Made by a program: the position numbers and the translations under genes | Notes under the pieces: model-generated | The model's database searches: none | Seen by the model: the letters and a program-made list of their open reading frames with translations, nothing else | Told to the model about the DNA's origin: nothing | Assembly: GCF_031458325.1 (NCBI RefSeq) | Contig: NZ_JAVDYG010000001.1 | Span: 186,001-250,000 of the forward strand | Direction: 5' to 3' | Origin: Nocardioides marmoribigeumensis | GTDB lineage: Bacteria; Actinomycetota; Actinomycetes; Propionibacteriales; Nocardioidaceae | DNA: 64,000 nt | Shown here: in pieces, positions 1-64,000 of the stretch | How the letters are laid out: every line of letters begins with the position of its first letter | How positions within the stretch are numbered: position 1 is the stretch's first letter

Positions 1-87
1 CGAATCCGCCGCGGTCGTATCAGGGCCGCCGGTCGCGACTCCTCGTCCCACGTGGCGGCCCCCCACCACCCGACACCGAGGAGAGTC

Positions 88-1056
88 ATGACCACGACGA
101 CCACCAGCTCGCACGACATCCCCGTCGAGGCCGACCTCGACGCCGCGCCCGGACTGCTCGACGGCGCGATGTCGCTGGAGCTGACGCCGCAGCAGTGCAA
201 CCTGGAGTACTGGATCGGCGCCGTCGCCCAGGGCACGCTGCGCGGTCTCGCGAAGGGCGGCCACCGCCCCGAGACCCCCGTCCCGGACCACATGCTCCTG
301 GAGGGCCCGCTGCGGCAGGCCCTCATCGAGGAGTTCGCCTTCCGCTCCGTCGCGGAGGAGAAGGCCACCCGCGCGCTGTCCTACCTCGTGCTGCACGCCC
401 CCGACACCGACACCATGGAGTTCTTCGCCACCCAGCTGGTCGACGAGGCTCGTCACTCGGCCTGCTTCCGCGGCCACCTGCTCGAGCTCGGGGTCGGCGA
501 GGAGGAGCTCGCCGAGACCGTCGAGCGTGCGGCCGGCGCGGACGTCGCGTCCGTGCTGGTGCCCCTCGAGGAGTTCGGCCTCCCCCTGGGACGCGACCAC
601 GGCGACTTCATCGGCGGGGTCATCGTGATCACCGTCCTCGTCGAGGGGGTCCTGGCCCCCGCCGCCGAGCTGAGCGAGCGCAAGTGGCGCCTGCTCGACC
701 CGGCCGCCGCCGAGATCGAGCGCGCGGCGGGCGTCGACGAGATCCGCCACCTCACCGTCGGCAGCTCGATCGTCAAGCGCTACCTCGAGGAGCACCCCGA
801 GGAGCTGGACCGCGTGCAGGCCCTCATCACCCGCGGCCGCGAGCTGTGGGGCAGCCTGCCGGTGCTCGACATGATCCTGCGCCGCGAGCAGCTCTTCCAG
901 CAGGGTCTGGCCGACCACGAGGACCTGCTCGCCGACTACGAGATCGCCCCCGGCAAGCGCCTGCTCGACACCACCGCGGAGGAGCGGATGATGCTCGCCG
1001 CCACGTGGTCGCTGGAGATGCAGGAGAGCCGGCTCGCCTACATGGGACTGAGCTGA
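88..1056 (+). CDS. Ferritin-like diiron oxidase, VlmB type
   Basis: A 322-residue helical protein with the ligand pattern of a ferritin-like diiron oxygenase: Glu in AEEKATR (about residue 90), ExxH in DEARHS (E120, H123), Glu in VEGVLAP (E186) and ExxH in DEIRHL (E218, H221). VlmB of the valanimycin pathway belongs to this type; as I recall it oxidises an N-N intermediate to the azoxy group. That role here is inferred from neighbours (DAG-kinase-like, MmgE/PrpD, DUF2156 and small membrane genes downstream). The ATG at 88 is chosen because a GAGGAGAG ribosome site lies just upstream; an in-frame start at 52 would add an unlikely proline-rich leader. The gene ends two bases before the MMPL start, so it is in the operon. 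An AurF-like N-oxygenase is the alternative. Confidence 0.75.
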   Translation: MTTTTTSSHDIPVEADLDAAPGLLDGAMSLELTPQQCNLEYWIGAVAQGTLRGLAKGGHRPETPVPDHMLLEGPLRQALIEEFAFRSVAEEKATRALSYLVLHAPDTDTMEFFATQLVDEARHSACFRGHLLELGVGEEELAETVERAAGADVASVLVPLEEFGLPLGRDHGDFIGGVIVITVLVEGVLAPAAELSERKWRLLDPAAAEIERAAGVDEIRHLTVGSSIVKRYLEEHPEELDRVQALITRGRELWGSLPVLDMILRREQLFQQGLADHEDLLADYEIAPGKRLLDTTAEERMMLAATWSLEMQESRLAYMGLS

Positions 1057-1057
1057 C

Positions 1058-3166
1058 ATGGAACAGCTCATGGAGCGGGCCGCCCGCGCCCTGCTCGCCC
1101 GCCGCGGCCGCGTCCTGGTCGTCTGGGCGCTGCTCTGCGTGGTCGGCGCCGGCTTCGCCGCCGGTCTCCCGGGCCGCATCGTGTCCGGCGGTGAGGCGCC
1201 GGCCTCGGCGGACTCCGAGAAGGTCGCCCGCGCCCTCGCCGACAGCCCGCTGCCCTCGCTCTTCCTCGCCGTCCGGCTGCCCGCGGACGCCTCCCCGGCG
1301 CTCACCGAGCAGGTCGTCACGAAGGTGGCCGACGAGGCCGGCGACGTCGACGGCGTCACCCGGGTCAGCCGCCTGCCCGACACCCCTCCGGTGACCGAGG
1401 ACGGCGCACGCGTGGTCGTGCTGAACCTGTCCACGACCGGCGGCACGGACGGCGCGATCAAGGTCGCCCACGAGCTCGAGAGCCACGCCGAGCACCTCGC
1501 CCCCGAGGGGACCGACGTGTACGTCGGCGGGTTCGGCGCCTACCGCGACCAGCTCACCGCGCTGTCGCAGCACGACCTGGAACAGGCCGAGCGGCTCGGG
1601 CTCCCGATCGTCTTCCTCGTGCTCCTGCTGACCTTCGGGTCGGTCTGGGCCGCCGGGCTGCCGCTGGTCATCGCGCTGTCCGGGCTGCTGATGGGGCTCG
1701 GCGCGGTCGGCGCGGCGTCGTACGTCCTGCCGATGTCGGACTTCGTCACCAACTCCGCCTCGATGATCGGCGTCGCCCTCGGCGTCGACTACGCGATGTT
1801 CCTGCTGCAGCGGGTCCGCGAGCTCACCCGCCGCGGCACCTCCACCGACGAGGCGATCGTGCAGGCGATGCGCTCGACGGGCACGGCCGTGCTGTGGAGC
1901 GCGGTCACCGTCCTCGCCGCGGAGGCGACCCTCCTGCTCGTCGACAGCCGGTCGATCCGCTCGGCCGCGTTCGGCATGGTGATGGTGACGCTCTTCGCGG
2001 GCCTGACCGCGCTGGTCGTGGCCCCGGTGCTGATCTCGCTGTTCGGCCGCCGGGTCGCCGTCCCCCGCCGCCACGCCGCGGAGGGCGCCTCGACCGCCGG
2101 CTGGCGCCGGTGGGCCACGCGCGTCACCGGCCGCGGAGCGCTGTGGCTGGTGGTGAGCTCGGGCCTGCTCGTCGCCCTCGCGCTGCCCGCGCTCGGGCTG
2201 CGTGACCACGTCTCGATCTCCGGGGCCTCCACGCTGCCGGCCCACGCATCGGTGCGGCAGGCCTACGAGCAGGCCGCGCTGCGCTACGGACCGACCGCGA
2301 TGTCGCCGGTCACGGTGCTCACCGACGGGCCGGACGCGCCCCTGCGGCAGGTGCTCGCGAGCTCGCCCGACGTGGTCTCGGTCGACGCCGTGCCGCTGGG
2401 CGACGGCCGGTCGGCCGTGGCGGTCACCACCACGCACGAGCCCTACTCCGCAGCGAACCGCGACTTCGTCCAGATGCTGCGGGACCGCTCCGACGGCGAC
2501 TACCTCGTCGGGGGCGAGACCGCGGCCTCGATGGACGCGACCCGCGCGATGTTCGACGGGCTCCCACGGGTCGGCGTCGCGCTCCTGGTCGTGGTCGCCC
2601 TCGTGCTGCTCCTGGCGCTGCGGTCGGTCTTCCTGCCGCTCAAGGCGGTCGCGCTCGTCGTGGTCTCCCTCGGGGCGAGCCTGGGCTCGCTGCTCCTGCT
2701 CACCAGCACCGAGTGGGGAGCGAGGCTGATCGGGGCCAGCGGCCCGGGCGACATCCACCCGATCGTGCCGATCACGATCGTCGCGGTGACGGTGGCGCTC
2801 TCGACCGACTACGAGGTCATCCTCATCTCGCGCATGAAGGAGGTCTTCGAGCGCACCGGCGACAACCGCGGCGCGATCGTCGACGGCGTCGAGCACACCG
2901 GCGGTGTCATCACGAGCGCCGCCGCGATCATGGTCGCCGTCTTCTTCGGCTTCGCGATGGCCGACCTCGCGCCCCTCAAGCAGCTGGGCGTCGGCCTCGC
3001 CATCGCCGTGGTCCTCGACGCGACCGTGGTGCGCGGTGTCCTCGTCCCGGCCGCGATGGCCGTGATGGGCGCGCGCAACTGGTGGTGGCCGGGACGCCCG
3101 GTGAGCCTCCCGGTGGTGCCCGAGCCGCGACCCCGCCACGCCCGCCTCGAGGAGGTGGCGTCGTGA
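1058..3166 (+). CDS. MMPL/RND-family membrane transporter
   Basis: A 702-residue integral membrane protein of the MMPL branch of RND exporters. It has an N-terminal transmembrane helix (VLVVWALLCVVGAGFAAGL), a large extracytoplasmic loop, a helical bundle, then a second loop and bundle. The two halves carry paired motifs, GVDYAMFLLQRVRE and STDYEVILISRMKE, as expected for the internal duplication of this family. MMPL proteins typically export lipids or lipophilic metabolites, which suits the lipid-modifying genes around it, so export of the cluster product (or immunity) is the likely role by inference. It starts two bases after the diiron gene stop, and its own stop overlaps the GTG of the next gene. 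Confidence 0.85.
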   Translation: MEQLMERAARALLARRGRVLVVWALLCVVGAGFAAGLPGRIVSGGEAPASADSEKVARALADSPLPSLFLAVRLPADASPALTEQVVTKVADEAGDVDGVTRVSRLPDTPPVTEDGARVVVLNLSTTGGTDGAIKVAHELESHAEHLAPEGTDVYVGGFGAYRDQLTALSQHDLEQAERLGLPIVFLVLLLTFGSVWAAGLPLVIALSGLLMGLGAVGAASYVLPMSDFVTNSASMIGVALGVDYAMFLLQRVRELTRRGTSTDEAIVQAMRSTGTAVLWSAVTVLAAEATLLLVDSRSIRSAAFGMVMVTLFAGLTALVVAPVLISLFGRRVAVPRRHAAEGASTAGWRRWATRVTGRGALWLVVSSGLLVALALPALGLRDHVSISGASTLPAHASVRQAYEQAALRYGPTAMSPVTVLTDGPDAPLRQVLASSPDVVSVDAVPLGDGRSAVAVTTTHEPYSAANRDFVQMLRDRSDGDYLVGGETAASMDATRAMFDGLPRVGVALLVVVALVLLLALRSVFLPLKAVALVVVSLGASLGSLLLLTSTEWGARLIGASGPGDIHPIVPITIVAVTVALSTDYEVILISRMKEVFERTGDNRGAIVDGVEHTGGVITSAAAIMVAVFFGFAMADLAPLKQLGVGLAIAVVLDATVVRGVLVPAAMAVMGARNWWWPGRPVSLPVVPEPRPRHARLEEVAS

Positions 3167-4101
3167 GGACGCTCGGCGGCACGACCTTCCGGGACTGCCT
3201 CGTCGTCGCCAACCCGGCGGCCGGCAGCATCCAGGACGACACCGCCTCCCGGGTCGCCACCGCGGTGGCGCGCTCGGGTGCACTCGAGGGCCCGCTTCGC
3301 CTGGTCCGCACCGAGGGCCCCGGCCACGCCGCGGCGCTCGCCGCGGGAGACCCGGCCGAGCTCGTCGTCGCGATCGGCGGGGACGGCACGGTCAGCGAGG
3401 TCACCCAGGTGCTCGCCGGCACCGACCGGACGCTGTGCGCCCTCCCCGCCGGCAGCGGCAACTCGACCGCCCGCGCGCTGTGGGGTGACCGCTCCTGCGA
3501 CGAGGTCACCGACCTGCTGCGGCACGGCCGGACCAGGACCTGGCGCATCGACCTGCTGCGCCTCGCCGAGCTCGACGCGGTGTCGGTGCTCGGCACGTCC
3601 ACCGGGTTCCTCGCGCAGGTGCTCGCCGACGCCGCGGCGTACGACGGCGTGCTGAGCGGGATCGACAGGTACTACGCGGCCGCCGCCGGACTCCTCTCCG
3701 ACATGCCCGACTCCCCCACCCGCGTGAGCGTCGACGGAGCCGTGCTCAGCGACGGGCCGACGAGCTCGGTCGCGATCGGCGGCGGGAGGCACCGTGCCCG
3801 CGCGTTCGAGTTCCTGCCGCGATCGGTGCTCGACGACGGGCTGCTCGACGTCAGCACCATCGAGCACCTCACCGGGGAGGCGACCGAGAGGGTGGCCGCC
3901 ACGATCCCGACCGGCGACCACCTCGACCTGCCCGGCGTGACCTACGCCCGCGGTCGCGAGGTCGTCGTGGAGCGCACCGACGGCCACCCCCTCGTCGCCG
4001 AGCACGACGGCACCGTCGTCGACGTCGGACCGCGCCTCACCGCCAGCGTCATGCCCGCCGCGCTCACCGTCCTCACCGTCCTCGACCGTCCTCGACCCTG
4101 A
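3163..4101 (+). CDS. Diacylglycerol/sphingosine kinase-fold kinase, VlmJ type
   Basis: A 312-residue lipid-kinase-fold protein with the nucleotide-binding GGDGT motif at residues 72-76, followed by LPAGSGNSTAR, both diagnostic of the DAGK catalytic family. GTG start, overlapping the MMPL stop (GTGA). In valanimycin biosynthesis the DAGK homologue VlmJ phosphorylates the hydroxyl of valanimycin hydrate so that an MmgE/PrpD protein (VlmK) can eliminate phosphate. An MmgE/PrpD gene lies three genes downstream, so that pairing is the preferred reading. The family assignment is firm; the substrate is inference. A lipid kinase that modifies membrane lipids is the alternative, given the adjacent desaturase. 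Confidence 0.82.
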   Translation: MRTLGGTTFRDCLVVANPAAGSIQDDTASRVATAVARSGALEGPLRLVRTEGPGHAAALAAGDPAELVVAIGGDGTVSEVTQVLAGTDRTLCALPAGSGNSTARALWGDRSCDEVTDLLRHGRTRTWRIDLLRLAELDAVSVLGTSTGFLAQVLADAAAYDGVLSGIDRYYAAAAGLLSDMPDSPTRVSVDGAVLSDGPTSSVAIGGGRHRARAFEFLPRSVLDDGLLDVSTIEHLTGEATERVAATIPTGDHLDLPGVTYARGREVVVERTDGHPLVAEHDGTVVDVGPRLTASVMPAALTVLTVLDRPRP

Positions 4102-4113
4102 AGGAAACCCGTC

Positions 4114-5223
4114 ATGACCCTCCTGACCGCCGCTCCCGAGCAGCCCCTCCACCCGGCAGCCGGACCGGGCATCCTGCCGCGGTCGGACTGGCCGTCCATC
4201 GGCAACCAGCACTGGACCGAGCTCCAACGCCGCATCAAGGCGGCCGGTCTTATGGACCCGAAGCCGGTCTACTACTGGGCCAAGATCACCTCCAACCTAG
4301 CGATGCTCGTCGCGTCGTGGGTGGCCCTCTTCGTCGTCGGCGACTCGTGGTGGTTCCTCGTGGTCGCGGCCGCCATGGCCTTCTGCTACACGCAGACCGG
4401 CTTCATCGGCCACGACATCGGGCACCGCCAGGTGACCCGCAGCCGCCGCGGGCAGGACCTCCTCGGGCTCCTGCACGGCAACCTGCTGATGGGCTTCTCC
4501 TACGGCTGGTGGGTGGGTCACCACAACAGCCACCACTCGAACCCCAACCACCTGGAGAAGGACTCCGACATCGTCCGCCGGCGGGCGATCTTCATCCCCG
4601 ACCAGGGGTTCGCGGAGAAGCGCCGCACGCGCGGGACGCAGTTCATCGTGCGGCACCAGCACCTGCTGTTCTACCCGCTGCTCTCCACCGAGTCGCTCGG
4701 CCTGCGCACCGAGTCCCTCAAGGCGCTGCGGGCCCGGCTGCCGCGCCTGACCCGCACCGAGACGGTGCTGATCCTCACCCACCTCGCCCTCTACTTCGGC
4801 ACGCTGGTGTGGGTCCTCGGCCCCCTCAAGGCGCTGCTGTTCGTGCTCACCATGAACGCGATGTTCGGGGTCTACATCGGCGCGGTCTTCGCCCCCAACC
4901 ACAAGGGGATGCCGATCCAGCTGCCCGAGGAGGAGTGGGGGTGGCTCACCCGCCAGGTCGTCACCTCGCGCAACATCCGGTCGTCGTACCTCATCGACTT
5001 CCTGTACGGCGGTCTCAACTACCAGGTCGAGCACCACCTCTACCCGGCCATGCCGCGCAAGAACCTGCGCCACGCGCGCCCGATCACCAAGGCCTACTGC
5101 GCCGAGATCGGCCTGCCCTACCACGAGGTCGGCGTCGTCCGGTCCTTCACCGAGGTCATCGCGCACCTCTACCGCACCACGAAGTCCTACCAGGCCCTCG
5201 CCGCCACCCAGAAGGAGATCTGA
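4114..5223 (+). CDS. Membrane fatty acid desaturase
   Basis: A 369-residue integral membrane di-iron desaturase with the three histidine boxes: HDIGH (100-104), HHNSHH (136-141) and QVEHH (304-308, with Gln in the first position of the third box as in front-end and DesA3-like desaturases). Transmembrane segments flank the boxes around residues 60-95 and 215-255. The family introduces a double bond in an acyl chain on CoA, lipid or carrier. Here it sits between the kinase and methyltransferase genes, separated by 12 and 3 bases, with a GGAAAC ribosome-site-like sequence upstream. Likely it desaturates the acyl chain that becomes the alkyl part of the cluster product. Regiospecificity cannot be read from sequence. 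Confidence 0.88.
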   Translation: MTLLTAAPEQPLHPAAGPGILPRSDWPSIGNQHWTELQRRIKAAGLMDPKPVYYWAKITSNLAMLVASWVALFVVGDSWWFLVVAAAMAFCYTQTGFIGHDIGHRQVTRSRRGQDLLGLLHGNLLMGFSYGWWVGHHNSHHSNPNHLEKDSDIVRRRAIFIPDQGFAEKRRTRGTQFIVRHQHLLFYPLLSTESLGLRTESLKALRARLPRLTRTETVLILTHLALYFGTLVWVLGPLKALLFVLTMNAMFGVYIGAVFAPNHKGMPIQLPEEEWGWLTRQVVTSRNIRSSYLIDFLYGGLNYQVEHHLYPAMPRKNLRHARPITKAYCAEIGLPYHEVGVVRSFTEVIAHLYRTTKSYQALAATQKEI

Positions 5224-5226
5224 CCC

Positions 5227-6132
5227 ATGTCCGTGCTCGACCGCCCCACCGACGTCGGCCAGCTCCGGCCCAGCCAGACCGCCGAGATCACCTGCGCGCA
5301 GCGGGCCGGCGAGACCCTGCGGCCTGCCGACCGCCGCCTCATCGACGACCCCGTCGCACGGGTCTTCGTCACCCGGCCCCTGCGCCGGCTGATGGTCCGC
5401 AACCGGGTCACCTCGCGCCTCACCCTGAGGACCTTCGACCACCTCTACGGCGGGTTCATGGCGATCGTCCTGCTGCGCAACCGCTGGTTCGAGGAGCTGC
5501 TCGCCGAGCTCGTGTCCGACGGGGTCACCCAGGTGGTCAGCCTGGGAGCCGGCTACGACACGACCGCGTGGCGGCTGGACCTCGGCGGCGCCACGCTCTT
5601 CGAGGTCGACGCCCCTCCGACCCAGGAGCTGAAGCGCTCCCTCACCCGCGGCCTCGAACCGCGCGGTGACCTGCGCTACGTCGCCTGCGACTTCGAGACC
5701 GACTCGCTTCCCGAGCGCCTGCTCGAGGCCGGCTTCGACCCCACGAGGCCCGCGCTGTTCGTCTGGTACGGCGTCTCGTTCTTCCTCACCCCCGCCGCCG
5801 TCCGCGTCACCCTGGAGGACGTCGCCGGGCTGGCCGCCGTCGGCAGCCGGTTCGTCTGGGACTACCTCGACCCGTCGGTGGTCGACGGCACGACGCGCTA
5901 CCGCGGGGCCCTGCGCGCGCGGGCCGCGGTGGCCAAGCGTGGCGAGCCCTACACCTACGGGCTCACCGCCGACGGCGCGGAGAAGGTCATGGAGCTGCAC
6001 GGCTTCCGCGTCGAGGACAACCTGTCGATGGCCCAGCTCGCAGGACGGTACGGCGGCCCGCGCGGTTTCGCCTACAGCACCGACGACTTCTTCGGGATCG
6101 TCACCGGGGTCCGCGTCCGGGACGTGCCGTGA
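5227..6132 (+). CDS. SAM-dependent O-methyltransferase, LCMT/PPM1-like family
   Basis: A 301-residue class I methyltransferase of the leucine carboxyl methyltransferase-like family, abundant in actinobacteria. The SAM loop reads VSLGAGYDTTAWRLDL near residues 103-119, followed by an acidic ribose-binding segment LFEVDAP; the N-terminal AQRAGETLRPADRRLIDDP block is also typical. Members methylate carboxyl or hydroxyl oxygens. In this operon it could methylate the carboxylate or a hydroxyl of an azoxy product (inference). Its stop overlaps the GTG of the next gene, and it starts 3 bases after the desaturase stop. Confidence 0.82.
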   Translation: MSVLDRPTDVGQLRPSQTAEITCAQRAGETLRPADRRLIDDPVARVFVTRPLRRLMVRNRVTSRLTLRTFDHLYGGFMAIVLLRNRWFEELLAELVSDGVTQVVSLGAGYDTTAWRLDLGGATLFEVDAPPTQELKRSLTRGLEPRGDLRYVACDFETDSLPERLLEAGFDPTRPALFVWYGVSFFLTPAAVRVTLEDVAGLAAVGSRFVWDYLDPSVVDGTTRYRGALRARAAVAKRGEPYTYGLTADGAEKVMELHGFRVEDNLSMAQLAGRYGGPRGFAYSTDDFFGIVTGVRVRDVP

Positions 6133-7595
6133 CGGCGATCGAGCGGCTGTCCACCTGGGCGTCCTCGGTGCGCCTGCCGGACGTCCCCGACCGGGTCGTC
6201 GCGCTCGCGGAGAGCCAGGTGCTCTCGCAGCTCGCGGCGGCCCGCGCCGGGCTCCAGCACCCGCTCGGGCAGCGGCTGGTCGCGGGGCTGGGCCGTCCCT
6301 TCGACGGCGCCGCCGCGCAGTCGGCGTACGTCCTCGCCGGGCTGACGTCGTGGCTGCACTTCGACGACACGGCCTATGCCGGCCACCTGTCCAACTCGAC
6401 CGCGACCGTGCCGCTGGCCTACGCCCACGCGCTGGAGCTCGACGGCGAGCAGCTGCTGACCGCCGTGGTCGTCGCCAACGAGTGTGCGGCGCGGATCGCG
6501 GCGGCCGCCACGCTGGGCCGTTTCCGCGGGCAGAACGCCGCCCACACGCACGTCGCGGGCGCGGTCGCGGGACGCCTCGCCGCCGAGGCGGCGCCGCGGC
6601 AGCAGTGGGTGGACGCGCTGGGGCTGGCGTTCAGCCTCCCGCCCTACCCGCTCCTGCCGGCCTTCCTCAGCAGTGACGCGAAGACGCTCAGCGCCTCGGT
6701 GCCGGTGCGTCTCGGGCTCGACGCCTGCGACGCCGCGGCGGCCGGGCTGCAGGGGCACCCCGGGATCCTCGAGGAGCCGGACGGCTTCCTGGACCGCTTC
6801 GCGACCGTGCCGCTTCCGGAGGCCGTCGACCTCGACCTCGGCGTGCGCTGGCACACCGACTCCCTGTCCTTCAAGGTCCACCCGGGCGGGCCCGGCCTGG
6901 ACGCCGCGGTCGACTGCGCCTCGGAGCTCGTGTCCCGCTTGGGGCTCCTCGAGGAGGCCGACGTCGCGTCGGTGGTGGTGGAGACCTCGCTCTACACGAT
7001 CGTGGTCGAGCAGCGCGCCGGCGCGTTCGTCGACGGCCCCCGCTCGCCCGTGCACGCCCTGGTCTTCCACACGCCGTACGCCGTGGCGACGACGCTGCTC
7101 ACCGGGTCCTTCTCGGGGCCTGACCTCGCCCCGCCGCGGCTCGACGACGACGCCCGGTGGGCCCTGGCCGCGCGGGTGCGGCTCGAGCACGACGAGGCGA
7201 TGACGCGCGAGTCCCTGAGGTGCGAGGTGCCGTTCGGCGAGGCCGTGCGGCAGGCCGGCCCCCGGGCCGAGGCCTGGCTCTCCGAGGTCGGCGGCGACTG
7301 GCTGGTGGACCTCGTCGGCACGCCGCCACCGCCCTCGCCGACCTTCGACGGCGTGGCCAAGGCGACCCCCGCCCGCGTGGTGCTCACGCTGGCCGACGGG
7401 TCGGTGCACGTCGCGGAGCGCTCGATCCCCGTCGGCGCGACCGGTGACCCCTCACGCGACCACCACGCCTCGCTGGTGCGACGCAAGTGGTCGTCCGTGG
7501 GCGGGGACGAGAAGGTCGCCGACCTCGCCCTGTCGCTGAGGACCGCCTCGGCCTCCGACGTGCGCCTCATGCTCGAGGCCGCACTCACGCCCTGA
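6129..7595 (+). CDS. MmgE/PrpD-family dehydratase/lyase, VlmK type
   Basis: A 488-residue MmgE/PrpD-fold protein (2-methylcitrate dehydratase superfamily), with the N-terminal helical domain starting around LSTWASSVRLPDVPDRVVAL, the conserved LTSWLHFDDTA segment, and the AYAHALELDGEQLLTAVVVANE block typical of the family. GTG start overlaps the methyltransferase stop. VlmK from the valanimycin cluster is a member of this family and acts with VlmJ to dehydrate valanimycin hydrate by eliminating phosphate. Co-occurrence with a DAGK-like kinase in this operon supports the same two-step phosphorylation/elimination. An ordinary iminodisuccinate- or methylcitrate-type lyase is unlikely without prp genes nearby. 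Confidence 0.8.
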   Translation: MTAIERLSTWASSVRLPDVPDRVVALAESQVLSQLAAARAGLQHPLGQRLVAGLGRPFDGAAAQSAYVLAGLTSWLHFDDTAYAGHLSNSTATVPLAYAHALELDGEQLLTAVVVANECAARIAAAATLGRFRGQNAAHTHVAGAVAGRLAAEAAPRQQWVDALGLAFSLPPYPLLPAFLSSDAKTLSASVPVRLGLDACDAAAAGLQGHPGILEEPDGFLDRFATVPLPEAVDLDLGVRWHTDSLSFKVHPGGPGLDAAVDCASELVSRLGLLEEADVASVVVETSLYTIVVEQRAGAFVDGPRSPVHALVFHTPYAVATTLLTGSFSGPDLAPPRLDDDARWALAARVRLEHDEAMTRESLRCEVPFGEAVRQAGPRAEAWLSEVGGDWLVDLVGTPPPPSPTFDGVAKATPARVVLTLADGSVHVAERSIPVGATGDPSRDHHASLVRRKWSSVGGDEKVADLALSLRTASASDVRLMLEAALTP

Positions 7596-7678
7596 GATCT
7601 CGCGCCGAGACGTATCACCGGCCGTCGCGAACGCCTCTTCCCTCCCGACAGATCCCCACCCCGGAGGAGACCAGCGAC

Positions 7679-8128
7679 ATGCCCGTCATCGACGAGACCG
7701 TGACCGTCCCAGCGCCCGTGCCGACCGTGTTCTCCTACCTGGTCGACGGCGAGAACCTCCCGGCCTGGGACAGCTCGATCATCGAGTGCACCCGGGTGGC
7801 CGGGGCCGCCGAGGTCGCGGTCGGCACGCGCTACGCCGGCGTCAGCAGGATCATGGGCAAGCGCCTCCCCTGGACCACCGAGGTCGTCGAGCACACCCCC
7901 GACCGCAGCGCGACCAGCCGCAGCGTCGAGGGGTCCCTCAGCTTCACCGCGACCTACGAGGTCGAGGCCGTCCCGGGCGGCACCCGTGTCCGCTACCTGC
8001 TGCAGGCCGACTCCGGCCTGGGTGGGGCCTTCGGCAAGGTGATGGAGCCCCTGGTCGAGAAGGCGCAGACCAAGGTCGTCCGCGCCAACCTCCAGCACCT
8101 CGTCGCGACGTTCGCGAAGGTGGCCTGA
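7679..8128 (+). CDS. SRPBCC (START-like) ligand-binding protein
   Basis: A 149-residue SRPBCC/polyketide-cyclase-like helix-grip protein (starts MPVIDETVTVPAPVPTVFSY, then DGENLPAWDSSIIE). The fold binds hydrophobic ligands. ATG at 7679 is preceded by GGAGGAGACC, a strong ribosome site; longer in-frame starts upstream would overlap the end of the MmgE/PrpD gene. The 83-base gap before it is the largest inside the operon and could hold an internal promoter, although none is convincing. It ends one base before the reductase start. Function is unknown; it may bind or present a lipophilic pathway intermediate. Confidence 0.75.
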   Translation: MPVIDETVTVPAPVPTVFSYLVDGENLPAWDSSIIECTRVAGAAEVAVGTRYAGVSRIMGKRLPWTTEVVEHTPDRSATSRSVEGSLSFTATYEVEAVPGGTRVRYLLQADSGLGGAFGKVMEPLVEKAQTKVVRANLQHLVATFAKVA

Positions 8129-8129
8129 G

Positions 8130-9164
8130 ATGACGCGCACGATCCTCCTCACCGGTGCCTCGGGCGTCGTCGGCAAAGCCCTGCTGCCGCGCCTGCTGCG
8201 GAGCGGCGACCGGGTCGTCGCCCTGGTCCACCGCACTCCCGTCACCCACCCCGGCGTCACCAGCATCCGCGGCGACGTCGCCGCCCCGCGGCTGGGGCTC
8301 TCCGAGCGCGACCACGCCGCCCTGGCCCGCCAGGTCGACGTCGTGGTCCACGCCGCCGCCGTCACCGACTTCAACCGCAGCGACGGGTCGCTCGAGGCCA
8401 CCAACATCGCGGGGACCAGCAACATGGTCGCCCTGGCCGAGGCCGCCGGAGCCCTGCTCTACCACGTGTCCACGGCGTTCGTCGGGGTCGGCAGCACGGT
8501 CGGTCGCGGTGAGCAGGCCGCCGGCTACGCGGCCTCCAAGGCCCAGGGTGAGGACGTCGTACGACGGGCCACGGTGCCGCACGTGATCCTGCGGCCGAGC
8601 GTCGTGATCGGGGACTCCGAGACCGGCGAGATGGCAGCCTTCCAGGGCCTGCACCAGGTCGTGCAGGGGCTCTTCGCCGGCCTCGTGCCGATCATCCCCT
8701 TCGACGCCGCCTGGCCGATCGACTTCGTCCCCGTCGACGTCGTCGCCGACTGCATCGCCACCGTGGTGGAGAAGCGCGTGACCGAGGGTGAGCTCTGGCT
8801 CGCCGCGGGCGACCGCGCGCTGCGCCTCGACGACGCGATGGACGTCGCGGTCGAGTGGGCCCACCGGTGCGGCGTCGAGGTCGACACCCCGCGGTTCGTC
8901 ACCCCCGACCTGTGGGACCGGCTCATCGCGCCGGTGTTCCTCGACGAGCTGCCCGACTTCGTGGCCAGGTCGGTGACCCGGATGCTGGAGTTCTTCACGA
9001 CGTACCTCCAGGACGGGCAGACCAAGCCGAGCAGCCTGCGCGAGCTCGAGGCCCTCGGCGCGATGCCGCTGCCGGACCAGACCGAGTCCCTCGCCGCGAG
9101 CCTGCACCACTGGGCCGACGTCAAGGGGCACCACCTGTGCGAGGCGACCAGGAGCGCGGCGTGA
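8130..9164 (+). CDS. Fatty-acyl (thioester) reductase, NAD(P)-dependent SDR family
   Basis: A 344-residue extended short-chain dehydrogenase with N-terminal nucleotide-binding motif TGASGVVG (8-15), the catalytic YxxxK as YAASK (133-137) and STAFVG contributing the Ser/Thr. The segment ILRPSVVIGDSETGEM is characteristic of fatty-acyl-CoA reductases and carboxylic-acid-reductase terminal domains (Male-sterility/NAD-binding_4). Expected reaction: reductive release of an acyl thioester to an aldehyde. The directly coupled class III aminotransferase would convert that aldehyde to an amine. No adenylation or carrier domain is fused, so the acyl-CoA or acyl-ACP must come from elsewhere. Confidence 0.8.
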   Translation: MTRTILLTGASGVVGKALLPRLLRSGDRVVALVHRTPVTHPGVTSIRGDVAAPRLGLSERDHAALARQVDVVVHAAAVTDFNRSDGSLEATNIAGTSNMVALAEAAGALLYHVSTAFVGVGSTVGRGEQAAGYAASKAQGEDVVRRATVPHVILRPSVVIGDSETGEMAAFQGLHQVVQGLFAGLVPIIPFDAAWPIDFVPVDVVADCIATVVEKRVTEGELWLAAGDRALRLDDAMDVAVEWAHRCGVEVDTPRFVTPDLWDRLIAPVFLDELPDFVARSVTRMLEFFTTYLQDGQTKPSSLRELEALGAMPLPDQTESLAASLHHWADVKGHHLCEATRSAA

Positions 9165-10405
9165 ACCACCTCGACCGCGACCTGGTGCTCGCCAGGTACG
9201 ACCAGCACGTCAGCTCCTCCCTCGCCAACATCGCCCGGATGGTGTCGACCCCGGTCGAGACCCACGCCGAGGGCGCCCACGTCCACGGCAGCGACGGCCG
9301 GACCTACCTCGACTGCGGCGGCTTCGGGGTGTTCCTTCTCGGGCACCGCCACCCCAAGGTCGTCGAGGCGGTCCACCGCCAGCTGGACCGCAACCCCCTG
9401 GCCACGCGGCTGTTCCTCAATCCCGAGCTCGCCGACGCGGCCGCGGAGCTGGCGTCGGTGTCCCCCGCCGGGCTCGACAAGGTGTTCCTGACCAACTCCG
9501 GCGCCGAGGCGACCGAGGTCGGCATCAAGCTCGCCCGCCTCGCCGGCAAGGGACGCGTCGTCGCGACCACCGGTGGCTTCCACGGCAAGACGACCGGCGC
9601 GCTCAGCGTCACCGGCCGGCCGCAGTACCGCGACCCGTTCGGGCCGCTGCTGCCCGGCGTGGAGTTCGTCGCCTTCGGCGACCTGGCCGCGCTCGAGGCG
9701 GTGATCGGCCCCGACACCGTCGTCATCCTCGAGCCGGTGCAGGCCGAGGGCGGCGTGCGGGTGCCGCCTCCCGGCTACCTCCGCGCGGTGCGCGACCTGT
9801 GCACCACGCGCGGCGCGCTGCTCGTGCTCGACGAGATCCAGACGGGTCTCGGCCGGCTCGGCACGTGGTGGGGTGCGGACCGGGAGGGCGTCTCCCCCGA
9901 CGTGCTGCTCACCGGCAAGATCCTCGGCGGCGGCGTGATGCCGGTCGGCGGAGTCGTGGCCACCGCCGAGGTGTTCGCGCCCCTCGACGCCGACCCCCTG
10001 CTGCACTCCAGCACCTTCGCCGGCAGCCCGCTGGCCAGCGCGGCCGTGTCCGCGACGATCGGCGTCCTCCGCGAGGAGGGGCTGGTCGAGCGCACCGCCG
10101 AGCTCGGCCCGCACGTGCTGGAGATGACCCGCGCCGCCATGGAGCAGCACTGCCCGCACCTGGTGACCGAGACCCGGGGCGAGGGGCTCCTCGTCGGCGT
10201 GGACCTGGTCACCGCCGAGGCGGCTACCGAGCTCCTCATCGCCCTGCTCGACGAGGGCGTCATCCCGTCGTACTCCCTCAACTCCAGCAACGTCCTGCGG
10301 CTCACCCCGCCGGCCGTGCTGACCACCGACGACCTGCACCGGCTCGAGTCCGCACTGGACCGGGCAGCAGCCACCCTCGGCCGGACCCTCCGCGCCGCCG
10401 CCTGA
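9161..10405 (+). CDS. Class III PLP-dependent aminotransferase
   Basis: A 414-residue fold-type I aminotransferase of the ornithine/GABA/acetylornithine class. Visible marks are TNSGAEATEVGIKLAR (PLP phosphate loop), GFHGKTTGAL, the acidic DEIQTGLGR motif binding the pyridine nitrogen, and the Schiff-base lysine in LTGKILGGG (K253). GTG at 9161 overlaps the reductase stop, a strong sign of coupled translation and joint function. Likely it aminates the aldehyde from the upstream acyl reductase to yield a fatty or alkenyl amine, the amine partner for N-hydroxylation. Longer in-frame N-terminal extension exists but would overlap the reductase out of frame. Confidence 0.87.
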   Translation: MNHLDRDLVLARYDQHVSSSLANIARMVSTPVETHAEGAHVHGSDGRTYLDCGGFGVFLLGHRHPKVVEAVHRQLDRNPLATRLFLNPELADAAAELASVSPAGLDKVFLTNSGAEATEVGIKLARLAGKGRVVATTGGFHGKTTGALSVTGRPQYRDPFGPLLPGVEFVAFGDLAALEAVIGPDTVVILEPVQAEGGVRVPPPGYLRAVRDLCTTRGALLVLDEIQTGLGRLGTWWGADREGVSPDVLLTGKILGGGVMPVGGVVATAEVFAPLDADPLLHSSTFAGSPLASAAVSATIGVLREEGLVERTAELGPHVLEMTRAAMEQHCPHLVTETRGEGLLVGVDLVTAEAATELLIALLDEGVIPSYSLNSSNVLRLTPPAVLTTDDLHRLESALDRAAATLGRTLRAAA

Positions 10406-10450
10406 CCGCCGACACCACTGACCGCCCCACCACACAAGGAGAACACCACC

Positions 10451-10930
10451 ATGCGCATCGTCGAGATCCTCATCGACGTCCCGGACCGGACCGCCACCGA
10501 GGCGTACGCCGCCCTGGCCGACTTCGAGCGCTACCCGGACCTCGCCGACGCCGTCAACAGCGTCGCGGTCACCCGGGTCGCCGAGCACGTCACCCGCTCC
10601 GCGTGGGAGGTGAAGTTCCGCAACGGCCTGCTCCGCTGGGTCGAGGAGGACACCTTCGACGCCGCGGGTAGGACCATCACGTTCCGCCAGCTCGAGGGGG
10701 ACGTGGCCGTCTTCGACGGCTCCTGGCGCTGCCTCGACGCGGCGGACGGGGCCCGGATCGCCTTCCACGCACGGATCGACATGGGCATCCCCAGCCTGGC
10801 CGACGCGCTGGAGCCGATCGCCGCCCGCACGCTGGTGGACAACACCGTCGCGATCGTCGGCGGCCTCCTCGACGGCGCCGCCCTGCACGCCTCGAGCGTG
10901 GCCACGCCGGACCAGCAGGCGGTGGCGTGA
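10451..10930 (+). CDS. SRPBCC / polyketide-cyclase-like protein
   Basis: A 159-residue helix-grip protein of the polyketide cyclase/dehydrase family (starts MRIVEILIDVPDRTATEAYA, then ADFERYPDLADAVNSV; the FxxYPxLxxxV pattern is typical of coenzyme-Q-binding and aromatase/cyclase-like members). A clear AAGGAGAA ribosome site precedes the ATG. It is the second SRPBCC gene in the operon and only distantly similar to the first. Its stop overlaps the start of the acyl-CoA-dehydrogenase-like gene. A catalytic role in cyclisation is possible, but no polyketide synthase is present in the window, so ligand binding or chaperoning of a lipophilic intermediate is equally likely. Confidence 0.75.
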   Translation: MRIVEILIDVPDRTATEAYAALADFERYPDLADAVNSVAVTRVAEHVTRSAWEVKFRNGLLRWVEEDTFDAAGRTITFRQLEGDVAVFDGSWRCLDAADGARIAFHARIDMGIPSLADALEPIAARTLVDNTVAIVGGLLDGAALHASSVATPDQQAVA

Positions 10931-12054
10931 TGACGATCATGAGGCGCGAGCGCGCGACGCTCGAGGACTACCTCCCCGGCCTGGACAAGTACCTCGCCGA
11001 CCGGCCCCTGGAGGAGCTCGAGGCGCCCGGCAACGGGTCGCTCGAGGTCTTCCGCGAGGTCGGGGGGCCGGCGCTCATGGTGCCCGCGGACCTCGGCGGC
11101 AAGGGGGCCAGCCTGGTCGACGCCGTGCGCATCCAGCGCGCGGTCGGCAGCCGGTCCCCCAGCCTGGCCGTGGCCAGCACCATGCACCACTTCTCGGTCG
11201 CCTCGCTCGTCGAGCTGACCGCCGTCGGTGACGGCTTCGAGTGGGCCATGCTCACCGCCATCGCGGAGCAGCAGTGGCTGCTGTCCTCGGGGTTCGCCGA
11301 GGGCCGGCCCGGCCAGCACATCCTGTCCCCCGGCATGCGGGGCACCGCCGTCGAGGGCGGCCTCCTCGTCAACGGCGTCAAGAAGCCCTGCTCGCTCACC
11401 TGGTCGATGCACCTGATGTCGGCCAGCGTCGCCGTCACCGACCCCGACGGCGGCCCCGACCGGCTGGCCATCGTGCTCATCCCGGCCGAGTCCGAGGGCC
11501 TCGAGCGCACGAGGTTCTGGCAGTCGCCGGCGCTCACCGGCGCCGAGAGCGACCAGGTCACGCTGACCGACGTGCTCGTCCCCGAAGCGCTCGTGTTCTA
11601 CCCCGAGGACGGCGACCACATGGACCCGATCCAGGCGCGCGGCTTCGTGTGGTTCGAGCTGCTCGTCTCCGCGTCGTACCTCGGCGCGGCGACCCGCCTG
11701 GCCGAGCGCGTGCTGCGCGAGCACCGCGGGTCCGACCAGGACCGGACCGACCTCGCCGTCGAGCTGGAGACCGCGATGGCCGCGCTGGAGGAGGTGGCGC
11801 GGGCCTCGGAGACCAGCGAGGACGACGACGACCTCCTCGCGCGCGCGCTGTTCGCGCGCTACGCGACCGAGCGCACCATCGAGCGCGTCGTGATGGCCGC
11901 CTCGGCGGCCGCCGGGGGGATGGCGTTCATCGGCAGCGGCGAGGTCGCCTACCTCCTCGCCGCCACCCGCGCCCTGGCCTTCCACCCGCCCTCCCGAGCG
12001 GCCGCCTCCGGCCCGCTCGCGGCGTACCTCGCCGGCGAACCGCTGGCCCTCTAG
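10930..12054 (+). CDS. Acyl-CoA dehydrogenase-fold flavoprotein, possible amine N-hydroxylase
   Basis: A 374-residue protein of the acyl-CoA dehydrogenase superfamily: N-terminal helical domain with LMVPADLGGKGASLVDAVR, a middle beta domain (VEGGLLVNGVKKPCSLT), and a C-terminal four-helix domain. This superfamily includes FAD/FMN monooxygenases such as isobutylamine N-hydroxylase VlmH. Given the amine-forming genes upstream and the VlmA-like gene downstream, N-hydroxylation of the amine is the favoured role, by inference. True acyl-CoA dehydrogenation is the alternative, for example to desaturate the chain. The ATG at 10930 overlaps the SRPBCC stop; a GTG at 10927 and an ATG at 10939 are possible alternatives. 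No flavin reductase is seen in the window. Confidence 0.72.
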   Translation: MTIMRRERATLEDYLPGLDKYLADRPLEELEAPGNGSLEVFREVGGPALMVPADLGGKGASLVDAVRIQRAVGSRSPSLAVASTMHHFSVASLVELTAVGDGFEWAMLTAIAEQQWLLSSGFAEGRPGQHILSPGMRGTAVEGGLLVNGVKKPCSLTWSMHLMSASVAVTDPDGGPDRLAIVLIPAESEGLERTRFWQSPALTGAESDQVTLTDVLVPEALVFYPEDGDHMDPIQARGFVWFELLVSASYLGAATRLAERVLREHRGSDQDRTDLAVELETAMAALEEVARASETSEDDDDLLARALFARYATERTIERVVMAASAAAGGMAFIGSGEVAYLLAATRALAFHPPSRAAASGPLAAYLAGEPLAL

Positions 12055-12066
12055 GAGACGAGACCC

Positions 12067-12555
12067 ATGGACTCCCACAACCTGTTCTTCACGCGCGCGA
12101 CGGCGTACTGGCTGCGGGCGGAGTACGCCCTGGCCCTGGCCGTCGCCGTGGTGCTGGCCGTCCTGCACCTCGGCGAGATCCGATGGCTGTCCTTCATCGG
12201 GCTGTTCCTCTACATCGACCTCATCGGCTACCTGCCCGGCGCCGTCGCGTTCCGCCGGTCGCCGGACGGCCGGGTCCCGCTCGCCTACTACCGGCTCTAC
12301 AACGTCATGCACTCCCACCTCAGCGCCGCGCTCGTCGCCGGGGTCTGGTGCCTGGTCGTGGGCCCGGAGTGGGCGCTGCTCGCGCTGCCGATCCACCAGT
12401 GCGGCGACCGCGCGCTCTTCGGCAACTTCCAGAAGCCCTACGGCCTGTCCTTCGAACCCGCTACCCACCCCGCCTACCAGGAGCTCGTGAACCGCTATGA
12501 CCAGCCAGACCCTGCACGCCCCCCAGACCGAGCCGTCGTCCGCACAGCTGCTTGA
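12067..12555 (+). CDS. Small integral membrane protein, possible VlmO type
   Basis: A 162-residue protein with about four hydrophobic segments: roughly residues 18-36 (YALALAVAVVLAVLHL), 40-60, 78-98 and 100-115. Polar residues lie in or near the membrane (LYNVMHSHLSAAL; LPIHQCGDRALFGN), suggesting an enzyme rather than a simple anchor. The valanimycin cluster also encodes a small membrane protein (VlmO) which, as I recall from recent work, is needed for N-N bond formation. Identification here rests on size, topology and being sandwiched between VlmH-like and VlmA-like genes, not on alignment. Its last 59 bases overlap the next gene in another frame. Confidence 0.6.
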   Translation: MDSHNLFFTRATAYWLRAEYALALAVAVVLAVLHLGEIRWLSFIGLFLYIDLIGYLPGAVAFRRSPDGRVPLAYYRLYNVMHSHLSAALVAGVWCLVVGPEWALLALPIHQCGDRALFGNFQKPYGLSFEPATHPAYQELVNRYDQPDPARPPDRAVVRTAA

Positions 12556-13510
12556 GCGCCACGCCGACAACCCGTCGGCCTACCTCGCCCTCAACGAGGG
12601 CACGCAGCACTTCCGCGCACCCGGCATCGACGGCCTCGTGGCCTACCGCCCGGCCGGCCGGCGGGCCCTCGTCCAGCTCGGCGGCGCCTTTGCGGCACCG
12701 GAGGACCGGCCGGCCCTGCTGGCCGCGTTCGCGACGTACGCCGAGGAGCGGCGGCGACGGATCGTCGCCGTCCAGCTGCTCCGTGAGGACGCGGAGCTCT
12801 ACGCCGCCAACGGCTTCGTGGTGAACCAGCTCGGCGCGAACTACGCCCGGGCGCTCGCGGGGTTCGACCTCAAGGGCAAGAAGCACGTGTCACTGCGCAA
12901 CAAGGTCTCCCGCGCCCGGCGCGCCGGCGTCACGGTGACCGAGACCCCGCTCGACGCGCGTCTGCGGCGCGAGCTCGAGGAGGTCGACGCCGTCTGGCTG
13001 CGCGCCAAGGGCAGGCACGTCAAGGAGATCCAGCTCATGGTCGGCGAGGTCGGCGGCGAGGCCCAGGCGCAGCGCCGGCTCTTCGTCGCCCGTGACGAGG
13101 CCGGGCAGGTGCTCGGCTACCTCTCCTTCGCCCCCGTCTTCGGCAGCCGCGCGGGCTGGCTGCACGACCTCTCGCGACGTCGTCCCGACGCCCCGCCCGG
13201 GGTGCTCGAGCTGCTCGTGGTCAGTGCGGTGGAGGCCTTCCGGGCCGAGGGTGCGGGCTTCCTCCACTTCGGGATGACGCCGTTCACCGGCCTCGACCCG
13301 GCGCACGAGGTCGAGGGGGCCAGCCCGATGACGGCGCGGTTCGTGCGCCTGCTCGCGGAGAAGGGCTCGTTCGTCTACCCGGCGGCCGCCCAGCTGGCCT
13401 ACAAGGAGAAGTGGGCGCTGGACCTGGTCGAGCCGGAGTACGTCGCCTTCCAGGGCCGGCTCACGCCGGGGGCCCTGGTGGCACTGCTGCGGGTGACCAA
13501 CTCGGTCTGA
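12497..13510 (+). CDS. DUF2156/MprF-like aminoacyl-tRNA-dependent transferase, VlmA type
   Basis: A 337-residue protein matching the catalytic C-terminal domain of MprF/lysylphosphatidylglycerol synthase (tandem GNAT-like folds). Visible marks are KHVSLRNKVSRARRAG (tRNA-contacting basic helix), GYLSFAPVFGSRAGWLHDLS, PPGVLELLVVSAVEAF and HFGMTPFTGL. It lacks the N-terminal membrane flippase, so it is soluble. VlmA of the valanimycin pathway is of this type and transfers serine from seryl-tRNA to isobutylhydroxylamine. The equivalent here would be seryl transfer to a fatty hydroxylamine (inference). The ATG lies 59 bases inside the preceding gene; no later start keeps the N-terminal domain. No seryl-tRNA synthetase copy is present in the window. 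Last gene of the operon. Confidence 0.75.
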   Translation: MTSQTLHAPQTEPSSAQLLERHADNPSAYLALNEGTQHFRAPGIDGLVAYRPAGRRALVQLGGAFAAPEDRPALLAAFATYAEERRRRIVAVQLLREDAELYAANGFVVNQLGANYARALAGFDLKGKKHVSLRNKVSRARRAGVTVTETPLDARLRRELEEVDAVWLRAKGRHVKEIQLMVGEVGGEAQAQRRLFVARDEAGQVLGYLSFAPVFGSRAGWLHDLSRRRPDAPPGVLELLVVSAVEAFRAEGAGFLHFGMTPFTGLDPAHEVEGASPMTARFVRLLAEKGSFVYPAAAQLAYKEKWALDLVEPEYVAFQGRLTPGALVALLRVTNSV

Positions 13511-13559
13511 GGGTGCCCGCCGGCCCGGGCCAGGGCAGCCCGCGAGCAAGCCGGCCGTC

Positions 13560-13588
13560 TTGACTGGTTCGAACATGTGTTCGATCAT
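13560..13588 (+). promoter_or_regulatory. SOS promoter of imuA' (LexA box between -35 and -10)
   Basis: A perfect mycobacterial-type SOS box TCGAAC-ATGT-GTTCGA occupies 13569-13584. It is framed by TTGACT at 13560-13565 and GATCAT at 13583-13588 with 17-base spacing, so LexA would block the promoter directly. Transcription would begin about 7 bases later, at or next to the ATG at 13595, implying a leaderless mRNA. Confidence 0.85.
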
Positions 13589-13594
13589 GGAGCC

Positions 13595-14257
13595 ATGTCC
13601 TCCAGCCGCTCCGTGCCGCTCGACCCGGGGCGGCCGGTCGTCGACCAGCTCCGGGAGCGGGTGGCGGCGATGGAGCGGCGACCAGCCCTGGAGCCGGTCC
13701 CCACGATGCCGGACATCGCCGAGGTCCTGCAGCTGCATGCGGGGGCGACGTACGCCGTCGACTCCGCCTCCCTGGCGCTGGCCCTGGCTGCAGGGGCGTC
13801 GCAGGCCGGAGAGTGGGTCGGCTTCGCCGGCTGCCCCGACTTCGGGGCCGAGGCGGCGGCCGAGGTCGGCATCGAGCTCTCGCGCACGGTCCTCGTCCCC
13901 GACCCCGGCGAGCACTGGCTCGAGGTGACAGCGGCGCTGGTCGACGTGCTCCGCGTGGTGGTCCTCCGGCCTCCCGCCTCGGTCAGCGAGCGCACCGCGG
14001 GCGTCCTCGACTCGCGGCTGCGCACCCGCTCAGCCGTCCTCGTCGTCCAGGGCGAGTGGCCGCGCGCGACCGCCCGGCTGAGCACCGAGCTGTCCACCTG
14101 GCGCGGCCCGACCTCGGGCACCGGACGGCTCGAGGAGCGGCGCGCCCGCGTCGCGGTGCACCGGGGCGCCCGCCCCCCGCTGCGCGCCGACCTCACCTGG
14201 CCCGGCCTGCGTCGCGTCGACCGGCCGGCGCACGAGGACCTCCGGGCGTCCGGCTGA
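13595..14257 (+). CDS. imuA': ImuA'-like SOS mutasome accessory protein
   Basis: A 220-residue protein with the weak RecA/SulA-like character of actinobacterial ImuA' (AEVLQLHAGATYAVDSASLA, AGEWVGFAGCPDFGAEAAAE, LRVVVLRPP, LVVQGEWPRATARLST). ImuA' works with ImuB and the polymerase DnaE2 in DNA-damage-induced mutagenesis. The start at ATG 13595 is chosen because an upstream GTG at 13577 lies inside the SOS box. Unlike the usual contiguous arrangement, imuB does not follow directly: a minus-strand gene intervenes and a second SOS promoter drives imuB. Family recognition rests on context plus motifs; sequence conservation of ImuA' is low. Confidence 0.75.
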   Translation: MSSSRSVPLDPGRPVVDQLRERVAAMERRPALEPVPTMPDIAEVLQLHAGATYAVDSASLALALAAGASQAGEWVGFAGCPDFGAEAAAEVGIELSRTVLVPDPGEHWLEVTAALVDVLRVVVLRPPASVSERTAGVLDSRLRTRSAVLVVQGEWPRATARLSTELSTWRGPTSGTGRLEERRARVAVHRGARPPLRADLTWPGLRRVDRPAHEDLRASG

Positions 14258-14270
14258 CGCACGAGCCGAC

Positions 14271-14294
14271 GTTAGGACGTTAGGACGTCAGGAC
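14271..14294. repeat. Three tandem 8-bp near-repeats
   Basis: The unit GTTAGGAC occurs as GTTAGGAC, GTTAGGAC, GTCAGGAC between the imuA' stop and the stop of the inverted secreted-protein gene. It marks one edge of the stretch that separates imuA' from imuB. It might be a scar of insertion or only simple-sequence slippage. Confidence 0.6.
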
Positions 14295-15310
14295 ACGACC
14301 GTGCGGGAAAAGTACGCCGAGTCGGTGTTGGCCGCGACGAACGCCGGGTAGATCTGCGTGGGGATCTTCAGCGCGGGAGAGCCGTTCTTGGCCGTGGCCT
14401 GCGACCAGGAGGTCGACTTCAGGGTGCCCGAGGTGCCACAGGGGTTGGTGTACGAGTAGCCGTTCTTGCCCGTGAGGGTCGCGGACCCGCCCCCGGCCTT
14501 GGCCACGAGCGTGGCCGACGCCGCCGTGCCCTTGAAGGTCGGCAGCGTCACCGACGACAGCGACCTGGAGTCCGACCGGTAGGCGCCCGCGGGGCTCGAG
14601 AGCTTGACGTTGCGGTAGGCGTAGGCACTGGCCTTCGTCCCGGTCCGGTAGCCGCTGATGCCCTGGTAGGACGTGGCACTCGAGCGCGTCACCGACCAGC
14701 TCAGCGAGCTCGCGCACGGCGGCTTCGGGCTGGGGCAGGGGTTGGGGTTGTCGTAGCTCCAGCTCACCGAGCCGGTCCCGAACGTGATCGAGCTGGACGC
14801 CTTGCCGACGTTGCCCCAGGCCTTGGTGGCGGACTTGGCGAAGGCGATGCCGCTCACCGCGACCTTGCGCGTCTTGGAGGAGACCTGACCCCCGCAGGAG
14901 GTCGTCTTCGCCGGGTCCGTGGGGCGGAAGCTCAGCTTGACCCTGCCGCGGTCACCGGTCTGGGTCGAGGTGAGGGTCAGCGTCCCCTTGCCCGTGCTGT
15001 CCATGGTCAGGTCGGCGGCACGGGCCTTGTAGGACCAGGAGTGCGACTCGGTGCCGTTGGCCATCGACAGCGACACGGTGGTGCCGTCGCTGTAGGAGTA
15101 GCCGGAGACGCTGAAGACGATCTTCTTGCCGCTGGTCGACGTGAGGGTGGTGCGGGCGTACATGCTCTTGCCGGTCAGGGTGCTTCGTGCGCTGGTCGAG
15201 GCGGCCGGGTCGCCGGCAGCAGTGGCGACCGCCGCGCCCGCCACACCCACGACCTGGAGGGCAGCGGCGGCGCACACAGCAAGGACGGATGTTCGAGACG
15301 AACGCTTCAT
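14288..15310 (-). CDS. Secreted protein of unknown function
   Basis: A 340-residue protein with a Sec signal peptide (MKRSSRTSVLAVCAAAALQV..., small-residue region ending near ATAAGD). The mature part is rich in Ser, Thr, Gly and Lys with alternating beta-prone segments, and few Cys (TTSCGGQ, PNPCPSP, PPCASS, TNPCGTS), which might pair as disulphides after export. I recognise no family. It lies inverted between imuA' and imuB, so it interrupts a normally contiguous operon. Three near-repeats of GTTAGGAC lie just beyond its stop (about 14271-14294). Divergent intergenic DNA (15311-15430) separates it from the second SOS promoter. Confidence 0.7.
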   Translation of the reverse strand: MKRSSRTSVLAVCAAAALQVVGVAGAAVATAAGDPAASTSARSTLTGKSMYARTTLTSTSGKKIVFSVSGYSYSDGTTVSLSMANGTESHSWSYKARAADLTMDSTGKGTLTLTSTQTGDRGRVKLSFRPTDPAKTTSCGGQVSSKTRKVAVSGIAFAKSATKAWGNVGKASSSITFGTGSVSWSYDNPNPCPSPKPPCASSLSWSVTRSSATSYQGISGYRTGTKASAYAYRNVKLSSPAGAYRSDSRSLSSVTLPTFKGTAASATLVAKAGGGSATLTGKNGYSYTNPCGTSGTLKSTSWSQATAKNGSPALKIPTQIYPAFVAANTDSAYFSRTVVS

Positions 15311-15430
15311 GGTTCCCCCACGATGGTCGAGTGGCCCGTCGGTCGGGCAGTCAGCGGGACGCTACTCGCGAGATTGGGCTCCCGTCAGGGTCCCGGGTCC
15401 GAGACGGGCCTTTCGTCACGGTTCCCCGTC

Positions 15431-15459
15431 TTGACGAGATCGAACAGGTGTTCGATCCT
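15431..15459 (+). promoter_or_regulatory. Second SOS promoter, upstream of imuB
   Basis: A second perfect SOS box TCGAAC-AGGT-GTTCGA lies at 15440-15455, between TTGACG (15431-15436) and GATCCT (15454-15459), again with 17-base spacing. The layout and flanks match the imuA' promoter closely: CGTCTTGAC precedes both, and GTTCGATC then ATG follow at the same distance. This suggests duplication. Confidence 0.85.
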
Positions 15460-15464
15460 TGGGC

Positions 15465-15551
15465 ATGCCCCTCCGCAGCCCCGACACCCTTGACCTGGCC
15501 CGCCCGGTGCTCGACCAGCCGCGGCGCGAGGGCCCCTGGGTCGCCCGATGA
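15465..15551 (+). CDS. 28-codon leader ORF resembling the ImuA' N-terminus, coupled to imuB
   Basis: An ATG 6 bases after the -10 of the second SOS promoter opens a 28-codon frame whose TGA (15549-15551) overlaps the imuB ATG (15548) as ATGA. Its core LDLARPVLDQPRRE closely resembles LDPGRPVVDQLRER near the ImuA' N-terminus. So it looks like the truncated remnant of a duplicated imuA' 5' end, retained as a leaderless, translationally coupling ORF. It is too short to have ImuA' function. Whether it is translated is inference, but the spacing and ATGA overlap favour it. Confidence 0.6.
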   Translation: MPLRSPDTLDLARPVLDQPRREGPWVAR

Positions 15552-17116
15552 GGGTGATGGTGGTGTGGTGCCCCGACTGGTCGGTGGTCGCGGCGCTCGA
15601 GGAGGCCGAGGAGTCCCCGCGCTCCCCTGCCGCCGTGCTGCACGGCAACGTCGTCGAGGTCTGCAACGGACCCGCCCGGTCCGAGGGCGTGCGCCGGGGA
15701 CAGCGTCGGCGCGACGCGCAGGCCCGGTGCCCGGAGCTGGTGCTGCTGCGGGCCAACCCCGACCGTGACGCGCGGGCCTTCGAGCCCGTCCTCGCCACGG
15801 TCGAGGACCTTCGACCCGGGGTGGCGGCGCTCCGGCCGGGCATGCTCGCGGTCCGCGCACCCGGCAGCTGGTACGGCACCGAGGCCACCGCCGCGGCGAC
15901 CGTGAGCCAGGCGCTGGTCGAGGCCGGCGTGTGGGACGTGCGCCTCGGCATCGCCGACGACCTCTTCACCGCCGAGCAGGCGGCCCGCACCGCCCAGGTG
16001 CAGGCGTGGACGGTCGTGGACGAGGGCGGGTCGCCGGCGTTCCTGCGCCGGCTGCCCGTCGAGGTGCTGCAGGACGACGGCGCCCGCGGGCGCGAGCTGG
16101 TCAGCCTGCTGCAACGGCTCGGCCTCCGCTCGCTCGGCGACCTGGCCGACCTGCCGGGTGAGGCGGTCGAGCACCGGCTGGGTGCCTACGGCGCCGTCGT
16201 ACGCCGTCGTGCACGTGGCGAGGACCCGACCCTCTTCGCCGCGCGCACTCCCCCGCCCGAGCTCGACGCCCAGGTGTTCTTCGAGGACGCGCTCGACTCG
16301 GTCGAGGCGATCACCTTCAGCGTGCGCACCACCGCCGAGCGCTTCGTCGACCAGCTCGCGCAGCGCCAGCTCGTCGCGACGGGGGTGCGGGTCGAGGCCG
16401 AGTCCGACGGCCTGGTGTGCTCCTCGCGCGTGTGGCTCCACCCGCGTCACTTCACCGCGCGCGACCTCGTCGACCGGGTGCACTGGCAGCTGCAGTCCGG
16501 CGACGTCGGGGGGTCGCTGCGTGCGCGCAAGCAGTCCGGGGAGGTGCGGGCGCCGGTCGAGCGCATCCGCTTCCTGCCCGAGGTGGTCGAGCCCGCCGCC
16601 GCCCACGGCGAGGCCCTGTGGGGCGGCGCCAACGACGACCTGGTCGAGCGGGGCGTCGCTCGCGTGCAGGGCATGATCGGCTTCGACGCCGTGGTCCGAC
16701 CGGTGCTGCAGGGCGGGCGCAGCCCGTCCGCGCGCCAGGCGCTGGTGCCGTGGGGCGAACGCCCGGTCGACCTGCGCCCCACCGACCGGCCGTGGCCGGG
16801 ACGCGTCCCCGGACCGGCTCCGGTGCGGGTCTTCGCGGAGCCCCCGGTCGCCGAGGTCGTCGACGGCGCCGACCGCGAGGTGCGCGTCACCGACCGTGGC
16901 GCGGTGACGGGCGAGCCCCGTCGCTTCCGAGTCGGGGGCGGGGTGCTCCCCTGGCAGCCGGTGACCGCCTGGGCGGGGCCCTGGCCCACCGACGAGGGCT
17001 GGTGGACGGGCGGGCCCGGACGCTCGGCGCGCTTCCAGGTCGTCGGCGCGGACGGGCGCGCGTGGCTGCTGCTGCGCGCTCCCGACGGGTGGTCGCTGGA
17101 GGCTGCCTATGACTGA
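15548..17116 (+). CDS. imuB: ImuB, Y-family polymerase-like mutasome protein
   Basis: A 522-residue protein of the Y-family DNA polymerase superfamily starting VMVVWCPDWSVVAALEE. The first beta strand carries CPDW in place of the catalytic DxD pattern, as in ImuB proteins, which are catalytically dead and serve as the hub that links DnaE2 to the beta clamp. A helix-hairpin-helix region (LGLRSLGDLADLPGEAVEHRLG) and a little-finger-like domain follow, then a long C-terminal tail. It overlaps the 28-codon ORF upstream and is followed 15 bases later by dnaE2, giving an SOS-driven imuB-dnaE2 unit. Confidence 0.88.
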   Translation: MRVMVVWCPDWSVVAALEEAEESPRSPAAVLHGNVVEVCNGPARSEGVRRGQRRRDAQARCPELVLLRANPDRDARAFEPVLATVEDLRPGVAALRPGMLAVRAPGSWYGTEATAAATVSQALVEAGVWDVRLGIADDLFTAEQAARTAQVQAWTVVDEGGSPAFLRRLPVEVLQDDGARGRELVSLLQRLGLRSLGDLADLPGEAVEHRLGAYGAVVRRRARGEDPTLFAARTPPPELDAQVFFEDALDSVEAITFSVRTTAERFVDQLAQRQLVATGVRVEAESDGLVCSSRVWLHPRHFTARDLVDRVHWQLQSGDVGGSLRARKQSGEVRAPVERIRFLPEVVEPAAAHGEALWGGANDDLVERGVARVQGMIGFDAVVRPVLQGGRSPSARQALVPWGERPVDLRPTDRPWPGRVPGPAPVRVFAEPPVAEVVDGADREVRVTDRGAVTGEPRRFRVGGGVLPWQPVTAWAGPWPTDEGWWTGGPGRSARFQVVGADGRAWLLLRAPDGWSLEAAYD

Positions 17117-17131
17117 GGACCGTGCGGCCTG

Positions 17132-20100
17132 ATGGGGTGGAACAACCCGACCATGCGGTGGGCCGAGCTCGAGCGCCGGCTCAGCGGGCTGCCCGGCGCC
17201 GACGACGCGCCGGTCTCCCGGCGCAAGCGCGGCCACACCACGGCCCGACCGATCGAGCGGCCCGCCGCGGTCACCCCCTACGCCGAGCTGCACTGCCACA
17301 GCCACTTCAGCTTCCTCGACGGCGCGAGCTCGCCCGCCGAGCTGGTCGAGGAGGCCGTGCGCCTGGGGCTGCACGCCCTGGCGATCACCGACCACGACGG
17401 CTTCTACGGCGCGCCGATGCTGGCCGAGGCCGCGGCGGCGTACGACCTGGCGACCGTGTTCGGTGCCGAGCTGTCCCTCGGCCTCACCGGCCCGCAGAAC
17501 GGCACGCCCGACCCGGAGGGCAGCCACCTGCTGGTGCTGGCGCGCGGCGTCGAGGGCTACCACCGGCTGGCCGCGGCGATGACCGACGCCCACCTGCGCG
17601 GCGACGAGAAGGGCCGGCCCGTCTACGATCTCGACGAGCTCGGTGAGCAGGGCCGCGGCCAGTGGGTGGTGCTGACCGGCTGCCGCAAGGGCACGGTCCA
17701 GCAGGCCCTCGCCGGCGACGGCGGGGAGCGTGCGGCTGCCGAGGAGCTCGACCGGCTGACCGGTCTCTTCGGGCTCGAGCACGTGCTCGTCGAGCTGTCG
17801 CCGCGCCCGGGTGCCGACACCACCAACGCCACGCTCGCCCGGCTGGCGGCCGCGCACGGCCTCGACGTCGTCGCGGCGGGCAACGTCCACCACGCCACCC
17901 CGGAGAGGCACAGGCTCGCCTCCGCGATGGCGGCGGTGCGGGCGCGCCGCAGCCTCGCCGAGCTCGACGGCTGGCTCGACCTCTCGGGCTCGGGCCACCT
18001 GCGCAGCGGCGCGGAGATGCAGGACGCGCTGGCGGCGCACCCCGGAGCCGTCGCGCGGAGCGTCACCCTGGCCGACGAGCTGGCCTTCGACCTCCACAAG
18101 GCCTCGCCCGCCCTGCCCAAGCGGCAGATCCCCGAGGAGCACACCGCCGACTCCTGGCTGCGCGTGCTGGCCGAGCGCGGCTTCGCCGAGAGGTACGCCG
18201 GGGTGCCGCACGAGCGCGAGGCCCGCGAGCGGCTCGAGCACGAGCTGCGCGTCATCGCCGAGAAGGACTTCGCGGGCTACTTCGTCATCGTCCACGACAT
18301 CGTCGCCTTCGCCCGCGGGCGCGGGATCCTCTGCCAGGGAAGGGGATCCGCGGCCAGCTCGGCGGTCTGCTTCGCCCTCGGGATCACCGCGGTCGACGCC
18401 GTGTTCTACCGCCTGCCGTTCGAGCGCTTCATCTCCGCGCACCGCGACGAGGAGCCCGACATCGACGTCGACTTCGACTCCGACCGGCGTGAGGAGGTGA
18501 TCCAGTGGGTCTACGACACCTACGGCCGGCGCAACGCGGCCCAGGTCGCCAACGTGATCGCCTACCGCCCGCGGATGGCGGTGCGCGACGCCGCCAAGGC
18601 GCTCGGCTTCTCCCCCGGCCAGCAGGACGCCTGGTCCAAGCAGATCGACGGCTGGAAGTCGGTGGTGGCGGGCGACCAGGGCGACCCCGAGGCCCACGAC
18701 GTGCCCGCCCCGGTGGTGGCCCTGGCCGAGGAGCTGATGGGGGCACCACGTCACCTCGGCATCCACTCCGGCGGGATGGTCCTGACCGAGCGGCCGATCG
18801 GCGAGGTCTGCCCGATCGAGCGGGCACGCATGGACAAGCGCACCGTGCTGCAGTGGGACAAGGACGCCTGCGAGTCGATGGGGCTGGTCAAGTTCGACCT
18901 GCTCGGTCTCGGCATGCTCGGCGCGCTCGACCACACCATGCGCCTGGTCGCCGACCACCTCGGCGAGCGGTGGGACCTCACGACGATGCCCAAGGAGGAG
19001 CCCGCGGTCTACGACATGCTGTGCCGCGCCGACTCCATCGGCGTCTTCCAGGTCGAGAGCCGGGCCCAGATCGGCACGCTGCCGCGGCTGCGTCCGCGCG
19101 AGTTCTACGACCTGGCCATCGAGATCGCGCTGATCCGGCCGGGCCCGATCCAGGGCGGAGCGGTGCACCCCTACGTCCGCCGTGCCACCGGCCAGGAGCC
19201 GATCACCTACGACCACCCCGAGCTCGTCCCCGTCCTCGAGCGCACCAAGGGAGTGCCGCTCTTCCAGGAGCAGCTGATGGCCATGGCGGTCACGCTCGGC
19301 GACTGCACCCGCGACGACGCCGACCTCCTGCGCCGGGCCATGGGCTCCAAGCGGGGCGTCGAGCGCATCGAGTCGGTCAAGGCCACGCTCTACGCCGGCA
19401 TGGAGCGCCGCGGCATCACCGGCGAGCTGGCCGACTCGATCTACGTCAAGATCCTGTCCTTCGCCAACTTCGGCTTCGCCGAGTCGCACGCGCTGTCCTT
19501 CGCGCTGCTCGTCTACGCCTCGTCGTGGTTCAAGCTGCACTACCCCGCCGCGTTCCTGGCCGGCCTGCTGCGCAACCAGCCGATGGGCTTCTACTCGCCC
19601 CAGTCGCTGGTCGGCGACGCCCGCCGCCACGGTGTCGACGTACGCCGGCCCGACGTCACGCGGTCAGCGGCGCAGGCCGACCTGGAGCCCGTCTCGGGCG
19701 AGGTCACGACCACCGGCCTCGAGGAGTGCCGCCGTCCCCGGTTCGAGCGCACCGAGTGGGTGCCGGGCACCCCCGACCCCGTGCCCGCCCACCGGCGCGA
19801 CGGCGCGCTCGCCGTGCGCCTCGGGCTCGACTCGGTCCGAGGCGTCGGGCTCGAGGCGGCGCGACGCATCGTCGCGGCCCGCGACGAAGCGCCGTTCACC
19901 GGCGTGCCCGACCTGTCCCGCCGAGCGGGCCTCACCTCCGCCCAGCTGGAGGCGCTGGCGACCGCCGGCGCGTTCGACGCGTGGGGGCTCGACCGCCGGG
20001 AGGCACTGTGGGCGGCCGGGTTCGCCGAGGGCGCCGACCACCTGCCCGGCACGACCCCCGCGCCGGCGGCGCCCACGCTGCCCGGGATGGGCGAGCCCGA

Positions 20101-20527
20101 GCTCACCATGGCCGACCTGTGGGCCACCGGCGTCTCGCCCGAGCGACACCCGGTCGAGCACCTGCGCGAGGAGCTCCGCCGCGCCGGCGTGCGCTCGATC
20201 GCTGAGCTGGAGAGCACCGAGGCGGGCCGCCGCGTCCACGTCGGCGGGCTCGTCACCCACCGTCAGCGACCGGGCACCGCGATGGGCGTCACCTTCCTCA
20301 ACCTCGAGGACGAGACCGGGATGCTCAACGTGGTCTGCTCGATCGGCGTGATGAAGGCCCACCGGCAGGCGGCACGCAACCGGGTCGCGGTCGTCGTGCG
20401 CGGGCGGCTCGAGCGCAACGAGGGGGTGACCAACCTCGTCGCCGACCGGGTCGAGCCGATCGACGTCGTGGTCCCCGGAGCCGGGGCGGTCCTCCAGGCG
20501 CGCGCGTCGTCGCGCGACTTCAGGTGA
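17132..20527 (+). CDS. dnaE2: Error-prone DNA polymerase DnaE2 (ImuC)
   Basis: A 1131-residue C-family polymerase. N-terminal PHP domain (YAELHCHSHFSFLDGASS from about residue 50, ITDHDGFYGA), then the polymerase core with EEPDIDVDFDSDR carrying active-site aspartates and QGRGSAASSAVCFALGI, then a helix-hairpin-helix region and a C-terminal OB fold (VHVGGLVTHRQRPGTAMGVTFLNLEDETGM). Length and absence of the tau-binding tail fit DnaE2 rather than replicative DnaE1. It is the polymerase of the SOS mutasome with ImuB. Start at 17132 keeps a short N-terminal lead (GWNNPTMRWAELERRL); the downstream Met in TMRWAEL is an alternative. Confidence 0.95.
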   Translation: MGWNNPTMRWAELERRLSGLPGADDAPVSRRKRGHTTARPIERPAAVTPYAELHCHSHFSFLDGASSPAELVEEAVRLGLHALAITDHDGFYGAPMLAEAAAAYDLATVFGAELSLGLTGPQNGTPDPEGSHLLVLARGVEGYHRLAAAMTDAHLRGDEKGRPVYDLDELGEQGRGQWVVLTGCRKGTVQQALAGDGGERAAAEELDRLTGLFGLEHVLVELSPRPGADTTNATLARLAAAHGLDVVAAGNVHHATPERHRLASAMAAVRARRSLAELDGWLDLSGSGHLRSGAEMQDALAAHPGAVARSVTLADELAFDLHKASPALPKRQIPEEHTADSWLRVLAERGFAERYAGVPHEREARERLEHELRVIAEKDFAGYFVIVHDIVAFARGRGILCQGRGSAASSAVCFALGITAVDAVFYRLPFERFISAHRDEEPDIDVDFDSDRREEVIQWVYDTYGRRNAAQVANVIAYRPRMAVRDAAKALGFSPGQQDAWSKQIDGWKSVVAGDQGDPEAHDVPAPVVALAEELMGAPRHLGIHSGGMVLTERPIGEVCPIERARMDKRTVLQWDKDACESMGLVKFDLLGLGMLGALDHTMRLVADHLGERWDLTTMPKEEPAVYDMLCRADSIGVFQVESRAQIGTLPRLRPREFYDLAIEIALIRPGPIQGGAVHPYVRRATGQEPITYDHPELVPVLERTKGVPLFQEQLMAMAVTLGDCTRDDADLLRRAMGSKRGVERIESVKATLYAGMERRGITGELADSIYVKILSFANFGFAESHALSFALLVYASSWFKLHYPAAFLAGLLRNQPMGFYSPQSLVGDARRHGVDVRRPDVTRSAAQADLEPVSGEVTTTGLEECRRPRFERTEWVPGTPDPVPAHRRDGALAVRLGLDSVRGVGLEAARRIVAARDEAPFTGVPDLSRRAGLTSAQLEALATAGAFDAWGLDRREALWAAGFAEGADHLPGTTPAPAAPTLPGMGEPELTMADLWATGVSPERHPVEHLREELRRAGVRSIAELESTEAGRRVHVGGLVTHRQRPGTAMGVTFLNLEDETGMLNVVCSIGVMKAHRQAARNRVAVVVRGRLERNEGVTNLVADRVEPIDVVVPGAGAVLQARASSRDFR

Positions 20528-20536
20528 GGCGCGGAC

Positions 20537-20566
20537 GAAGGGCGGGACCAGGTGGTCCCGCCCTTC
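20537..20566. terminator. Strong hairpin between convergent genes
   Basis: A perfect 13-bp stem GAAGGGCGGGACC / GGTCCCGCCCTTC with an AGGT loop begins 10 bases after the dnaE2 stop. It lies between dnaE2 and the convergent minus-strand gene, so it can serve both directions. There is no T-run, as is usual for high-GC actinobacteria. Confidence 0.85.
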
Positions 20567-20614
20567 TCGCTGTGCCGCTGTGCGGCTGTGCTGCTGTGGT
20601 GCTGGGTGCCCGGG

Positions 20615-21217
20615 TCAGGCTCCGACCAGCTCGTCGTGCCGGTGTCCGACCTCCACGTCGGCCGGGGTGCGACGCATGTGGACCGCGCCGGCGCCGACCA
20701 GGAGCAGCAGGACCGCAGCCCCACCGAAGGAGGCGTACGCCGCGTAGCCGGCGATCTCGCCCATGGTGTCGAAGGCGTAGGCGTTGAGGAGCAGGCCGCG
20801 CAGGGTGTTGCCCATGAAGAGCGTCTGGCGGAGCTGTCCCAGCTGCTGGCCCTCGGGACTGGCCGCGAACTTCGGGTCCGCGCCGCTCTTGGCGATGAAC
20901 TCGCCGCTGACGTCCTCGTAGGTGCGGTTGCCGCTGGCGGCGTTCATGTGGACCAGGATGTAGTGGTCCGCGAAGGCCTGGGCCTGGTCGCCGGTCGCCA
21001 TCTTCTGGCCGGCGTACTGGTCGAGGGCCTTGTGCTGGCTCGCAGTCTCGAGCGAGTCCTTGGCCGGCATCGTGATGTCCTGCATGGTCAGCTGGTCGCG
21101 GACCTGGGTGTCGATGTAGCTGCTCGCCCAGGTGAGCAGGCCGCCCGCAGCGAGCAGCACGATGGCGATGACGGCGCCGGTGGAGGCCACGAGCGCGTCG
21201 AGCGTCTTCCTTCGCAT
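20615..21217 (-). CDS. Membrane protein of unknown function (two TM segments)
   Basis: A 200-residue protein with an N-terminal membrane helix (STGAVIAIVLLAAGGLLTW), an approximately 110-residue extracytoplasmic segment beginning with ASSYIDTQVRDQL, and a C-terminal membrane helix (AYASFGGAAVLLLLVGAGAV) with a short His/Glu-rich tail. The ATG at 21217 is preferred; longer in-frame starts would extend through the intergenic region that holds candidate regulatory sites. The middle part includes TRQTLFMGNTLRGLLLNAYA-like helices. I recall similar proteins as common actinobacterial hypotheticals; no function is assigned. It is divergent from the split-barrel gene at 21450. Confidence 0.7.
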   Translation of the reverse strand: MRRKTLDALVASTGAVIAIVLLAAGGLLTWASSYIDTQVRDQLTMQDITMPAKDSLETASQHKALDQYAGQKMATGDQAQAFADHYILVHMNAASGNRTYEDVSGEFIAKSGADPKFAASPEGQQLGQLRQTLFMGNTLRGLLLNAYAFDTMGEIAGYAAYASFGGAAVLLLLVGAGAVHMRRTPADVEVGHRHDELVGA

Positions 21218-21284
21218 GATGATCCAGTCCTTCGGTCTGTTGCGGTTCTTGTCGTCGAGACAAGTCTTGGCGACCGGCCACTCC

Positions 21285-21305
21285 GGACCGAAGGGTCTTT
21301 GTCCT
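21285..21305. promoter_or_regulatory. Candidate DevR/DosR-like box (site 1)
   Basis: The stretch GGACCGAAGGGTCTTTGTCC combines GACC/GGTC dyads with a TTTG core and resembles loosely the GGGAC-type palindromes bound by DevR-family regulators. It lies between divergent genes next to a DevS/DevR-like pair. The match is imperfect, and the assignment rests partly on context. Confidence 0.25.
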
Positions 21306-21373
21306 CTAGGTCGATGGTCGAAGGTAGTTGACCTGTCCTCGGCACCCGCTGGGGCTGACTTCCTCCTCGGTTG

Positions 21374-21388
21374 AGGTCTTTGGACCAT
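21374..21388. promoter_or_regulatory. Candidate DevR/DosR-like box (site 2)
   Basis: AGGTCTTTGGACCAT contains the dyad GGTC-TTTG-GACC and shares GGTCTTTG with site 1 about 80 bases away. It lies 62 bases before the split-barrel gene start. Two related sites in one divergent promoter region suggest a shared regulator, possibly the DevR-like protein encoded nearby. Confidence 0.28.
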
Positions 21389-21449
21389 CGACCCCCGGGG
21401 GTGGCCCACGTGAGGCTGGAGTCATCAGGACGCGCGAGAGGACGAGATC

Positions 21450-21887
21450 ATGCCCAGGCCACGAGAGCTCGGCTTCGAGGAGTGCGTGCGACTGCTGCAC
21501 TCCAACGTCATGGGACGCGTCGCGCTGACGACGCCGCGGGGGCCCCACATCGTGCCCGTGAACTACGCGGTGGTGGAGGAGACGATCCTGGTCGCCACCT
21601 CCCCCTACAGCGCCCTCGGCACCTACGGCCCGCAGGACCTCGTCGCGTTCGAGGTCGACCACTTCGACTACGCCAACCACACCGGATGGAGCGTCACCGT
21701 CCAGGGCCGCGCCGAGGTCGTCACCGACCCGGCCGAGGTGCGCCGGCTCAAGCGCATCTGGGCGCCCCGACCGTGGGCCGACGGCGACCGCGACCTGCAC
21801 CTGCGCATCCCGTGGTCCGAGATCTCCGGGCGGAGCGTGGGGGACGACCTGACCACCCCGGTGCAGCGGGTGGTGCACGCCTCCTGA
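21450..21887 (+). CDS. Pyridoxamine 5'-phosphate oxidase-like flavin/F420 split-barrel protein
   Basis: A 145-residue split-barrel protein. Visible features are the N-terminal helix (RELGFEECVRLLHSN), the first strand MGRVALTTPRGPHIVPVNYAV, and GWSVTVQGRAEVVTDPAEV, all typical of the PPOX-class family that binds FMN or F420. Members with this layout are often in DevR-type stress regulons (family knowledge). It has a GAGGACGAG-like ribosome site upstream, and is followed 37 bases later by a sensor kinase gene in the same direction, so the two may be co-transcribed. Substrate is unknown. Confidence 0.82.
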   Translation: MPRPRELGFEECVRLLHSNVMGRVALTTPRGPHIVPVNYAVVEETILVATSPYSALGTYGPQDLVAFEVDHFDYANHTGWSVTVQGRAEVVTDPAEVRRLKRIWAPRPWADGDRDLHLRIPWSEISGRSVGDDLTTPVQRVVHAS

Positions 21888-21924
21888 GGTCGCCCCGCTC
21901 CGGGGCAGGCGGTAGACAGGTCCC

Positions 21925-23499
21925 GTGACCTCTCCGGACTCCCCCGACGACAGCCGCGCCGCGCGGGCGCTGCTCGACGCGGTCGTGGCCATCTCCACCG
22001 ACCTCGACCTGCACCGGGTGCTGAGCCGGATCGTCGAGTCGGCCTGCGAGCTCACCGGTGCGACGTACGGCGCGCTCGGCGTGGTCGACCGCACCGGCGG
22101 CCTGCAGAACTTCGTCATCCATGGGATGGACCCCGAGGCGAGGGACCGCATCGGCGACCTCCCTCACGGCCGCGGCATCCTCGGCGTCGTCATCGACGAC
22201 CCGCGCCCGCTGCGGCTGGACGACCTGACGCAGCACCCGCAGTCCTACGGCTTCCCGCCGGGGCACCCGCCGATGACGACCTTCCTCGGCGTCCCGATCG
22301 AGGTGCACGGGACGGTCTTCGGCAACCTCTACCTCACCGAGAAGCACGGTGGCTTCACCGACGAGGACGTGCAGACCGTGACCGCGCTCGCGGGCGCCGC
22401 CGGTCACGTGATCGGCAACGCGCGCACCTACGGCCTGAGCGAGCGCCGGCGGCAGTGGTTGGAGGCCACGGGTCGGGTCGGCGACGCGCTGCAGCCTCCG
22501 ATCCCGGTCGACGACGCCTTCGCCGAGGTCGTGCGGATCCTCCGCTCGGTGACGACCGCCCGCGCCGTCGCGGTGGTGCACCTCGACGAGGACGGCGCGG
22601 TCGTCGAGGCGAGCGACGGCCCCGAGGCGGCCGCGCTCCAGGACCTGCTCGACCGCGAGGGCGACGCACTCCTCGACCCCTCGGACCCGCGCGACCTCCA
22701 GCCGGTCGTCCTCGACGGACGGCCGCGGTTCGCCGTCGTGCTGCCGATGCGCTCGGCACTGTCGGCCTCCAACGCGCTGCTGGCCGTCTTCGACGACGAC
22801 GAGCGTCTGCAGGACGCGCAGGAGCAGCAGCTGATGCACTCCTTCGCCGACCACGTCGGCCTCGCGCTGGACCGCACCCGCGCCGTGCAGGACCGGGAGC
22901 AGCTCGCGATCCTCTCCGACCGCGACCGCATCGCGCGCGACCTGCACGACCTGGTCATCCAGCGGCTCTTCGCCACCGGCATGCGGTTGCAGGGCCTGCG
23001 GATGCTGGCCGACCGGCCGGAGTTCGCAGCCGGGCTCGACCGCGCCGTCGACGACATCGACCTGACCGTGAAGGACATCCGCGGCACGATCTTCGAGCTG
23101 CAGAGCCGCAAGGAGGCCTCGCTGCGGCGCGACGTGCGCAAGCTGGTCAAGGAGTACGTCGAGGCGCTGGGCTTCGCGCCCGCCGTCCGGACCGCGGGGC
23201 CGGTCGACACCGCGGTGCCCGACCAGGTGCAGGTCGAGCTCCTCGCCGTGCTGCGCGAGGCGCTGTCCAACATCGCCCGGCACGCGCGGGCGACGCTCGC
23301 CGAGGTCCAGCTCGACGTCACCTCGCGCGACGTGGTGCTGCAGGTCGTCGACGACGGGGTGGGCCTGCCGTCCGAGGTGCACGAGAGCGGGCTGCGCAAC
23401 GCGCGCACCCGGGCCTCGGCGCTCGGCGGACGCTTCACCCTCGGGCCGCACGCACCGCGCGGCACGGCCCTGCGGTGGCAGGTGCCCCTGCGTCAGTGA
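21925..23499 (+). CDS. DevS/DosT-like GAF sensor histidine kinase
   Basis: A 524-residue cytoplasmic kinase with two GAF domains (about residues 20-175 and 195-315), a HisKA_3 dimerisation helix with the phospho-accepting His in RDLHDLVIQRLFATG (H341), and a C-terminal HATPase (REALSNIARHARATLAEVQL; DDGVGLP). The layout matches DevS/DosT, which sense oxygen, NO, CO or redox through haem in the first GAF. Start is GTG at 21925. Its 3' end overlaps the convergent response-regulator gene by 7 bases, an unusual convergent overlap of cognate partners. Haem binding cannot be confirmed from sequence alone here. Confidence 0.88.
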   Translation: MTSPDSPDDSRAARALLDAVVAISTDLDLHRVLSRIVESACELTGATYGALGVVDRTGGLQNFVIHGMDPEARDRIGDLPHGRGILGVVIDDPRPLRLDDLTQHPQSYGFPPGHPPMTTFLGVPIEVHGTVFGNLYLTEKHGGFTDEDVQTVTALAGAAGHVIGNARTYGLSERRRQWLEATGRVGDALQPPIPVDDAFAEVVRILRSVTTARAVAVVHLDEDGAVVEASDGPEAAALQDLLDREGDALLDPSDPRDLQPVVLDGRPRFAVVLPMRSALSASNALLAVFDDDERLQDAQEQQLMHSFADHVGLALDRTRAVQDREQLAILSDRDRIARDLHDLVIQRLFATGMRLQGLRMLADRPEFAAGLDRAVDDIDLTVKDIRGTIFELQSRKEASLRRDVRKLVKEYVEALGFAPAVRTAGPVDTAVPDQVQVELLAVLREALSNIARHARATLAEVQLDVTSRDVVLQVVDDGVGLPSEVHESGLRNARTRASALGGRFTLGPHAPRGTALRWQVPLRQ

Positions 23500-24152
23500 G
23501 CCGGGGGGCGGTCGCCCAGCAGCCGGGTCGCGAGCACCGCGGCCTGGGTGCGGCGCTGCAGGCCGAGCTTGACCAGCAGGTGGGAGACGTAGTTCTTGAC
23601 CGTCTTCTCGGCGAGGAACATCCGCTCGCTGATCTGCCGGTTGGTCAGGCCCTCGGCGATCAGTGACAGCAGCGTCAGCTCCTGCTCGCTGAGCCCCTCG
23701 AGCTCGGGGGCGACCTGCGGGCCGTTGCGCACGCGGTCGAGCACCCGGGCCATGAGCGCCGGGTCGATCAGGGACTGGCCGGCTGCCACCCGCTCGATCG
23801 CGTCGACGAAGTCGTGACCCTTGACGTCCTTGAGGACGTAGCCGGCCGCCCCGGCCATGATCGCGGCGAACAGCGCCTCGTCGTCGTCGTACGACGTGAG
23901 GATGAGCGCCTTGAGGTTGCTGTCGACCGCCCGGATCGTGCGGCACACCTCGATGCCCGAGCCGTCGGGCAGCCGCGCGTCGAGGATCGCCACGTCGGGC
24001 CGGATCGCCGGGATGATCCGCGCCGCCTCCTTGGCGGAGTCGGACTCCCCCACCACCTCGACGCGTCCCGAGGCCTCGAGCATGACCTTGAGCCCCTCCC
24101 GGACCATCTCGTGGTCGTCGAGGAGGAACACCGTCGTCCGTGCGTCCGTCAT
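23493..24152 (-). CDS. NarL/DevR-family response regulator
   Basis: A 219-residue regulator: receiver domain with phosphoacceptor D58 in DVAILDARLPDG, acidic pocket LDDHE, conserved Lys in GYVLKDVKG, then a LuxR-type helix-turn-helix (LSEQELTLLSLIAEGLTNRQ... KTVKNYVSHLL) about residues 155-205. It is convergent with and overlaps the DevS-like kinase, which is its likely partner. The DNA-binding helix with KTVKNYVSHLLVKL matches the DevR/DosR subgroup. Targets may include the split-barrel gene upstream of the kinase. Confidence 0.9.
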   Translation of the reverse strand: MTDARTTVFLLDDHEMVREGLKVMLEASGRVEVVGESDSAKEAARIIPAIRPDVAILDARLPDGSGIEVCRTIRAVDSNLKALILTSYDDDEALFAAIMAGAAGYVLKDVKGHDFVDAIERVAAGQSLIDPALMARVLDRVRNGPQVAPELEGLSEQELTLLSLIAEGLTNRQISERMFLAEKTVKNYVSHLLVKLGLQRRTQAAVLATRLLGDRPPAH

Positions 24153-24239
24153 GGGCCCATTCGACCAGATCCCGCGGGCCGCGTCGGCGCTGCGGTGCGG
24201 GAGGACGGCGGAATCCTGCCGCGGGCGGTCCCCGCGGCC

Positions 24240-24446
24240 TCAGAGCCTCGGCAGGCGCCCGCGCGCACCGACCGGTCGGGCCCGCGGCGTCCGGAGGCGT
24301 GGCTGCTCGACGACGGACATCGACCACCAGTTGCGCCAAGCGCCGCGCTTGGCGACGTAGATCCGGCGTGCCCGGACGCTCGCGCCGTCGCGCTCGCGGA
24401 CGTTGCCGTTGACGAGGTGGTCGGAGAGGACGGGCGCGTAGTGCAT
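24240..24446 (-). CDS. Small basic protein of unknown function
   Basis: A 68-residue ORF with a good GAGGAG ribosome site 9 bases before the ATG at 24446, which is why this start is preferred to one 66 bases further upstream. The product (starts MHYAPVLSDHLVNGNVRERD) is strongly basic, with an Arg-rich C-terminus (RLRTPRARPVGARGRLPRL) and no membrane segment. No family recognised. It lies between the response regulator and a large secreted-protein gene, all on the minus strand. The intergenic stretch 24447-24564 upstream holds no other gene. Confidence 0.5.
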   Translation of the reverse strand: MHYAPVLSDHLVNGNVRERDGASVRARRIYVAKRGAWRNWWSMSVVEQPRLRTPRARPVGARGRLPRL

Positions 24447-24564
24447 CGGGTTCTCCTCGGTTGCCGGACCAGGACCCCCTCGACGGTCCTCCCCGAGGGA
24501 GGCCGCCGGCATCGGGGGAAACCCTCGACCGCGACGAGCGGGACCCCGGGTGCTCCGTCCTCGG

Positions 24565-27500
24565 TCAGCGCCGCGGGACGGACACGGTCAACCGGGTCGT
24601 GGACCCGATCACCCTGCGGTTGCCGCCGTAGACCACCGTCAGGCGGTGCCTGCCACGCGGCAGCACGAGGCGGACGACGCGGACGCCCTCGCCCTCCGGG
24701 CGCAGCCGCGCGCGGCGCACCACCCTCCGTCCGTCCCGGATGACCAGGAGACCGTTGGGGCGTGCAGCACCGGGGGCGGTCACGGCGATGGTCAGGCGCG
24801 ACCTCGTCAGCGAGGCGCGCGTGCGCGAGACCGCCTTGGGCACGACGTAGGAGCGGCTCGTCCAGACCCCGGCTGGCCTCGTGCCCGCGCGGGCCACGAC
24901 GACGCGGTAGGACACGCGCCTCGATCGCGCCCACACGGGGACGGTGAAGCGCTGGGAGTGGGCGCCGCTGCTCCAGCGACCGGCCGGTGCCCCGTCGAGC
25001 AGCCACCTGACGCGCACGTCGCGACCTGCCAGGGCGACGCTCCAGGTGCCCAGGGTCGTCGTCACGGTCCGTCCCGCGCCGACCGTGCCGCTCAGCACCG
25101 GCGCGGTGACGACGGTGGGCGCGAGCTCGGGCTCGGGGGCGGGGGCGGGCTCGGGGTCGGTGGGCGCGTCGGTCGGGTCGGGCGTCGGGTCCTCGGTCAC
25201 GGTGCGGGTCAGCGTGACCGTCGGCAGCACCGCGCCCGCGAGGGGCGAGCCGTCGACGGTGACGGTCCCGCCCTGGCCGACCACGACGGGCGTGGCCGTC
25301 GCGCCGCCGAACCACGCGGCGTCGTGGTCCGCGCCGGTCAGCCGGACGACGTAGGTCCCGACGACCAGGCCGTCGGCGCCGCCGAGGGTCCACCGCCCGT
25401 CGTCGCCGCTGGTCGTGGTGGCGAGCGGGGTGGTGCGGTCGTCCGGGGAGTACGCCGACACGGTGACGCCGGGCAGCGGGTGTCCGCCCTCGGCGACCGC
25501 TCCGTGGAGGGGGTACGCCGTGCTGCCGAGCACCTGCTGCTCGCCCAGGTCGCCGTCGGCCACCGCCGTCGTGCCGTCGAGCACCGTGCCGTCGAGCTGC
25601 ACGGTCACGGTCCCGACCGTGGCGTCGAGCCAGTCGGCACCGCCGTCGACACCGAGGTCGTAGGCGCCGGGCACGAGGTCGAGCCGGTAGCCGCCGTCGG
25701 GGCCGGTCGTGGCGGTCGGCGCGCCCCCGGACCCCTCCGGGACGGCGCGCACGGTCAGCCCCGAGACGGGTGCTCCCGTCACGTCGACGACCGTGCCGAC
25801 GACGGGGTGCGTGACCGACGAGGGGGCGCGGGTCAGGACGACCCGGCCCAGCGTGGCGTCGGCCACGGGGACCTGGGCCACGGACACGACTCCGTCCTGG
25901 GCGACGACCACCTCGGAGGCGGGGTCGCCACCGAACCAGGCAGCGTCGTACGTCGAGCCGCCGGAGGCGCCGGAGAGCTTGACCCCGTAGGTGCCCACCG
26001 GCACGCCGTGGTCGCCGTCGAGCACCCAGGTCCCGTCGGGGCCGGAGGTCGTCGAGGCGACGGGAGTGCTCAGGTCGCCGGGCACGAAGGCCTCGACGGT
26101 GATGCCGGACAGCGGGTGGTCGCCCTCGGCGACCGAGCCGCGCAGCACGTGGACCGGGCGGCCCTGCACCTCGACCTGGCCGAGGTCGGCGCCGGGACAA
26201 CCGACGCCGTTGACGAGCACGGCACCGTTGAGCTGGACCGTGACCAGCGCGGTGGAGGTGTCCCCACCGGTGTAGGAGGTGTCGAGCCAGTCCGCTCCCC
26301 CGCCGGCGTGCAGCTCGTAGGAGCCCGGCACCAGGCCCAGCCGGAACCGGCCGTGGTCGCCGAGCGAGTCGTCGGCCCCGCTCGTCGTGGTGGTGGCGAG
26401 GCCGGAGCCGACCGGGACCGCACGCACCGTCACCCCGTCGACCGGCGCGCCCAGCACGTCGGCGACCGAGCCGACCACGTCGTGCGGGAGCGTCGCCAGG
26501 GACACCGTGAGCTCCACCGGCGGCAGCGTGGCCACCGGTGCCCCACCCACGGTCAGCGCGCCGTCCTGGCCGACGGTCACCTCGGCCAGCACGGTGGAGA
26601 CGTACGCCGGCGCCGCGGCGTCGTCGTCGCGCACCGCGAGGTCGTAGCGGCCCACCGGCAGGGACACCGTGTAGCCGCCCTGGGAGCCGACCGTCTGGGA
26701 GTCGACCAGGTCCGCCGGGTCGGTCGACCCCTGGGGGAAGACGTCCACCACGACACCCGAGGGCGGACCGTCGGCGGTCGTCACGCTGCCGCTGAGGGCG
26801 AAGGGGGTGCTGGCCAGGACGACGTCGTCGAGGGTGCTGCCCGCGTCCGCGACGGTCACCGTCGTGGGCGACTCGGGTCCGCCGTACCTCGTGCCGGCCC
26901 AGCCGGTCTTCTGCAGCGTCACCTGGTAGGTGCCCGGCTCCACGGGGACGACGTACCCGCCGTCGGACGCGGTGGTCGCGGTCCCCGAGTCGGTGGACGT
27001 CCCGATCGGGTCGACCGAGACCGAGACACCCGCCACGGGGTCGCCGAGGGCGTCGACGACCCGCCCGGAGACCGTGGGCTTGCTGATCAGGGCCACCGGG
27101 CACAGGCTCGGGCAGGGGAGCCGGCCGTAGAGCCACAGCCTCCCGTCCTCCTCGACGTTGAGCTGGCGGTCGGGACCGCCACCCAGGTAGCCCGTGTAGT
27201 GCCGCTCGGTCGGGTCCGTGTAGCGCACGGAGAAGTAGCCCGCGATCAGGTCGATCACGTAGGCGCCGTCCTCGCCGGTCGTCGCGGAGGCGGCCGGCTC
27301 GGTCGGGCTGCCCTCCGCGTCGAACGCCTCGACGAGGACGCCGGAGAGCGGCGCCCCGTCGTCGTCGACCACCTCCCCCGAGACAGGGTGCGGCGTGGCC
27401 GGCAGCAGGGTCACGTCGTCGAGGGTGTTGTCCGGCACGGGCCGGCCGCCGATGGAGGCCTGGCCGGAAGCGTCGATGACGATGGAGGCAGGCGTGTCCG

Positions 27501-27801
27501 CGCCGCCGTACCAGGTGGAGTCGTAGCCGTGTGCCGAGTACTCCACCTGGTAGGTGCCGGGCCGCGACAGGTGGAGCGCGTAGTCGTGCTGCATCGTGAA
27601 GATCTGCAGCACCCGGTACCCGGGCATCGTGACGTCGTACACCGTGATGGACGCGTTGTAGACCGCTCCGCCGTCGGAAGCCTGCAGCCGCCCGCTGAGG
27701 GTCCATGACTGGGCCTGCGCCGGGCCGGCCGTCAGGGACAGCAGGACGAGCAGGGACGTCATCACTGCCAGGACAGAGCTCACCACGCGCCGAGATCGCA
27801 T
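24565..27801 (-). CDS. Giant secreted repeat protein with carboxypeptidase-regulatory-like domains
   Basis: A 1078-residue exported protein. Signal peptide MRSRRVVSSVLAVMTSLLVLL... ending PAQAQS. Then about eight to ten beta-sandwich repeats of the carboxypeptidase regulatory-like (Cna-B/transthyretin-like) type, each with a D-G-x-Y...L-x-P-G-x-Y-x-V hallmark (for example GGYVVPVEPGTYQVTLQKTG). Several share a WFGG / YGG...P...V motif (STWYGGADTPAS; DAAWFGGDPASEVV; DAAWFGGATATPVV). A Pro/Glu/Asp-rich linker (DPTPDPTDAPTDPEP) leads to two C-terminal Ig-like domains ending VSVPRR, with no sortase signal or membrane anchor. Probable role is surface or matrix adhesion/scaffold. GTG at 27828 is an alternative start. 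Confidence 0.82.
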   Translation of the reverse strand: MRSRRVVSSVLAVMTSLLVLLSLTAGPAQAQSWTLSGRLQASDGGAVYNASITVYDVTMPGYRVLQIFTMQHDYALHLSRPGTYQVEYSAHGYDSTWYGGADTPASIVIDASGQASIGGRPVPDNTLDDVTLLPATPHPVSGEVVDDDGAPLSGVLVEAFDAEGSPTEPAASATTGEDGAYVIDLIAGYFSVRYTDPTERHYTGYLGGGPDRQLNVEEDGRLWLYGRLPCPSLCPVALISKPTVSGRVVDALGDPVAGVSVSVDPIGTSTDSGTATTASDGGYVVPVEPGTYQVTLQKTGWAGTRYGGPESPTTVTVADAGSTLDDVVLASTPFALSGSVTTADGPPSGVVVDVFPQGSTDPADLVDSQTVGSQGGYTVSLPVGRYDLAVRDDDAAAPAYVSTVLAEVTVGQDGALTVGGAPVATLPPVELTVSLATLPHDVVGSVADVLGAPVDGVTVRAVPVGSGLATTTTSGADDSLGDHGRFRLGLVPGSYELHAGGGADWLDTSYTGGDTSTALVTVQLNGAVLVNGVGCPGADLGQVEVQGRPVHVLRGSVAEGDHPLSGITVEAFVPGDLSTPVASTTSGPDGTWVLDGDHGVPVGTYGVKLSGASGGSTYDAAWFGGDPASEVVVAQDGVVSVAQVPVADATLGRVVLTRAPSSVTHPVVGTVVDVTGAPVSGLTVRAVPEGSGGAPTATTGPDGGYRLDLVPGAYDLGVDGGADWLDATVGTVTVQLDGTVLDGTTAVADGDLGEQQVLGSTAYPLHGAVAEGGHPLPGVTVSAYSPDDRTTPLATTTSGDDGRWTLGGADGLVVGTYVVRLTGADHDAAWFGGATATPVVVGQGGTVTVDGSPLAGAVLPTVTLTRTVTEDPTPDPTDAPTDPEPAPAPEPELAPTVVTAPVLSGTVGAGRTVTTTLGTWSVALAGRDVRVRWLLDGAPAGRWSSGAHSQRFTVPVWARSRRVSYRVVVARAGTRPAGVWTSRSYVVPKAVSRTRASLTRSRLTIAVTAPGAARPNGLLVIRDGRRVVRRARLRPEGEGVRVVRLVLPRGRHRLTVVYGGNRRVIGSTTRLTVSVPRR

Positions 27802-27962
27802 CCGCACAGCGTGTCGGCGATCGCCCACCTGCGAGGGGTTTCACCCAGGTTGACCCGTTTGCCCAGAACTTCGCGCTTGTCCCTCGGTCGTGGCGCAGGC
27901 GTGGTACGTCGGGTGGCCGCGTGCTCGCGCGAGCGGGCCGACCCACCTCTAGGCTCGCGCCC

Positions 27963-28394
27963 ATGACCGAGCTCAGGTTCACCGCAGCCAGCCACGTCCC
28001 GGTCGAGGAGGCGTGGGCGGCCGTGACCGACCTGTCGCGGTTCGACCAGTGGCTGTCCCTGCACGACGGCTGGCGCAGCGACCTCCCCGACGAGCTCGCG
28101 GAGGGCCAGCGCATCGAGAGCGTCATCCGCGCCAAGGGGATCCGCAACCGCATCGCCTGGACGATCCGCGACCTCCGGCCGCCGCACCACGCGTCCCTGG
28201 TCGGCGACGGCGTCGGCGGCACCGCGGTGAGCCTGACCTTCGACCTGACCGGGCGCGACGGCGGCACGGAGATCGCCATGCGCGCCGACTTCCGCCACCC
28301 GATGCTCAAGGGCCCGCTCGGCGGGGTCGCCGCGCGCACCATCAAGGGCGACCTCGAGGCCTCGATGACGCGGCTGGCCGCGCTCGTCGGCTGA
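27963..28394 (+). CDS. SRPBCC-family protein (type II toxin-like/cyclase fold)
   Basis: A 143-residue helix-grip protein (starts MTELRFTAASHVPVEEAWAA, then SRFDQWLSLHDGWRSDLPDE; C-terminal helix TIKGDLEASMTRLAALVG). Such stand-alone SRPBCC proteins bind small hydrophobic ligands; function unknown. ATG at 27963 follows a TAGGCT -10-like hexamer (27950-27955) by 7 bases, suggesting a leaderless transcript. The long in-frame extension upstream overlaps the oppositely oriented secreted-protein start and is rejected. It is convergent with the FetB-like gene, with only 15 bases between stops. Confidence 0.75.
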   Translation: MTELRFTAASHVPVEEAWAAVTDLSRFDQWLSLHDGWRSDLPDELAEGQRIESVIRAKGIRNRIAWTIRDLRPPHHASLVGDGVGGTAVSLTFDLTGRDGGTEIAMRADFRHPMLKGPLGGVAARTIKGDLEASMTRLAALVG

Positions 28395-28409
28395 CGCCCG
28401 GTCCCTGCG

Positions 28410-29183
28410 TCAGCGCGCGAGGCCGCCCAGCTCCAGCGGCAGCACCCGGCGTACGGCGACCAGGCGCAACAACGTGGCCGCGGTCGAGGCCTGGACGGCC
28501 AGGAGCCCCACCAGCACGAGGATCTGGGCCGCCCCCGCGTCGACCGCACTGCCCCCGCCGAGCAGCACGCCGACGTACGCCCCGGGGAGCGTGACCAGTC
28601 CGACCGTGCGGGTCTGGTCGATGCCGGGCATGAGCCCGTCTCCGGAGGAGGGCTCGACGACGAGCCGGATCGCCTCGGGCCCGGAGAAGCCGAGCGCGCG
28701 GGCCGCCTCGTAGGTCCCGACGTGGGCGCGCAGCTCCTGCAGCGCTCGTCGTCCGGTCAGCGTGGCCGCGGTCATCGCGCCGCCGATGAGGATGCCCGAC
28801 ATCGGCAGGAGCCCCGGCCCGTTGAACGGGATCACGCCCGTCGCCAGGACGAGCACCACGACGGGGGCGGCGCCGGCGGCGACGGCGAGGCCGACCCAGC
28901 CGAGCTGGTCCAGGGGTACGCCGAGCCGCCGCGTCGCGGTGAACGTCGCGACCGCGAACATCAGCAGCACGAAGCCGATCGACCACGGCGTCGACCGCAG
29001 CACGAGCGCGATCACCGCGGAGACCGCGGCGAGCTGGAGCACCGCCCGGACCGCGGCGAGCGCCTGCTCGCGCGCGACCGGCAGCCGCCCGGCCCGCGAG
29101 ACCAGGACCGCGGCCACCCCCAGGACGAGCAGCACGACGGCCAGGCGCCAGTCGGCGGCGGGGGCGGTGGAGAGGGCGACCAC
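28410..29183 (-). CDS. FetB/YbbM-like ABC transporter permease (UPF0014)
   Basis: A 257-residue polytopic membrane protein, about six to seven helices. The motifs MSGILIGGAMTAATLTGRRALQE, YEAARALGFSGPEAIR and LVTLPGAYVGVLLGGGS are hallmarks of the UPF0014/FetB family, an inner-membrane permease that in Escherichia coli partners with FetA for iron export. GTG start at 29183 chosen: it places the first helix (RLAVVLLVLGVAAVLVS) at the N-terminus and gives the family's usual length; the longer frame upstream has no such helix. No FetA-like ATPase is adjacent, so a partner must be elsewhere. Confidence 0.85.
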   Translation of the reverse strand: MVALSTAPAADWRLAVVLLVLGVAAVLVSRAGRLPVAREQALAAVRAVLQLAAVSAVIALVLRSTPWSIGFVLLMFAVATFTATRRLGVPLDQLGWVGLAVAAGAAPVVVLVLATGVIPFNGPGLLPMSGILIGGAMTAATLTGRRALQELRAHVGTYEAARALGFSGPEAIRLVVEPSSGDGLMPGIDQTRTVGLVTLPGAYVGVLLGGGSAVDAGAAQILVLVGLLAVQASTAATLLRLVAVRRVLPLELGGLAR

Positions 29184-29283
29184 GCGCCGAGCCTCCCACG
29201 CGGTCTCCACCCTGGGGTGGAGGCGACAAGGTCGACCCGCACGCCGATCCGGCGGGCACCTCTGTGCTCCTACCTTTCCGGAG

Positions 29284-29301
29284 GGCGACCGACCGGTCGC
29301 C
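29284..29301. promoter_or_regulatory. Perfect dyad upstream of the membrane gene at 29320
   Basis: GGCGACC-GACC-GGTCGCC is a perfect 7+7 dyad 18 bases before the ATG, in the divergent region after the FetB-like start. It could be an operator or an mRNA hairpin just ahead of the AAAGGGG ribosome site. No regulator can be assigned. Confidence 0.4.
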
Positions 29302-29319
29302 GAGAAAGGGGAACCACCG

Positions 29320-29829
29320 ATGACCGTCACGCAGTACGTCCTCAACGCAGGGCTGCTCGTCTTCGTCCTCGCGACCAACCTCGGGACCCGTGACCTGACC
29401 TGGCGCCGGCTCGTCCTGCCGTTGGCCCTCGTGGCCGTCGCGGCGGCCGTGTTCCTGAGGCACGTGCCGACCGCGGGCAACGACGCCACCCTCGAGGTGG
29501 TGGGCCTGGTCGCGGGCGTCCTGCTCGGGCTGCTCGCCGGGGCGCTCGTGCGGGTCCGGAGGGAGGCGGGACGAGTCGTCACCTCGGCCGGGCGGGCCTA
29601 CGCAGCCCTCTGGACCGTCGTCATCGGCGGTCGCGTCCTCTTCGCCTTCGGCGCCGACCACTGGTTCTCCCAGCAGATCGGCCTGTACTCCTACACGCAC
29701 CGGATCACCGGGGCGGACGCCTGGACCGCTGCCTTCGTCCTGATGGCGCTGGCCATGGTGTCCACCCGCGTCGCGGTCACCGCCGCCCAGTACGTCGGCG
29801 CCACTCGGCCCGTGGTGGTGGCGGCATGA
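29320..29829 (+). CDS. Integral membrane protein of unknown function
   Basis: A 169-residue protein with about four to five transmembrane helices (VLNAGLLVFVLATNLG; LVLPLALVAVAAAVFL; LEVVGLVAGVLLGLLAGALV; AFVLMALAMVSTRVAV). A strong AAAGGGGA ribosome site precedes the ATG; a much longer in-frame extension overlaps the opposite-strand permease and is rejected. Its stop overlaps the start of the CPBP protease gene (ATGA), so the two, and possibly the two-component pair after them, form an operon. The family may be of the DUF1453/CcdC-like type, but this is uncertain. Confidence 0.65.
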   Translation: MTVTQYVLNAGLLVFVLATNLGTRDLTWRRLVLPLALVAVAAAVFLRHVPTAGNDATLEVVGLVAGVLLGLLAGALVRVRREAGRVVTSAGRAYAALWTVVIGGRVLFAFGADHWFSQQIGLYSYTHRITGADAWTAAFVLMALAMVSTRVAVTAAQYVGATRPVVVAA

Positions 29830-30545
29830 GGCCGCTGACGCGAGCGGTCCTCGTCCTGGTGTGCTTCCTGGCTGCGGCGTCCGGCTGGTACGCCGTGTGC
29901 GCCGCGGCCTGGCCGGCGTCCTCGCAGCAGGCCCGCGCCCTGTCGTTCGTCGCCCTCCTCACGGTGGCCGTGGTCGCGTTCTCGGCGCGCACCCGTGGGT
30001 GGCGCGCGGTGGGCGTGACGCCTCGCAACGAGTGGCGACAGACGTCCTTGCTGGTGCTGCCTGCGCTGCTGGCGGTCAGCCCGCTGGTCCACGGCGTGCG
30101 CCACCTGTCGTCCGGCACGTGGGCGGTCCTGGTCGCGGGCTACCTCCTGACCGGGGTCGTCGAGGAGCTCATGTGGCGCGGGTGGGTCCACCGACTGCTG
30201 CTGCCGCTGGGACTGCGGCGCGCCGTGCTGGTCGGGTCCGCGCTCTTCGGGCTGGCCCACCTGGCCAACCTGCTCTACCGCGACAGCCCCGGCCTGGTGC
30301 TGGCGCAGTGCTGGGGGGCGTTCTGCTTCGGCGTCGGGTACGCCGCCCTGCGCGCTCGCACGGGCACGCTCGTCCCGCTGGTCGTGCTGCACTTCCTCAC
30401 CGACCTGGCCGCCCAGGTCGGCCAGGTGCCGGCGATCCCGGTCCTGGTCGCCCAGGACGTCGTCCTGCTCGGCCTCGGCCTGCTGCTGGTGCGGCGGGGT
30501 GCGACGCGCGTGAGTCCCGTCCTCCTGCCCCCGCTGCGTGCCTGA
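29826..30545 (+). CDS. CPBP-family intramembrane metalloprotease
   Basis: A 239-residue polytopic protein with the CAAX-protease/bacteriocin-processing signature: EELMWRGWVHRLL (the EExxxR motif) and FGLAHLANLL (second conserved His), with a third conserved region near the C-terminus (LVPLVVLHFLTDLA). Such enzymes are membrane glutamic-type proteases related to Rce1. ATG overlaps the preceding stop. The substrate is unknown. Coupling to a small membrane protein upstream and a two-component pair downstream hints at an envelope-signalling unit. Confidence 0.85.
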   Translation: MRPLTRAVLVLVCFLAAASGWYAVCAAAWPASSQQARALSFVALLTVAVVAFSARTRGWRAVGVTPRNEWRQTSLLVLPALLAVSPLVHGVRHLSSGTWAVLVAGYLLTGVVEELMWRGWVHRLLLPLGLRRAVLVGSALFGLAHLANLLYRDSPGLVLAQCWGAFCFGVGYAALRARTGTLVPLVVLHFLTDLAAQVGQVPAIPVLVAQDVVLLGLGLLLVRRGATRVSPVLLPPLRA

Positions 30546-30573
30546 CGTGCCCGGCCTTGTCTACGGTGGCTCC

Positions 30574-31731
30574 ATGCGGGTGCACTCGGCGAGCGCGCCA
30601 CCCTCGGAGGACCTGGTCCGTTGGCAGCGCGCGGCGCGGGCCCTCGGGCTCGTCTCGACCGTCGTCCTGCTGGTGGGCCTGCTCGGCGACCTGGCCGATC
30701 CGGTCGTCCTGTGCCTGACGCTCGTCCCGGTCGCACTCTGGCTCCTCGAGCTGTTCGCCCCGCCGAGGTCACCACGCGTCGAGGGAGCACTGCTGCTCGT
30801 CGTCGGAGCGGGAGGCGGCCTGCTCAACGCTCGCGCGTTCGACTCCTCGGGGTTCCTCCTCGCGTTCTTCGCCGCGGCGGCACTGGGCATCCGCCTCCCG
30901 CCGCGCGAGGCGCTGCCCTGGCTCGTCGGCGTCCTGGTGGTGCTGGACCTCGGCTCCGCAGCCGTCTCCCCGCACGTGCTGACCTCGATCACCTCCAACA
31001 GCCTCGGCGTCGGCTTCACCTTCGCGGTCGGGGCCGCCACCCGGACCGCGCGGCTCGAGCGCGCCCGGTCCGAGCAGCTGCTGGCCGAGCTCGAGGTCGC
31101 CCGTGTCCACGAGGCCGAGGGCGCCGCCCTGGCGGAGCGGGCTCGTCTCGCGCGAGAGCTGCACGACGTGCTGGCCCACGCCCTGTCGGGCCAGGTGATG
31201 TCGCTCGAGGCTGCTCGCGTGCTCGCGGAGAGCACCCAGGCGGATCCACGCGTGGTCGAGGGGGTCACCCGTGCGTCGAGACTGGCACGCAGCGGCCTCG
31301 CCGAGGCGCGGGGGGCGATCGCTGCTCTGCGCGGGGACGCCCTCCCCGGTCCTGACCGCCTCCCCGAGCTGGTCGAGCAGGCCGCCTCGGCGTACGGCCT
31401 GCGGGCGAGCCTCGCCGTCCGAGGTGAGCCGCGCGCCGTCACCGCCCAGGCCAGCCTGGCGATCTACCGCACCGCCCAGGAGTCCCTCACCAACTCCGCG
31501 AAGCACGGCGGCGTGGGCGTGTGCGCGACGCTGCTCCTGGAGTGGCGGCCGGACACGGTCGTGCTCACCGCCACCGACGTACGACGCCCGGGAACCGCCC
31601 CCGTCCACACCGAGCACGACGGCGGACACGGGCTCACCGGTCTGCGCGAGCGGGCCGAGCTCGCAGGAGGCTCCCTCGAGGCCGGCCCGACGAACGACGG
31701 GTTCGTGGTCAGGCTGGAGCTGCCGACGTGA
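30574..31731 (+). CDS. NarL-type sensor histidine kinase
   Basis: A 385-residue membrane kinase: roughly four to five N-terminal transmembrane helices (VSTVVLLVGLLGDLAD; VALWLLELFAPP region), a HisKA_3 helix with H197 in ARELHDVLAHALSGQ, and a HATPase domain (AQESLTNSAKHGG; TGLRERAELAGGSL). It has no extracellular loop of size, so it probably senses membrane state or an intramembrane signal. ATG at 30574 lies 6 bases after a TACGGT -10-like hexamer, consistent with a leaderless start. Its stop overlaps the GTG of the response regulator gene. Confidence 0.88.
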   Translation: MRVHSASAPPSEDLVRWQRAARALGLVSTVVLLVGLLGDLADPVVLCLTLVPVALWLLELFAPPRSPRVEGALLLVVGAGGGLLNARAFDSSGFLLAFFAAAALGIRLPPREALPWLVGVLVVLDLGSAAVSPHVLTSITSNSLGVGFTFAVGAATRTARLERARSEQLLAELEVARVHEAEGAALAERARLARELHDVLAHALSGQVMSLEAARVLAESTQADPRVVEGVTRASRLARSGLAEARGAIAALRGDALPGPDRLPELVEQAASAYGLRASLAVRGEPRAVTAQASLAIYRTAQESLTNSAKHGGVGVCATLLLEWRPDTVVLTATDVRRPGTAPVHTEHDGGHGLTGLRERAELAGGSLEAGPTNDGFVVRLELPT

Positions 31732-32399
31732 GCGGCACGGTCCGCGTGCTGGTCGTCGACGACCAGCGCATCGTGCGAGAAGGCCTGGAGACCCTGCTCG
31801 GGCTCCTGCCCGACATCGTCGTGGCCGGGAGCGCGGGCGACGGCGAGGAGGCCGTGGAGCTCACGGCCACGCTCGAGCCCGACCTGGTGCTGATGGACCT
31901 CAACATGCCGAGGATGGACGGCATCGAGGCCACCGCGCGCATCACCGCTGCGCATCCCCATGTCGCCGTCGTCGTGCTGACCACCTACTCCGACGACGAG
32001 CGGGTCTTCGCAGCGTTGCGCGCCGGTGCCCGGGGCTACCTCACCAAGGACGCCGGCGCCGACGAGATCCACCACGCGATCACCTCTGCCGCTGCCGGGG
32101 CTGCCCACCTCGACGCCGAGGTCCAGCGGATGCTCCTCGAGGCCCTCCGCTCGGGTCGCGCCTTCGGCGTCCCGACCCCGACCGGGCTCACGCCCGAGGA
32201 GCTCACGGCCCGGGAGGCGGACGTGGTGCGCCTGATCGCGCTGGGCCGGTCCAACAGCGAGATCGCCGACGAGCTCGTGGTGTCGTTGTCGACGGTGAAG
32301 ACGCACATCAACCACGTCTTCAGCAAGACCGGCCTGCGCGACCGCGCGCAGCTCGTGGGCTACGCCTACCGCGCCGGCCTCGTCGAGCTGTCCGACTGA
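31728..32399 (+). CDS. NarL/LuxR-family response regulator
   Basis: A 223-residue regulator with phosphoacceptor D57 in LVLMDLNMPRMDG, acidic pocket VVDDQ, switch Thr in VVVLTTYSDDE, Lys in GYLTKDAG, and a LuxR helix-turn-helix near residues 160-205 (LTAREADVVRLIALGRSNSE... STVKTHINHVFSK). Coupled by GTGA overlap to the kinase upstream, so they are cognate. In this family of pairs a nearby ABC exporter is often the target; here the nearest genes are the CPBP protease and the CoxG-like gene, and no operator is recognised. Confidence 0.9.
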   Translation: MSGTVRVLVVDDQRIVREGLETLLGLLPDIVVAGSAGDGEEAVELTATLEPDLVLMDLNMPRMDGIEATARITAAHPHVAVVVLTTYSDDERVFAALRAGARGYLTKDAGADEIHHAITSAAAGAAHLDAEVQRMLLEALRSGRAFGVPTPTGLTPEELTAREADVVRLIALGRSNSEIADELVVSLSTVKTHINHVFSKTGLRDRAQLVGYAYRAGLVELSD

Positions 32400-32520
32400 C
32401 CCGGGTCCGCCGCCACCGGCGGAGGTCGGGACATCTGCAGGACGACCTCGGGACACCTGTATCTGGTCGACGGGACAGTCCTCCTCGCACTCTGAGGGCA
32501 TCGAGAGGCGAGGAGGGGCC

Positions 32521-32979
32521 ATGAGGTTCGACGGGAAGCGCGAGGTGTCGGCGACGCGGGACGCGGTGTGGCGGACGCTGCACGACGCGGAGGTCCTGCG
32601 TGAGCTCGTGACCGGGTGCGAGTCGCTGACCCCGCGGGGCGCCGGGACGTACGCCGCGACGATGGCCGCGCGCGTCGGTCCGGTCGCCGACCGCTACCGG
32701 GGCACCTTCACCATCGAGGACCAGGTCGCCGGCGAGGAGCTGCTCGTGCGGGTCGACGCCAAGGGCCGCTGCGGCCGCATCGACCTCGTGCTGCGGGTGC
32801 GTCTCACCGACGGCCCGCGGGGCACGACCGTCCTGACCTACGTCGCCGACGCCCGGGTCGGGGGCCTCGTCTCGCGGGTCTCGGGGGCCGCGCTCCGGGT
32901 CTTCGGCAACCACTTCACCGGCTGCTTCTTCCGCGGTCTCGACCGCGTGGTCCCTGCCCGGACCCTGGTGCCGGCCTGA
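32521..32979 (+). CDS. CoxG-like SRPBCC protein
   Basis: A 152-residue helix-grip protein like carbon monoxide dehydrogenase subunit G (starts MRFDGKREVSATRDAVWRTL, then LRELVTGCESLTPRGAGTYA; later TTVLTYVADARVGGLVSRVSG). In coxG operons this family tethers or matures molybdenum hydroxylases. No cox genes are adjacent, so it is probably a stand-alone member of unknown role. A GAGGCGAGGAGGGGCC ribosome site precedes the ATG. The 121-base gap before it shows no gene. Confidence 0.8.
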   Translation: MRFDGKREVSATRDAVWRTLHDAEVLRELVTGCESLTPRGAGTYAATMAARVGPVADRYRGTFTIEDQVAGEELLVRVDAKGRCGRIDLVLRVRLTDGPRGTTVLTYVADARVGGLVSRVSGAALRVFGNHFTGCFFRGLDRVVPARTLVPA

Positions 32980-33010
32980 CGAGCGTGGGGCGCGCGGCCG
33001 CGGACCGAAC

Positions 33011-34243
33011 TCAGAGGTCGCGAGCCAGCGAGATCAGCCGGTCGAGGATGCGTTCCCCGTCGGTGCGCAACCCGTTGTGGAGGTACTCGTTGGTCAGCCA
33101 CGGCCGCATCGAGGGGACCAGTGCCGCGGTCTCCTCGGAGAAGCCGCGCAGCACGTAGGGGTCGTCGGCGTAGATGATCGCCGCACACGGCACGTCGACC
33201 CGCGCGAGCACGTCCGCGTCGTACAGCCGGGGCCACTCGTGCTCGGCGAGCAGCGCCGCGACCTCGCGGTAGGGCCGCAGCAGCGGGTCGTCCTCGAAGT
33301 GCCAGGGGAAGAGGTGCTCCCCGGTGAGCAGCAGCGAGTCGCCGGCGAAGTCGTCGGGCAGCACGCGGTCGGCCGACCACCGCGTCGCTCCCCCGTCCGC
33401 GCAGCACGACTCGTGCAGCACGGCATAGATGGGGTTGCGCGCCCCGAACGCCAGCAGCGCCGCCGCGTCGTGGGAGAAAGCGGCGGAGGTCGGGTCGTGC
33501 TCGAGCAGGTGGTGGAGCGTCTCGGCTCCTCCGTCCATGCCGAACGGATGGCCGATCGTGCGCATCAGCCGCCGGGAGATCGGGTTGCCGTGCGGGTCGC
33601 GCACCGCTCCCTCGTCGCACAGCTCGAGCAGTCGCCGGAGCCTCGAACGGTCCTGGGGGAACCGGCGGTGGTAGCGCTCGTTGAGGACCCGCATCGCGTC
33701 GAGCGTCCCGGCGTAGATCTCGTCGGCCGGTCGACCCACCGGAGGCAGCCCACCGGTGAAGAAGACCTCGCGCAGGCTGTCCGGCGCCACGCTGAGGTAG
33801 TGCAGCGCGCAGAAGCCGCCGAAGGACTGGCCCAGCACGCTCCACCGCTGCGCCCCGAGGTGCTCCCGGAACCGCTCCGCGTCCTGCACGATCGCATCGG
33901 CCCGGAAGTGCCTCAGGCGCTCGGCGTCGGCGGCAGGGTCGGGACCCGGGGCGTCGTACGGGGTGGAGAGGCCGGTGCCGCGCTGGTCGAGCATCAGCAC
34001 GCGGAAGTCCTTCAGCGCCCGACCGAGCCACGCGGGCCCCGAGCGGGCGCTCTCCGGTCGCGGCGCCTCGTGACCCGGACCGCCCTGCAGGAAGACCAGG
34101 AACGGCCGGTCGCGACCGTCCGGCGCCGCGACCTCCCTGGCGAAGACCTCGATCGTCTCGCCGCCCTCCTCACCGTGGACCAGGGGGACGGTCAGCCGGT
34201 GCTCGATCGTGACAAGGCCGGGGAGCTTGGTCTCGGTGGTCAT
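33011..34243 (-). CDS. Alpha/beta hydrolase, proline-iminopeptidase-like (S33 family)
   Basis: A 410-residue alpha/beta hydrolase. Oxyanion motif as FLQGGPGHE (residues 52-59, replacing HGGPG), nucleophile elbow GQSFGG with S140, and a DQRGTGLS block after the oxyanion strand; the C-terminal ...NEYLHNGLRTD supplies the likely catalytic His. This pattern is that of the S33 prolyl iminopeptidase/tricorn F1 type, with a long cap domain (residues about 190-300). The start is set at ATG 34243, since further in-frame sequence has no coding logic. Probably cytoplasmic; substrate likely a peptide with a small N-terminal residue, by family. Confidence 0.85.
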   Translation of the reverse strand: MTTETKLPGLVTIEHRLTVPLVHGEEGGETIEVFAREVAAPDGRDRPFLVFLQGGPGHEAPRPESARSGPAWLGRALKDFRVLMLDQRGTGLSTPYDAPGPDPAADAERLRHFRADAIVQDAERFREHLGAQRWSVLGQSFGGFCALHYLSVAPDSLREVFFTGGLPPVGRPADEIYAGTLDAMRVLNERYHRRFPQDRSRLRRLLELCDEGAVRDPHGNPISRRLMRTIGHPFGMDGGAETLHHLLEHDPTSAAFSHDAAALLAFGARNPIYAVLHESCCADGGATRWSADRVLPDDFAGDSLLLTGEHLFPWHFEDDPLLRPYREVAALLAEHEWPRLYDADVLARVDVPCAAIIYADDPYVLRGFSEETAALVPSMRPWLTNEYLHNGLRTDGERILDRLISLARDL

Positions 34244-34310
34244 GCGTCGGAGCCTAGATGGGTGGCAGCCGCCATACCCCGGGCCGACGAGCCCACGAAG
34301 ACTTGACCCC

Positions 34311-34769
34311 ATGGTCGGCGTGGTGGAGGTGGCAGTCTCGGTCGGGATCCTGTGCGCTGCCCTGGGCTTCACCATCGGGTTGGCGATCGGCTGCGGTCGC
34401 CAGCCGCGGTGGGAGGAACGAGGGAGCCTGACCCACAAGGTTTCCATCGGGTACGCCGACCTGGACCGGCTCGACGCCGTCCTCCTCCGCTTCGAGGTCG
34501 AGGACGACTCCCGTCTCGCCGGGGTGGAGGTCGACGAGCTGCGCCTGCCCGTCGGCTCCGCCGTCTCCCTGGTCACGCGCGGCCGGCGCGTGTTCGTGCC
34601 AAGTGGCAGGACCGTGCTGCGCAGCGGCGACCGCGTGCTCGCCGTGACCGCGCGTGACCAGGTGGGGCAGGTCGAGGACCGGCTCAGGGCGGTGAGCCGG
34701 TCCGGTCGCCTGGCCCGGTGGTACGACGAGGAGGGCGAGCTGGTCGGGGCACGGGGCCGGACCGCGTGA
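34311..34769 (+). CDS. RCK_C (TrkA-C)-domain membrane-anchored regulator
   Basis: A 152-residue protein: one N-terminal transmembrane helix (VEVAVSVGILCAALGFTIGLAIG), then a soluble domain with the TrkA-C/RCK_C fold (AGVEVDELRLPVGSAVSLVTR; VFVPSGRTVLRSGDRVLAVTA). RCK_C domains gate ion transporters by ligand binding. Its stop overlaps the GTG of the following transporter, so it is probably the regulatory subunit of that protein. ATG at 34311 is favoured over longer in-frame starts that overlap the opposite hydrolase promoter. Confidence 0.75.
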   Translation: MVGVVEVAVSVGILCAALGFTIGLAIGCGRQPRWEERGSLTHKVSIGYADLDRLDAVLLRFEVEDDSRLAGVEVDELRLPVGSAVSLVTRGRRVFVPSGRTVLRSGDRVLAVTARDQVGQVEDRLRAVSRSGRLARWYDEEGELVGARGRTA

Positions 34770-36058
34770 TCCTGACGTCGGCCGCCGTCTCGATCTTTCT
34801 CGTCAGCTACGCCTTCATCGCCACAGAGCGGGTCCACCGGGTGGCCGGTGCGCTCGGTGGCGTCGCCGCGATGACCGTGATCGGGCTGGTCGATGCGGAG
34901 ACCGCGTTCTTCGACCCGCACACCGGCATCGACTGGAACGTCGTCTTCCTGCTGTTCGGGATGATGGTGATCGTCGGCGTGCTCAAGCAGACCGGGCTGT
35001 TCGAGTTCCTCGCCCTGTGGGCCGCGCAACGGTCGGGCGGCCAGCCCTACAAGCTGCTCGTGCTCCTGGTTCTTGTCACCGCGACTGTTTCTCCGATCCT
35101 CGACAACGTCACCTGCGTGCTCCTCGTCGCCCCGGTGACCCTCTCGGTCTGCCGGCGGCTCGGGACCTCCCCCGCGCCGTACCTCATCTCGCTGATCCTG
35201 GCTGCCAACATCGGCGGCACCGCGACCCTCATCGGCGACCCGCCCAACATCATCATCGGCAGCCGCGCGGGGCTCACCTTCGACGACTTCCTCGTCCACT
35301 CGCTCCCGCTCACGGTGATCCTGCTGGGGTTCTTCCTGCTGCTGGCGCGGCTGCTGTTCCGTCATGACCTCCAGGCGCCGGTCTCTGTCGAGGCGCTCGC
35401 GGACCTCCGCCCGGCCGAGGCGATCACCAACGTCCGGATGCTCGTGCGCTGCCTCGTGGTGCTCGGCCTCGTGATGGTGGCCTTCAGCCTCCACACCATG
35501 CTGCACCTCGATCCCTCGGTGGTCGCGATGATGGGTGCCGGTGCGACCGTCGTGGTCTCGCGCACGACGCCCGAGGAGTTCCTCGAGGAGGTCGAGTGGG
35601 GCACCCTCGCCTTCTTCATGGCGCTCTTCGTGCTCGTCGGGTCCCTGGTCGAGGTCGGCATCATCGGGGCCGTCGGCGAGTGGGCTGCCGACGCCATGGG
35701 GCAGCGCGAGCTGCTCGCCGCGACCGTCCTGCTGTTCGGCTCCGGCGTGGTCGGCGCCTTCGTCGACAACATCCCCTACTCGACGGCGACCGCCCCGATC
35801 GTCGAGGACATGGTGGCGGCGACCTCGTCCTCGGGTGCCGACAGCCCCCTGTGGTGGGCCTTCGTCTTCGGCGCCGACCTGGGCGGCAACGCGACCGCGG
35901 TCGCCGCCGGCGCCAACGTGGTGGTCCTCGGCATCGCCGCCAAGGCCGGGTCCCCGATCAGCTTCTGGGGCTTCACGAAGTACGGCGTCGTCGTCACCGC
36001 GGCCACGCTCGTCGTGGCGTGGGGGTACGTCTACCTCCGCTACTTCGTGCTCGCCTGA
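34766..36058 (+). CDS. ArsB/NhaD/SLC13-type ion transporter
   Basis: A 430-residue polytopic protein of the ion transporter superfamily, with about 11 helices and the inverted repeat structure. Family motifs are TVSPILDNVTCVLLVAPVTL, LAANIGGTATLIGDPPNIIIG (the P-rich loop of ArsB/NhaD) and the mirrored second repeat FVDNIPYSTATAPIVEDM, FGADLGGNATAVAAGANVVV. Substrate may be Na+/H+, dicarboxylate or arsenite; NhaD-like cation exchange is suggested by the coupled RCK_C protein. GTG start overlaps the RCK_C stop (GTGA). This is the last ordinary gene before the mobile island. Confidence 0.85.
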   Translation: MILTSAAVSIFLVSYAFIATERVHRVAGALGGVAAMTVIGLVDAETAFFDPHTGIDWNVVFLLFGMMVIVGVLKQTGLFEFLALWAAQRSGGQPYKLLVLLVLVTATVSPILDNVTCVLLVAPVTLSVCRRLGTSPAPYLISLILAANIGGTATLIGDPPNIIIGSRAGLTFDDFLVHSLPLTVILLGFFLLLARLLFRHDLQAPVSVEALADLRPAEAITNVRMLVRCLVVLGLVMVAFSLHTMLHLDPSVVAMMGAGATVVVSRTTPEEFLEEVEWGTLAFFMALFVLVGSLVEVGIIGAVGEWAADAMGQRELLAATVLLFGSGVVGAFVDNIPYSTATAPIVEDMVAATSSSGADSPLWWAFVFGADLGGNATAVAAGANVVVLGIAAKAGSPISFWGFTKYGVVVTAATLVVAWGYVYLRYFVLA

Positions 36059-36116
36059 CGGTCGTGCGCTCTCCGCCCGCCGTGGTTCAGGTTCGGGATA
36101 CCCAGCCGTCAGACTC

Positions 36117-36366
36117 TGCCGATGGTCGCTCGCGAAGAAAGGTTCGGCGGATCGGGTCCGAGTTCGGCGGATGCCGACATCCGACCACGGACAACCGGTG
36201 TCCGGATCCGCCGAACAGTGCACGAATCCGCCACACATCGGCGGGCCGTGCCCATCATCCGTGAGAACGGGAAACGACTGATCCCCGATCCGCTGGGCGA
36301 CTGGGTACGGATCGGACCCCGCAGCGAGGCCCGAGTCGCACCCAACCTCATGCCCGACCATGCCGC
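36117..36366 (+). repeat. 250-bp inverted repeat, left copy of mobile island
   Basis: This 250-bp segment recurs in inverted orientation at 39521-39770 with essentially one visible mismatch (CACGAATCC against CACGGATCC). It contains internal dyads built on TTCGGCGGAT / ATCCGCCGAA, and its ends (TGCCGATGGTCG and, reversed, GCGGCATGGTCG) are imperfectly complementary, as in a small non-autonomous element. It fills most of the 392-base stretch between the transporter and the gene at 36451, where I see no convincing gene. Confidence 0.9.
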
Positions 36367-36377
36367 TGTCGGGGCGG
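36353..36377 (-). repeat. Palindromic repeat unit, reverse orientation
   Basis: Read on the minus strand this is CCGCCCCGACA followed by GCGGCATGGTCGGG, the same unit that punctuates the small-gene row at 38.4-39.5 kb. It spans the inner edge of the left 250-bp inverted repeat. Confidence 0.8.
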
Positions 36378-36450
36378 AACTCGTCGACGGCCCCATCGCT
36401 GGAGCTGTGTGCCCTGGTCGATGCGCGAGGTTCTCTCGTAGCCTGCGGGT

Positions 36451-36732
36451 ATGGCGTCGTCGGAGCATCGGACCGCGTGTGAGGCCGTGGGGAAGTATCA
36501 CGAGGCCCAGCTCGGGGCGCTGTTGGCGCATGTGGAGGAAGCGCTGCGCCGGTTTAGGTCCGGTGAGCTCGATGCTTTCGAGGTCGATCAAGAGCTGTTC
36601 CAGTACAGCCGTGCCGCAAAGGAACTGTGGAAGTTTTGCACGTTGAACAACGCGGTCGACACGGCTCACTGGATCACCGAGAGGCCGCCGAGTGACTGGT
36701 GGAAGCGGGGATCGTTTCGTCGCCGGCGATGA
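36451..36732 (+). CDS. Hypothetical protein, island-associated
   Basis: A 93-residue, largely alpha-helical protein (starts MASSEHRTACEAVGKYHEAQ, then ALRRFRSGELDAFEVDQELF, QYSRAAKELWKFC). I recall similar short proteins with a YSRAAKELWKFC motif in actinobacterial mobile regions, function unknown. Base composition is slightly lower in GC than flanking genes. ATG lies 6 bases after TAGCCT (36439-36444), a -10-like hexamer, so a leaderless mRNA is likely. It lies just inside the left 250-bp inverted repeat. Confidence 0.65.
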   Translation: MASSEHRTACEAVGKYHEAQLGALLAHVEEALRRFRSGELDAFEVDQELFQYSRAAKELWKFCTLNNAVDTAHWITERPPSDWWKRGSFRRRR

Positions 36733-36751
36733 ACACCAGCTGCGGGCTGAC

Positions 36752-36901
36752 TCAGGTCCCGGCCGCCATGAATGCCGCTAGGACGTAGTTCGCGTGGCGG
36801 TCCAGGTTGTTGCGGGCACGGTCGTACCGCATGGTCGTGCGGGGGTCGGCGTGGCGTGCGGCGATCTGGACGTCCCGCAGATCCACGCCAGCGTCGAGTA
36901 T
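36752..36901 (-). pseudogene. Truncated tyrosine recombinase (integrase) C-terminal remnant
   Basis: The last 49 codons of a phage-type integrase: GVDLRDVQIAARHADPRTTM then RYDRARNNLDRHANYVLAAF, containing the ...HADPRTTMRYDR... block that carries the catalytic Tyr of tyrosine recombinases. The upstream part is missing: the frame runs straight into the left end of the IS3 element at 36902, and the sequence beyond the IS right end does not resume an integrase. The fragment shows that an integrative element once occupied this site. Confidence 0.82.
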
Positions 36902-36952
36902 TGAATCGCCCCGGGTCTGATGGAGGCTCTCAATCCATGGAGGATGAGAGTC

Positions 36953-37272
36953 ATGGCAGCACCGAAGAAGTACCCCGACGAGTTGCGTGAGCGGGCGACT
37001 CGGATGGCGGTGGAGCTCCGGGCGAATCCGGAGACGAAGGTCGGCGCGATCGCGCGTGTGGCCGAGCAGCTGGGGATCCACCGGGAGACGTTAGGGGCCT
37101 GGGTCCGGCGGGCCGAGATCGACGGCGGCGCCCGGCCCGGCACGACGACCAGTGATGCGCAGCGGCTGGCCGAGCTCGAGCGGGAGAACCGCGAGCTGCG
37201 GCGCGCGAACCACATCTTGAAGACGGCCTCGGCTTTCTTCGCGGCGGAGCTCGACCGCCCCACCAGCAGGTA

Positions 37273-37273
<1 letters not shown>
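36953..37273 (+). CDS. IS3-family transposase OrfA
   Basis: A 106-residue OrfA with an N-terminal helix-turn-helix of the HTH_Tnp_1 type (starts MAAPKKYPDELRERATRMAV, then IGAIARVAEQLGIHRETLGAWV-like segment) and a C-terminal leucine-zipper coiled coil (LAELERENRELRRANHILK). It binds the terminal repeats. Its stop overlaps the first base of OrfB, where a -1 frameshift would normally make the OrfAB transposase. Intact, but OrfB is broken, so it may act only as a repressor. Confidence 0.85.
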
Positions 37274-38246
<973 letters not shown>

Positions 38247-38454
38247 CCGAGCCTCCACGAAACCCGGGGCGATTCAGTCCCTTGTACTGCGCGAGGTATG
38301 CCGCTGCAGCGCGCCAGGTCCGGTCCTGACCGGGAACGATGAGAGAGGGAATGAGGACTGCATTCATCTGATGAGTCCCGCACCGCCACCCCCTACAGTC
38401 AACCGGCCCGAGTGGCACGGGGCTACGCCATGCAGTCGCGACTCCGCCCTCCAC

Positions 38455-38518
38455 GCGGCATGGTCGGGCTCCGCCCCGACAGCGGCATGGTCGGGCTCCG
38501 CCCCGACAGCGGCATGAG
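38455..38518 (+). repeat. 27-bp palindromic repeat array A
   Basis: Two copies of a 27-bp unit beginning GCGGCATGGTCGGG and ending CCGCCCCGACA (38455-38481, 38482-38508) are followed by a terminal partial copy GCGGCATGAG. The unit folds on GTCGGG...CCCGAC. The preceding stretch from the IS end (38277-38454) shows no convincing gene, only a CCGGTC/GACCGG dyad near 38323. Confidence 0.9.
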
Positions 38519-38566
38519 CGGACGGAACGACGGACCTGTGCCTCTCCCTCGTGAGAGTGTCTGCTC

Positions 38567-38797
38567 ATGTCGGAGCGGCAAGGCACATGGGCGCAGTGGC
38601 AGGCCGTGGCTGTCTCGGGTCTGCTCGTCGTGTTCATCCTGGGAGCCGGTGCCGAGGCCGGCTTGAAGCTATCCGACTGGCTGGGCATCCCTGCGGTCAT
38701 TGGGTGGGGAGTCGGACTCGTCGGCGCATACCTGCTGTCGCGGCTCATGGTCAGTTGGGTCCTTGCCCACACCGTTTACCGCGACGAGCACAAGTAG
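38567..38797 (+). CDS. Tiny membrane protein, copy A of tandem pair
   Basis: A 76-residue protein with two predicted membrane helices: residues about 11-32 (AVAVSGLLVVFILGAGAEAG) and 42-68 (VIGWGVGLVGAYLLSRLMVS), ending in a short charged tail TVYRDEHK. It is about 80% identical by eye to the protein at 38950, which arose by tandem duplication of a roughly 380-bp unit. Upstream CCCTCGTGAGAGTGTCTGCTC is shared by both copies and presumably carries the promoter. No family recognised; size and topology would suit a holin-like or AtpI-like small membrane protein, but this is speculation. Confidence 0.65.
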   Translation: MSERQGTWAQWQAVAVSGLLVVFILGAGAEAGLKLSDWLGIPAVIGWGVGLVGAYLLSRLMVSWVLAHTVYRDEHK

Positions 38798-38807
38798 CGA
38801 CCGCACC

Positions 38808-38900
38808 GCGGCATGGTCGGGCTCCGCCCCGACAGCGGCATGGTCGGGCTGTCGTCCCGACAGCGGCATGGTCGGGCTGTCGTCCCGACAGCGGCATGAG
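38808..38900 (+). repeat. 27/28-bp palindromic repeat array B
   Basis: Three full units (38808-38834, 38835-38862, 38863-38890) and a terminal partial GCGGCATGAG. The second and third units carry the loop variant CTGTCGTCC instead of CTCCGCCC, keeping the GTCGGG/CCCGAC stem. Stem conservation with loop variation suggests selection on, or spread by, structure. Confidence 0.9.
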
Positions 38901-38949
38901 CGGTCGGAACTGCGAACCGGGGCACACTCCCTCGTGAGAGTGTCTGCTC

Positions 38950-39180
38950 ATGTCGGAGCCGCAAGGTACGTGGGCGCAGTGGCAGGCCGTGGCTGTCTCG
39001 GGTCTGCTCGTCGTCGTCTTCCTGGGAGCCGGTGCCGGGGCCGGCTTGAAGCTGTCGGACTGGCTGGGCGTCCCGGGGGTCTTCGGGTGGGGCGTCGGCC
39101 TCGTGGCCGCTTACCTGCTGTCGCGGCTGATGGTCAGTTGGGTTCTGGCCCGCACCGTTTACCGCGACGAGGACAAGTAG
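38950..39180 (+). CDS. Tiny membrane protein, copy B of tandem pair
   Basis: A 76-residue near-duplicate of the protein at 38567: both share GTWAQWQAVAVSGLLVV and LLSRLMVSWVLA, with substitutions in the middle loop (GIPAVIGWG against GVPGVFGWG) that keep hydrophobicity. That conservative pattern suggests both copies were under protein-level selection after duplication. It has the same two-helix topology and charged tail (TVYRDEDK), and is bracketed by palindromic repeat arrays B and C. Function unknown. Confidence 0.65.
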   Translation: MSEPQGTWAQWQAVAVSGLLVVVFLGAGAGAGLKLSDWLGVPGVFGWGVGLVAAYLLSRLMVSWVLARTVYRDEDK

Positions 39181-39202
39181 CGACGCTCAGCCCGACCGCA
39201 GC

Positions 39203-39240
39203 GCGGCATGGTCGGGCTGTCGTCCCGACAGCGGCATGAG
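39203..39240 (+). repeat. 28-bp palindromic repeat array C
   Basis: One full unit (39203-39230, loop variant CTGTCGTCC) and the terminal partial GCGGCATGAG. It separates copy B from a third, unrelated small membrane gene, so the repeat rather than the gene defines the module boundary. Confidence 0.88.
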
Positions 39241-39286
39241 CGCGCTCTTCGGACCCCTGGACGGCAGCCGGTTTAGACTCCGAGAC

Positions 39287-39484
39287 ATGCGGACGACGGG
39301 CTCTCGAACCGCGGCCTATCTGGTAGTCGGACTGGTCGTCTCCCTCCCCGTGTGGTTCTTGGCGACGCTCATCCTTGGATTGCCGGGCGGATGGGCCGTA
39401 CTTGTCGTGGGCTGGGCCACGGGCCTCGTCTGGCTCGCGAAGAAGCGCCAGGACGATCCCGGCTGGGATGCTCGCTTGCCCTAG
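39287..39484 (+). CDS. Tiny membrane protein, third member of repeat-bounded row
   Basis: A 65-residue protein with two membrane helices (YLVVGLVVSLPVWFLATLILG and WAVLVVGWATGLVWLA) and a charged C-terminus KKRQDDPGWDARLP. It is not a close homologue of the preceding pair but has the same size class, topology and position behind a GCGGCATGAG boundary. ATG 39287 follows TAGACT (39274-39279) by 7 bases, giving a leaderless start; the longer frame from 39236 would begin inside the repeat. No family recognised. Confidence 0.6.
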   Translation: MRTTGSRTAAYLVVGLVVSLPVWFLATLILGLPGGWAVLVVGWATGLVWLAKKRQDDPGWDARLP

Positions 39485-39520
39485 CTTCGCTCCGCACATC
39501 GGCATGACCTCGCCCTCAAC

Positions 39521-39770
39521 GCGGCATGGTCGGGCATGAGGTTGGGTGCGACTCGGGCCTCGCTGCGGGGTCCGATCCGTACCCAGTCGCCCAGCGGATC
39601 GGGGATCAGTCGTTTCCCGTTCTCACGGATGATGGGCACGGCCCGCCGATGTGTGGCGGATCCGTGCACTGTTCGGCGGATCCGGACACCGGTTGTCCGT
39701 GGTCGGATGTCGGCATCCGCCGAACTCGGACCCGATCCGCCGAACCTTTCTTCGCGAGCGACCATCGGCA
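39521..39770 (-). repeat. 250-bp inverted repeat, right copy of mobile island
   Basis: Reverse-oriented partner of the copy at 36117-36366, near-identical over the full 250 bp. It begins with GCGGCATGGTCGGG, the same sequence that starts each palindromic unit, and ends 25 bases before the stop of the minus-strand DUF222 gene. Recombination between the two copies would invert the 3.2 kb between them. Confidence 0.9.
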
Positions 39771-39795
39771 TGATCGAGCGCCTGCTGGGCTCGGG

Positions 39796-41253
39796 TCAGC
39801 CGGTGAGGTCGAGGTCGAGGTCGAGGGTGAGGGGCTCTTCGGGGAAGTAGAGCTCGATGCCGTCGCCTGCGGCGAACATCTGCCTGGCGTGGTCGGGGTC
39901 GAGGGGTCGGGTGCCGCGATGGTCGACCAGGAACGTCAGCCCGTGCGGTGTTGCCCAGACGTAGCGGCCGTGGCCGCACTGGCGTGACCGGTAGCCGGCG
40001 TGGGTCTTCCATCTGTGGTGTCGGCGGCCCAACGGGCCGGAGTTGTGGTTGCCGGTCTGCGGTGGATCTTCCGGTGGGGCCCCGGGCCGGTAGGGCGTGG
40101 GATGGTCGTAGTCCACCCGGCGACTCACCGAGGCCGCGTAGGGCCAGTAGTCGCCGCCGGTGACCAGGTGGACCCGCGCCTTGAGCGACTCCGGGTGCTC
40201 ATAAGCGGTGGTCCGGACCCGGTCGGACAGATCGATCACCGGCGTGACCACCACGGTGCGACCCGCCAGCAGCATCTGCAGCTGGGACAGGGTGTGCGGA
40301 CCGAGACCCTCGACCCGAGCCACACCCTCCCCGCTCAGCAGACCCGCTTCGTGCAGGTGGACGTAGAGCACCGACTGCGGGGCGATCCGCGCCGCGATGG
40401 CAGGGTCACGCAACAGCTCCAGCACCTCGGCCGGCAGAGCAAGCGCACTGGCGAGGTCCTCGGGGTCGGTGTCGACCGCGTCTCGCAGGAGCAGAGCGAA
40501 CAGCTCACCCAGCCGCCCGAAGTAGCCCATCGCCATCGACCGCCGCTCATCCAGGCTCGCGTCGGGGTGGCTGACCAGGAGGATCTTTGCGACCCGCGCC
40601 AGCACCGCGTCCACACCGGCCGCGTCAGCAGCAGTCACACGGGCCACGACCATGCGCAGCTCGTCCTCATCGGACTGACCGACCGCGGCGAACCTCCGCT
40701 CGCGGGCTTGCTCGGCCTTCTCCTCCGCACGCGCGGGGTCGGCCTCGACGATCTTGGCGTCGGCGACGTCCAGGGTGCGGCTGATGGCCTCGGTCGCGAT
40801 CATCCGCGCCACCGCCTGGTCAACGATCCACATCCGGTCCACCGGGAGCTTGCGGGACCGCGAGGCCACCAGCCGGGCCACCCACAGGTCGCAGTCCCCG
40901 GCCTGGCACACCGCCCACGTCGCCGGCATCCGGTGCTGCAGGTCCAGCCCGTCGGCGATCGCCGCACGCGTGGAGTTCACGTGCCTGCCGAGCGCGGCCG
41001 CGATCTCGCCCAGGCAGAAGTCCTGCACCCCAGGGGTGCCCTCACCTCCGAGCTGACGCAGCACCTTGCCGATCCGCCGCGCATGGTCCCGCTCCCGCGG
41101 CTCCAGCCCGTCCAACGGATCCGTGCCGTGCATCGCTGCCCACTGCAGCAGCACCTCCAGCTCGTCGACCTCAGCCAACCGCCGCGCCCGCACGCGGTCC
41201 GTCGCGGCAGCGAGCACCACTGCAGCAGGCAGGTCGCGGAGGTCGGTAGTCAT
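39796..41253 (-). CDS. DUF222/HNH-endonuclease (13E12 repeat family) protein
   Basis: A 485-residue protein: N-terminal DUF222 domain (about residues 40-330, with QHRMPATWAVCQAGDCDLWVAR and the cleft region ARVTAADAAGVDAVLARVAK), and a C-terminal HNH-type region with DYDHPTPYR ... TGNHNSGPLGRRHHRWKT and a terminal YVWATPHGLTFLVDHRG. This architecture defines the 13E12/REP13E12 family, which is multicopy in many actinobacteria and used as a prophage integration target in mycobacteria. It appears intact. It sits at the right edge of the mobile island. Nuclease activity is unproven for the family. Confidence 0.85.
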   Translation of the reverse strand: MTTDLRDLPAAVVLAAATDRVRARRLAEVDELEVLLQWAAMHGTDPLDGLEPRERDHARRIGKVLRQLGGEGTPGVQDFCLGEIAAALGRHVNSTRAAIADGLDLQHRMPATWAVCQAGDCDLWVARLVASRSRKLPVDRMWIVDQAVARMIATEAISRTLDVADAKIVEADPARAEEKAEQARERRFAAVGQSDEDELRMVVARVTAADAAGVDAVLARVAKILLVSHPDASLDERRSMAMGYFGRLGELFALLLRDAVDTDPEDLASALALPAEVLELLRDPAIAARIAPQSVLYVHLHEAGLLSGEGVARVEGLGPHTLSQLQMLLAGRTVVVTPVIDLSDRVRTTAYEHPESLKARVHLVTGGDYWPYAASVSRRVDYDHPTPYRPGAPPEDPPQTGNHNSGPLGRRHHRWKTHAGYRSRQCGHGRYVWATPHGLTFLVDHRGTRPLDPDHARQMFAAGDGIELYFPEEPLTLDLDLDLTG

Positions 41254-41342
41254 GGCCCCATCCTACCTTGGCCCGACTACATTCGCACGTATGTTCGCAG
41301 GTCTGTGGACAGCGTGCCGGCAGACCGATGCCCAGCGTCGCT

Positions 41343-41975
41343 CTACCCCCGAGGTCGCCAGGGCTCGTCCTGGTGGGAGAGCCACACCAGCACGGGGTCC
41401 AGCGCGCGGATCAACCGCTGGCCCTCGGTGCGCGGCTGGTCGAGCTCCTCCGGGAAGACGGCTGTGTCGCCGGCGATGACCACCGGACGACCGTCGACCT
41501 CGACCACGACCACCTGCGATCCAGGGGTGTGGCCGGGGGCCGGGACGAGCCGGAGGCCGGGGAGCAGCTCGAGCTCCCCGTCGACGGGGACGTACTCCAT
41601 GCCGGGAGCGTCGACCCACTCGAGGATGGTGTAGTTCCCGGCCCGCGCGTCGTCGAGCTCGCGCTGCTGGACGTACGTCGGGGTGCCGGCGAAGCGGTGG
41701 TTGCCGCCGCAGTGGTCGAAGTGCAGGTGCGTGTTGACCACGAGGTCGACTCCCGCCAGCAGCGCGTCGGCCTCGGGGCCGAGCGGCACCAGCTGGGGGT
41801 CCATGTCCTCCACCAGCGGGTGCACCGCCGTCAGACCGGTGTCGACCAGGACGCGAGCCTCGGGGTGGTCGACGACGTGCACGTAGACCGGCATCGGCGA
41901 GCCCTCGGGGTTGAGGTGGGCCACGAGGATCGAGGTGATGGTGGGCGTCTGGTCCGGGGCGGGAGCGTGGCGCAT
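41343..41975 (-). CDS. Metallo-beta-lactamase-fold hydrolase, AHL-lactonase-like
   Basis: A 210-residue MBL-fold enzyme with the zinc motif HLHFDH (H83, H85, D87, H88), a further PGHTPGS His and AGDTAV Asp, and a last His in LSHQDEP. Size and arrangement resemble the N-acyl-homoserine-lactone lactonase (AttM/AiiA-like) group, though lactonase activity is only a guess. It is divergent from the MocR pseudogene across 96 bases that include a GGACCACTTCTCGGGTCC dyad, a likely MocR operator. The much longer in-frame extension is a shadow of the MocR gene. Confidence 0.78.
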   Translation of the reverse strand: MRHAPAPDQTPTITSILVAHLNPEGSPMPVYVHVVDHPEARVLVDTGLTAVHPLVEDMDPQLVPLGPEADALLAGVDLVVNTHLHFDHCGGNHRFAGTPTYVQQRELDDARAGNYTILEWVDAPGMEYVPVDGELELLPGLRLVPAPGHTPGSQVVVVEVDGRPVVIAGDTAVFPEELDQPRTEGQRLIRALDPVLVWLSHQDEPWRPRG

Positions 41976-42071
41976 GGGCACAGCCTGGCGGACCGATCGG
42001 TCCGACAGGAAGGTCCAATCCAGACGTCGTTGAGTGGACCACTTCTCGGGTCCAGCCCGTAACCTCACGCC

Positions 42072-43425
42072 ATGTCCATCGACAGCGGGGTCGTGGCAGC
42101 CCTCGCGATCGCGGTCGACCGCTCCGCCGAGACGCCCCTGGGGCACCAGGTCCAGGAAGCGCTGCGGGACGCCATGAGGTCCGGGGTGCTGGCGCCCGGC
42201 GAGCGGCTGCCGTCGACCCGCGTGCTGGCGGACCAGCTGGGGGTGTCCAGGGGCCTGGTGGTGTCGGCCTTCGAGCAGCTGGCCGCCGAGGGGTACGTCG
42301 TGTCGACCACCGGCTCCGGCACCCGGGTGGCCGCTGCCCTGGCCGGCCACGGCGACCGAGCACCGTTCGCGGCCGCGGAGGTGGACCGAGAGCAGCCTCC
42401 GCGGATCGACCTCGGGTACGGCGTGCCCGACCTGGGGGCGTTCCCCATGCGCGACTGGCTGTGGGCGCTGGGCGACGCCGCACGGACGATGCCGACCGCC
42501 GACCTCGGAGACGGCACCGTGGCCGGCGACCCCCACCTCCGCGCGGTGCTGGCGCTGCGCCACCGGCGGGTGCGCGCGGGGTGCACCGACCCGGCGGGCA
42601 CGCTCGTGGTGGGCGGGTTCCGCCAGGGCCTCACCCTCGTCCTCGACGCCCTCGCCGGCCACGGGATCGAGCGGATCGGGCTGGAGGACCCCGGCCCGCG
42701 CGACCACGACCGGATCGCACGACGGGCAGGCCTGCGCGTCTCGGCCGTGGCCGTCGACGCCGACGGGCTGCGCGTCGATCGGTTGCGCGAGAGCGGTGCC
42801 CGCGCGGTGCTGCTCACCCCGGCCCACCAGTGCCCGACCGGTGCGGTGCTGAGCCCGGGTCGTCGTCAGGAGCTCGTGGAGTGGGCCCACGACGTCGACG
42901 GGGTGATCCTCGAGGACGACTACGACGCCGAGTTCCGCGCTCCGCATCGGCTGGGTCTTCGCGCCACCGCCCCTGCGCGACGCGATCCTGACCGAGGCGG
43001 AGCTGCGGACCCGCGGGGTCCCGCAGCTGGACCAGGCCGCCCTCGCACGCCTGATGGAGTCCGGTCGCTTCGACCGGCACCTGCGACGGGCCCGCGACCA
43101 CTACCGCCGGCGCCGGGACGAGCTCGTCACCACCGTGGACGAGTGCATGCCGCCCGGCGTCAGGATCACCGGGCTCGAGGCCGGGCACCACCTCATGCTC
43201 CGGCTGCCGGCCGGCGTCGAGGAGGAGCTGGTCGTCGCGGGCGCGCGCATCGCCGGCGTCGCCGTACGAGGCCTCGGCGACTACCGGGTCACGTCCGACG
43301 ACGGTCCCGCGCCTGACCGAGAGGGAGCCGCCCTGGTGATCGGCTACGGCAACGTCACCGGCAGCCTGCTCCGCGAGGGTGTCCGCATCCTCGGCGAGGT
43401 GGTCGGGCAGGCGCGGGAGACCTGA
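42072..43425 (+). pseudogene. MocR-type GntR/aminotransferase regulator, internal deletion
   Basis: N-terminal GntR winged helix (residues about 15-80: LPSTRVLADQLGVSRGLVVS) and the large part of an aminotransferase-like domain up to ILEDDYDAEFR near 42938. At that point the frame changes: the following codons in another frame read LRIGWVFAPPPLRDAILTEA and continue to a normal C-terminus ending at 43425. Roughly 30 residues, including the Schiff-base lysine region (the S-x-S-K segment of the family), are absent. So the gene has lost about 95-100 bases and the PLP lysine. Divergent to the MBL-fold gene, its presumed target. A high-GC sequencing dropout is the alternative explanation. Confidence 0.82.
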
Positions 43426-43426
43426 G

Positions 43427-45685
43427 TCAGACCACCGCGCCGGAGTCCTCCCGGCTGCCGTCCCGCACCGTCTTGACCGGGCGGGAGCGAGGCATCGGCC
43501 AGCGCCGGTTGAGCACGACCAGCAGCGGCGTCGCGGTGAACACCGAGGAGTAGGTGCCGACCACCAGCCCGAGCAGCAGCGCCAGCGCGAAGTCGTGCAG
43601 GGAGTCGCCGCCCAGCACCGCCAGCGCGGCGAGGATGAACATCGCGCCGAGGCCCGTGTTGATCGTCCGCGGGACGGTGTCGAGGACGGCGGTGTTCGCC
43701 ACCGAGGCGAGGGACCCCTTGTCCCCGCCCCACCAGCGCTCACGGATGCGGTCGAACACCACGACGGTGTCGTTGACCGAGAGGCCGATGATCGTGAGGA
43801 GGGCTGCGAGGAACACGCCGTCGATCGGCTTGCCCAGCCAGGCGAAGACGCCCAGCACGATCAGCACGTCGTGCACCATCGCCACGACCGCCGAGAGGCC
43901 GAAGGCGCGGTTGAAGCGGAACGCCAGGTAGAGCAGCTGCGCGCCGATCGCGACCCCGAGGGCGATGAGCGCCTGGTTGCGCAGGGTCGGGCCCATGCTG
44001 GCGCCGATCAGCTCGTCGCGGACCTTGGTGACGTCTCCCCCGGCCGCACCCGACAGGGCGTCCCGGATGCGCGAGACCTCGCGGTCGTCGATGACGCCCG
44101 TGCGCACGGAGATCTCGTCGTCACCCGACGACTGCACGACCGCGTTGGCCTGCCCGACCGAGGCCACCGCGTCCCGGGCGTCGTCGACCGAGAGCCCGCG
44201 CACGTCGGAGTACTCCGTGATCCGCCCGCCGGTGAACTCGACCGCCAGGTTGAGCCCGTTGACCGCGATGCCGGCGAGGGCGACCACGGACGCCGCCGCC
44301 GAGATCCCCAGCCAGACCCGGCCTCGCCCGACGAGGTCAGGATCCCTGCGACGCAGCCAGGTGCGCACCGGCCCCAGCGAGCTGAAGCCCGTCGCCGCCG
44401 GACGCCGCTGCAGCCAGCGCCACCGGGAGGCGAGCTCCACCAGCGAGCGCGCGATCACCAGGGCCGAGACCATCGAGGCCAGCACACCGATGGTCAGCGT
44501 GATGCCGAAGCCCTTGACCGGCCCCGCGGCGAGGAAGAACAGCAGCCCGGCCGCGAGCAGCGTCGTCACGTTGGAGTCGATGAGCGCGGTCCAGGCGCGC
44601 TCGAACCCGGTCGTGGCGATCCGCGCGAGCGGCAGGCGCGGGTTGTCGGCGTACTCCTCCCGCGAGCGCTCGAAGGTGAGCACGTTGGCGTCGATCGCCA
44701 TGCCGATGGCGAGCACGAAGCCGGCAAGCCCGGGCAGGGTCAGCGTCGCACCGAGCGCGACGAGGAGCGCGTAGGACAGCAGGGCGTAGCAGGCCAGCGC
44801 GATCGTCGCGAGCAGCCCGGCCAGCCGGTAGACGATGGTGATGAACAGCCCGGTCAGGATGATGCCGATGACGGCCGCCTGGAACGACGCCTCGATCGCC
44901 GCCTTGCCGAGCGTCGGCCCGACCGTGCGCTGCTCGGCGATCTCGACCGGCACCGGCAGGGCGCCGCCCTCGATCAGCAGAGCCAGCTCCTTGGCCTCCT
45001 CGATCGTGAAGCTGCCGGTGATCTGGGTCGACCCGCCCGGCATCCCGGCGCCGCACTGGATCTCCTGCACGACCTGCGGCGAGGAGATGACCTCGCCGTC
45101 GAGGACGATCGCCACCCGCCGCGCGGGGTCACCCGGAGCAGCGCAGGCGGCGTCGGCGGTCAGGGAGCGCCAGTTCTCCTTGCCCTCGCCCCGGAAGTCG
45201 ACGGTGACGTACCACCCCGACCCCTGCTCGGGGTCGTTCCCGGCGTCGGCGCCGGCGATCTGGTCGCCGATGACGGCGGGCTTGCCGAGCTTGATCGGCT
45301 GACCGGTCTCGTCGACCTGCGTCGAGCCGGTGGGGTCGGAGGCCACCGGGTGGAACGCGAGCTGCGCTGTCTTGCCGATCGTGTCAGCGGCCTCGGTCGG
45401 GTCCTGGACCCCGGGCAGCTCGACGATGATCCGGTTGTCGCCCGAGCGCACCAGCGTCGGCTCGGCGACGCCGAGGGCGTCCACCCGCCCACGCAGCACC
45501 TCGAGCGTGCGGTCGGTCGCGGCCTTGTCGGCCTTGCGCTGCTCGGTGTCGCGCGTCTCGAGCACGAACTGGGTGCCACCCGACAGGTCGAGTCCCAGCC
45601 GGGGCGAGCTGTCCCAGGCCACCACCGCGGCGGTCGCCACCATCGCGATCGAGGCCAGCAGCCGGAAGAGCGCGGCGCGGGTCAC
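43427..45685 (-). CDS. secDF: Fused SecD-SecF protein-export membrane protein
   Basis: A 752-residue RND-type protein joining SecD and SecF. The N-terminal half has DLSGGTQFVLE (SecD signature), a large periplasmic P1 region and six helices including FVLAIGMAIDANVLTFERSR. A linker near residue 450 leads to the SecF half (NLAVEFTGGRITEYSDVRG) with LTIIGLSVNDTVVVFDRIRE. SecDF uses the proton gradient to pull preproteins out of SecYEG. Most actinobacteria have separate secD and secF beside yajC. Here the fusion lies alone behind a two-component pair, overlapping the regulator stop by 4 bases, so it may be an extra, regulated copy. Confidence 0.9.
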   Translation of the reverse strand: MTRAALFRLLASIAMVATAAVVAWDSSPRLGLDLSGGTQFVLETRDTEQRKADKAATDRTLEVLRGRVDALGVAEPTLVRSGDNRIIVELPGVQDPTEAADTIGKTAQLAFHPVASDPTGSTQVDETGQPIKLGKPAVIGDQIAGADAGNDPEQGSGWYVTVDFRGEGKENWRSLTADAACAAPGDPARRVAIVLDGEVISSPQVVQEIQCGAGMPGGSTQITGSFTIEEAKELALLIEGGALPVPVEIAEQRTVGPTLGKAAIEASFQAAVIGIILTGLFITIVYRLAGLLATIALACYALLSYALLVALGATLTLPGLAGFVLAIGMAIDANVLTFERSREEYADNPRLPLARIATTGFERAWTALIDSNVTTLLAAGLLFFLAAGPVKGFGITLTIGVLASMVSALVIARSLVELASRWRWLQRRPAATGFSSLGPVRTWLRRRDPDLVGRGRVWLGISAAASVVALAGIAVNGLNLAVEFTGGRITEYSDVRGLSVDDARDAVASVGQANAVVQSSGDDEISVRTGVIDDREVSRIRDALSGAAGGDVTKVRDELIGASMGPTLRNQALIALGVAIGAQLLYLAFRFNRAFGLSAVVAMVHDVLIVLGVFAWLGKPIDGVFLAALLTIIGLSVNDTVVVFDRIRERWWGGDKGSLASVANTAVLDTVPRTINTGLGAMFILAALAVLGGDSLHDFALALLLGLVVGTYSSVFTATPLLVVLNRRWPMPRSRPVKTVRDGSREDSGAVV

Positions 45686-46329
45686 GGCTCGATCAGCCCC
45701 GCTCGCACGGCGTAGCGGGTCAGCTCGGTGCGGTCGCGCATCCCCAGCTTGGACAGCACGTTGGCGCGGTGCCGCTCGACGGTGCGCGGGCTGATCACCA
45801 GGATCCGCGCGATCTCCCGGGAGGAGTAGCCCTCCGCGATCAGCTTCACGACCTCGTCCTCCCTGTCCGTCAGGACCCCTCGTGGCATCCTCTCGCCTCG
45901 CTCCATCCGCTCGAGGAAGTCGCGGACCAGCGCGCCGGCCACCCCGGCGTAGAGGAACGACTCCCCGCGCGCGGCGGCGCGCACCGCGGAGACGAGGTCC
46001 TCGTCAGCCGCGGACTTGAGCACGTAGCCGCACGCGCCGGCCTTGAGGGCGGAGAAGAAGTACTGCTCGTTGTCGTGCATCGACAGCATCAGCGTCTGTA
46101 CGCCGGGTGCGCGGCGCTTGATGTCGCGCGCGGCCTGCAGCCCGGTGGCCCGCGGCATGGAGATGTCGAGGACGGCGAGGTCGGGCTCGAGCGAGCGGGC
46201 CAGCTCGACCGCCTCGTTGCCGTCGGAGGCCTCCCCCACCACGACCAGGTCCGGCTCGGCCTCGAGGATGCGGCGCACTCCGGCACGCACCAGTGCATGG
46301 TCGTCGGCCAGGAGGATGCGGATGCTCAC
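45682..46329 (-). CDS. NarL/LuxR-family response regulator
   Basis: A 215-residue regulator: receiver domain with phosphoacceptor D55 (LAVLDISMPRATG), acidic pocket ADDH, Lys in GYVLKSAAD, and C-terminal LuxR helix-turn-helix (LTDREDEVVKLIAEGYSSRE, SPRTVERHRANVLSK) near 150-200. Coupled upstream to its kinase (4-base overlap) and downstream to secDF (4-base overlap). Direct regulation of the operon through the palindrome at 47338-47353 is possible. Confidence 0.9.
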   Translation of the reverse strand: MSIRILLADDHALVRAGVRRILEAEPDLVVVGEASDGNEAVELARSLEPDLAVLDISMPRATGLQAARDIKRRAPGVQTLMLSMHDNEQYFFSALKAGACGYVLKSAADEDLVSAVRAAARGESFLYAGVAGALVRDFLERMERGERMPRGVLTDREDEVVKLIAEGYSSREIARILVISPRTVERHRANVLSKLGMRDRTELTRYAVRAGLIEP

Positions 46330-47303
46330 GCCGCCGCCCCCGGTGCATCGAGGGGTACGTCGAGCAGCACCTCGGTGCCTCCACCCTCGTTGGCGCCCAC
46401 CGACAGCCGCCCCCCGACCATCTGCGCCCGCTCCTGCATGCCCTGGACGCCTGCGCCCACCGGAGCCCCGCCGATCCCGACCCCGTCGTCAGCGACCCTC
46501 AGGACGAGCGCGTCGCCGCGACGGGTCAGACCGAGGTGCACGCGCTCGGCGCGGGCGTGACGGGCGACGTTGGTCAGCGCCTCCTGGGCGACGCGGTAGA
46601 CGACCAGCTCGGTCTCGGGCGCCAGCGACGGCAGCCCCGGCCCGAACCCGCGGGTCACCACCACCCCTGTGCGCGCGGTCAGGTCGCTGGCCAGGCTGGA
46701 GAGCGAGTCGACCAGCCCGAGGTCGGCGAGCACCCCGGGGCGCAGGGCTTGCGAGATCCGGCGTACCTCCTCCAGGCTGGCGCGGGTGGTCTCGCGCGCC
46801 TGCTCGAGCTCCTCCACGACCTCCGGCGGTGCGGTGCGGATCGCCTGCTTGAGGCCGAGCAGCACGGCGGTCAGGCTCTGGCCGACCTCGTCGTGCAGCT
46901 CCTGCGAGATCCGCTGCCGCTCGGCCTCCTGCGCGTGCAGGGCGCGAGCCGTGCTGACGCTGCGCTCGACCTCGAGCCGGTCGAGCATCGCGTTGAACGA
47001 CCGCACCAGCGGCTGCGCCGGGCCCGACCCGACCTCGTCGAGCCGCTGCCCCGGGTGTCGCGGGTCGATCGAGGCCATCGCCGAGGTCAGTCGGTCCATC
47101 GGGCGCAACAGGGAGCGCAGCAGCAGGGCGTTGAGCACGACGATGACGGCCGCGCCGACGGACACGACCACGACCTCCGACCACAACGGGCGCTCCGACA
47201 CCGTGACCGGCGCGAGCACCAGCACGAGCGTGCCGAGCAGGAAGACCACGGCGTTGGTCACGCAGACGCGCCAGAACAGCGATCCCGCCCGCTCACGCAC
47301 CAT
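46326..47303 (-). CDS. NarL-type sensor histidine kinase with HAMP
   Basis: A 325-residue kinase: two N-terminal transmembrane helices (about 12-32 and 42-62) with almost no extracytoplasmic loop, a HAMP-like linker (LLRPMDRLTSAMASIDP), a HisKA_3 helix with H137 in SQELHDEVGQSL, and a HATPase domain (AQEALTNVARHARAERVHL; MQERAQMVGGRL). Short sensor region suggests it detects membrane or intracellular cues. First gene of the kinase-regulator-secDF operon; divergent from the gene at 47377 over 73 bases. Confidence 0.88.
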   Translation of the reverse strand: MVRERAGSLFWRVCVTNAVVFLLGTLVLVLAPVTVSERPLWSEVVVVSVGAAVIVVLNALLLRSLLRPMDRLTSAMASIDPRHPGQRLDEVGSGPAQPLVRSFNAMLDRLEVERSVSTARALHAQEAERQRISQELHDEVGQSLTAVLLGLKQAIRTAPPEVVEELEQARETTRASLEEVRRISQALRPGVLADLGLVDSLSSLASDLTARTGVVVTRGFGPGLPSLAPETELVVYRVAQEALTNVARHARAERVHLGLTRRGDALVLRVADDGVGIGGAPVGAGVQGMQERAQMVGGRLSVGANEGGGTEVLLDVPLDAPGAAA

Positions 47304-47337
47304 CTCCCCAGCCTGTCAGGCATTCCTGAGGGAACCA

Positions 47338-47353
47338 TGGGGTCCAGACCCCA
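47338..47353. promoter_or_regulatory. 16-bp palindrome in divergent promoter
   Basis: TGGGGTC-CA-GACCCCA is a perfect 7+7 palindrome, 34 bases from the kinase start and 23 bases before the gene at 47377, with TAGGGT (47363-47368) as a possible -10 for the latter. Position makes it a candidate operator for the LuxR-type regulator or another dimeric factor. Confidence 0.5.
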
Positions 47354-47376
47354 TCTCGCGACTAGGGTCGGGGCCC

Positions 47377-48186
47377 ATGGTGCGTCCCATCGACCCGACC
47401 GCCTCGCCGCGCCTGCTGGCGCTGCTGGAGGGCACCGACGGGCACGCGGCCGGGTCGGTGCTGGCTCGCTGGTCCGAGCGGCTCGACTGGTCTGCGCTGC
47501 CCAAGCGGCTCACGCTGGCCGACGGGTCGAGCCTCGAGCTCGACCACAAGCGTCGCCAGGGCATCGTGCGCGAGGTCCGCGGCGGCACCTTCGTCGCCGA
47601 CCTCGGTCGCCCGGACAGGATGCGCGATCTCGAGGACGTCCTCACCCCCGACCTGACCGTCGAGGCCGGCCCGAGCCTCGACGGGCTCCTCGAGATCCCC
47701 TTCATCGAGGGCCGCGGCGAGGTGTCGGTCAACGACCCGCTCGACCCCAAGGGCAAGCGCACGCGCGACTTCATCGACCTCGGGCCCGTGCCGGTGGTGC
47801 GGTTCCTCGACGGCGACGGCTTCCCGCGGGTCGTCGGGTACGGCGACCTCGGCCACGTCACCGGCTTCGGCACCACCCTCATGTCCGACGGCGGCGCCTA
47901 TGCCAGCCTCAGGACCCACTCGGGCCTGGCCGCGGTGCACGACGCCCGTCGCACCTCCTTCAAGCGGAGCGTCACCGGGTCCCACGCCGAGCAGGCCCGT
48001 GCCGAGGGGTTCGCCCCGGTCACCACCAAGGACGGCGTGATCGGGGTCGTCGTCGACACGCGCACCCCGGGCCACCACCTCGTCCTCGCGGCGTACGGCG
48101 GCCCGCACGGTGGCACGGTCGGCTACGTCGTCGACCTGCGACGCCCCCCGGTCGAGGACGGCGCGATCGTCGACCTCCGCGCTTGA
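47377..48186 (+). CDS. Hypothetical protein, single-domain
   Basis: A 269-residue soluble protein of no recognised family (starts [20 protein letters not shown]). Segments such as [39 protein letters not shown] and [20 protein letters not shown] suggest an alpha/beta fold, and its composition is typical of a cytoplasmic actinobacterial protein. No signal peptide or membrane helix. ATG follows a TAGGGT hexamer by 8 bases, so it may be leaderless, and its stop lies within the next promoter. Role unknown. Confidence 0.6.
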
Positions 48187-48213
48187 CCTTGACGCTGCGT
48201 CAGGGCTGCACGC
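48183..48213 (+). promoter_or_regulatory. MerR-type promoter/operator of the ABC-merR operon
   Basis: TTGACC (48183-48188) is followed by TTGACGCTGCGTCAGG with a perfect 13-bp palindrome TGACGCTGCGTCA (48190-48202) in a long spacer of about 19 bases, then a weak -10 near 48208. A dyad within a lengthened spacer is the classic MerR architecture, and TTGACCTTGACG-type operators are known for actinobacterial MerR regulators. The MerR gene at 49731 is in the operon it would control. Confidence 0.72.
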
Positions 48214-48220
48214 TGCTCGC

Positions 48221-48979
48221 ATGAGCTCCACACCAGCCATCGAGGTCACCGCACTCACCAAGGCGTACGGCGACCTGGACGTCCTGCGCGGCGTCGACCT
48301 GACCGTGCCGGCAGGCAGCATCCACGCGCTCCTCGGCTCCAACGGCGCGGGCAAGACGACCATGATCAGGATCCTCGCCACGCTGCTGCGTGCCGACGGT
48401 GGGAGCGCGACCGTCGCCGGCCACGACGTGGCGCGGGAGTCCGCGCTCGTGCGGGGGGCGATCAGCCTCACCGGCCAGTTCGCCGCGGTCGACGAGATCC
48501 TCACCGGCCGCGAGAACCTCGTCATGGTGGGCCGCCTGCGTCACCTGGGCGACCCACGGGCCACGGCCGACGAGCTGCTCGAGCGCTTCGACCTGACCGA
48601 CGCCGGAGGACGCCGCGTGGCGACGTACTCCGGCGGCATGCGGCGCCGGCTCGACATCGCGATGAGCCTCGTAGGCGACCCGACCGTGCTGTTCCTCGAC
48701 GAGCCCACGACCGGCCTCGATCCCCAGTCCCGGCAGGAGGTCTGGCGGACCGTTCGTGAGCTCGCCGGTCGGGGCACCACCGTGCTGCTCACCACGCAGC
48801 ACCTGGAGGAGGCCGAGGCGCTCGCCGACTGCATCGCGATCCTCCACGAGGGCCGGATCATCGCCGAGGGCACGCTCGCCGACCTCAAGCGGCTGCTGCC
48901 TCCGGCGAAGGTCGAGTACGTCGAGAAGCAGCCCAGCCTCGAGGACGTCTTCCTCGCCGTGGTCGGGAGCCGGTCATGA
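48221..48979 (+). CDS. ABC exporter ATPase, DrrA-like
   Basis: A 252-residue ATPase with Walker [10 protein letters not shown] (residues 39-47), signature [10 protein letters not shown], Walker [14 protein letters not shown] and switch His in [13 protein letters not shown]. The form is that of DrrA-type (ABC-2) drug or lipid exporters. ATG about 8-10 bases after the predicted -10 suggests a leaderless mRNA. Overlaps the permease start by 4 bases. Regulated by the MerR protein encoded two genes on. Confidence 0.9.
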
Positions 48980-49737
48980 TCCACGACACCGCCGTCCTCA
49001 CCCAGCGGTCGCTGCGCCACGTGCTGCGCAGCCCCGACACGATCATCACCACCGCGGTCACGCCGGTCGCGATGCTGCTGCTGTTCGTCTACGTCTTCGG
49101 CGGCGCCATCGACCTCGGCTCCTCCGGCGAGGAGTACGTCGACTACCTGCTGCCCGGGATCCTGCTGATCACGGTCGCCTCCGGCGTCGCCTACACGTCC
49201 TACCGGTTGTTCCTCGACCTGCAGAGCGGCATCTTCGAGCGCTTCCAGTCGATGCCGATCTCGCGCGCGGCTGCGTTGTGGGCCCACGTGCTGACCTCAC
49301 TGGTCGCCAACCTGGTGTCGCTGAGCCTGGTCGTGCTGGTCGCCCTCGCGATGGGCTTCCGTTCGGGCGCGGGACCCCTTGCCTGGTCGGGGGTCGCGGC
49401 GATCCTCGTGCTCTTCACCCTCGCCCTTACCTGGCTCGCGGTCGTCGCCGGGCTCACGGCGAGGTCGACCGACGGAGCCGGCGGGTTCGCCTATCCCCTG
49501 CTGTTCCTGCCGTTCCTCAGCTCGGCCTTCGTGCCGACGGACACCATGCCGGGCCCGGTGCGCTGGTTCGCGGAGAACCAGCCGGTCACCTCGATCGTCG
49601 ACACCCTGCGCCGCCTGTACGCCGAGCAGCCGCTGGGCGGGACCGTCTGGGTCGCGCTGGCGTGGTGCGTCGGGCTGCTCGTGCTCGCCTACCTGCTGGC
49701 CATGCGCGCCTATCACCGCAGAATGAGCGCATGCTGA
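48976..49737 (+). CDS. ABC-2 type exporter permease, DrrB-like
   Basis: A 253-residue protein with six membrane helices and the ABC-2 family segment ([41 protein letters not shown], the latter being the conserved loop before the last helices). It pairs with the ATPase before it; together they are expected to export a hydrophobic compound, drug or lipid. It overlaps the ATPase gene by 4 bases and the MerR gene by 7 bases. Confidence 0.88.
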
Positions 49738-50489
49738 CGATCAGCCAGCTCGCGTCGTACGCCGGGGTGACCGTGCGCGCGGTCCGGCACTACCACGCCA
49801 CGGGCCTGCTGCCGGAGCCCGGGCGCGACCACTCGGGCTACCGCCGCTACGACGCGGGCGCGGTCGTGCAGCTGATCCGGATCCGCACCCTGGCCGAGGC
49901 GGGGGTCCCGTTGTCGAGGGTCAGCGAGCTGCTCGGCGCCGACGACGAGGAGTTCGCCGCAGCCGTGGCGCAGATCGACGCGCGGCTGCTCGCGGAGATC
50001 CGCGAGGCCCAGGAGCACCGTCGCCGGATCGCCCTGCTGGCGGCCGGTGACAGCCTCGCGCTACCGGAGGAGGCGGTGGCCTACCTCGCGCGTCTGCGAG
50101 AGGCGGGCGTGTCCGAGCGCATGGTCGACGCCGAGCGCGACGCGTGGATCCTGGTCGCCGCCCAGCTCCCCGAGCGGATGCCCTTCTTCATGGCGATGAA
50201 GAACCAGCAGCTCGACGACCCGCGGGTCGCGGAGCTCTACGTCGAGCTCGACGAGATCGTCGAGTGGGATCCGGAGGACCCCCGCCTGCACGCGGTCGCC
50301 GACCGCCTGGTCACCGAGCTCGACGCCGTCCCCGACGCGGGGTGGGAGGACGAGGGCGCGCTGCCCGAGGACCTCGCCGCCCTGCTGGACGCGGTGTTCC
50401 TCGACTCCGTCCCCGGCTCCCGGCGGATCCTGCGCCGGCTCGAGCACCACGGGTGGGAAGGGTGGACCAACCTGCGCCGCAGGCGATGA
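49731..50489 (+). CDS. MerR-family transcriptional regulator
   Basis: A 252-residue regulator with the N-terminal MerR winged helix ([20 protein letters not shown], then GYRRYDAGAVVQLIRIRTLA), a dimerisation helix (EFAAAVAQIDARLLAEIREA) and a C-terminal effector domain of about 140 residues without metal-binding Cys, so a drug-type effector is more likely than a metal. ATG overlaps the permease end by 7 bases. It probably activates its own operon from the palindrome at 48190-48202. Confidence 0.88.
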   Translation: MLTISQLASYAGVTVRAVRHYHATGLLPEPGRDHSGYRRYDAGAVVQLIRIRTLAEAGVPLSRVSELLGADDEEFAAAVAQIDARLLAEIREAQEHRRRIALLAAGDSLALPEEAVAYLARLREAGVSERMVDAERDAWILVAAQLPERMPFFMAMKNQQLDDPRVAELYVELDEIVEWDPEDPRLHAVADRLVTELDAVPDAGWEDEGALPEDLAALLDAVFLDSVPGSRRILRRLEHHGWEGWTNLRRRR

Positions 50490-50574
50490 GCGACCGGAGG
50501 GCGGATAGGATGGCCGCGGTGTGCCGGGAAGCCTGGTCGGCAGTGACGTCGCCGACCCCTGGAGCCACTCAGCC

Positions 50575-51885
50575 ATGACCGCCCCCGCTCCCCCGCCACG
50601 CCAGCGCCTGTTCTCGCGCGGCTCGTTCCTGGAGCACTCACGGGTCGCGGAGATCCTGCGGGCGGAGACCACCGGCGGCCTGCTGCTGATCGCGGGGGCG
50701 CTCGCCGCGATCGTCTGGGCCAACACGCCCTGGGCCGACGCCTACGAGTCGCTGCGGGACCTTCGCGTGGGCCCGTCCGGGCTGCACCTCGACCTGAGCC
50801 TCGGCACCTGGGCTGCGGACGGTCTGCTCGCGATCTTCTTCTTCGTCGCCGGGCTCGAGCTCAAGCGCGAGTTCGTGGCCGGGGACCTGCGCGACCCGCG
50901 CCGCGCCGCGCTCCCGGTCGCCGCGGCCGTCGGCGGCATGGCGGTGCCCGCCGTCATCTACGTGCTGTGGAACCTCGGTGGCTCAGGGGCGCTCGAGGGC
51001 TGGGCCATCCCGACCGCGACGGACATCGCCTTCGCGGTCGCGATCCTCGCCGTCATCAGCACCCACCTGCCCAGTGGGCTGCGCACGTTCCTGCTCACCC
51101 TCGCGGTCGTCGACGACCTGCTGGCGATCACGATCATCGCGCTCTTCTACACCTCCGAGCTCCACCTGGCGTTCCTGGCGCTGGCCCTGGTCCCGCTCGC
51201 GGCGTTCGCGATCCTCGTCCAGAAGCGGGTCCGCTCGGGCTGGCTTCTGATCCCCCTCGCCGTGCTGACCTGGGTGCTGGTGCACGAGTCCGGCGTGCAC
51301 GCCACCGTCGCCGGCGTCCTGCTCGGCTTTACCGTGCCCGTCGTGCGCAGCGAGGCGGCCGGCGGACCCGACGCGGGCCCTGGCCTCGCCGAGCACTTCG
51401 AGCACCTCATGCGTCCGGTCAGCGCCGGCGTCGCCGTGCCGGTCTTCGCGTTCTTCGCCGCCGGCGTGACCGTCGGCGGCCTGTCCGGCCTCGTCGACTC
51501 GCTCCAGGACCCGGTGGCCCTCGGGATCCTCAGCGGGCTGGTCGTAGGCAAGAGCATCGGCATCGCCGGCTCGACCTGGCTGTTGTCGACCTTCACCCGC
51601 GCTGACCTCGACGAGGAGCTGTCGTGGTGGGACGTGATCGGGATGTCGCTGCTCGCCGGGGTGGGGTTCACGGTCTCGCTGCTCATCGGCGAGCTCGCGT
51701 TCGGCGCAGGCAGCGCGCGCGACGACCACGTCAAGGTGGGGGTGCTCGTGGGCTCGCTGGTGGCTGCGCTGCTCGCCGCCGGCCTGCTGCGTGCCCGCAA
51801 CCGCGTCTACCGCCGGCTGTGCGAGGAGGAGGCGGTCGACGCGGACCGGGACGGCGTGCCCGACGTGTTCCAGCGCGAGGGCTGA
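50575..51885 (+). CDS. nhaA: Na+/H+ antiporter NhaA
   Basis: A 436-residue NhaA. The adjacent aspartates of the ion-binding site are in [13 protein letters not shown] (D180, D181), preceded by [20 protein letters not shown], with [20 protein letters not shown] near the N-terminus; about 12 helices. It exports Na+ in exchange for protons at alkaline pH. ATG at 50575 is chosen for its fit to known N-termini, but an in-frame GTG at 50521 lies 9 bases after TAGGAT (50506-50511) and would give a leaderless alternative with 18 more residues. The C-terminal tail ends with [15 protein letters not shown], an EF-hand-like calcium motif. Confidence 0.93.
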
Positions 51886-51896
51886 CCCGGCGGCCC

Positions 51897-52568
51897 CTAG
51901 GTCCGCCGGAGCATGCCGGCGAGGGCGACGAACGAGTCGGCCTCGAGGTCCGGTGGAGTGAAGCAGCCGGGATAGGTCCCTCCGCCGCGCCGGATCCACG
52001 CCGTGCGCAGACCCGCCCGGCTCGCACCCTCCAGGTCCCACGGATGGACAGCGACCATGAGGGTGCGCTCCGGCACGACGTCCAGCACGTCGAGTGCGTA
52101 GGCGTACGCGCGAGCCGCGGGCTTCCACGTGCCCGCGTCCTCCACGGACAGGTAGCGCTCGACGACCGGACCGGCTTCGGTCCCGCCGAGCAACGCCTCG
52201 GCCACGGACGCCGACCCGTTGCTCAGGGTCGCCACCCGGCAGCCGGTGTCGGCGATCGCCAGGAGGCCGGGCACGACGTCGGGGTGCGCCGAGAGCGCCG
52301 TGAAGCGGGCGAGCACCTCCGCGGCTGGCTGGCCCGGGTCGGCGTGGCCGGCGACCGACAGCCGTGCCCGCAGCGACGCCGTCGCGATCTCGGCGAACGC
52401 GGGGTTGTCACCCAGGACGGTCAGGGCGAACCCGTCCCGCAGCACGCCCGCGAACCAGCCCCCGACGTCGTCGCGGGGCAGCCCGACCTGCTCGAACGCG
52501 TCCTGCAGGCCGGTCAGGTCGGAGAGGGTCTCGTTGACGTCGAGCAGGACGAGGTCGGGGCGGGTCAT
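51897..52568 (-). CDS. HAD-superfamily hydrolase, haloacid-dehalogenase type II-like
   Basis: A 223-residue HAD protein. Nucleophile D10 in LLDVNETLSDL, Ser/Thr loop in RVATLSNGSASV, the Lys in TWKPAARAYAYAL, and acidic motif near AVHPWDLEGASRAG. The pattern AVHPWDLEGA fits haloacid dehalogenase type II more than phosphatases (which show GDxxxD). It is convergent with nhaA (11 bases between stops). Substrate unknown. Confidence 0.82.
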   Translation of the reverse strand: MTRPDLVLLDVNETLSDLTGLQDAFEQVGLPRDDVGGWFAGVLRDGFALTVLGDNPAFAEIATASLRARLSVAGHADPGQPAAEVLARFTALSAHPDVVPGLLAIADTGCRVATLSNGSASVAEALLGGTEAGPVVERYLSVEDAGTWKPAARAYAYALDVLDVVPERTLMVAVHPWDLEGASRAGLRTAWIRRGGGTYPGCFTPPDLEADSFVALAGMLRRT

Positions 52569-52738
52569 GGTCGAGCCCTACCCCGTCGTACCGAGCCGGA
52601 TGCGGGCAGCGCCCGGAGCCGGCCGTCCGGACCGGCAGATCGCGGACCGACCGCCCCCCGTGACGGTGTGGCCGCCCCGGACCCGGGCCGTCGTGCCGGT
52701 CCCGGTGGTCGCCACGGCGAGGCTCGCCTGGCCCTCGC

Positions 52739-54244
52739 TCAGCCGTGCAACGCGGCCCGCAGGGTCGAGGCGACCACGAAGCGCGTCTCGGCCGGGTCGA
52801 TGACGTCGTCGATCTCGAAGACGCGAGCCGCGTTGAGCGCGGCTGCGTGGTCGCGCAGGTCGGCGGTGTGCCGGCGCACGGCGTCCTCGCGCTCGTCCGC
52901 GGGCATCGCGGCGAGCTCGCGCGCCAGAGCGAGGCGTACGGCGCCCTCGAGCCCCATCGCGCCGAGGTGGGCGCTCGGCCAGGCGACCGTGATGAGCGGC
53001 CGGTGGGTGGAGCCGCCGAGCATCGCCTGAGCGCCGAGCCCGTAGCCGCGCCGCAGCACCACCCCCACCAACGGCGTGGTCAGCCGGGCACCGGCGATGA
53101 CCATGCGCGAGGCGTGCCGCACCAGCCCCTCGCGCTCCGCGTCGGGGCCGACCATGAAGCCGGGGGTGTCGACCAGGCTGACGACCGGGAGCCGCCACCG
53201 CTCGCACAGCTCGAGGAAGTCCGCGGCCTTGGCCGACTCGTCGGACCCGATCGCCCCGCCCAGGTGCGTGGACTGGTTGGCCATGACCCCGACCGGGACG
53301 CCGTCGACGCGCGCGAGCGCGGTCACGATCCCGGGCGCCCAGCCCTCGCGCAGCCAGGTCACGCTGTCGGTGTCAGCCAGCGTCTCGACGACGGGCCGGA
53401 CGTCGAAGGCCTCGCGGTCGTTGTCGGGCATGGCCCCGCGCAGCTGCTCCTGCGGTGCCGCGTCGCCGCTGTCGTGGGGCGGCTCGAGGTAGCCCAGCAG
53501 CCGGCGTACGACGGCCACCGCCTCGGCCTCGTCCTGCACCACCACGTCGAGCACGCCGTTGGCCGCCTGGTCCTCGACCGGCCCGATCTCCTCGGGGCGG
53601 AAGTCGCCCAGCCCGCCACCGGCGATCATCGCGGGCCCGGCCATGCCGAGGTTGGCGTCGGGGGTGGCCACGCGCAGGTCGGCGCACCCGGCGAGGACCG
53701 CGTTGCCGGCGAAGCAGCGGCCCGACACCACCGCGATGCGCGGCACGGCGCCCTGCAGCTCACCCCACAGCGCGAACGACCCGACGTCGAGCGCCGAGAC
53801 GATCGGCAGGTCGCTGTCGCCCGGACGTCCCCCGCCGCCCTCGGTGAAGAACACCGTGGGCAGCCGCATCCGGCGCACCAGCTCGAGCAGCCGGTCGGAC
53901 TTGCGGTGCCCCCGCATGCCCTGGGTGCCGGCCATCACGAGGTAGTCGTAGGACAGCACCGCGCACGGGCGTCCGCCCACGCGGGCGGTCCCGGCGACCA
54001 GCCCGTCCCCCGGACCCTCGACGACGAGGTCGGCAAGGTGTCGCCGCTGCTCCTGGGCAGGGGTGATGAAGCGGCCGTACTCCACGAACGACCCGTCGTC
54101 GACGAGGTCGGCGATGTTCTCCCGGGCGGTCCGGCGCCCGCGCGCGTGCCAGCGCCCGACCTTGTCCGGTCGCGCCTCGTCGGTGGTCAGGAAGCGCCGT
54201 GCCACGACCTCCTCGAGGCCCTTGGCGGGGGTCTGCTCGCTCAC
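52739..54244 (-). CDS. Acyl-CoA carboxylase carboxyltransferase (beta) subunit
   Basis: A 501-residue carboxyltransferase with both crotonase-like halves: N-terminal EYGRFITPAQEQRRH ... MAGTQGMRGHRKSDRLLELV, ... VVSGRCFAGNAVLAGCADLR ... and C-terminal VDTPGFMVGPDAEREGLVRH ... LTTPLVGVVLRRGYGLGAQA. It would transfer carboxyl from biotin to an acyl-CoA (propionyl-, acetyl- or longer). GTG start at 54244 keeps the usual N-terminus, and the in-frame upstream sequence is not coding. No biotin-carboxylase gene is adjacent, so the alpha subunit must lie elsewhere. The 170 bases after its stop hold no gene. Confidence 0.85.
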   Translation of the reverse strand: MSEQTPAKGLEEVVARRFLTTDEARPDKVGRWHARGRRTARENIADLVDDGSFVEYGRFITPAQEQRRHLADLVVEGPGDGLVAGTARVGGRPCAVLSYDYLVMAGTQGMRGHRKSDRLLELVRRMRLPTVFFTEGGGGRPGDSDLPIVSALDVGSFALWGELQGAVPRIAVVSGRCFAGNAVLAGCADLRVATPDANLGMAGPAMIAGGGLGDFRPEEIGPVEDQAANGVLDVVVQDEAEAVAVVRRLLGYLEPPHDSGDAAPQEQLRGAMPDNDREAFDVRPVVETLADTDSVTWLREGWAPGIVTALARVDGVPVGVMANQSTHLGGAIGSDESAKAADFLELCERWRLPVVSLVDTPGFMVGPDAEREGLVRHASRMVIAGARLTTPLVGVVLRRGYGLGAQAMLGGSTHRPLITVAWPSAHLGAMGLEGAVRLALARELAAMPADEREDAVRRHTADLRDHAAALNAARVFEIDDVIDPAETRFVVASTLRAALHG

Positions 54245-54366
54245 CGGGCCGATGATGTCACCGCAGCGGTGGCGACCGGCCCTCCACCCCGTGACAGAAG
54301 GCTCTCGCCCACTGTCAGTCCGGGTGGTGGCATGGGACCAGGAGGACCACCACACCGGGAGGGCCG

Positions 54367-55278
54367 ATGTCCGAGGTCGTGCGCACCGACGCGCTGAGCA
54401 AACGGTACGGGCGCACCACCGCGGTCCGCTCCCTCGACCTCGTGGTGCACCGCGGGAGCATCTTCGGCTACCTCGGGCCCAACGGCGCGGGCAAGACGAC
54501 CACGATCCGCATGCTGGTGGGCCTGCTCCGGCCGACGTCGGGCTCCGCCACCGTGCTGGGGCACGACGTCGTCCGTGACCGCGACGAGATGCAGCGCCGG
54601 GTCGGCTACCTGCCCGGAGCGTTCGTGGCCTACCCGGACCTGACCGCCTGGGAGTACCTCCGCTTCCTCGGCCACCTGCGCGGGGGCATCGACGAGACGC
54701 GTGTCGCGGGCCTCGCCGGCCGGCTGAGCCTCGACCTCGACCGGCACATCGGCACGATGTCGCACGGCAACAAGCAGAAGGTCGGCATCGTGCAGGCGCT
54801 CGCCCACGACCCCGAGCTGGTCGTCCTCGACGAGCCGACCTCCGGCCTCGACCCGCTGGTGCAGCGGGAGTTCCTCGAGATCCTGCGCGAGCACCGGGAC
54901 GCGGGCACGACCGTCCTGCTGTCGTCCCACGTGCTCAGCGAGGTCGAGGCGGTGGCCGACGAGGTCGCGATCCTGCGCGACGGCGCCCTGGTCGTGGTCG
55001 AGGCCGTGGACCGACTCAAGGCACGGGCCCAGCGCCGGGTGGACCTCGTCCTCGAGCACGACGGCGCGGTCGCGACGCTGCTGCGGACCCCGGGGGTCCA
55101 CCGGGTGGACGGCACCGGCCGGCGGCTGCAGGTCTCGGTCGAGGGGTCGATGGCGGCGTTGTTCAGCGCCGCGGCGCCGTACGGCATCGAGCGCGCGGTC
55201 ACCCACGAGCCCGGGCTCGAGGAGATCTTCCTCGGCTACTACGAGCAGCACCACGAGCACGAGGAGGTCGTGCGATGA
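54367..55278 (+). CDS. ABC transporter ATPase
   Basis: A 303-residue ATPase with Walker A GPNGAGKTT (38-46), signature SHGNKQKVGIVQALAHDPEL, Walker B VVLDEPTSGLDPL and switch His in LSSHVLSEVEAVADE. A C-terminal extension of about 90 residues is typical of ABC-2 systems with a two-domain ATPase such as the YxlF/BcrA types. Overlaps the permease start by 4 bases. GGGAGGG ribosome site upstream of ATG. Confidence 0.9.
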   Translation: MSEVVRTDALSKRYGRTTAVRSLDLVVHRGSIFGYLGPNGAGKTTTIRMLVGLLRPTSGSATVLGHDVVRDRDEMQRRVGYLPGAFVAYPDLTAWEYLRFLGHLRGGIDETRVAGLAGRLSLDLDRHIGTMSHGNKQKVGIVQALAHDPELVVLDEPTSGLDPLVQREFLEILREHRDAGTTVLLSSHVLSEVEAVADEVAILRDGALVVVEAVDRLKARAQRRVDLVLEHDGAVATLLRTPGVHRVDGTGRRLQVSVEGSMAALFSAAAPYGIERAVTHEPGLEEIFLGYYEQHHEHEEVVR

Positions 55279-56063
55279 CCCTCTTCCGCAAGACCATGCG
55301 GGACCAGCGCCGCGCGCTCGTCGGGTGGGGCGCAGGGGTGGTCCTGCTGGTCCTGGCCGAGTCGGCCCTCTGGCCGACGGTCCGGGACATGCCCGACTTC
55401 GGCGAGCTCCTGAAGAGCTACCCGGAGGGCATGAGGGAGCTCTTCAACGTCGAGGCGATGACCACCGGTCGCGGGTTCCTCAACGCCGAGCTGTTCAGCC
55501 TCCTCCTCCCCGCCCTGTTCATCACCTACGCCGTCGGCCGGGGGGCCCGCCTGGTGGCGGGCGAGGAGGAGGACGGCACCCTCGAGGTCCTGCTCGTCAC
55601 GCCGCTGTCGACCGGCCGCCTGCTCTGGGAGAAGGCGCTGGCCCTGGCCACCTCCGTGGCCCTGCTCGGGGTGGTGCTCGCGCTCGGGACCTGGCTCTGC
55701 TCGCTGGTGTTCGGCCTGGACCTGTCGTTGCTCCAGGTGCTGGCGGGCTCACTGGCCGTCTCGGCACTCGGCCTGGAGTACGGCCTGCTGGCCCTCGCCG
55801 TCGGTGCGGCGACCGCGCGGCGGGCGGTCGCGGTCGGTGTCGCGACGGCGGCGGCCGTCGCGGCCTACGTGCTGTACGCCGTGGCGCTGTTCGTCGACTG
55901 GCTCGCGGACTGGCGAGGGTGGTCGCCGTTCGAGCAGGCGCTGTCGGCGGGACCGCTCGCGGGCTCGGTGCCCTGGCAGCTCGTGTGGGTCGGGCTCGCG
56001 GGCCTCGTCGCGGTCGCCCTCGCCGCCCCGATCCTGGCGCGGCGCGACATCGCCGCGGCCTGA
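55275..56063 (+). CDS. ABC-2 permease
   Basis: A 262-residue polytopic protein with six helices. N-terminal LFRKTMRDQRRALVGWGAGVV, then helices near residues 85-110, 118-145, 150-175, 185-205 and 235-258, and EEEDGTLEVLLVTPLSTGRL marking the ABC-2 loop. Permease partner of the ATPase before it. The substrate is unknown: no drug or lantibiotic gene is nearby. It is in an operon with the small membrane protein gene downstream, 18 bases later. Confidence 0.82.
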   Translation: MTLFRKTMRDQRRALVGWGAGVVLLVLAESALWPTVRDMPDFGELLKSYPEGMRELFNVEAMTTGRGFLNAELFSLLLPALFITYAVGRGARLVAGEEEDGTLEVLLVTPLSTGRLLWEKALALATSVALLGVVLALGTWLCSLVFGLDLSLLQVLAGSLAVSALGLEYGLLALAVGAATARRAVAVGVATAAAVAAYVLYAVALFVDWLADWRGWSPFEQALSAGPLAGSVPWQLVWVGLAGLVAVALAAPILARRDIAAA

Positions 56064-56081
56064 CTCCGGCATCCTGGGCAC

Positions 56082-56513
56082 GTGCTCGTCACCAACCACG
56101 TGCTGTCGGGAGCGGTCGTCGCGGCCCTGTGCCCCGGGCCGGTGAGCGCGTTCACCGCGGGGGTCGTCTCCCACTTCCTGCTCGACACGGTCCCGCACTG
56201 GGGCGACGTCGAGTTCGACGAGATGGTGCCGATCGGCGTGCGCGACGGGCTGGTGGGCCTCGCGGCCATGACACTGGTGCACGGCGCCACTCCCCCGGGC
56301 CGTCGGCTGCGGGTCCTCGCCGGGATGAGCGGCGCGGCCTTCCCCGACCTCGACAAGCCGGCGCTGCTGTTCTTCGGTCGCTCGCCGTTCCCCCGGGCGT
56401 GGGACGACTTCCACGTCTCCATCCAGCGCGAGTCCCGCGACCGGATGACCCAGGAGTTCCTTGTCGGTGGCGCGTTCCTCGCCGCCGCGCTGGTCGCCGT
56501 ACGCCGGCGCTGA
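56082..56513 (+). CDS. Small membrane-bound DUF457-like protein
   Basis: A 143-residue protein with three hydrophobic segments, beginning TNHVLSGAVVAALCPGPVSAF and containing HFLLDTVPHWGDVEFDEM and SGAAFPDLDKPALLFFG. The HxxxD...HW and D-PALL His/Asp pattern resembles the metal-binding part of the DUF457/YdjM-like family of membrane hydrolases. GTG start. It probably belongs with the ABC-2 genes upstream. Catalysis is not shown for the family. Confidence 0.6.
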   Translation: MLVTNHVLSGAVVAALCPGPVSAFTAGVVSHFLLDTVPHWGDVEFDEMVPIGVRDGLVGLAAMTLVHGATPPGRRLRVLAGMSGAAFPDLDKPALLFFGRSPFPRAWDDFHVSIQRESRDRMTQEFLVGGAFLAAALVAVRRR

Positions 56514-56606
56514 CGCGGGCCTGGACCGGTGGTCCGCCCCCGGCTTCCACGAGAGGTGCGCCGGTCCTAGCCTCGGGACGAGGGGGCCGACCTTCGGAGG
56601 TGGGCC

Positions 56607-57392
56607 ATGCACGAGGCCTGGGAAGAGCACGTCGTCGGACCCGCGGACGCCGAGCACGCGGTCCTGCTCCTGCCGGGCGGCGCCAACGCGGCGCGGTCCT
56701 TCGACCTGGTGATGGCCGACCCCGCGCTGGCCGGGGTGCGGCTGGTCGCCACCACGCTGCCCGGCATGGCGGGCGCCCCGCTCACCGCCGAGGTCTCGAT
56801 CGAGGCCATGGCCCGTCGCGCCGGGGAGCTGGCGGCACGGCACCGCTGCGACGTGGTCGTCGGCTTCTCGCACGGCGCGACCGTGGCCCTCGAGATGGCC
56901 CTCGGTGGCCACTTCACCGGACCGGTGGTGCTCCTCGGGATCAGCCTGACGACCGAGGACGAGGCGGCTCTCTTCCGCGGGCTGGTGCGTGCCTCGGAGC
57001 GGGTGGGCCCCTGGGTGTTCGGCGCCCTGCTCAGGCTCATGCCCCTGATGGCCCGCTCGGCCAAAGTTCCCGAGCAGCACCGCCGGGAGCTCGTCGAGGA
57101 CCTGCGGCAGAACCGCGCGCGCGACGCCGTGGCCGTCTGCTCGACCTACCTCGACTACCTCGCGGCCGACCGTGACTACGCCGCGGAGCTGGCCGACTCA
57201 GGCGTCCCCGCGTGGCTCGTCCACGCCGAGAAGCACGGCGACGGCGGCCTCACCGACACCGAGCGCGCGCGGCTCGAGGCCGCGGCCGACGTCCACCTGG
57301 TGACGCTCCCCGGCGCGGTCTTCCTCATCCCCGACGAGGCGCCCGCCCAGACGGCCGGGGTGATCGCCGAGGCGGTCGCGTCCCTGCGCTGA
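56607..57392 (+). CDS. Alpha/beta hydrolase
   Basis: A 261-residue alpha/beta hydrolase with oxyanion region LLPGGANAARSFD, nucleophile elbow GFSHGATVAL (S near residue 91), a helical cap from about 120, and C-terminal His likely near ...LPGAVFLIPDEAPAQ; the last segment lacks an obvious catalytic His, so activity is uncertain. It resembles haloalkane-dehalogenase/serine-hydrolase stand-alone enzymes. ATG preceded by GGAGGTGGG ribosome site. The next plus-strand coding trace is the sigma fragment. Confidence 0.78.
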   Translation: MHEAWEEHVVGPADAEHAVLLLPGGANAARSFDLVMADPALAGVRLVATTLPGMAGAPLTAEVSIEAMARRAGELAARHRCDVVVGFSHGATVALEMALGGHFTGPVVLLGISLTTEDEAALFRGLVRASERVGPWVFGALLRLMPLMARSAKVPEQHRRELVEDLRQNRARDAVAVCSTYLDYLAADRDYAAELADSGVPAWLVHAEKHGDGGLTDTERARLEAAADVHLVTLPGAVFLIPDEAPAQTAGVIAEAVASLR

Positions 57393-57404
57393 GGACCGGC
57401 GAAG

Positions 57405-57662
57405 GTGAAGACCGGCGCGTCGTGCGACCTCACCGGAGCCGAGGACGTGGTCCAGGAGGCCTTCGTCCGTGGGCTCGACCGGACGCGACGGCTGCTCGGC
57501 GCCGACAACCCCGAGACCTGGCTGCGGACCGTCGCGGTCAACCTGCGCGCGCGCCGCGGTCGCGAGGTACGACGGCACCGACTGGGTCTACCGCCCCCTC
57601 GCCCCCGGCCCGCGCCGGCCGACCCCACGACCCTCGTCGGGGCCGACCGGCAACGCGCTGAG
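57405..57662 (+). pseudogene. ECF RNA polymerase sigma factor fragment
   Basis: A short frame holding sigma region 2: AEDVVQEAFVRGLDRTRRLL (2.2 core-binding helix) and NPETWLRTVAVNLRARRGRE (2.3-2.4 boundary). The region before it, including 2.1, is absent, and downstream codons become Pro/Arg-rich and lose the region 4 helix-turn-helix, colliding with the convergent dsbA-like gene. So it is a decayed sigma factor, not a functional one, unless region 4 has moved elsewhere. Confidence 0.7.
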
Positions 57663-57664
57663 CG

Positions 57665-58351
57665 TCAGCGGGGCTTGTCGTCCCACGCGGTCGCGAGCGC
57701 CTGGTCGAACAGCTCGGGCGGCTGGGCGCCGGAGACGGCGTACTTCCCGTCGAGGACGAAGAACGGCACCCCGCTGATGCCCAGCTGCCGGGCCCAGGCG
57801 ATGTCGGCGTCGACGGCCTCCGCGTGGGCGTCGCCGGCCAGCGCGAGGAGCACCTCGTCGCGGTCCAGTCCGGCCTCGACGGCCAGGTCGGCCAGGACGC
57901 CGTGGGTGCCGATGTCGCGCCCGTCGGTGAAGTAGGCGCGGAACAGCAGCGCGGCGACCTCGGCCTGCACGCCGTGCTCGCGGGCGAGGTGGAGCAGCCG
58001 GTGGGCGTCGCGGGTGTTGGCGACCAGGGCACGGTCGAAGCGCAGGTCGAGCCCGACGGCGGCGGCCCGGGCGGCGACCTGGGAGTTCATCGCCTCGGCC
58101 TGCTCGGGGCTCACCCCCTTGGTCTCCACGAGCACCTCGACCACGTCGCGCCCCGGACCCTGCGGGAGCTCGGGCATCAGCTGGAACGAGTGGTAGCGCA
58201 CCTCGACGGGGCGCCCGGAGCGCTCGATCGCCTGCGCGAGCAGGGTGTCGCCGAGGTGGCAGAACGGGCAGATGACGTCGCTCCAGACGTCCACGACCAC
58301 CCGGTCGGAGGGGTCGTCGAACGTGGGAGCGGTGTGGCTGGGTGCGGTCAC
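57665..58351 (-). CDS. DsbA-family oxidoreductase, FrnE-like
   Basis: A 228-residue thioredoxin-fold protein with the redox CxxC as CPFC in DVICPFCHLGD (C28, C31), and FrnE features VRYHSFQLMPELP, AYFTDGRDIG and GISGVPFFVLDGKYAVSGAQ (cis-Pro in GVPFF). No signal peptide, so it works in the cytoplasm. FrnE-type enzymes are known as cytoplasmic disulphide isomerases or as 2-hydroxychromene-2-carboxylate isomerase relatives; the CPFC pair differs from the CPWC of FrnE. Confidence 0.85.
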   Translation of the reverse strand: MTAPSHTAPTFDDPSDRVVVDVWSDVICPFCHLGDTLLAQAIERSGRPVEVRYHSFQLMPELPQGPGRDVVEVLVETKGVSPEQAEAMNSQVAARAAAVGLDLRFDRALVANTRDAHRLLHLAREHGVQAEVAALLFRAYFTDGRDIGTHGVLADLAVEAGLDRDEVLLALAGDAHAEAVDADIAWARQLGISGVPFFVLDGKYAVSGAQPPELFDQALATAWDDKPR

Positions 58352-58390
58352 TCCTGTCCAACAGGGCGGTCACGCCGCCCATTCCCCGGC

Positions 58391-58786
58391 TCAGCCCTGG
58401 TAGCCGACCAGCCACCGCACCCCGAACCGGTCGGTGACCTGCCCGTCGTGGTCCCCCCAGGGCCGCAGCTGGAGCGGGTCGACGTCCGACCCGTCGACGC
58501 CGAGGTCGGCGAACCAGCGCTCCAGGACGTCCGGCTCCGCGGTGCCGAGCAGCGAGAACAGCACACCCTCGAGCCGCAGCGTCGCCTGGTCGCCCGTCGC
58601 GTCGGAGGCGAAGAGCTCGACCGGGCCCTGCAGCATCCCGTGGGCGATCGACTCGGCCGGCCCGTCGGAGCGGCCGAGGTCGGCGAGCGTGTGGAGCACC
58701 ACCTCCCCGCCGAAGACGTCACGGTAGAAGGTCAGCGCCTCCCGCGCGGTCCCGGGGAAGCTCAGGTAGGGCGTCAGTCCGGTCAT
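58391..58786 (-). CDS. VOC-superfamily (PhnB-like) protein
   Basis: A 131-residue vicinal-oxygen-chelate protein, starting TPYLSFPGTAREALTFYRDVF and containing HTLADLGRSDGPAESIAHGM and the PhnB closing motif (DVDPLQLRPWGDHDGQVTDRF, FGVRWLVGYQG). The fold binds divalent metal; PhnB-like stand-alone proteins have unknown function. The 171-base gap after its start (58787-58957) shows no gene. Confidence 0.82.
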   Translation of the reverse strand: MTGLTPYLSFPGTAREALTFYRDVFGGEVVLHTLADLGRSDGPAESIAHGMLQGPVELFASDATGDQATLRLEGVLFSLLGTAEPDVLERWFADLGVDGSDVDPLQLRPWGDHDGQVTDRFGVRWLVGYQG

Positions 58787-58957
58787 GCGTCATCTCCTGT
58801 CGTGGGTGTCCCCAGCATCGACCGTGCCCGGGTCGCGAACTCATCGGGCCTCCCCGACCGGCACATCGGCGCGCGCCGGGCCCGGTCAGGCGGGAGAGCC
58901 CCCGGCCGGCCGGCATCGTGCCGGTCCGCAGGGCCGGGGCCCGAGGCCGACCGGGGG

Positions 58958-59929
58958 TCAGAGCTGGGCGAGCAGCTCGGCCTCCCGCGCGCGGCCGAGC
59001 CCGGCCCGACGGGGTCGGTCGAGCCCCTGCTCGCGCTCCCACCCGAGTGCGGCGGCCGCGGTGTCGGCCAGGGGGCGGGTGGTGAGCCCGAGCGCCCGGG
59101 CAGCCGCGTCGGAGACCGCCATCCCCCCGTGGTCGTCAGCGGGCAGCCACAGCGGCAGCGAGTCCGGCCCCATCCACGGGTTCACGCCGTGCACCAGCAG
59201 CCACTCCTCGGAGGCCTCGTGCCACAGGGGGTGCGTCCCGCTCGCAGCCGCGCACGCGTCGATCGCGTCTCCGACGGTCATGGCCGGTCCGACCGCGTTG
59301 ACCGTCCCGGAGCTGCCGGACAGCCCGGCCGAGACGAGCCATGAGGCCAGGTCGTCGGCGTCGAGCACCTGGAGCGGCTGCTCGCGTGGCGGCACGAGCA
59401 CGGGCCCCTCGTGGGAGAGCCGGGCCGGCCAGTAGCCGAAGCGGTCGCTGCGGTCGCCGTGCCCCGCGAGCAGCCCCGCCCGCGCGACCAGCGCCGACGG
59501 GAAGGCCGACAGGACGGCCTCCTCGCACCCCACCTTGGCCGGGCCGTAGTCCTCGGGCCCGGCAGCGTCCCCGGCCAGTGCCGGGAACAGCGGTGCCGAC
59601 TCGTCGCTGCCGGGCGCCAGCCCATCGGCGTAGGCCGAGACCGACGAGACGTAGACCCACGCCCGGGCCCGCCCGGCCAGCGCGGCGAGGGCGGAGCGCA
59701 CGAACCCCGGCTGCCAGCTCACGTCCACCACCACGTCCCACGAGCGGTCCGACACCGGGCCGTAGGCGCCCGGGGCCGAGCGGTCGGCGGGGACCAGCGT
59801 CGCGCCCACAGGGACGGACCCCGAGGCGCCGCGCGCCAGGCACGTCACCGAGAGCCCCGACTCGAGCCCGTGCCGGGCGACCAGGCCCCCGAGCCAGGAG
59901 GTCCCGCCGAGCACGAGCATCGAGCTCAC
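58958..59929 (-). CDS. NAD-dependent epimerase/dehydratase-like reductase
   Basis: A 323-residue extended SDR protein with glycine-rich nucleotide loop [13 protein letters not shown] near the N-terminus, a strand at [11 protein letters not shown], and [10 protein letters not shown]; the catalytic YxxxK appears as YGPAKVG ([13 protein letters not shown]). It binds NAD(P) but the substrate is unknown; the C-terminal region is like isoflavone-reductase-type or NmrA-like members. Its stop is 4 bases from overlap with the ppgK gene, which it follows on the same strand. Confidence 0.78.
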
Positions 59930-60681
59930 GCTTCTGTCTCCTCCGCCCAGAGCGCCGCGCCGACGATGCCGGCGCGGTTGCGCAGGGCAGCGGCGACGAT
60001 CGGGGTCCTGACGTCGATGAGCGGGATGAACTTGTCGCCGTCCTTGCTGACCCCGCCGCCGATGACGAACAGCTCGGGCGAGAACAGCTTCTCCAGCGTG
60101 CGGTAGTAGACCGTGAGCCGCTCGGCCCAGTCGGGGTAGGACAGGTCCTCCTTGCTCCGGATCGAGCTGGCCGCCCAGCGCTCGACGTCGGGATGGCCCT
60201 CGACGTCGAGGTGGCCGAGCTCGGAGTTGGGCACGAGCTGCCCGTCCATCACCAGGGCCGACCCGATGCCGGTGCCGAGGGTGGTGACGATGACCAGGCC
60301 GTCCTGTCCCTTGGCCGCGCCGTAGCGCACCTCGGCGAGCCCCGCGGCGTCGGCGTCGTTGACCACGTGGACCTCACGGTCGAGCACCTCGGTGAACAGG
60401 CCGTCGGCGTCGAAGTCGATCCACGACTTGTCGATGTTGGCCGCCGAGTGGACCACGCCGTGCCGGACCACGCCGGGGACGGTGACCCCGACCGCGTCGT
60501 CGGCGTCCTGCTGCGGGTAGTGGTCGATCAGCTCCTTGAACACCTCGGCGACCGCCCGCGGGGTCGCCGGCTGCGGGGTGTCGATCCGCACCCGGTCGGC
60601 GGCGAAGTCACCGCGCTCGAGGTCCACCGGCGCTCCCTTGATGCCGGAGCCGCCGAAGTCGATGCCGAAGCTGTGGGTCAT
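59926..60681 (-). CDS. ppgK: Polyphosphate glucokinase
   Basis: A 251-residue ROK-fold sugar kinase. Phosphate-binding motif [16 protein letters not shown] at the N-terminus, [11 protein letters not shown] (catalytic base region), [10 protein letters not shown] and the glycine-rich ...[16 protein letters not shown]. Family members use polyphosphate (and ATP) to phosphorylate glucose, a hallmark of actinobacteria. It shares an overlapping junction with the SDR gene after it. Strong recognition. Confidence 0.92.
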
Positions 60682-60736
60682 GCCCCTATCCCACCACTAC
60701 TCGCGCACCGGCCGCAGCCGGTGCCAGAGTGCTGCT

Positions 60737-61681
60737 GTGGACCTGAGGTTCCCTGACGCCGCTCCGGGCGCCGCGCTCTACGAGAGCGTGTACGCCGTGC
60801 TGTCGCCTCCCGAGGGCGACCGCGCCCTGTGGGTGCGCACGACGGTGAGGAAGCTCCCGGACGAGGAGCCCACCGGCGCCGTGTGGGTCACGTGGACCTC
60901 CCCGGACGGTGTCCGCGCGGCCAAGGTCGGGGCGCTGCCGGTCCAGCCCGGCGGCCACGGGATCGACGTCGAGGACGCCACCCAGGGACCGAGCGGCAGC
61001 AGCGGGCGCGTCGACCTCCCCTCGCTCGCCGCCAGGTGGGACCTGCGGTTCACCTCCGACGAGACGCTGATGCGGCACCTCCGCCCGTCCTGGCTGTACG
61101 GCGCCCCGCTGCCGCGGACCAAGTCGACCTCGCCGCTGCCCGACCTCCGGGTGGAGGGGACCCTGGAGGTGGACGGCGAGCCGGTCGACCTCACCGGCTG
61201 GACCGGGATGCTCGGCCACAACTGGGGCACCGAGCACGCCGCCCGCTGGATCTGGCTGCGCGCGGCCGGCCTCGGCGACGACGGGCGCGGCTGGCTCGAC
61301 GCCGTCCTCGCCCGGGTGCGGGTGGGGCCGGTCCTGACCCCGTGGACCGGCTTCGGCACCCTCTCGCTCGACGGGCACCGGCACGCGCTCGGCGGCCTCG
61401 GCAGCCGGCGCACCGACGTCGTCCTGCGCCCCGACGGCGCCGACGTCACGCTCGCCGGCCACGGGGTGCGCCTCACCGCCGCGGCGGGTGTCGACCTGCG
61501 CCGCACCGTGGGCTGGAGGTACGCCGACCCGGGCGGCGGTGGTCACGAGGTGGCCAACTGCTCGGTCGCCACGGTGAGCCTCGACCTGGGCGGCCGCACC
61601 CTCACCGCCCGGTCGGGGGTGCTGGAGGTCGGGGGCGACGAGATCGCCTTCGACGTGGCCCTGCAGCCCTTCGCGGACTGA
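60737..61681 (+). CDS. Uncharacterised AttH/lipocalin-like domain protein
   Basis: A 314-residue protein beginning GTG, MDLRFPDAAPGAALYESVYA (as read). The segment GMLGHNWGTEHAARWIWLRA resembles the conserved patch of AttH/tocopherol-cyclase/CrtC-like two-domain beta barrels, which bind lipophilic molecules. No signal peptide. Function unknown. It is divergent from the ppgK gene with 55 bases between, and convergent with the MarR gene (8 bases between stops). Confidence 0.65.
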   Translation: MDLRFPDAAPGAALYESVYAVLSPPEGDRALWVRTTVRKLPDEEPTGAVWVTWTSPDGVRAAKVGALPVQPGGHGIDVEDATQGPSGSSGRVDLPSLAARWDLRFTSDETLMRHLRPSWLYGAPLPRTKSTSPLPDLRVEGTLEVDGEPVDLTGWTGMLGHNWGTEHAARWIWLRAAGLGDDGRGWLDAVLARVRVGPVLTPWTGFGTLSLDGHRHALGGLGSRRTDVVLRPDGADVTLAGHGVRLTAAAGVDLRRTVGWRYADPGGGGHEVANCSVATVSLDLGGRTLTARSGVLEVGGDEIAFDVALQPFAD

Positions 61682-61689
61682 GCCCGGAC

Positions 61690-62148
61690 TCACCAGGGGT
61701 CGCGCGCCCACGGCGCCTCGTCGAGGTCGCGCGCGGCCTGGTTGAACGCCTCGAGCGCCTCGACCAGGGCAGCGGCCCGGGCGGGCGGCACCGGGCCGAG
61801 CAACCGGCGTACGTCGTCGCGCCGGCGCTGCATCACCGTCTCGACCACGTCCTGACCCTCCGCGGTGAGCCCGACGACCACGACGCGGGCGTCGGAGTCC
61901 AGCCGCTGACGGGAGACCAGGCCGTGGCGTTCGAGCCGGTCGACCTGCCGGCTGGCGTTGGACTGGTTGACGCCGAGGTGCTCGGCGAGGTCACCGATGC
62001 TGAGGCCGCCCTCGGCGACGAGCACGAGCACGCGGAACTGCACGACCGTCAGGTCGACGGGCGCGGACGACACGGAGTGGACGGCCACCGCCACCAGGGC
62101 TCGGCTCGCAGTGACGAAGGCGTCGACCAGGGCGTCGTCGCTGACCAT
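61690..62148 (-). CDS. MarR-family transcriptional regulator
   Basis: A 152-residue regulator with a winged helix: DLTVVQFRVLVLVAEGGLSI, GDLAEHLGVNQSNASRQVDR (recognition helix) and RLDSDARVVVVGLTAEG (wing). Dimerisation helices lie at both ends. It is divergent from the zinc-type dehydrogenase gene at 62205 and likely regulates it; the 56-base intergenic region contains the CATGTTCTC/GGTAGTTC stretch, but no clear operator palindrome. Confidence 0.88.
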   Translation of the reverse strand: MVSDDALVDAFVTASRALVAVAVHSVSSAPVDLTVVQFRVLVLVAEGGLSIGDLAEHLGVNQSNASRQVDRLERHGLVSRQRLDSDARVVVVGLTAEGQDVVETVMQRRRDDVRRLLGPVPPARAAALVEALEAFNQAARDLDEAPWARDPW

Positions 62149-62204
62149 CCGCGAACTCTATGCGCAGCCGCATGTTCTCTCCACCTTCCGGGTAGTTCAC
62201 GACC

Positions 62205-63269
62205 ATGCGCGCCCTGACGGTCCGTCCGAAGAGTGCCGGCACCATCCGCGTGGAGGACGTCCCCGACCCGGTGGGCGACGGCGAGGTCGTCGTGCACGGC
62301 CTGGCCGTCGGGGTCTGCGGGACCGACCAGGAGATCGTGCGCGGCGACTACGGCTGGTCGCCCCCGGGCCGCGACCGGCTCGTGCTCGGGCACGAGTCCC
62401 TCGGGCGCGTCGAGAGCGCCCCGCCCGACAGCTCCTTCTCGCCGGGTGACCTGGTCGTCGGGGTCGTGCGCCGACCCGACCCCGTCCCGTGCGGCGCCTG
62501 CGCGCGCGGCGAGTGGGACATGTGCCGCAACGGGGAGTACGTCGAGCGCGGGATCAAGCAGGTCGACGGCTACGCCAGCGAGACCTGGACCGTGCCGGAG
62601 GAGTTCCTCGTCGCGGTCGACCCCGGCCTGGGGTTGCTCGGCGTCCTGACCGAGCCCACCAGCGTCGTCGCCAAGGCGTGGGAGCAGGTCGACCGGGTCG
62701 GCGGCCGCGCCTGGTTCGAGCCCGAGCGGGTGCTGGTCACCGGCGCCGGGCCGATCGGCCTGCTCGCCGCGATGATCGGCGTCCAGCGCGGGCTCGACGT
62801 CCACGTCCTCGACCGGGTGACCGACGGCGTCAAGCCGGAGATCGTGCGCGACCTCGGGGCGACCTACCACCACGGCAGCGTCGCCGACGTCGCGGCGCAG
62901 GCGCGTCCCGACGTGGTGATCGAGGCGACCGGCGCCGGCCGGCTGGTCCTCGACGCGATGGACGGCACGGGCTCCTACGGGATCGTCTGCCTGACCGGCG
63001 TCTCCCCCACCGGCCACACCCTCCGGCTCGACGCCGGCGGGCTCAACCGCGAGCTGGTGCTGGAGAACGACGCCGTCGTCGGCTCGGTCAACGCCAACCT
63101 GCGGCACTACCGGGCCGCGGCCGACGCGCTCGCCGCCGCCGACCGGTCGTGGCTGCGACGGTTGGTCACCACCGTCCTCCCGCTCGACCGGGCGACGAGC
63201 GCGTTCGACGAACCACCCCAGGACGACGTCAAGGTCGTCATCGCCCTCGACGAGGAGATCACTGCATGA
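62205..63269 (+). CDS. Zinc-type medium-chain dehydrogenase, glucose-1-dehydrogenase-like
   Basis: A 354-residue medium-chain dehydrogenase. Catalytic zinc ligands at AVGVCGTDQEI (Cys) and LVLGHESLG (His-Glu). The structural-zinc lobe reads VPCGACARGEWDMCRNGEY and shows only three Cys. The NAD(P) motif is GAGPIGLLAA. Closest by motif to archaeal-type glucose 1-dehydrogenase. Its TGA overlaps the ATG of the molybdopterin oxidoreductase (ATGA), so the two are one operon, which is odd for a sugar dehydrogenase and hints that the substrate could be different. Confidence 0.82.
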   Translation: MRALTVRPKSAGTIRVEDVPDPVGDGEVVVHGLAVGVCGTDQEIVRGDYGWSPPGRDRLVLGHESLGRVESAPPDSSFSPGDLVVGVVRRPDPVPCGACARGEWDMCRNGEYVERGIKQVDGYASETWTVPEEFLVAVDPGLGLLGVLTEPTSVVAKAWEQVDRVGGRAWFEPERVLVTGAGPIGLLAAMIGVQRGLDVHVLDRVTDGVKPEIVRDLGATYHHGSVADVAAQARPDVVIEATGAGRLVLDAMDGTGSYGIVCLTGVSPTGHTLRLDAGGLNRELVLENDAVVGSVNANLRHYRAAADALAAADRSWLRRLVTTVLPLDRATSAFDEPPQDDVKVVIALDEEITA

Positions 63270-64000
63270 CCCAGGACCGGATCGACGACGTGTGGGGCGA
63301 GCGCACGCCCCACGCCCGCGGGACCGAGTGGCCCACGCGCGTCGACCTCCACCTGCACGACGGGGTGCGCGAGGAGGAGGTCGAGCGGTGGGTGCAGTCG
63401 GCCTGCCTGCTGTGCAGCAACGGCTGCGGCGTCGACATCGCGGTGAAGGACGGCCGGATGGTCGGCGTCCGCGGGCGCGCCACCGACCGGGTCAACCACG
63501 GCCGGCTCGGGCCCAAGGGCCTCTACGGCAGCACCCCCTGGGCCTCCTCCCCCGACCGGCTCACCCGCCCCCTGGTCCGCGAGGACGGCAGGCTGGTCGA
63601 GACCGACTGGGAGACCGCGATGGGCCGCATCGTCGCGGAGTCCACGCGCCTGCTCGAGGAGAAGGGCCCGCTGAGCCACGGCTTCTACACCAGCGGGCAG
63701 CTCTTCCTGGAGGAGTACTACGTCCAGGCCGTCGTCGGGAAGGCCGGCGTCGGCACCCCCCACATGGACGGCAACACCCGGCTGTGCACGGCCACGGCCG
63801 CGGCCGCGTTCAAGGAGTCGTTCGGCACCGACGGGCAGCCCGGCGCCTACGACGACATCGAGCACTGCGACGCGGTCTTCCTCTACGGCCACAACATGGC
63901 CGAGACCCAGACCGTCCTGTGGGCGCGCATCCTCGACCGCACGCGCGGCGAGGACCCCCCGAAGGTCGTGTGCGTCGACCCGCGCCGCACCGCGGTCGCC
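63266..64000 (+). CDS. Molybdopterin-dependent oxidoreductase, N-terminal part (runs off window)
   Basis: The first 245 codons of a large oxidoreductase of the formate dehydrogenase/nitrate reductase class. N-terminal extension of about 45 residues, then CLLCSNGCGVD (C47, C50, C54) for a [4Fe-4S] cluster, and a later segment GRLGPKGLYG where family members often read CxKG; here Gly replaces the fourth Cys (near residue 82). Continuing: SHGFYTSGQLFLEEYYVQ, TRLCTATAAAAFKESF and CDAVFLYGHNMAETQ, typical of the large molybdopterin domain. The C-terminal part lies beyond 64000. Starts in a 4-base overlap with the dehydrogenase gene. Confidence 0.85.
   Translation, partial: MTQDRIDDVWGERTPHARGTEWPTRVDLHLHDGVREEEVERWVQSACLLCSNGCGVDIAVKDGRMVGVRGRATDRVNHGRLGPKGLYGSTPWASSPDRLTRPLVREDGRLVETDWETAMGRIVAESTRLLEEKGPLSHGFYTSGQLFLEEYYVQAVVGKAGVGTPHMDGNTRLCTATAAAAFKESFGTDGQPGAYDDIEHCDAVFLYGHNMAETQTVLWARILDRTRGEDPPKVVCVDPRRTAVA

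Follow-up and report, generated by a model that had tools for sequence, protein, structure and literature searches.

Several described biosynthetic clusters make azoxy natural products, and a core of five genes, encoding VlmA, VlmB, VlmH, VlmO and VlmR, has been published for them (PMC9379638). According to a review, the valanimycin cluster (vlm) comes from Streptomyces viridifaciens, with VlmO and VlmB also given from Kitasatospora setae, and ElaO comes from S. atratus NRRL-16927. Azodyrecin clusters (ady/azd) are known from Streptomyces sp. RM72, A1C6 and S. mirabilis P8-A2; in these, Ady2, Ady4, Ady1 and Ady9 have the published roles of reductase, aminotransferase, methyltransferase and desaturase, and Ady1 forms a methyl ester in vitro (PMC9379638). 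The same paper presents VlmJ and VlmK as the pair responsible for an exo-olefin. In addition, PF09924 serves as the VlmA model in a published survey of azoxy clusters, and 179 VlmA/VlmH pairs have been reported in 3146 actinobacterial genomes (PMC9379638).

In this report, we describe a candidate azoxy cluster located in 64,000 nucleotides of Nocardioides marmoribigeumensis DNA, which we call the window. The cluster consists of 13 tightly packed genes on the + strand (88-13510; Table 1). Of the 12 junctions between them, 11 are overlaps or gaps of at most 45 bases, and the largest gap is 83 bases. With a divergent pair of genes to its left, this likely operon brings the cluster to roughly 15 kb. 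On the evidence of gene families, conserved residues, operon layout and recurrence in other genomes, all of which come directly from the data, the operon and the divergent flavin reductase very probably constitute a cluster for an aliphatic, lipid azoxy natural product. None of the 13 genes matched a PKS or NRPS family in a Pfam search, and the chain is therefore expected to derive from fatty acid metabolism.

Table 1. Genes of the candidate cluster. Positions refer to the window, whose base 1 is base 186001 of the genome, except where genome positions are indicated.
Feature	Proposed role or remark	Position	Strand	Supporting match or residues
Flavin reductase, VlmR candidate		genome 184773-185285, just left of window	divergent	PF01613, E 9.3e-38
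Alpha/beta hydrolase	no match in 80 VlmO loci	between flavin reductase and VlmB candidate		
VlmB homologue, ferritin-like diiron protein	proposed hydrazine-to-azoxy oxidase	88..1056	+	PDB 6d9f/8wvr 'Putative VlmB homolog', E 7e-104
MMPL-family transporter	proposed exporter of lipidic product	1058..3166	+	PF03176, E 1.1e-69
VlmJ homologue, DAGK/YegS-fold kinase	proposed phosphorylation of seryl hydroxyl of azoxy intermediate	3163..4101	+	PF00781 + PF19279 (DAGK_cat/YegS_C)
Membrane fatty acid desaturase	Ady9-type; proposed 1,2-olefin beside azoxy group	4114..5223	+	PF00487, E 5.4e-39
LCM-family carboxyl methyltransferase	Ady1-type; proposed methyl ester formation	5227..6132	+	PF04072, E 1.7e-42
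VlmK homologue, MmgE/PrpD fold	proposed phosphate elimination to exo-olefin (dehydroalanine)	6129..7595	+	PF03972/PF19305 (MmgE_PrpD_N/C)
SRPBCC-fold protein 1		7679..8128	+	PF10604, E 3.8e-22
SDR/thioester reductase	Ady2-type; proposed fatty acyl thioester to aldehyde	8130..9164	+	PF07993 (NAD_binding_4), E 3.2e-39
Class III aminotransferase	Ady4-type; proposed fatty aldehyde to amine	9161..10405	+	PF00202, E 3.4e-85
SRPBCC-fold protein 2	frequent VlmO neighbour	10451..10930	+	PF03364, E 7.3e-15
VlmH homologue, acyl-CoA dehydrogenase fold	proposed flavin-dependent amine N-hydroxylase	10927..12054	+	DszC-type PDB relatives
VlmO homologue	proposed membrane N-N bond-forming hydrazine synthase	12067..12555	+	D51, H82, H110, D114
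VlmA homologue (LPG_synthase_C/DUF2156)	proposed aminoacyl-tRNA-dependent transferase	12497..13510	+	PF09924, E 4.7e-62

Candidates are present for all five core genes, that for VlmR lying just outside the window. Among the candidates, those for VlmB and VlmO were the ones compared with sequences published as Vlm proteins; the remainder were matched by family or, for VlmH, by relatives in the PDB. Judged by its sequence, the VlmB candidate is a ferritin-like diiron protein with predicted iron binding, and all 46 aligned rows share its DEARH and DEIRH motifs. In the best 10 of 11 plasmid records that it matched, the annotation under the match is 'VlmB-like protein'. The VlmO candidate is a small protein, assigned to the membrane by eye; the four residues listed in Table 1 occupy the positions of the essential residues published for VlmO and are invariant in all 81 rows.

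Many of the cluster's families are repeatedly found with one another near VlmO in a set of 80 titled loci, for which, as for the VlmK loci discussed later, gene counts are lower bounds because flanks of about 10 kb were used (the VlmK gene of one locus, L018, lies just beyond its flank). The VlmA candidate is the sole PF09924 match in the host genome, and 69 of these loci contain a homologue of it close to VlmO. Matches to the VlmH candidate occur in 72; the candidate itself, which matched no Pfam family at 0.001, is distantly related to PDB chains of the DszC (flavin monooxygenase) and acyl-CoA-dehydrogenase types (best E 3.3e-9). On the strength of families, motifs and recurrence, we rejected chance or misannotation as the source of the gene set.

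Among the other genes, the aminotransferase was matched in 60/80 VlmO loci and SRPBCC-fold protein 2 in 61/80, the MMPL transporter in 6/80, and SRPBCC-fold protein 1 in none of the 80. The reductase carries the motifs GASGVVG and YAASK and matches TIGR01746 below that model's cut-off. TIGR00027 matches the methyltransferase above its cut-off, and this enzyme is 42-43% identical to its counterparts in a Streptomyces-group genome (G1015) and in a Corynebacteriales metagenome-derived genome (AVDCRST_MAG41, locus L018). The desaturase is approximately 43-50% identical to those in VlmB-bearing loci, including that of Streptomyces atratus (L074).

These findings agree with the initial annotation, which had assigned six neighbouring genes to the VlmB, VlmJ, VlmK, VlmH, VlmO and VlmA families: all six are open + strand frames in those families. 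The claim that the diiron protein resembles VlmB, the membrane protein VlmO and the DUF2156 protein VlmA is borne out by a solved VlmB homologue, by the four VlmO residues and by PF09924, respectively, and Pfam assigns the desaturase, acyl reductase, aminotransferase, methyltransferase and MMPL exporter to the families that had been named. Two SRPBCC-fold genes, the flavin reductase and the alpha/beta hydrolase had not been mentioned.

For the pathway, the individual reactions, serine as the substrate, the product and the order in which VlmJ/VlmK and the methyltransferase and desaturase act are all inferred. The reductase would reduce a fatty acyl thioester supplied by primary metabolism to an aldehyde, from which the aminotransferase would make a fatty amine. 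VlmH, assisted by the flavin reductase encoded outside the window, would N-hydroxylate this amine, and VlmA would then form an ester by transferring the aminoacyl group from seryl-tRNA of the ordinary cell pool to the hydroxylamine. Rearrangement of the ester by VlmO could give the N-N bonded hydrazine, which VlmB would oxidize to the azoxy group. Next, VlmJ would phosphorylate the serine hydroxyl, and VlmK would eliminate the phosphate to leave the exo-olefin. A methyl ester would be formed by the methyltransferase and an olefin adjacent to the azoxy group by the desaturase, and the MMPL protein would export the product. We see about an even chance that this product is of the type methyl 2-(alk-1-enyl-azoxy)acrylate with a fatty chain, that is, a valanimycin/azodyrecin hybrid. 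Such a structure would join tailoring modules known separately, namely the valanimycin exo-olefin and the azodyrecin methyl ester and 1,2-olefin. The suggestion in the initial annotation of a lipid-azoxy product likewise fits the published azodyrecin gene set, as compared by family.

The VlmJ/VlmK pair is recognized by family and by homologues in further genomes that contain VlmO. The GGDGT motif of the VlmJ candidate is invariant in 17 of 17 rows. A search of 392 genomes gave VlmK homologues at E<=1e-30 in 40; all 40 contain VlmO, which in 37 shares a contig with VlmK and lies no more than 25 kb from it. In half of the VlmK loci (20/40; L128-L147), the stretch examined contained no match to VlmA, VlmB, VlmH, VlmO or VlmR, which suggested an independent pathway for VlmJ and VlmK. 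This idea was dropped when VlmO was found in those 20 genomes, on the same contig approximately 15-25 kb away in 18 of them. We also dropped VlmK as a marker of azoxides. At three loci (L036, L050 and L167), VlmJ and VlmK adjoin a DAO-family flavin oxidase gene without VlmB, and VlmK is therefore a marker of VlmO clusters rather than of azoxides. In the stretch examined, VlmB was seen at 16 of the 40 VlmK loci, and beyond that stretch it was sought in two genomes (G1015 and G626).

The sequence of the VlmA candidate, whose transfer activity is predicted, is compatible with either serine or alanine. The whole host genome has one PF02403 match, a seryl-tRNA synthetase (SerRS) about 1.6 Mb from the cluster. 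Because no second SerRS (VlmL) was found in that genome, it is VlmJ and VlmK alone that point to serine as the probable substrate. If VlmA instead loaded alanine, with VlmJ and VlmK inactive or acting on another substrate, the product would be an ordinary azodyrecin analogue. Such an outcome would suit the single SerRS of the host, as well as the roles of the methyltransferase, reductase, aminotransferase and desaturase, which are those of the ady cluster, likewise without a tRNA synthetase. We nonetheless consider alanine unlikely, given that open frames for VlmJ, with its GGDGT motif, and for VlmK lie inside the operon, where the latter overlaps the methyltransferase gene by 4 bases. Moreover, a neighbouring SerRS is apparently dispensable: one was found at 3 of the 40 VlmK-bearing loci within the sequence examined, some stretches being truncated.

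In a tally of all 80 VlmO loci, VlmB was present in 45, a DAO-family flavin oxidase in 30, both in none, and neither in 5 (of which 4 have short flanks). Because VlmB and DAO never occurred together, VlmO may have a second, non-azoxy exit. A hydrazine or hydrazone and no azoxide is the product predicted for VlmO clusters that lack VlmB, and a tree of VlmO, VlmA and VlmH would seem to favor the same for the window, as it places the window and L018 with 19 VlmB-less loci (support 100/99). Five long or distant rows (L034, L036, L073, L077 and L080) were dropped before this tree was made. The window row is itself a long branch, which makes its placement unsure; a 73-row tree joined it with Burkholderiaceae rows, which we read as a long-branch join. 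The SDR reductase is also typical of VlmB-less loci (14/27, versus 1/34 of VlmB-bearing loci, the 19 loci under 20400 bases being set aside for this count), and two VlmB-less, DAO-bearing loci, L036 and L050, have VlmJ and VlmK. The window, however, contains an open VlmB frame with conserved diiron motifs, no DAO-family match was found in the 42 kb examined here, and a desaturase occurs in none of the VlmB-less loci among the 80. A product without an azoxide is therefore very improbable, and we rejected it as the main reading.

With VlmB retained and an azoxide preferred, a broader interpretation can be proposed tentatively, although we lean somewhat against it. The window and its metagenomic sister would stand at a fork, their VlmO, VlmA and VlmH grouping with VlmB-less, DAO-bearing clusters although VlmB is present. 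VlmO would then be a general hydrazine module with two mutually exclusive exits, either azoxy (VlmB) or cleaved alkylhydrazine/hydrazone (DAO), and the window would yield a hybrid electrophile in the form of an alkenyl-azoxy-acrylate methyl ester. The cluster in any case raises the wider question of VlmO service in non-azoxy pathways.

We give almost no credence to an operon for membrane-lipid remodelling, in which an LPG-synthase-like protein, a lipid kinase, a desaturase and a methyltransferase would act on membrane lipids, and rejected it as the main reading: the PF09924, DAGK and desaturase families do also serve such lipids, and the closest PDB relatives of the VlmA candidate are lysyl- and alanyl-phosphatidylglycerol synthases, but the best of these synthases matches at E 1.1e-17, whereas the candidate is 46-59% identical to VlmO-neighbouring proteins, the operon holds homologues of VlmB and of VlmO with all four reported metal residues, and a search of 293 other genomes sampled from the host's family found no VlmO homologue, making a housekeeping role less likely. 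That a compact cluster with no PKS or NRPS match occurs in such a family adds to the interest of the azoxy assignment.

The genomic site of the cluster varies between species. Synteny with two congeneric genomes restarts at 13555-13559, right past the last cluster gene. The distance from glutamine synthetase to an ImuA'-like gene is 18.5 kb here and about 33 kb in another genome (G023), where the interval has no match to any of 20 query proteins; the site is therefore variable. Composition does not support a recent foreign insertion, as the GC content of the cluster (0.731) hardly differs from that of the remaining window sequence (0.730). Eight genomes that contain titled VlmO loci, Pedococcus included, encode glutamine synthetases with 67-73% identity to that of the host, and thus none of the eight looks like a near relative of the host.

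Compared with valanimycin biosynthesis, the locus shares candidates for VlmA, VlmB, VlmH, VlmJ, VlmK, VlmO and VlmR. It differs in that the host genome lacks a second seryl-tRNA synthetase, the amine is predicted to be fatty (from the reductase and aminotransferase) instead of valine-derived, and a desaturase and methyltransferase are added. Locus L074, from S. atratus JCM 3386, is presumably the elaiomycin cluster, to judge from the species. Its proteins are identical to those of the cluster described here at 56% (VlmO), 58% (VlmB), 42% (VlmH), 47% (VlmA), 40% (VlmR), 52% (aminotransferase) and 47% (desaturase), but the 20 kb examined there has no VlmJ, VlmK, methyltransferase or SDR reductase match. 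With the azodyrecin clusters (PMC9379638), our cluster shares, by family and role, the VlmA/B/H/O/R core (VlmH as a candidate), the acyl reductase, the aminotransferase, the LCM-family carboxyl methyltransferase, the desaturase and the lack of a tRNA synthetase. In contrast, the described ady route uses an alanine-derived unit and has no VlmJ/VlmK step, whereas the window operon contains VlmJ and VlmK candidates, as well as the MMPL transporter and two SRPBCC genes.

Two other clusters, in G1015 (contig C277; L147 and L168) and in AVDCRST_MAG41 (L018, L195 and L196), both share with the cluster described here VlmB, VlmO, VlmA, VlmH, VlmR, VlmJ, VlmK, the aminotransferase, SRPBCC-fold protein 2 and the LCM methyltransferase. 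In G1015, a single 32 kb contig carries VlmJ, two copies of VlmK, the methyltransferase, VlmB/O/R/H/A, the aminotransferase and a desaturase; unlike the window, it has a duplicated VlmK, an aldehyde-dehydrogenase-family gene and no SDR reductase match. AVDCRST_MAG41 shares the SDR reductase, but has a tryptophan-halogenase-family gene and no desaturase match. The proposal in the initial annotation of a cluster built on the valanimycin enzyme set thus stands as regards the enzyme families and needs qualification in that VlmB, VlmJ, VlmK and the methyltransferase are also found together in these two genomes. For the same reason, the kind of pathway is already known, and the cluster is a new version of it, not a new kind.

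The host genome is a single 4.44-Mb contig, of which the window covers bases 186001-250000. Thirteen genes, all on the + strand, occupy window positions 88-13510. Neighboring genes overlap by up to 59 bases or are separated by up to 83, and 11 of the 12 junctions measure at most 45 bases; because the genes are so tightly spaced on one strand, they likely constitute one operon.

Features of the proposed azoxy cluster and its surroundings (window positions unless stated)
Feature	Position	Strand	Remarks
Gene 1, VlmB-like		+	
Gene 2, MMPL		+	
Gene 3, VlmJ-like		+	
Gene 4, desaturase		+	
Gene 5, LCM methyltransferase		+	
Gene 6, VlmK-like		+	
Gene 7, SRPBCC 1		+	
Gene 8, SDR reductase		+	
Gene 9, class III aminotransferase		+	
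Gene 10, SRPBCC 2	10451-10930	+	
Gene 11, VlmH-like		+	
Gene 12, VlmO-like		+	
Gene 13, VlmA-like		+	
Alpha/beta hydrolase	genome 185311-185955	opposite	left of window
Flavin reductase	genome 184773-185285	opposite	left of window; VlmR candidate, PF01613
VWA-domain gene	L002:15237-16679		left side, beyond flavin reductase
CAAX-protease-like gene			follows VWA-domain gene
VWA-domain gene, Pedococcus	L034:15574-17334		also has a solute-binding domain
Mutasome-like set	13577-20527		ImuA'-like, IMS-family and DnaE-type genes
ImuA'-like gene			right of cluster; no Pfam match, label from gene position only
Gene without Pfam match		opposite	right of ImuA'-like gene
IMS-family gene			right flank; Pfam
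DnaE-type polymerase gene			right flank; Pfam
VlmK copies, genome G1015	L147:2435-4105; L147:5839-7458	-; +	57% and 43% identical to window's

The presence of a VWA-domain gene near both this VlmO cluster and that of Pedococcus may be due to chance. To the right, DNA similarity to two congeneric genomes starts at 13555-13559, and in a compared genome (G023) the interval bounded by glutamine synthetase and the ImuA'-like gene contains none of 20 tested cluster and left-flank proteins. Thus, the cluster lies at a site that varies between species. For another genome (G040), DNA was compared over a stretch of about 14 kb on the left side of the ImuA'-like gene. An opposite-strand gene (14288-15310) interrupts the mutasome-like set; two congeneric genomes lack its DNA at the corresponding place.

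The initial annotation assigned six products to valanimycin families, a reading that the comparisons support, with VlmH as a candidate. The one PDB relative of the diiron protein bears the title "Putative VlmB homolog" (6d9f/8wvr; E 7e-104, aligned over about 313 residues). An alignment of 46 rows shows no variation in either of its DE.RH motifs or in further acidic residues, and 11 plasmid records match it, the 10 listed all being annotated "VlmB-like protein". The small, putative membrane protein carries, at the same positions, the D51, H82, H110 and D114 that a review describes as essential in VlmO (PMC11705231); these residues are identical in 81 of 81 rows (the window and its 80 best relatives). 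The DUF2156 protein matches PF09924 (E 4.7e-62), as does no other protein in the genome, consistent with VlmA. The proposed VlmJ kinase has DAGK_cat and YegS_C domains with GGDGT, and the proposed VlmK has MmgE_PrpD_N and C. The VlmH-like protein matched no Pfam family at a threshold of 0.001 and has DszC-type PDB relatives (E 3.3e-9). Only one seryl-tRNA synthetase match exists in the entire genome, far from the cluster, so the host has no VlmL.

A VlmO alignment search of a titled genome collection yielded 227 relatives, and the best 80 were kept as loci and compared with the window proteins (tblastn, E<=1e-5). Counts are lower bounds, because flanks reach about 10 kb at most and are shorter where a contig runs out. 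Core matches were found for VlmH in at least 72 loci, VlmA in 69, VlmR in 62 and VlmB in 45; tailoring matches comprised the aminotransferase (at least 60), SDR reductase (19), LCM methyltransferase (14) and desaturase (12). DAGK, MmgE and MMPL matched in at least 17, 13 and 6 loci, and SRPBCC 1 and the alpha/beta hydrolase in none of the 80. SRPBCC 2 matched in at least 61; among full-flank loci, it occurs in 23 of 34 with VlmB and 24 of 27 without. This SRPBCC-fold gene is therefore common in both kinds of cluster, yet lies outside the five published core genes. Around the host, single-sequence queries found VlmO in 1 of 294 sampled genomes of the family (the host itself) and 3 of 396 of the phylum, and it was present in 3 of 391 of the order, the last two counts including the host and the samples partly overlapping.

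A DAO-family flavin oxidase gene divides these loci. VlmB occurs without DAO in 45 and DAO without VlmB in 30; none has both, and five have neither, four of which are among the 19 short-flank loci. The 61 full-flank loci comprise 34 with VlmB only, one with neither (L051) and 26 with DAO only (L029, L033-L035, L037, L040, L044-L046, L049, L052, L056, L058, L060, L064, L065, L072, L073, L075, L077, L078, L080-L083 and L089, of which L073, L077 and L080 are from Burkholderiaceae). Further DAO-bearing, VlmB-less loci are L036, L050, L167, L193, L194 and the G538 cluster (L011/L012). Outside the set of 80, DAO was found in two VlmB-less loci belonging to the host's order. The query was G538_25168, and the DAO label comes from PF01266 in the matched L034 protein. 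The count over all 80 loci strengthens the mutual exclusion, although many loci are closely related and are not independent events. No VlmB-less locus of the 80 has the desaturase.

According to the same review, Spb39 is a D-amino acid oxidase homologue, Apy10 belongs to the family of Spb39 and Tri27, and Spb39 and Apy10 oxidatively cleave hydrazines from a different kind of N-N enzyme (PMC11705231). By analogy, VlmO clusters with DAO may release alkylhydrazines, and their VlmO-based pathway might end in alkylhydrazines or hydrazones in place of azoxides.

In a 68-row tree of joined VlmO, VlmA and VlmH, the window forms a long branch grouped with a Corynebacteriales MAG (AVDCRST_MAG41) and 19 VlmB-less loci (support 100/99). 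The other five VlmB-less rows fall elsewhere, so VlmB-less loci do not form a single group. When five more rows were included, a quick tree set the window next to Burkholderiaceae rows, a placement flagged as a long-branch join; the window's position near VlmB-less loci is only suggestive.

VlmK was considered as an azoxy marker. In the genus to which G626 (7.8 Mb; same class as the host) belongs, 40 of 392 genomes have a homologue at E<=1e-30, in 41 places (44-58% identical). VlmO lies within a stretch of up to 20 kb around VlmK in 17; it was found in 22 of 22 further genomes searched (same contig in 19), and 21 kb from VlmK in G626. Overall, all 40 have VlmO, and in 37 it shares a contig with VlmK at a distance of no more than 25 kb. 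In that genus, this VlmK subfamily is a marker of VlmO clusters. However, L036 and L050, the two VlmB-less loci of the 80 with VlmJ/VlmK, and L167 pair these genes with DAO and have no VlmB in the stretch examined. VlmK is therefore no proof of an azoxide, and its marker value is weakened. The odds for an azoxy product are unchanged, because the window has VlmB and no DAO-family match in the 42 kb examined.

The VlmB homologue, VlmO residues, VlmA family and recurrence across VlmO loci agree with the proposed azoxy cluster, and this reading is well supported. The detailed product, methyl 2-(alk-1-enyl-azoxy)acrylate with a fatty chain, is a reasoned prediction with roughly even chances of being correct.

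For the azodyrecin pathway, PMC9379638 proposes Ady2 as a dehydrogenase taking fatty acids to aldehyde, Ady4 as transaminase, Ady3/Ady10 as the N-hydroxylase pair, Ady7 as VlmA and Ady6/Ady8 as VlmO/VlmB, with Ady9 probably acting as desaturase; it shows that Ady1 makes the methyl ester in vitro and names VlmJ/VlmK as the pair behind the exo-olefin of valanimycin. By family, the window has candidates for all these roles. Each module was already known, since the survey there notes that methyltransferases resembling Ady1, and also VlmJ/VlmK pairs, are found close to certain VlmA groups. PMC6662830 concerns the KA57-A producer. No hybrid azodyrecin/valanimycin cluster appeared by title or abstract opening in the literature searched, which excluded most subscription papers.

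VlmB, VlmJ, VlmK and the methyltransferase occur together in three of the clusters compared: the window, the MAG and G1015, a Streptomyces-group genome. In the MAG, VlmO and VlmB are 64% and 63% identical to the window's; VlmJ, methyltransferase and SDR reductase lie in the same locus (L018), with VlmK (59%) just beyond, and the window desaturase found no match. G1015 has an aldehyde-dehydrogenase-family gene and no SDR reductase match; its two differing VlmK copies flank the methyltransferase and VlmJ, one on each side. The window cluster would thus join known azodyrecin-type and valanimycin-type modules, and two further clusters share part of that combination.
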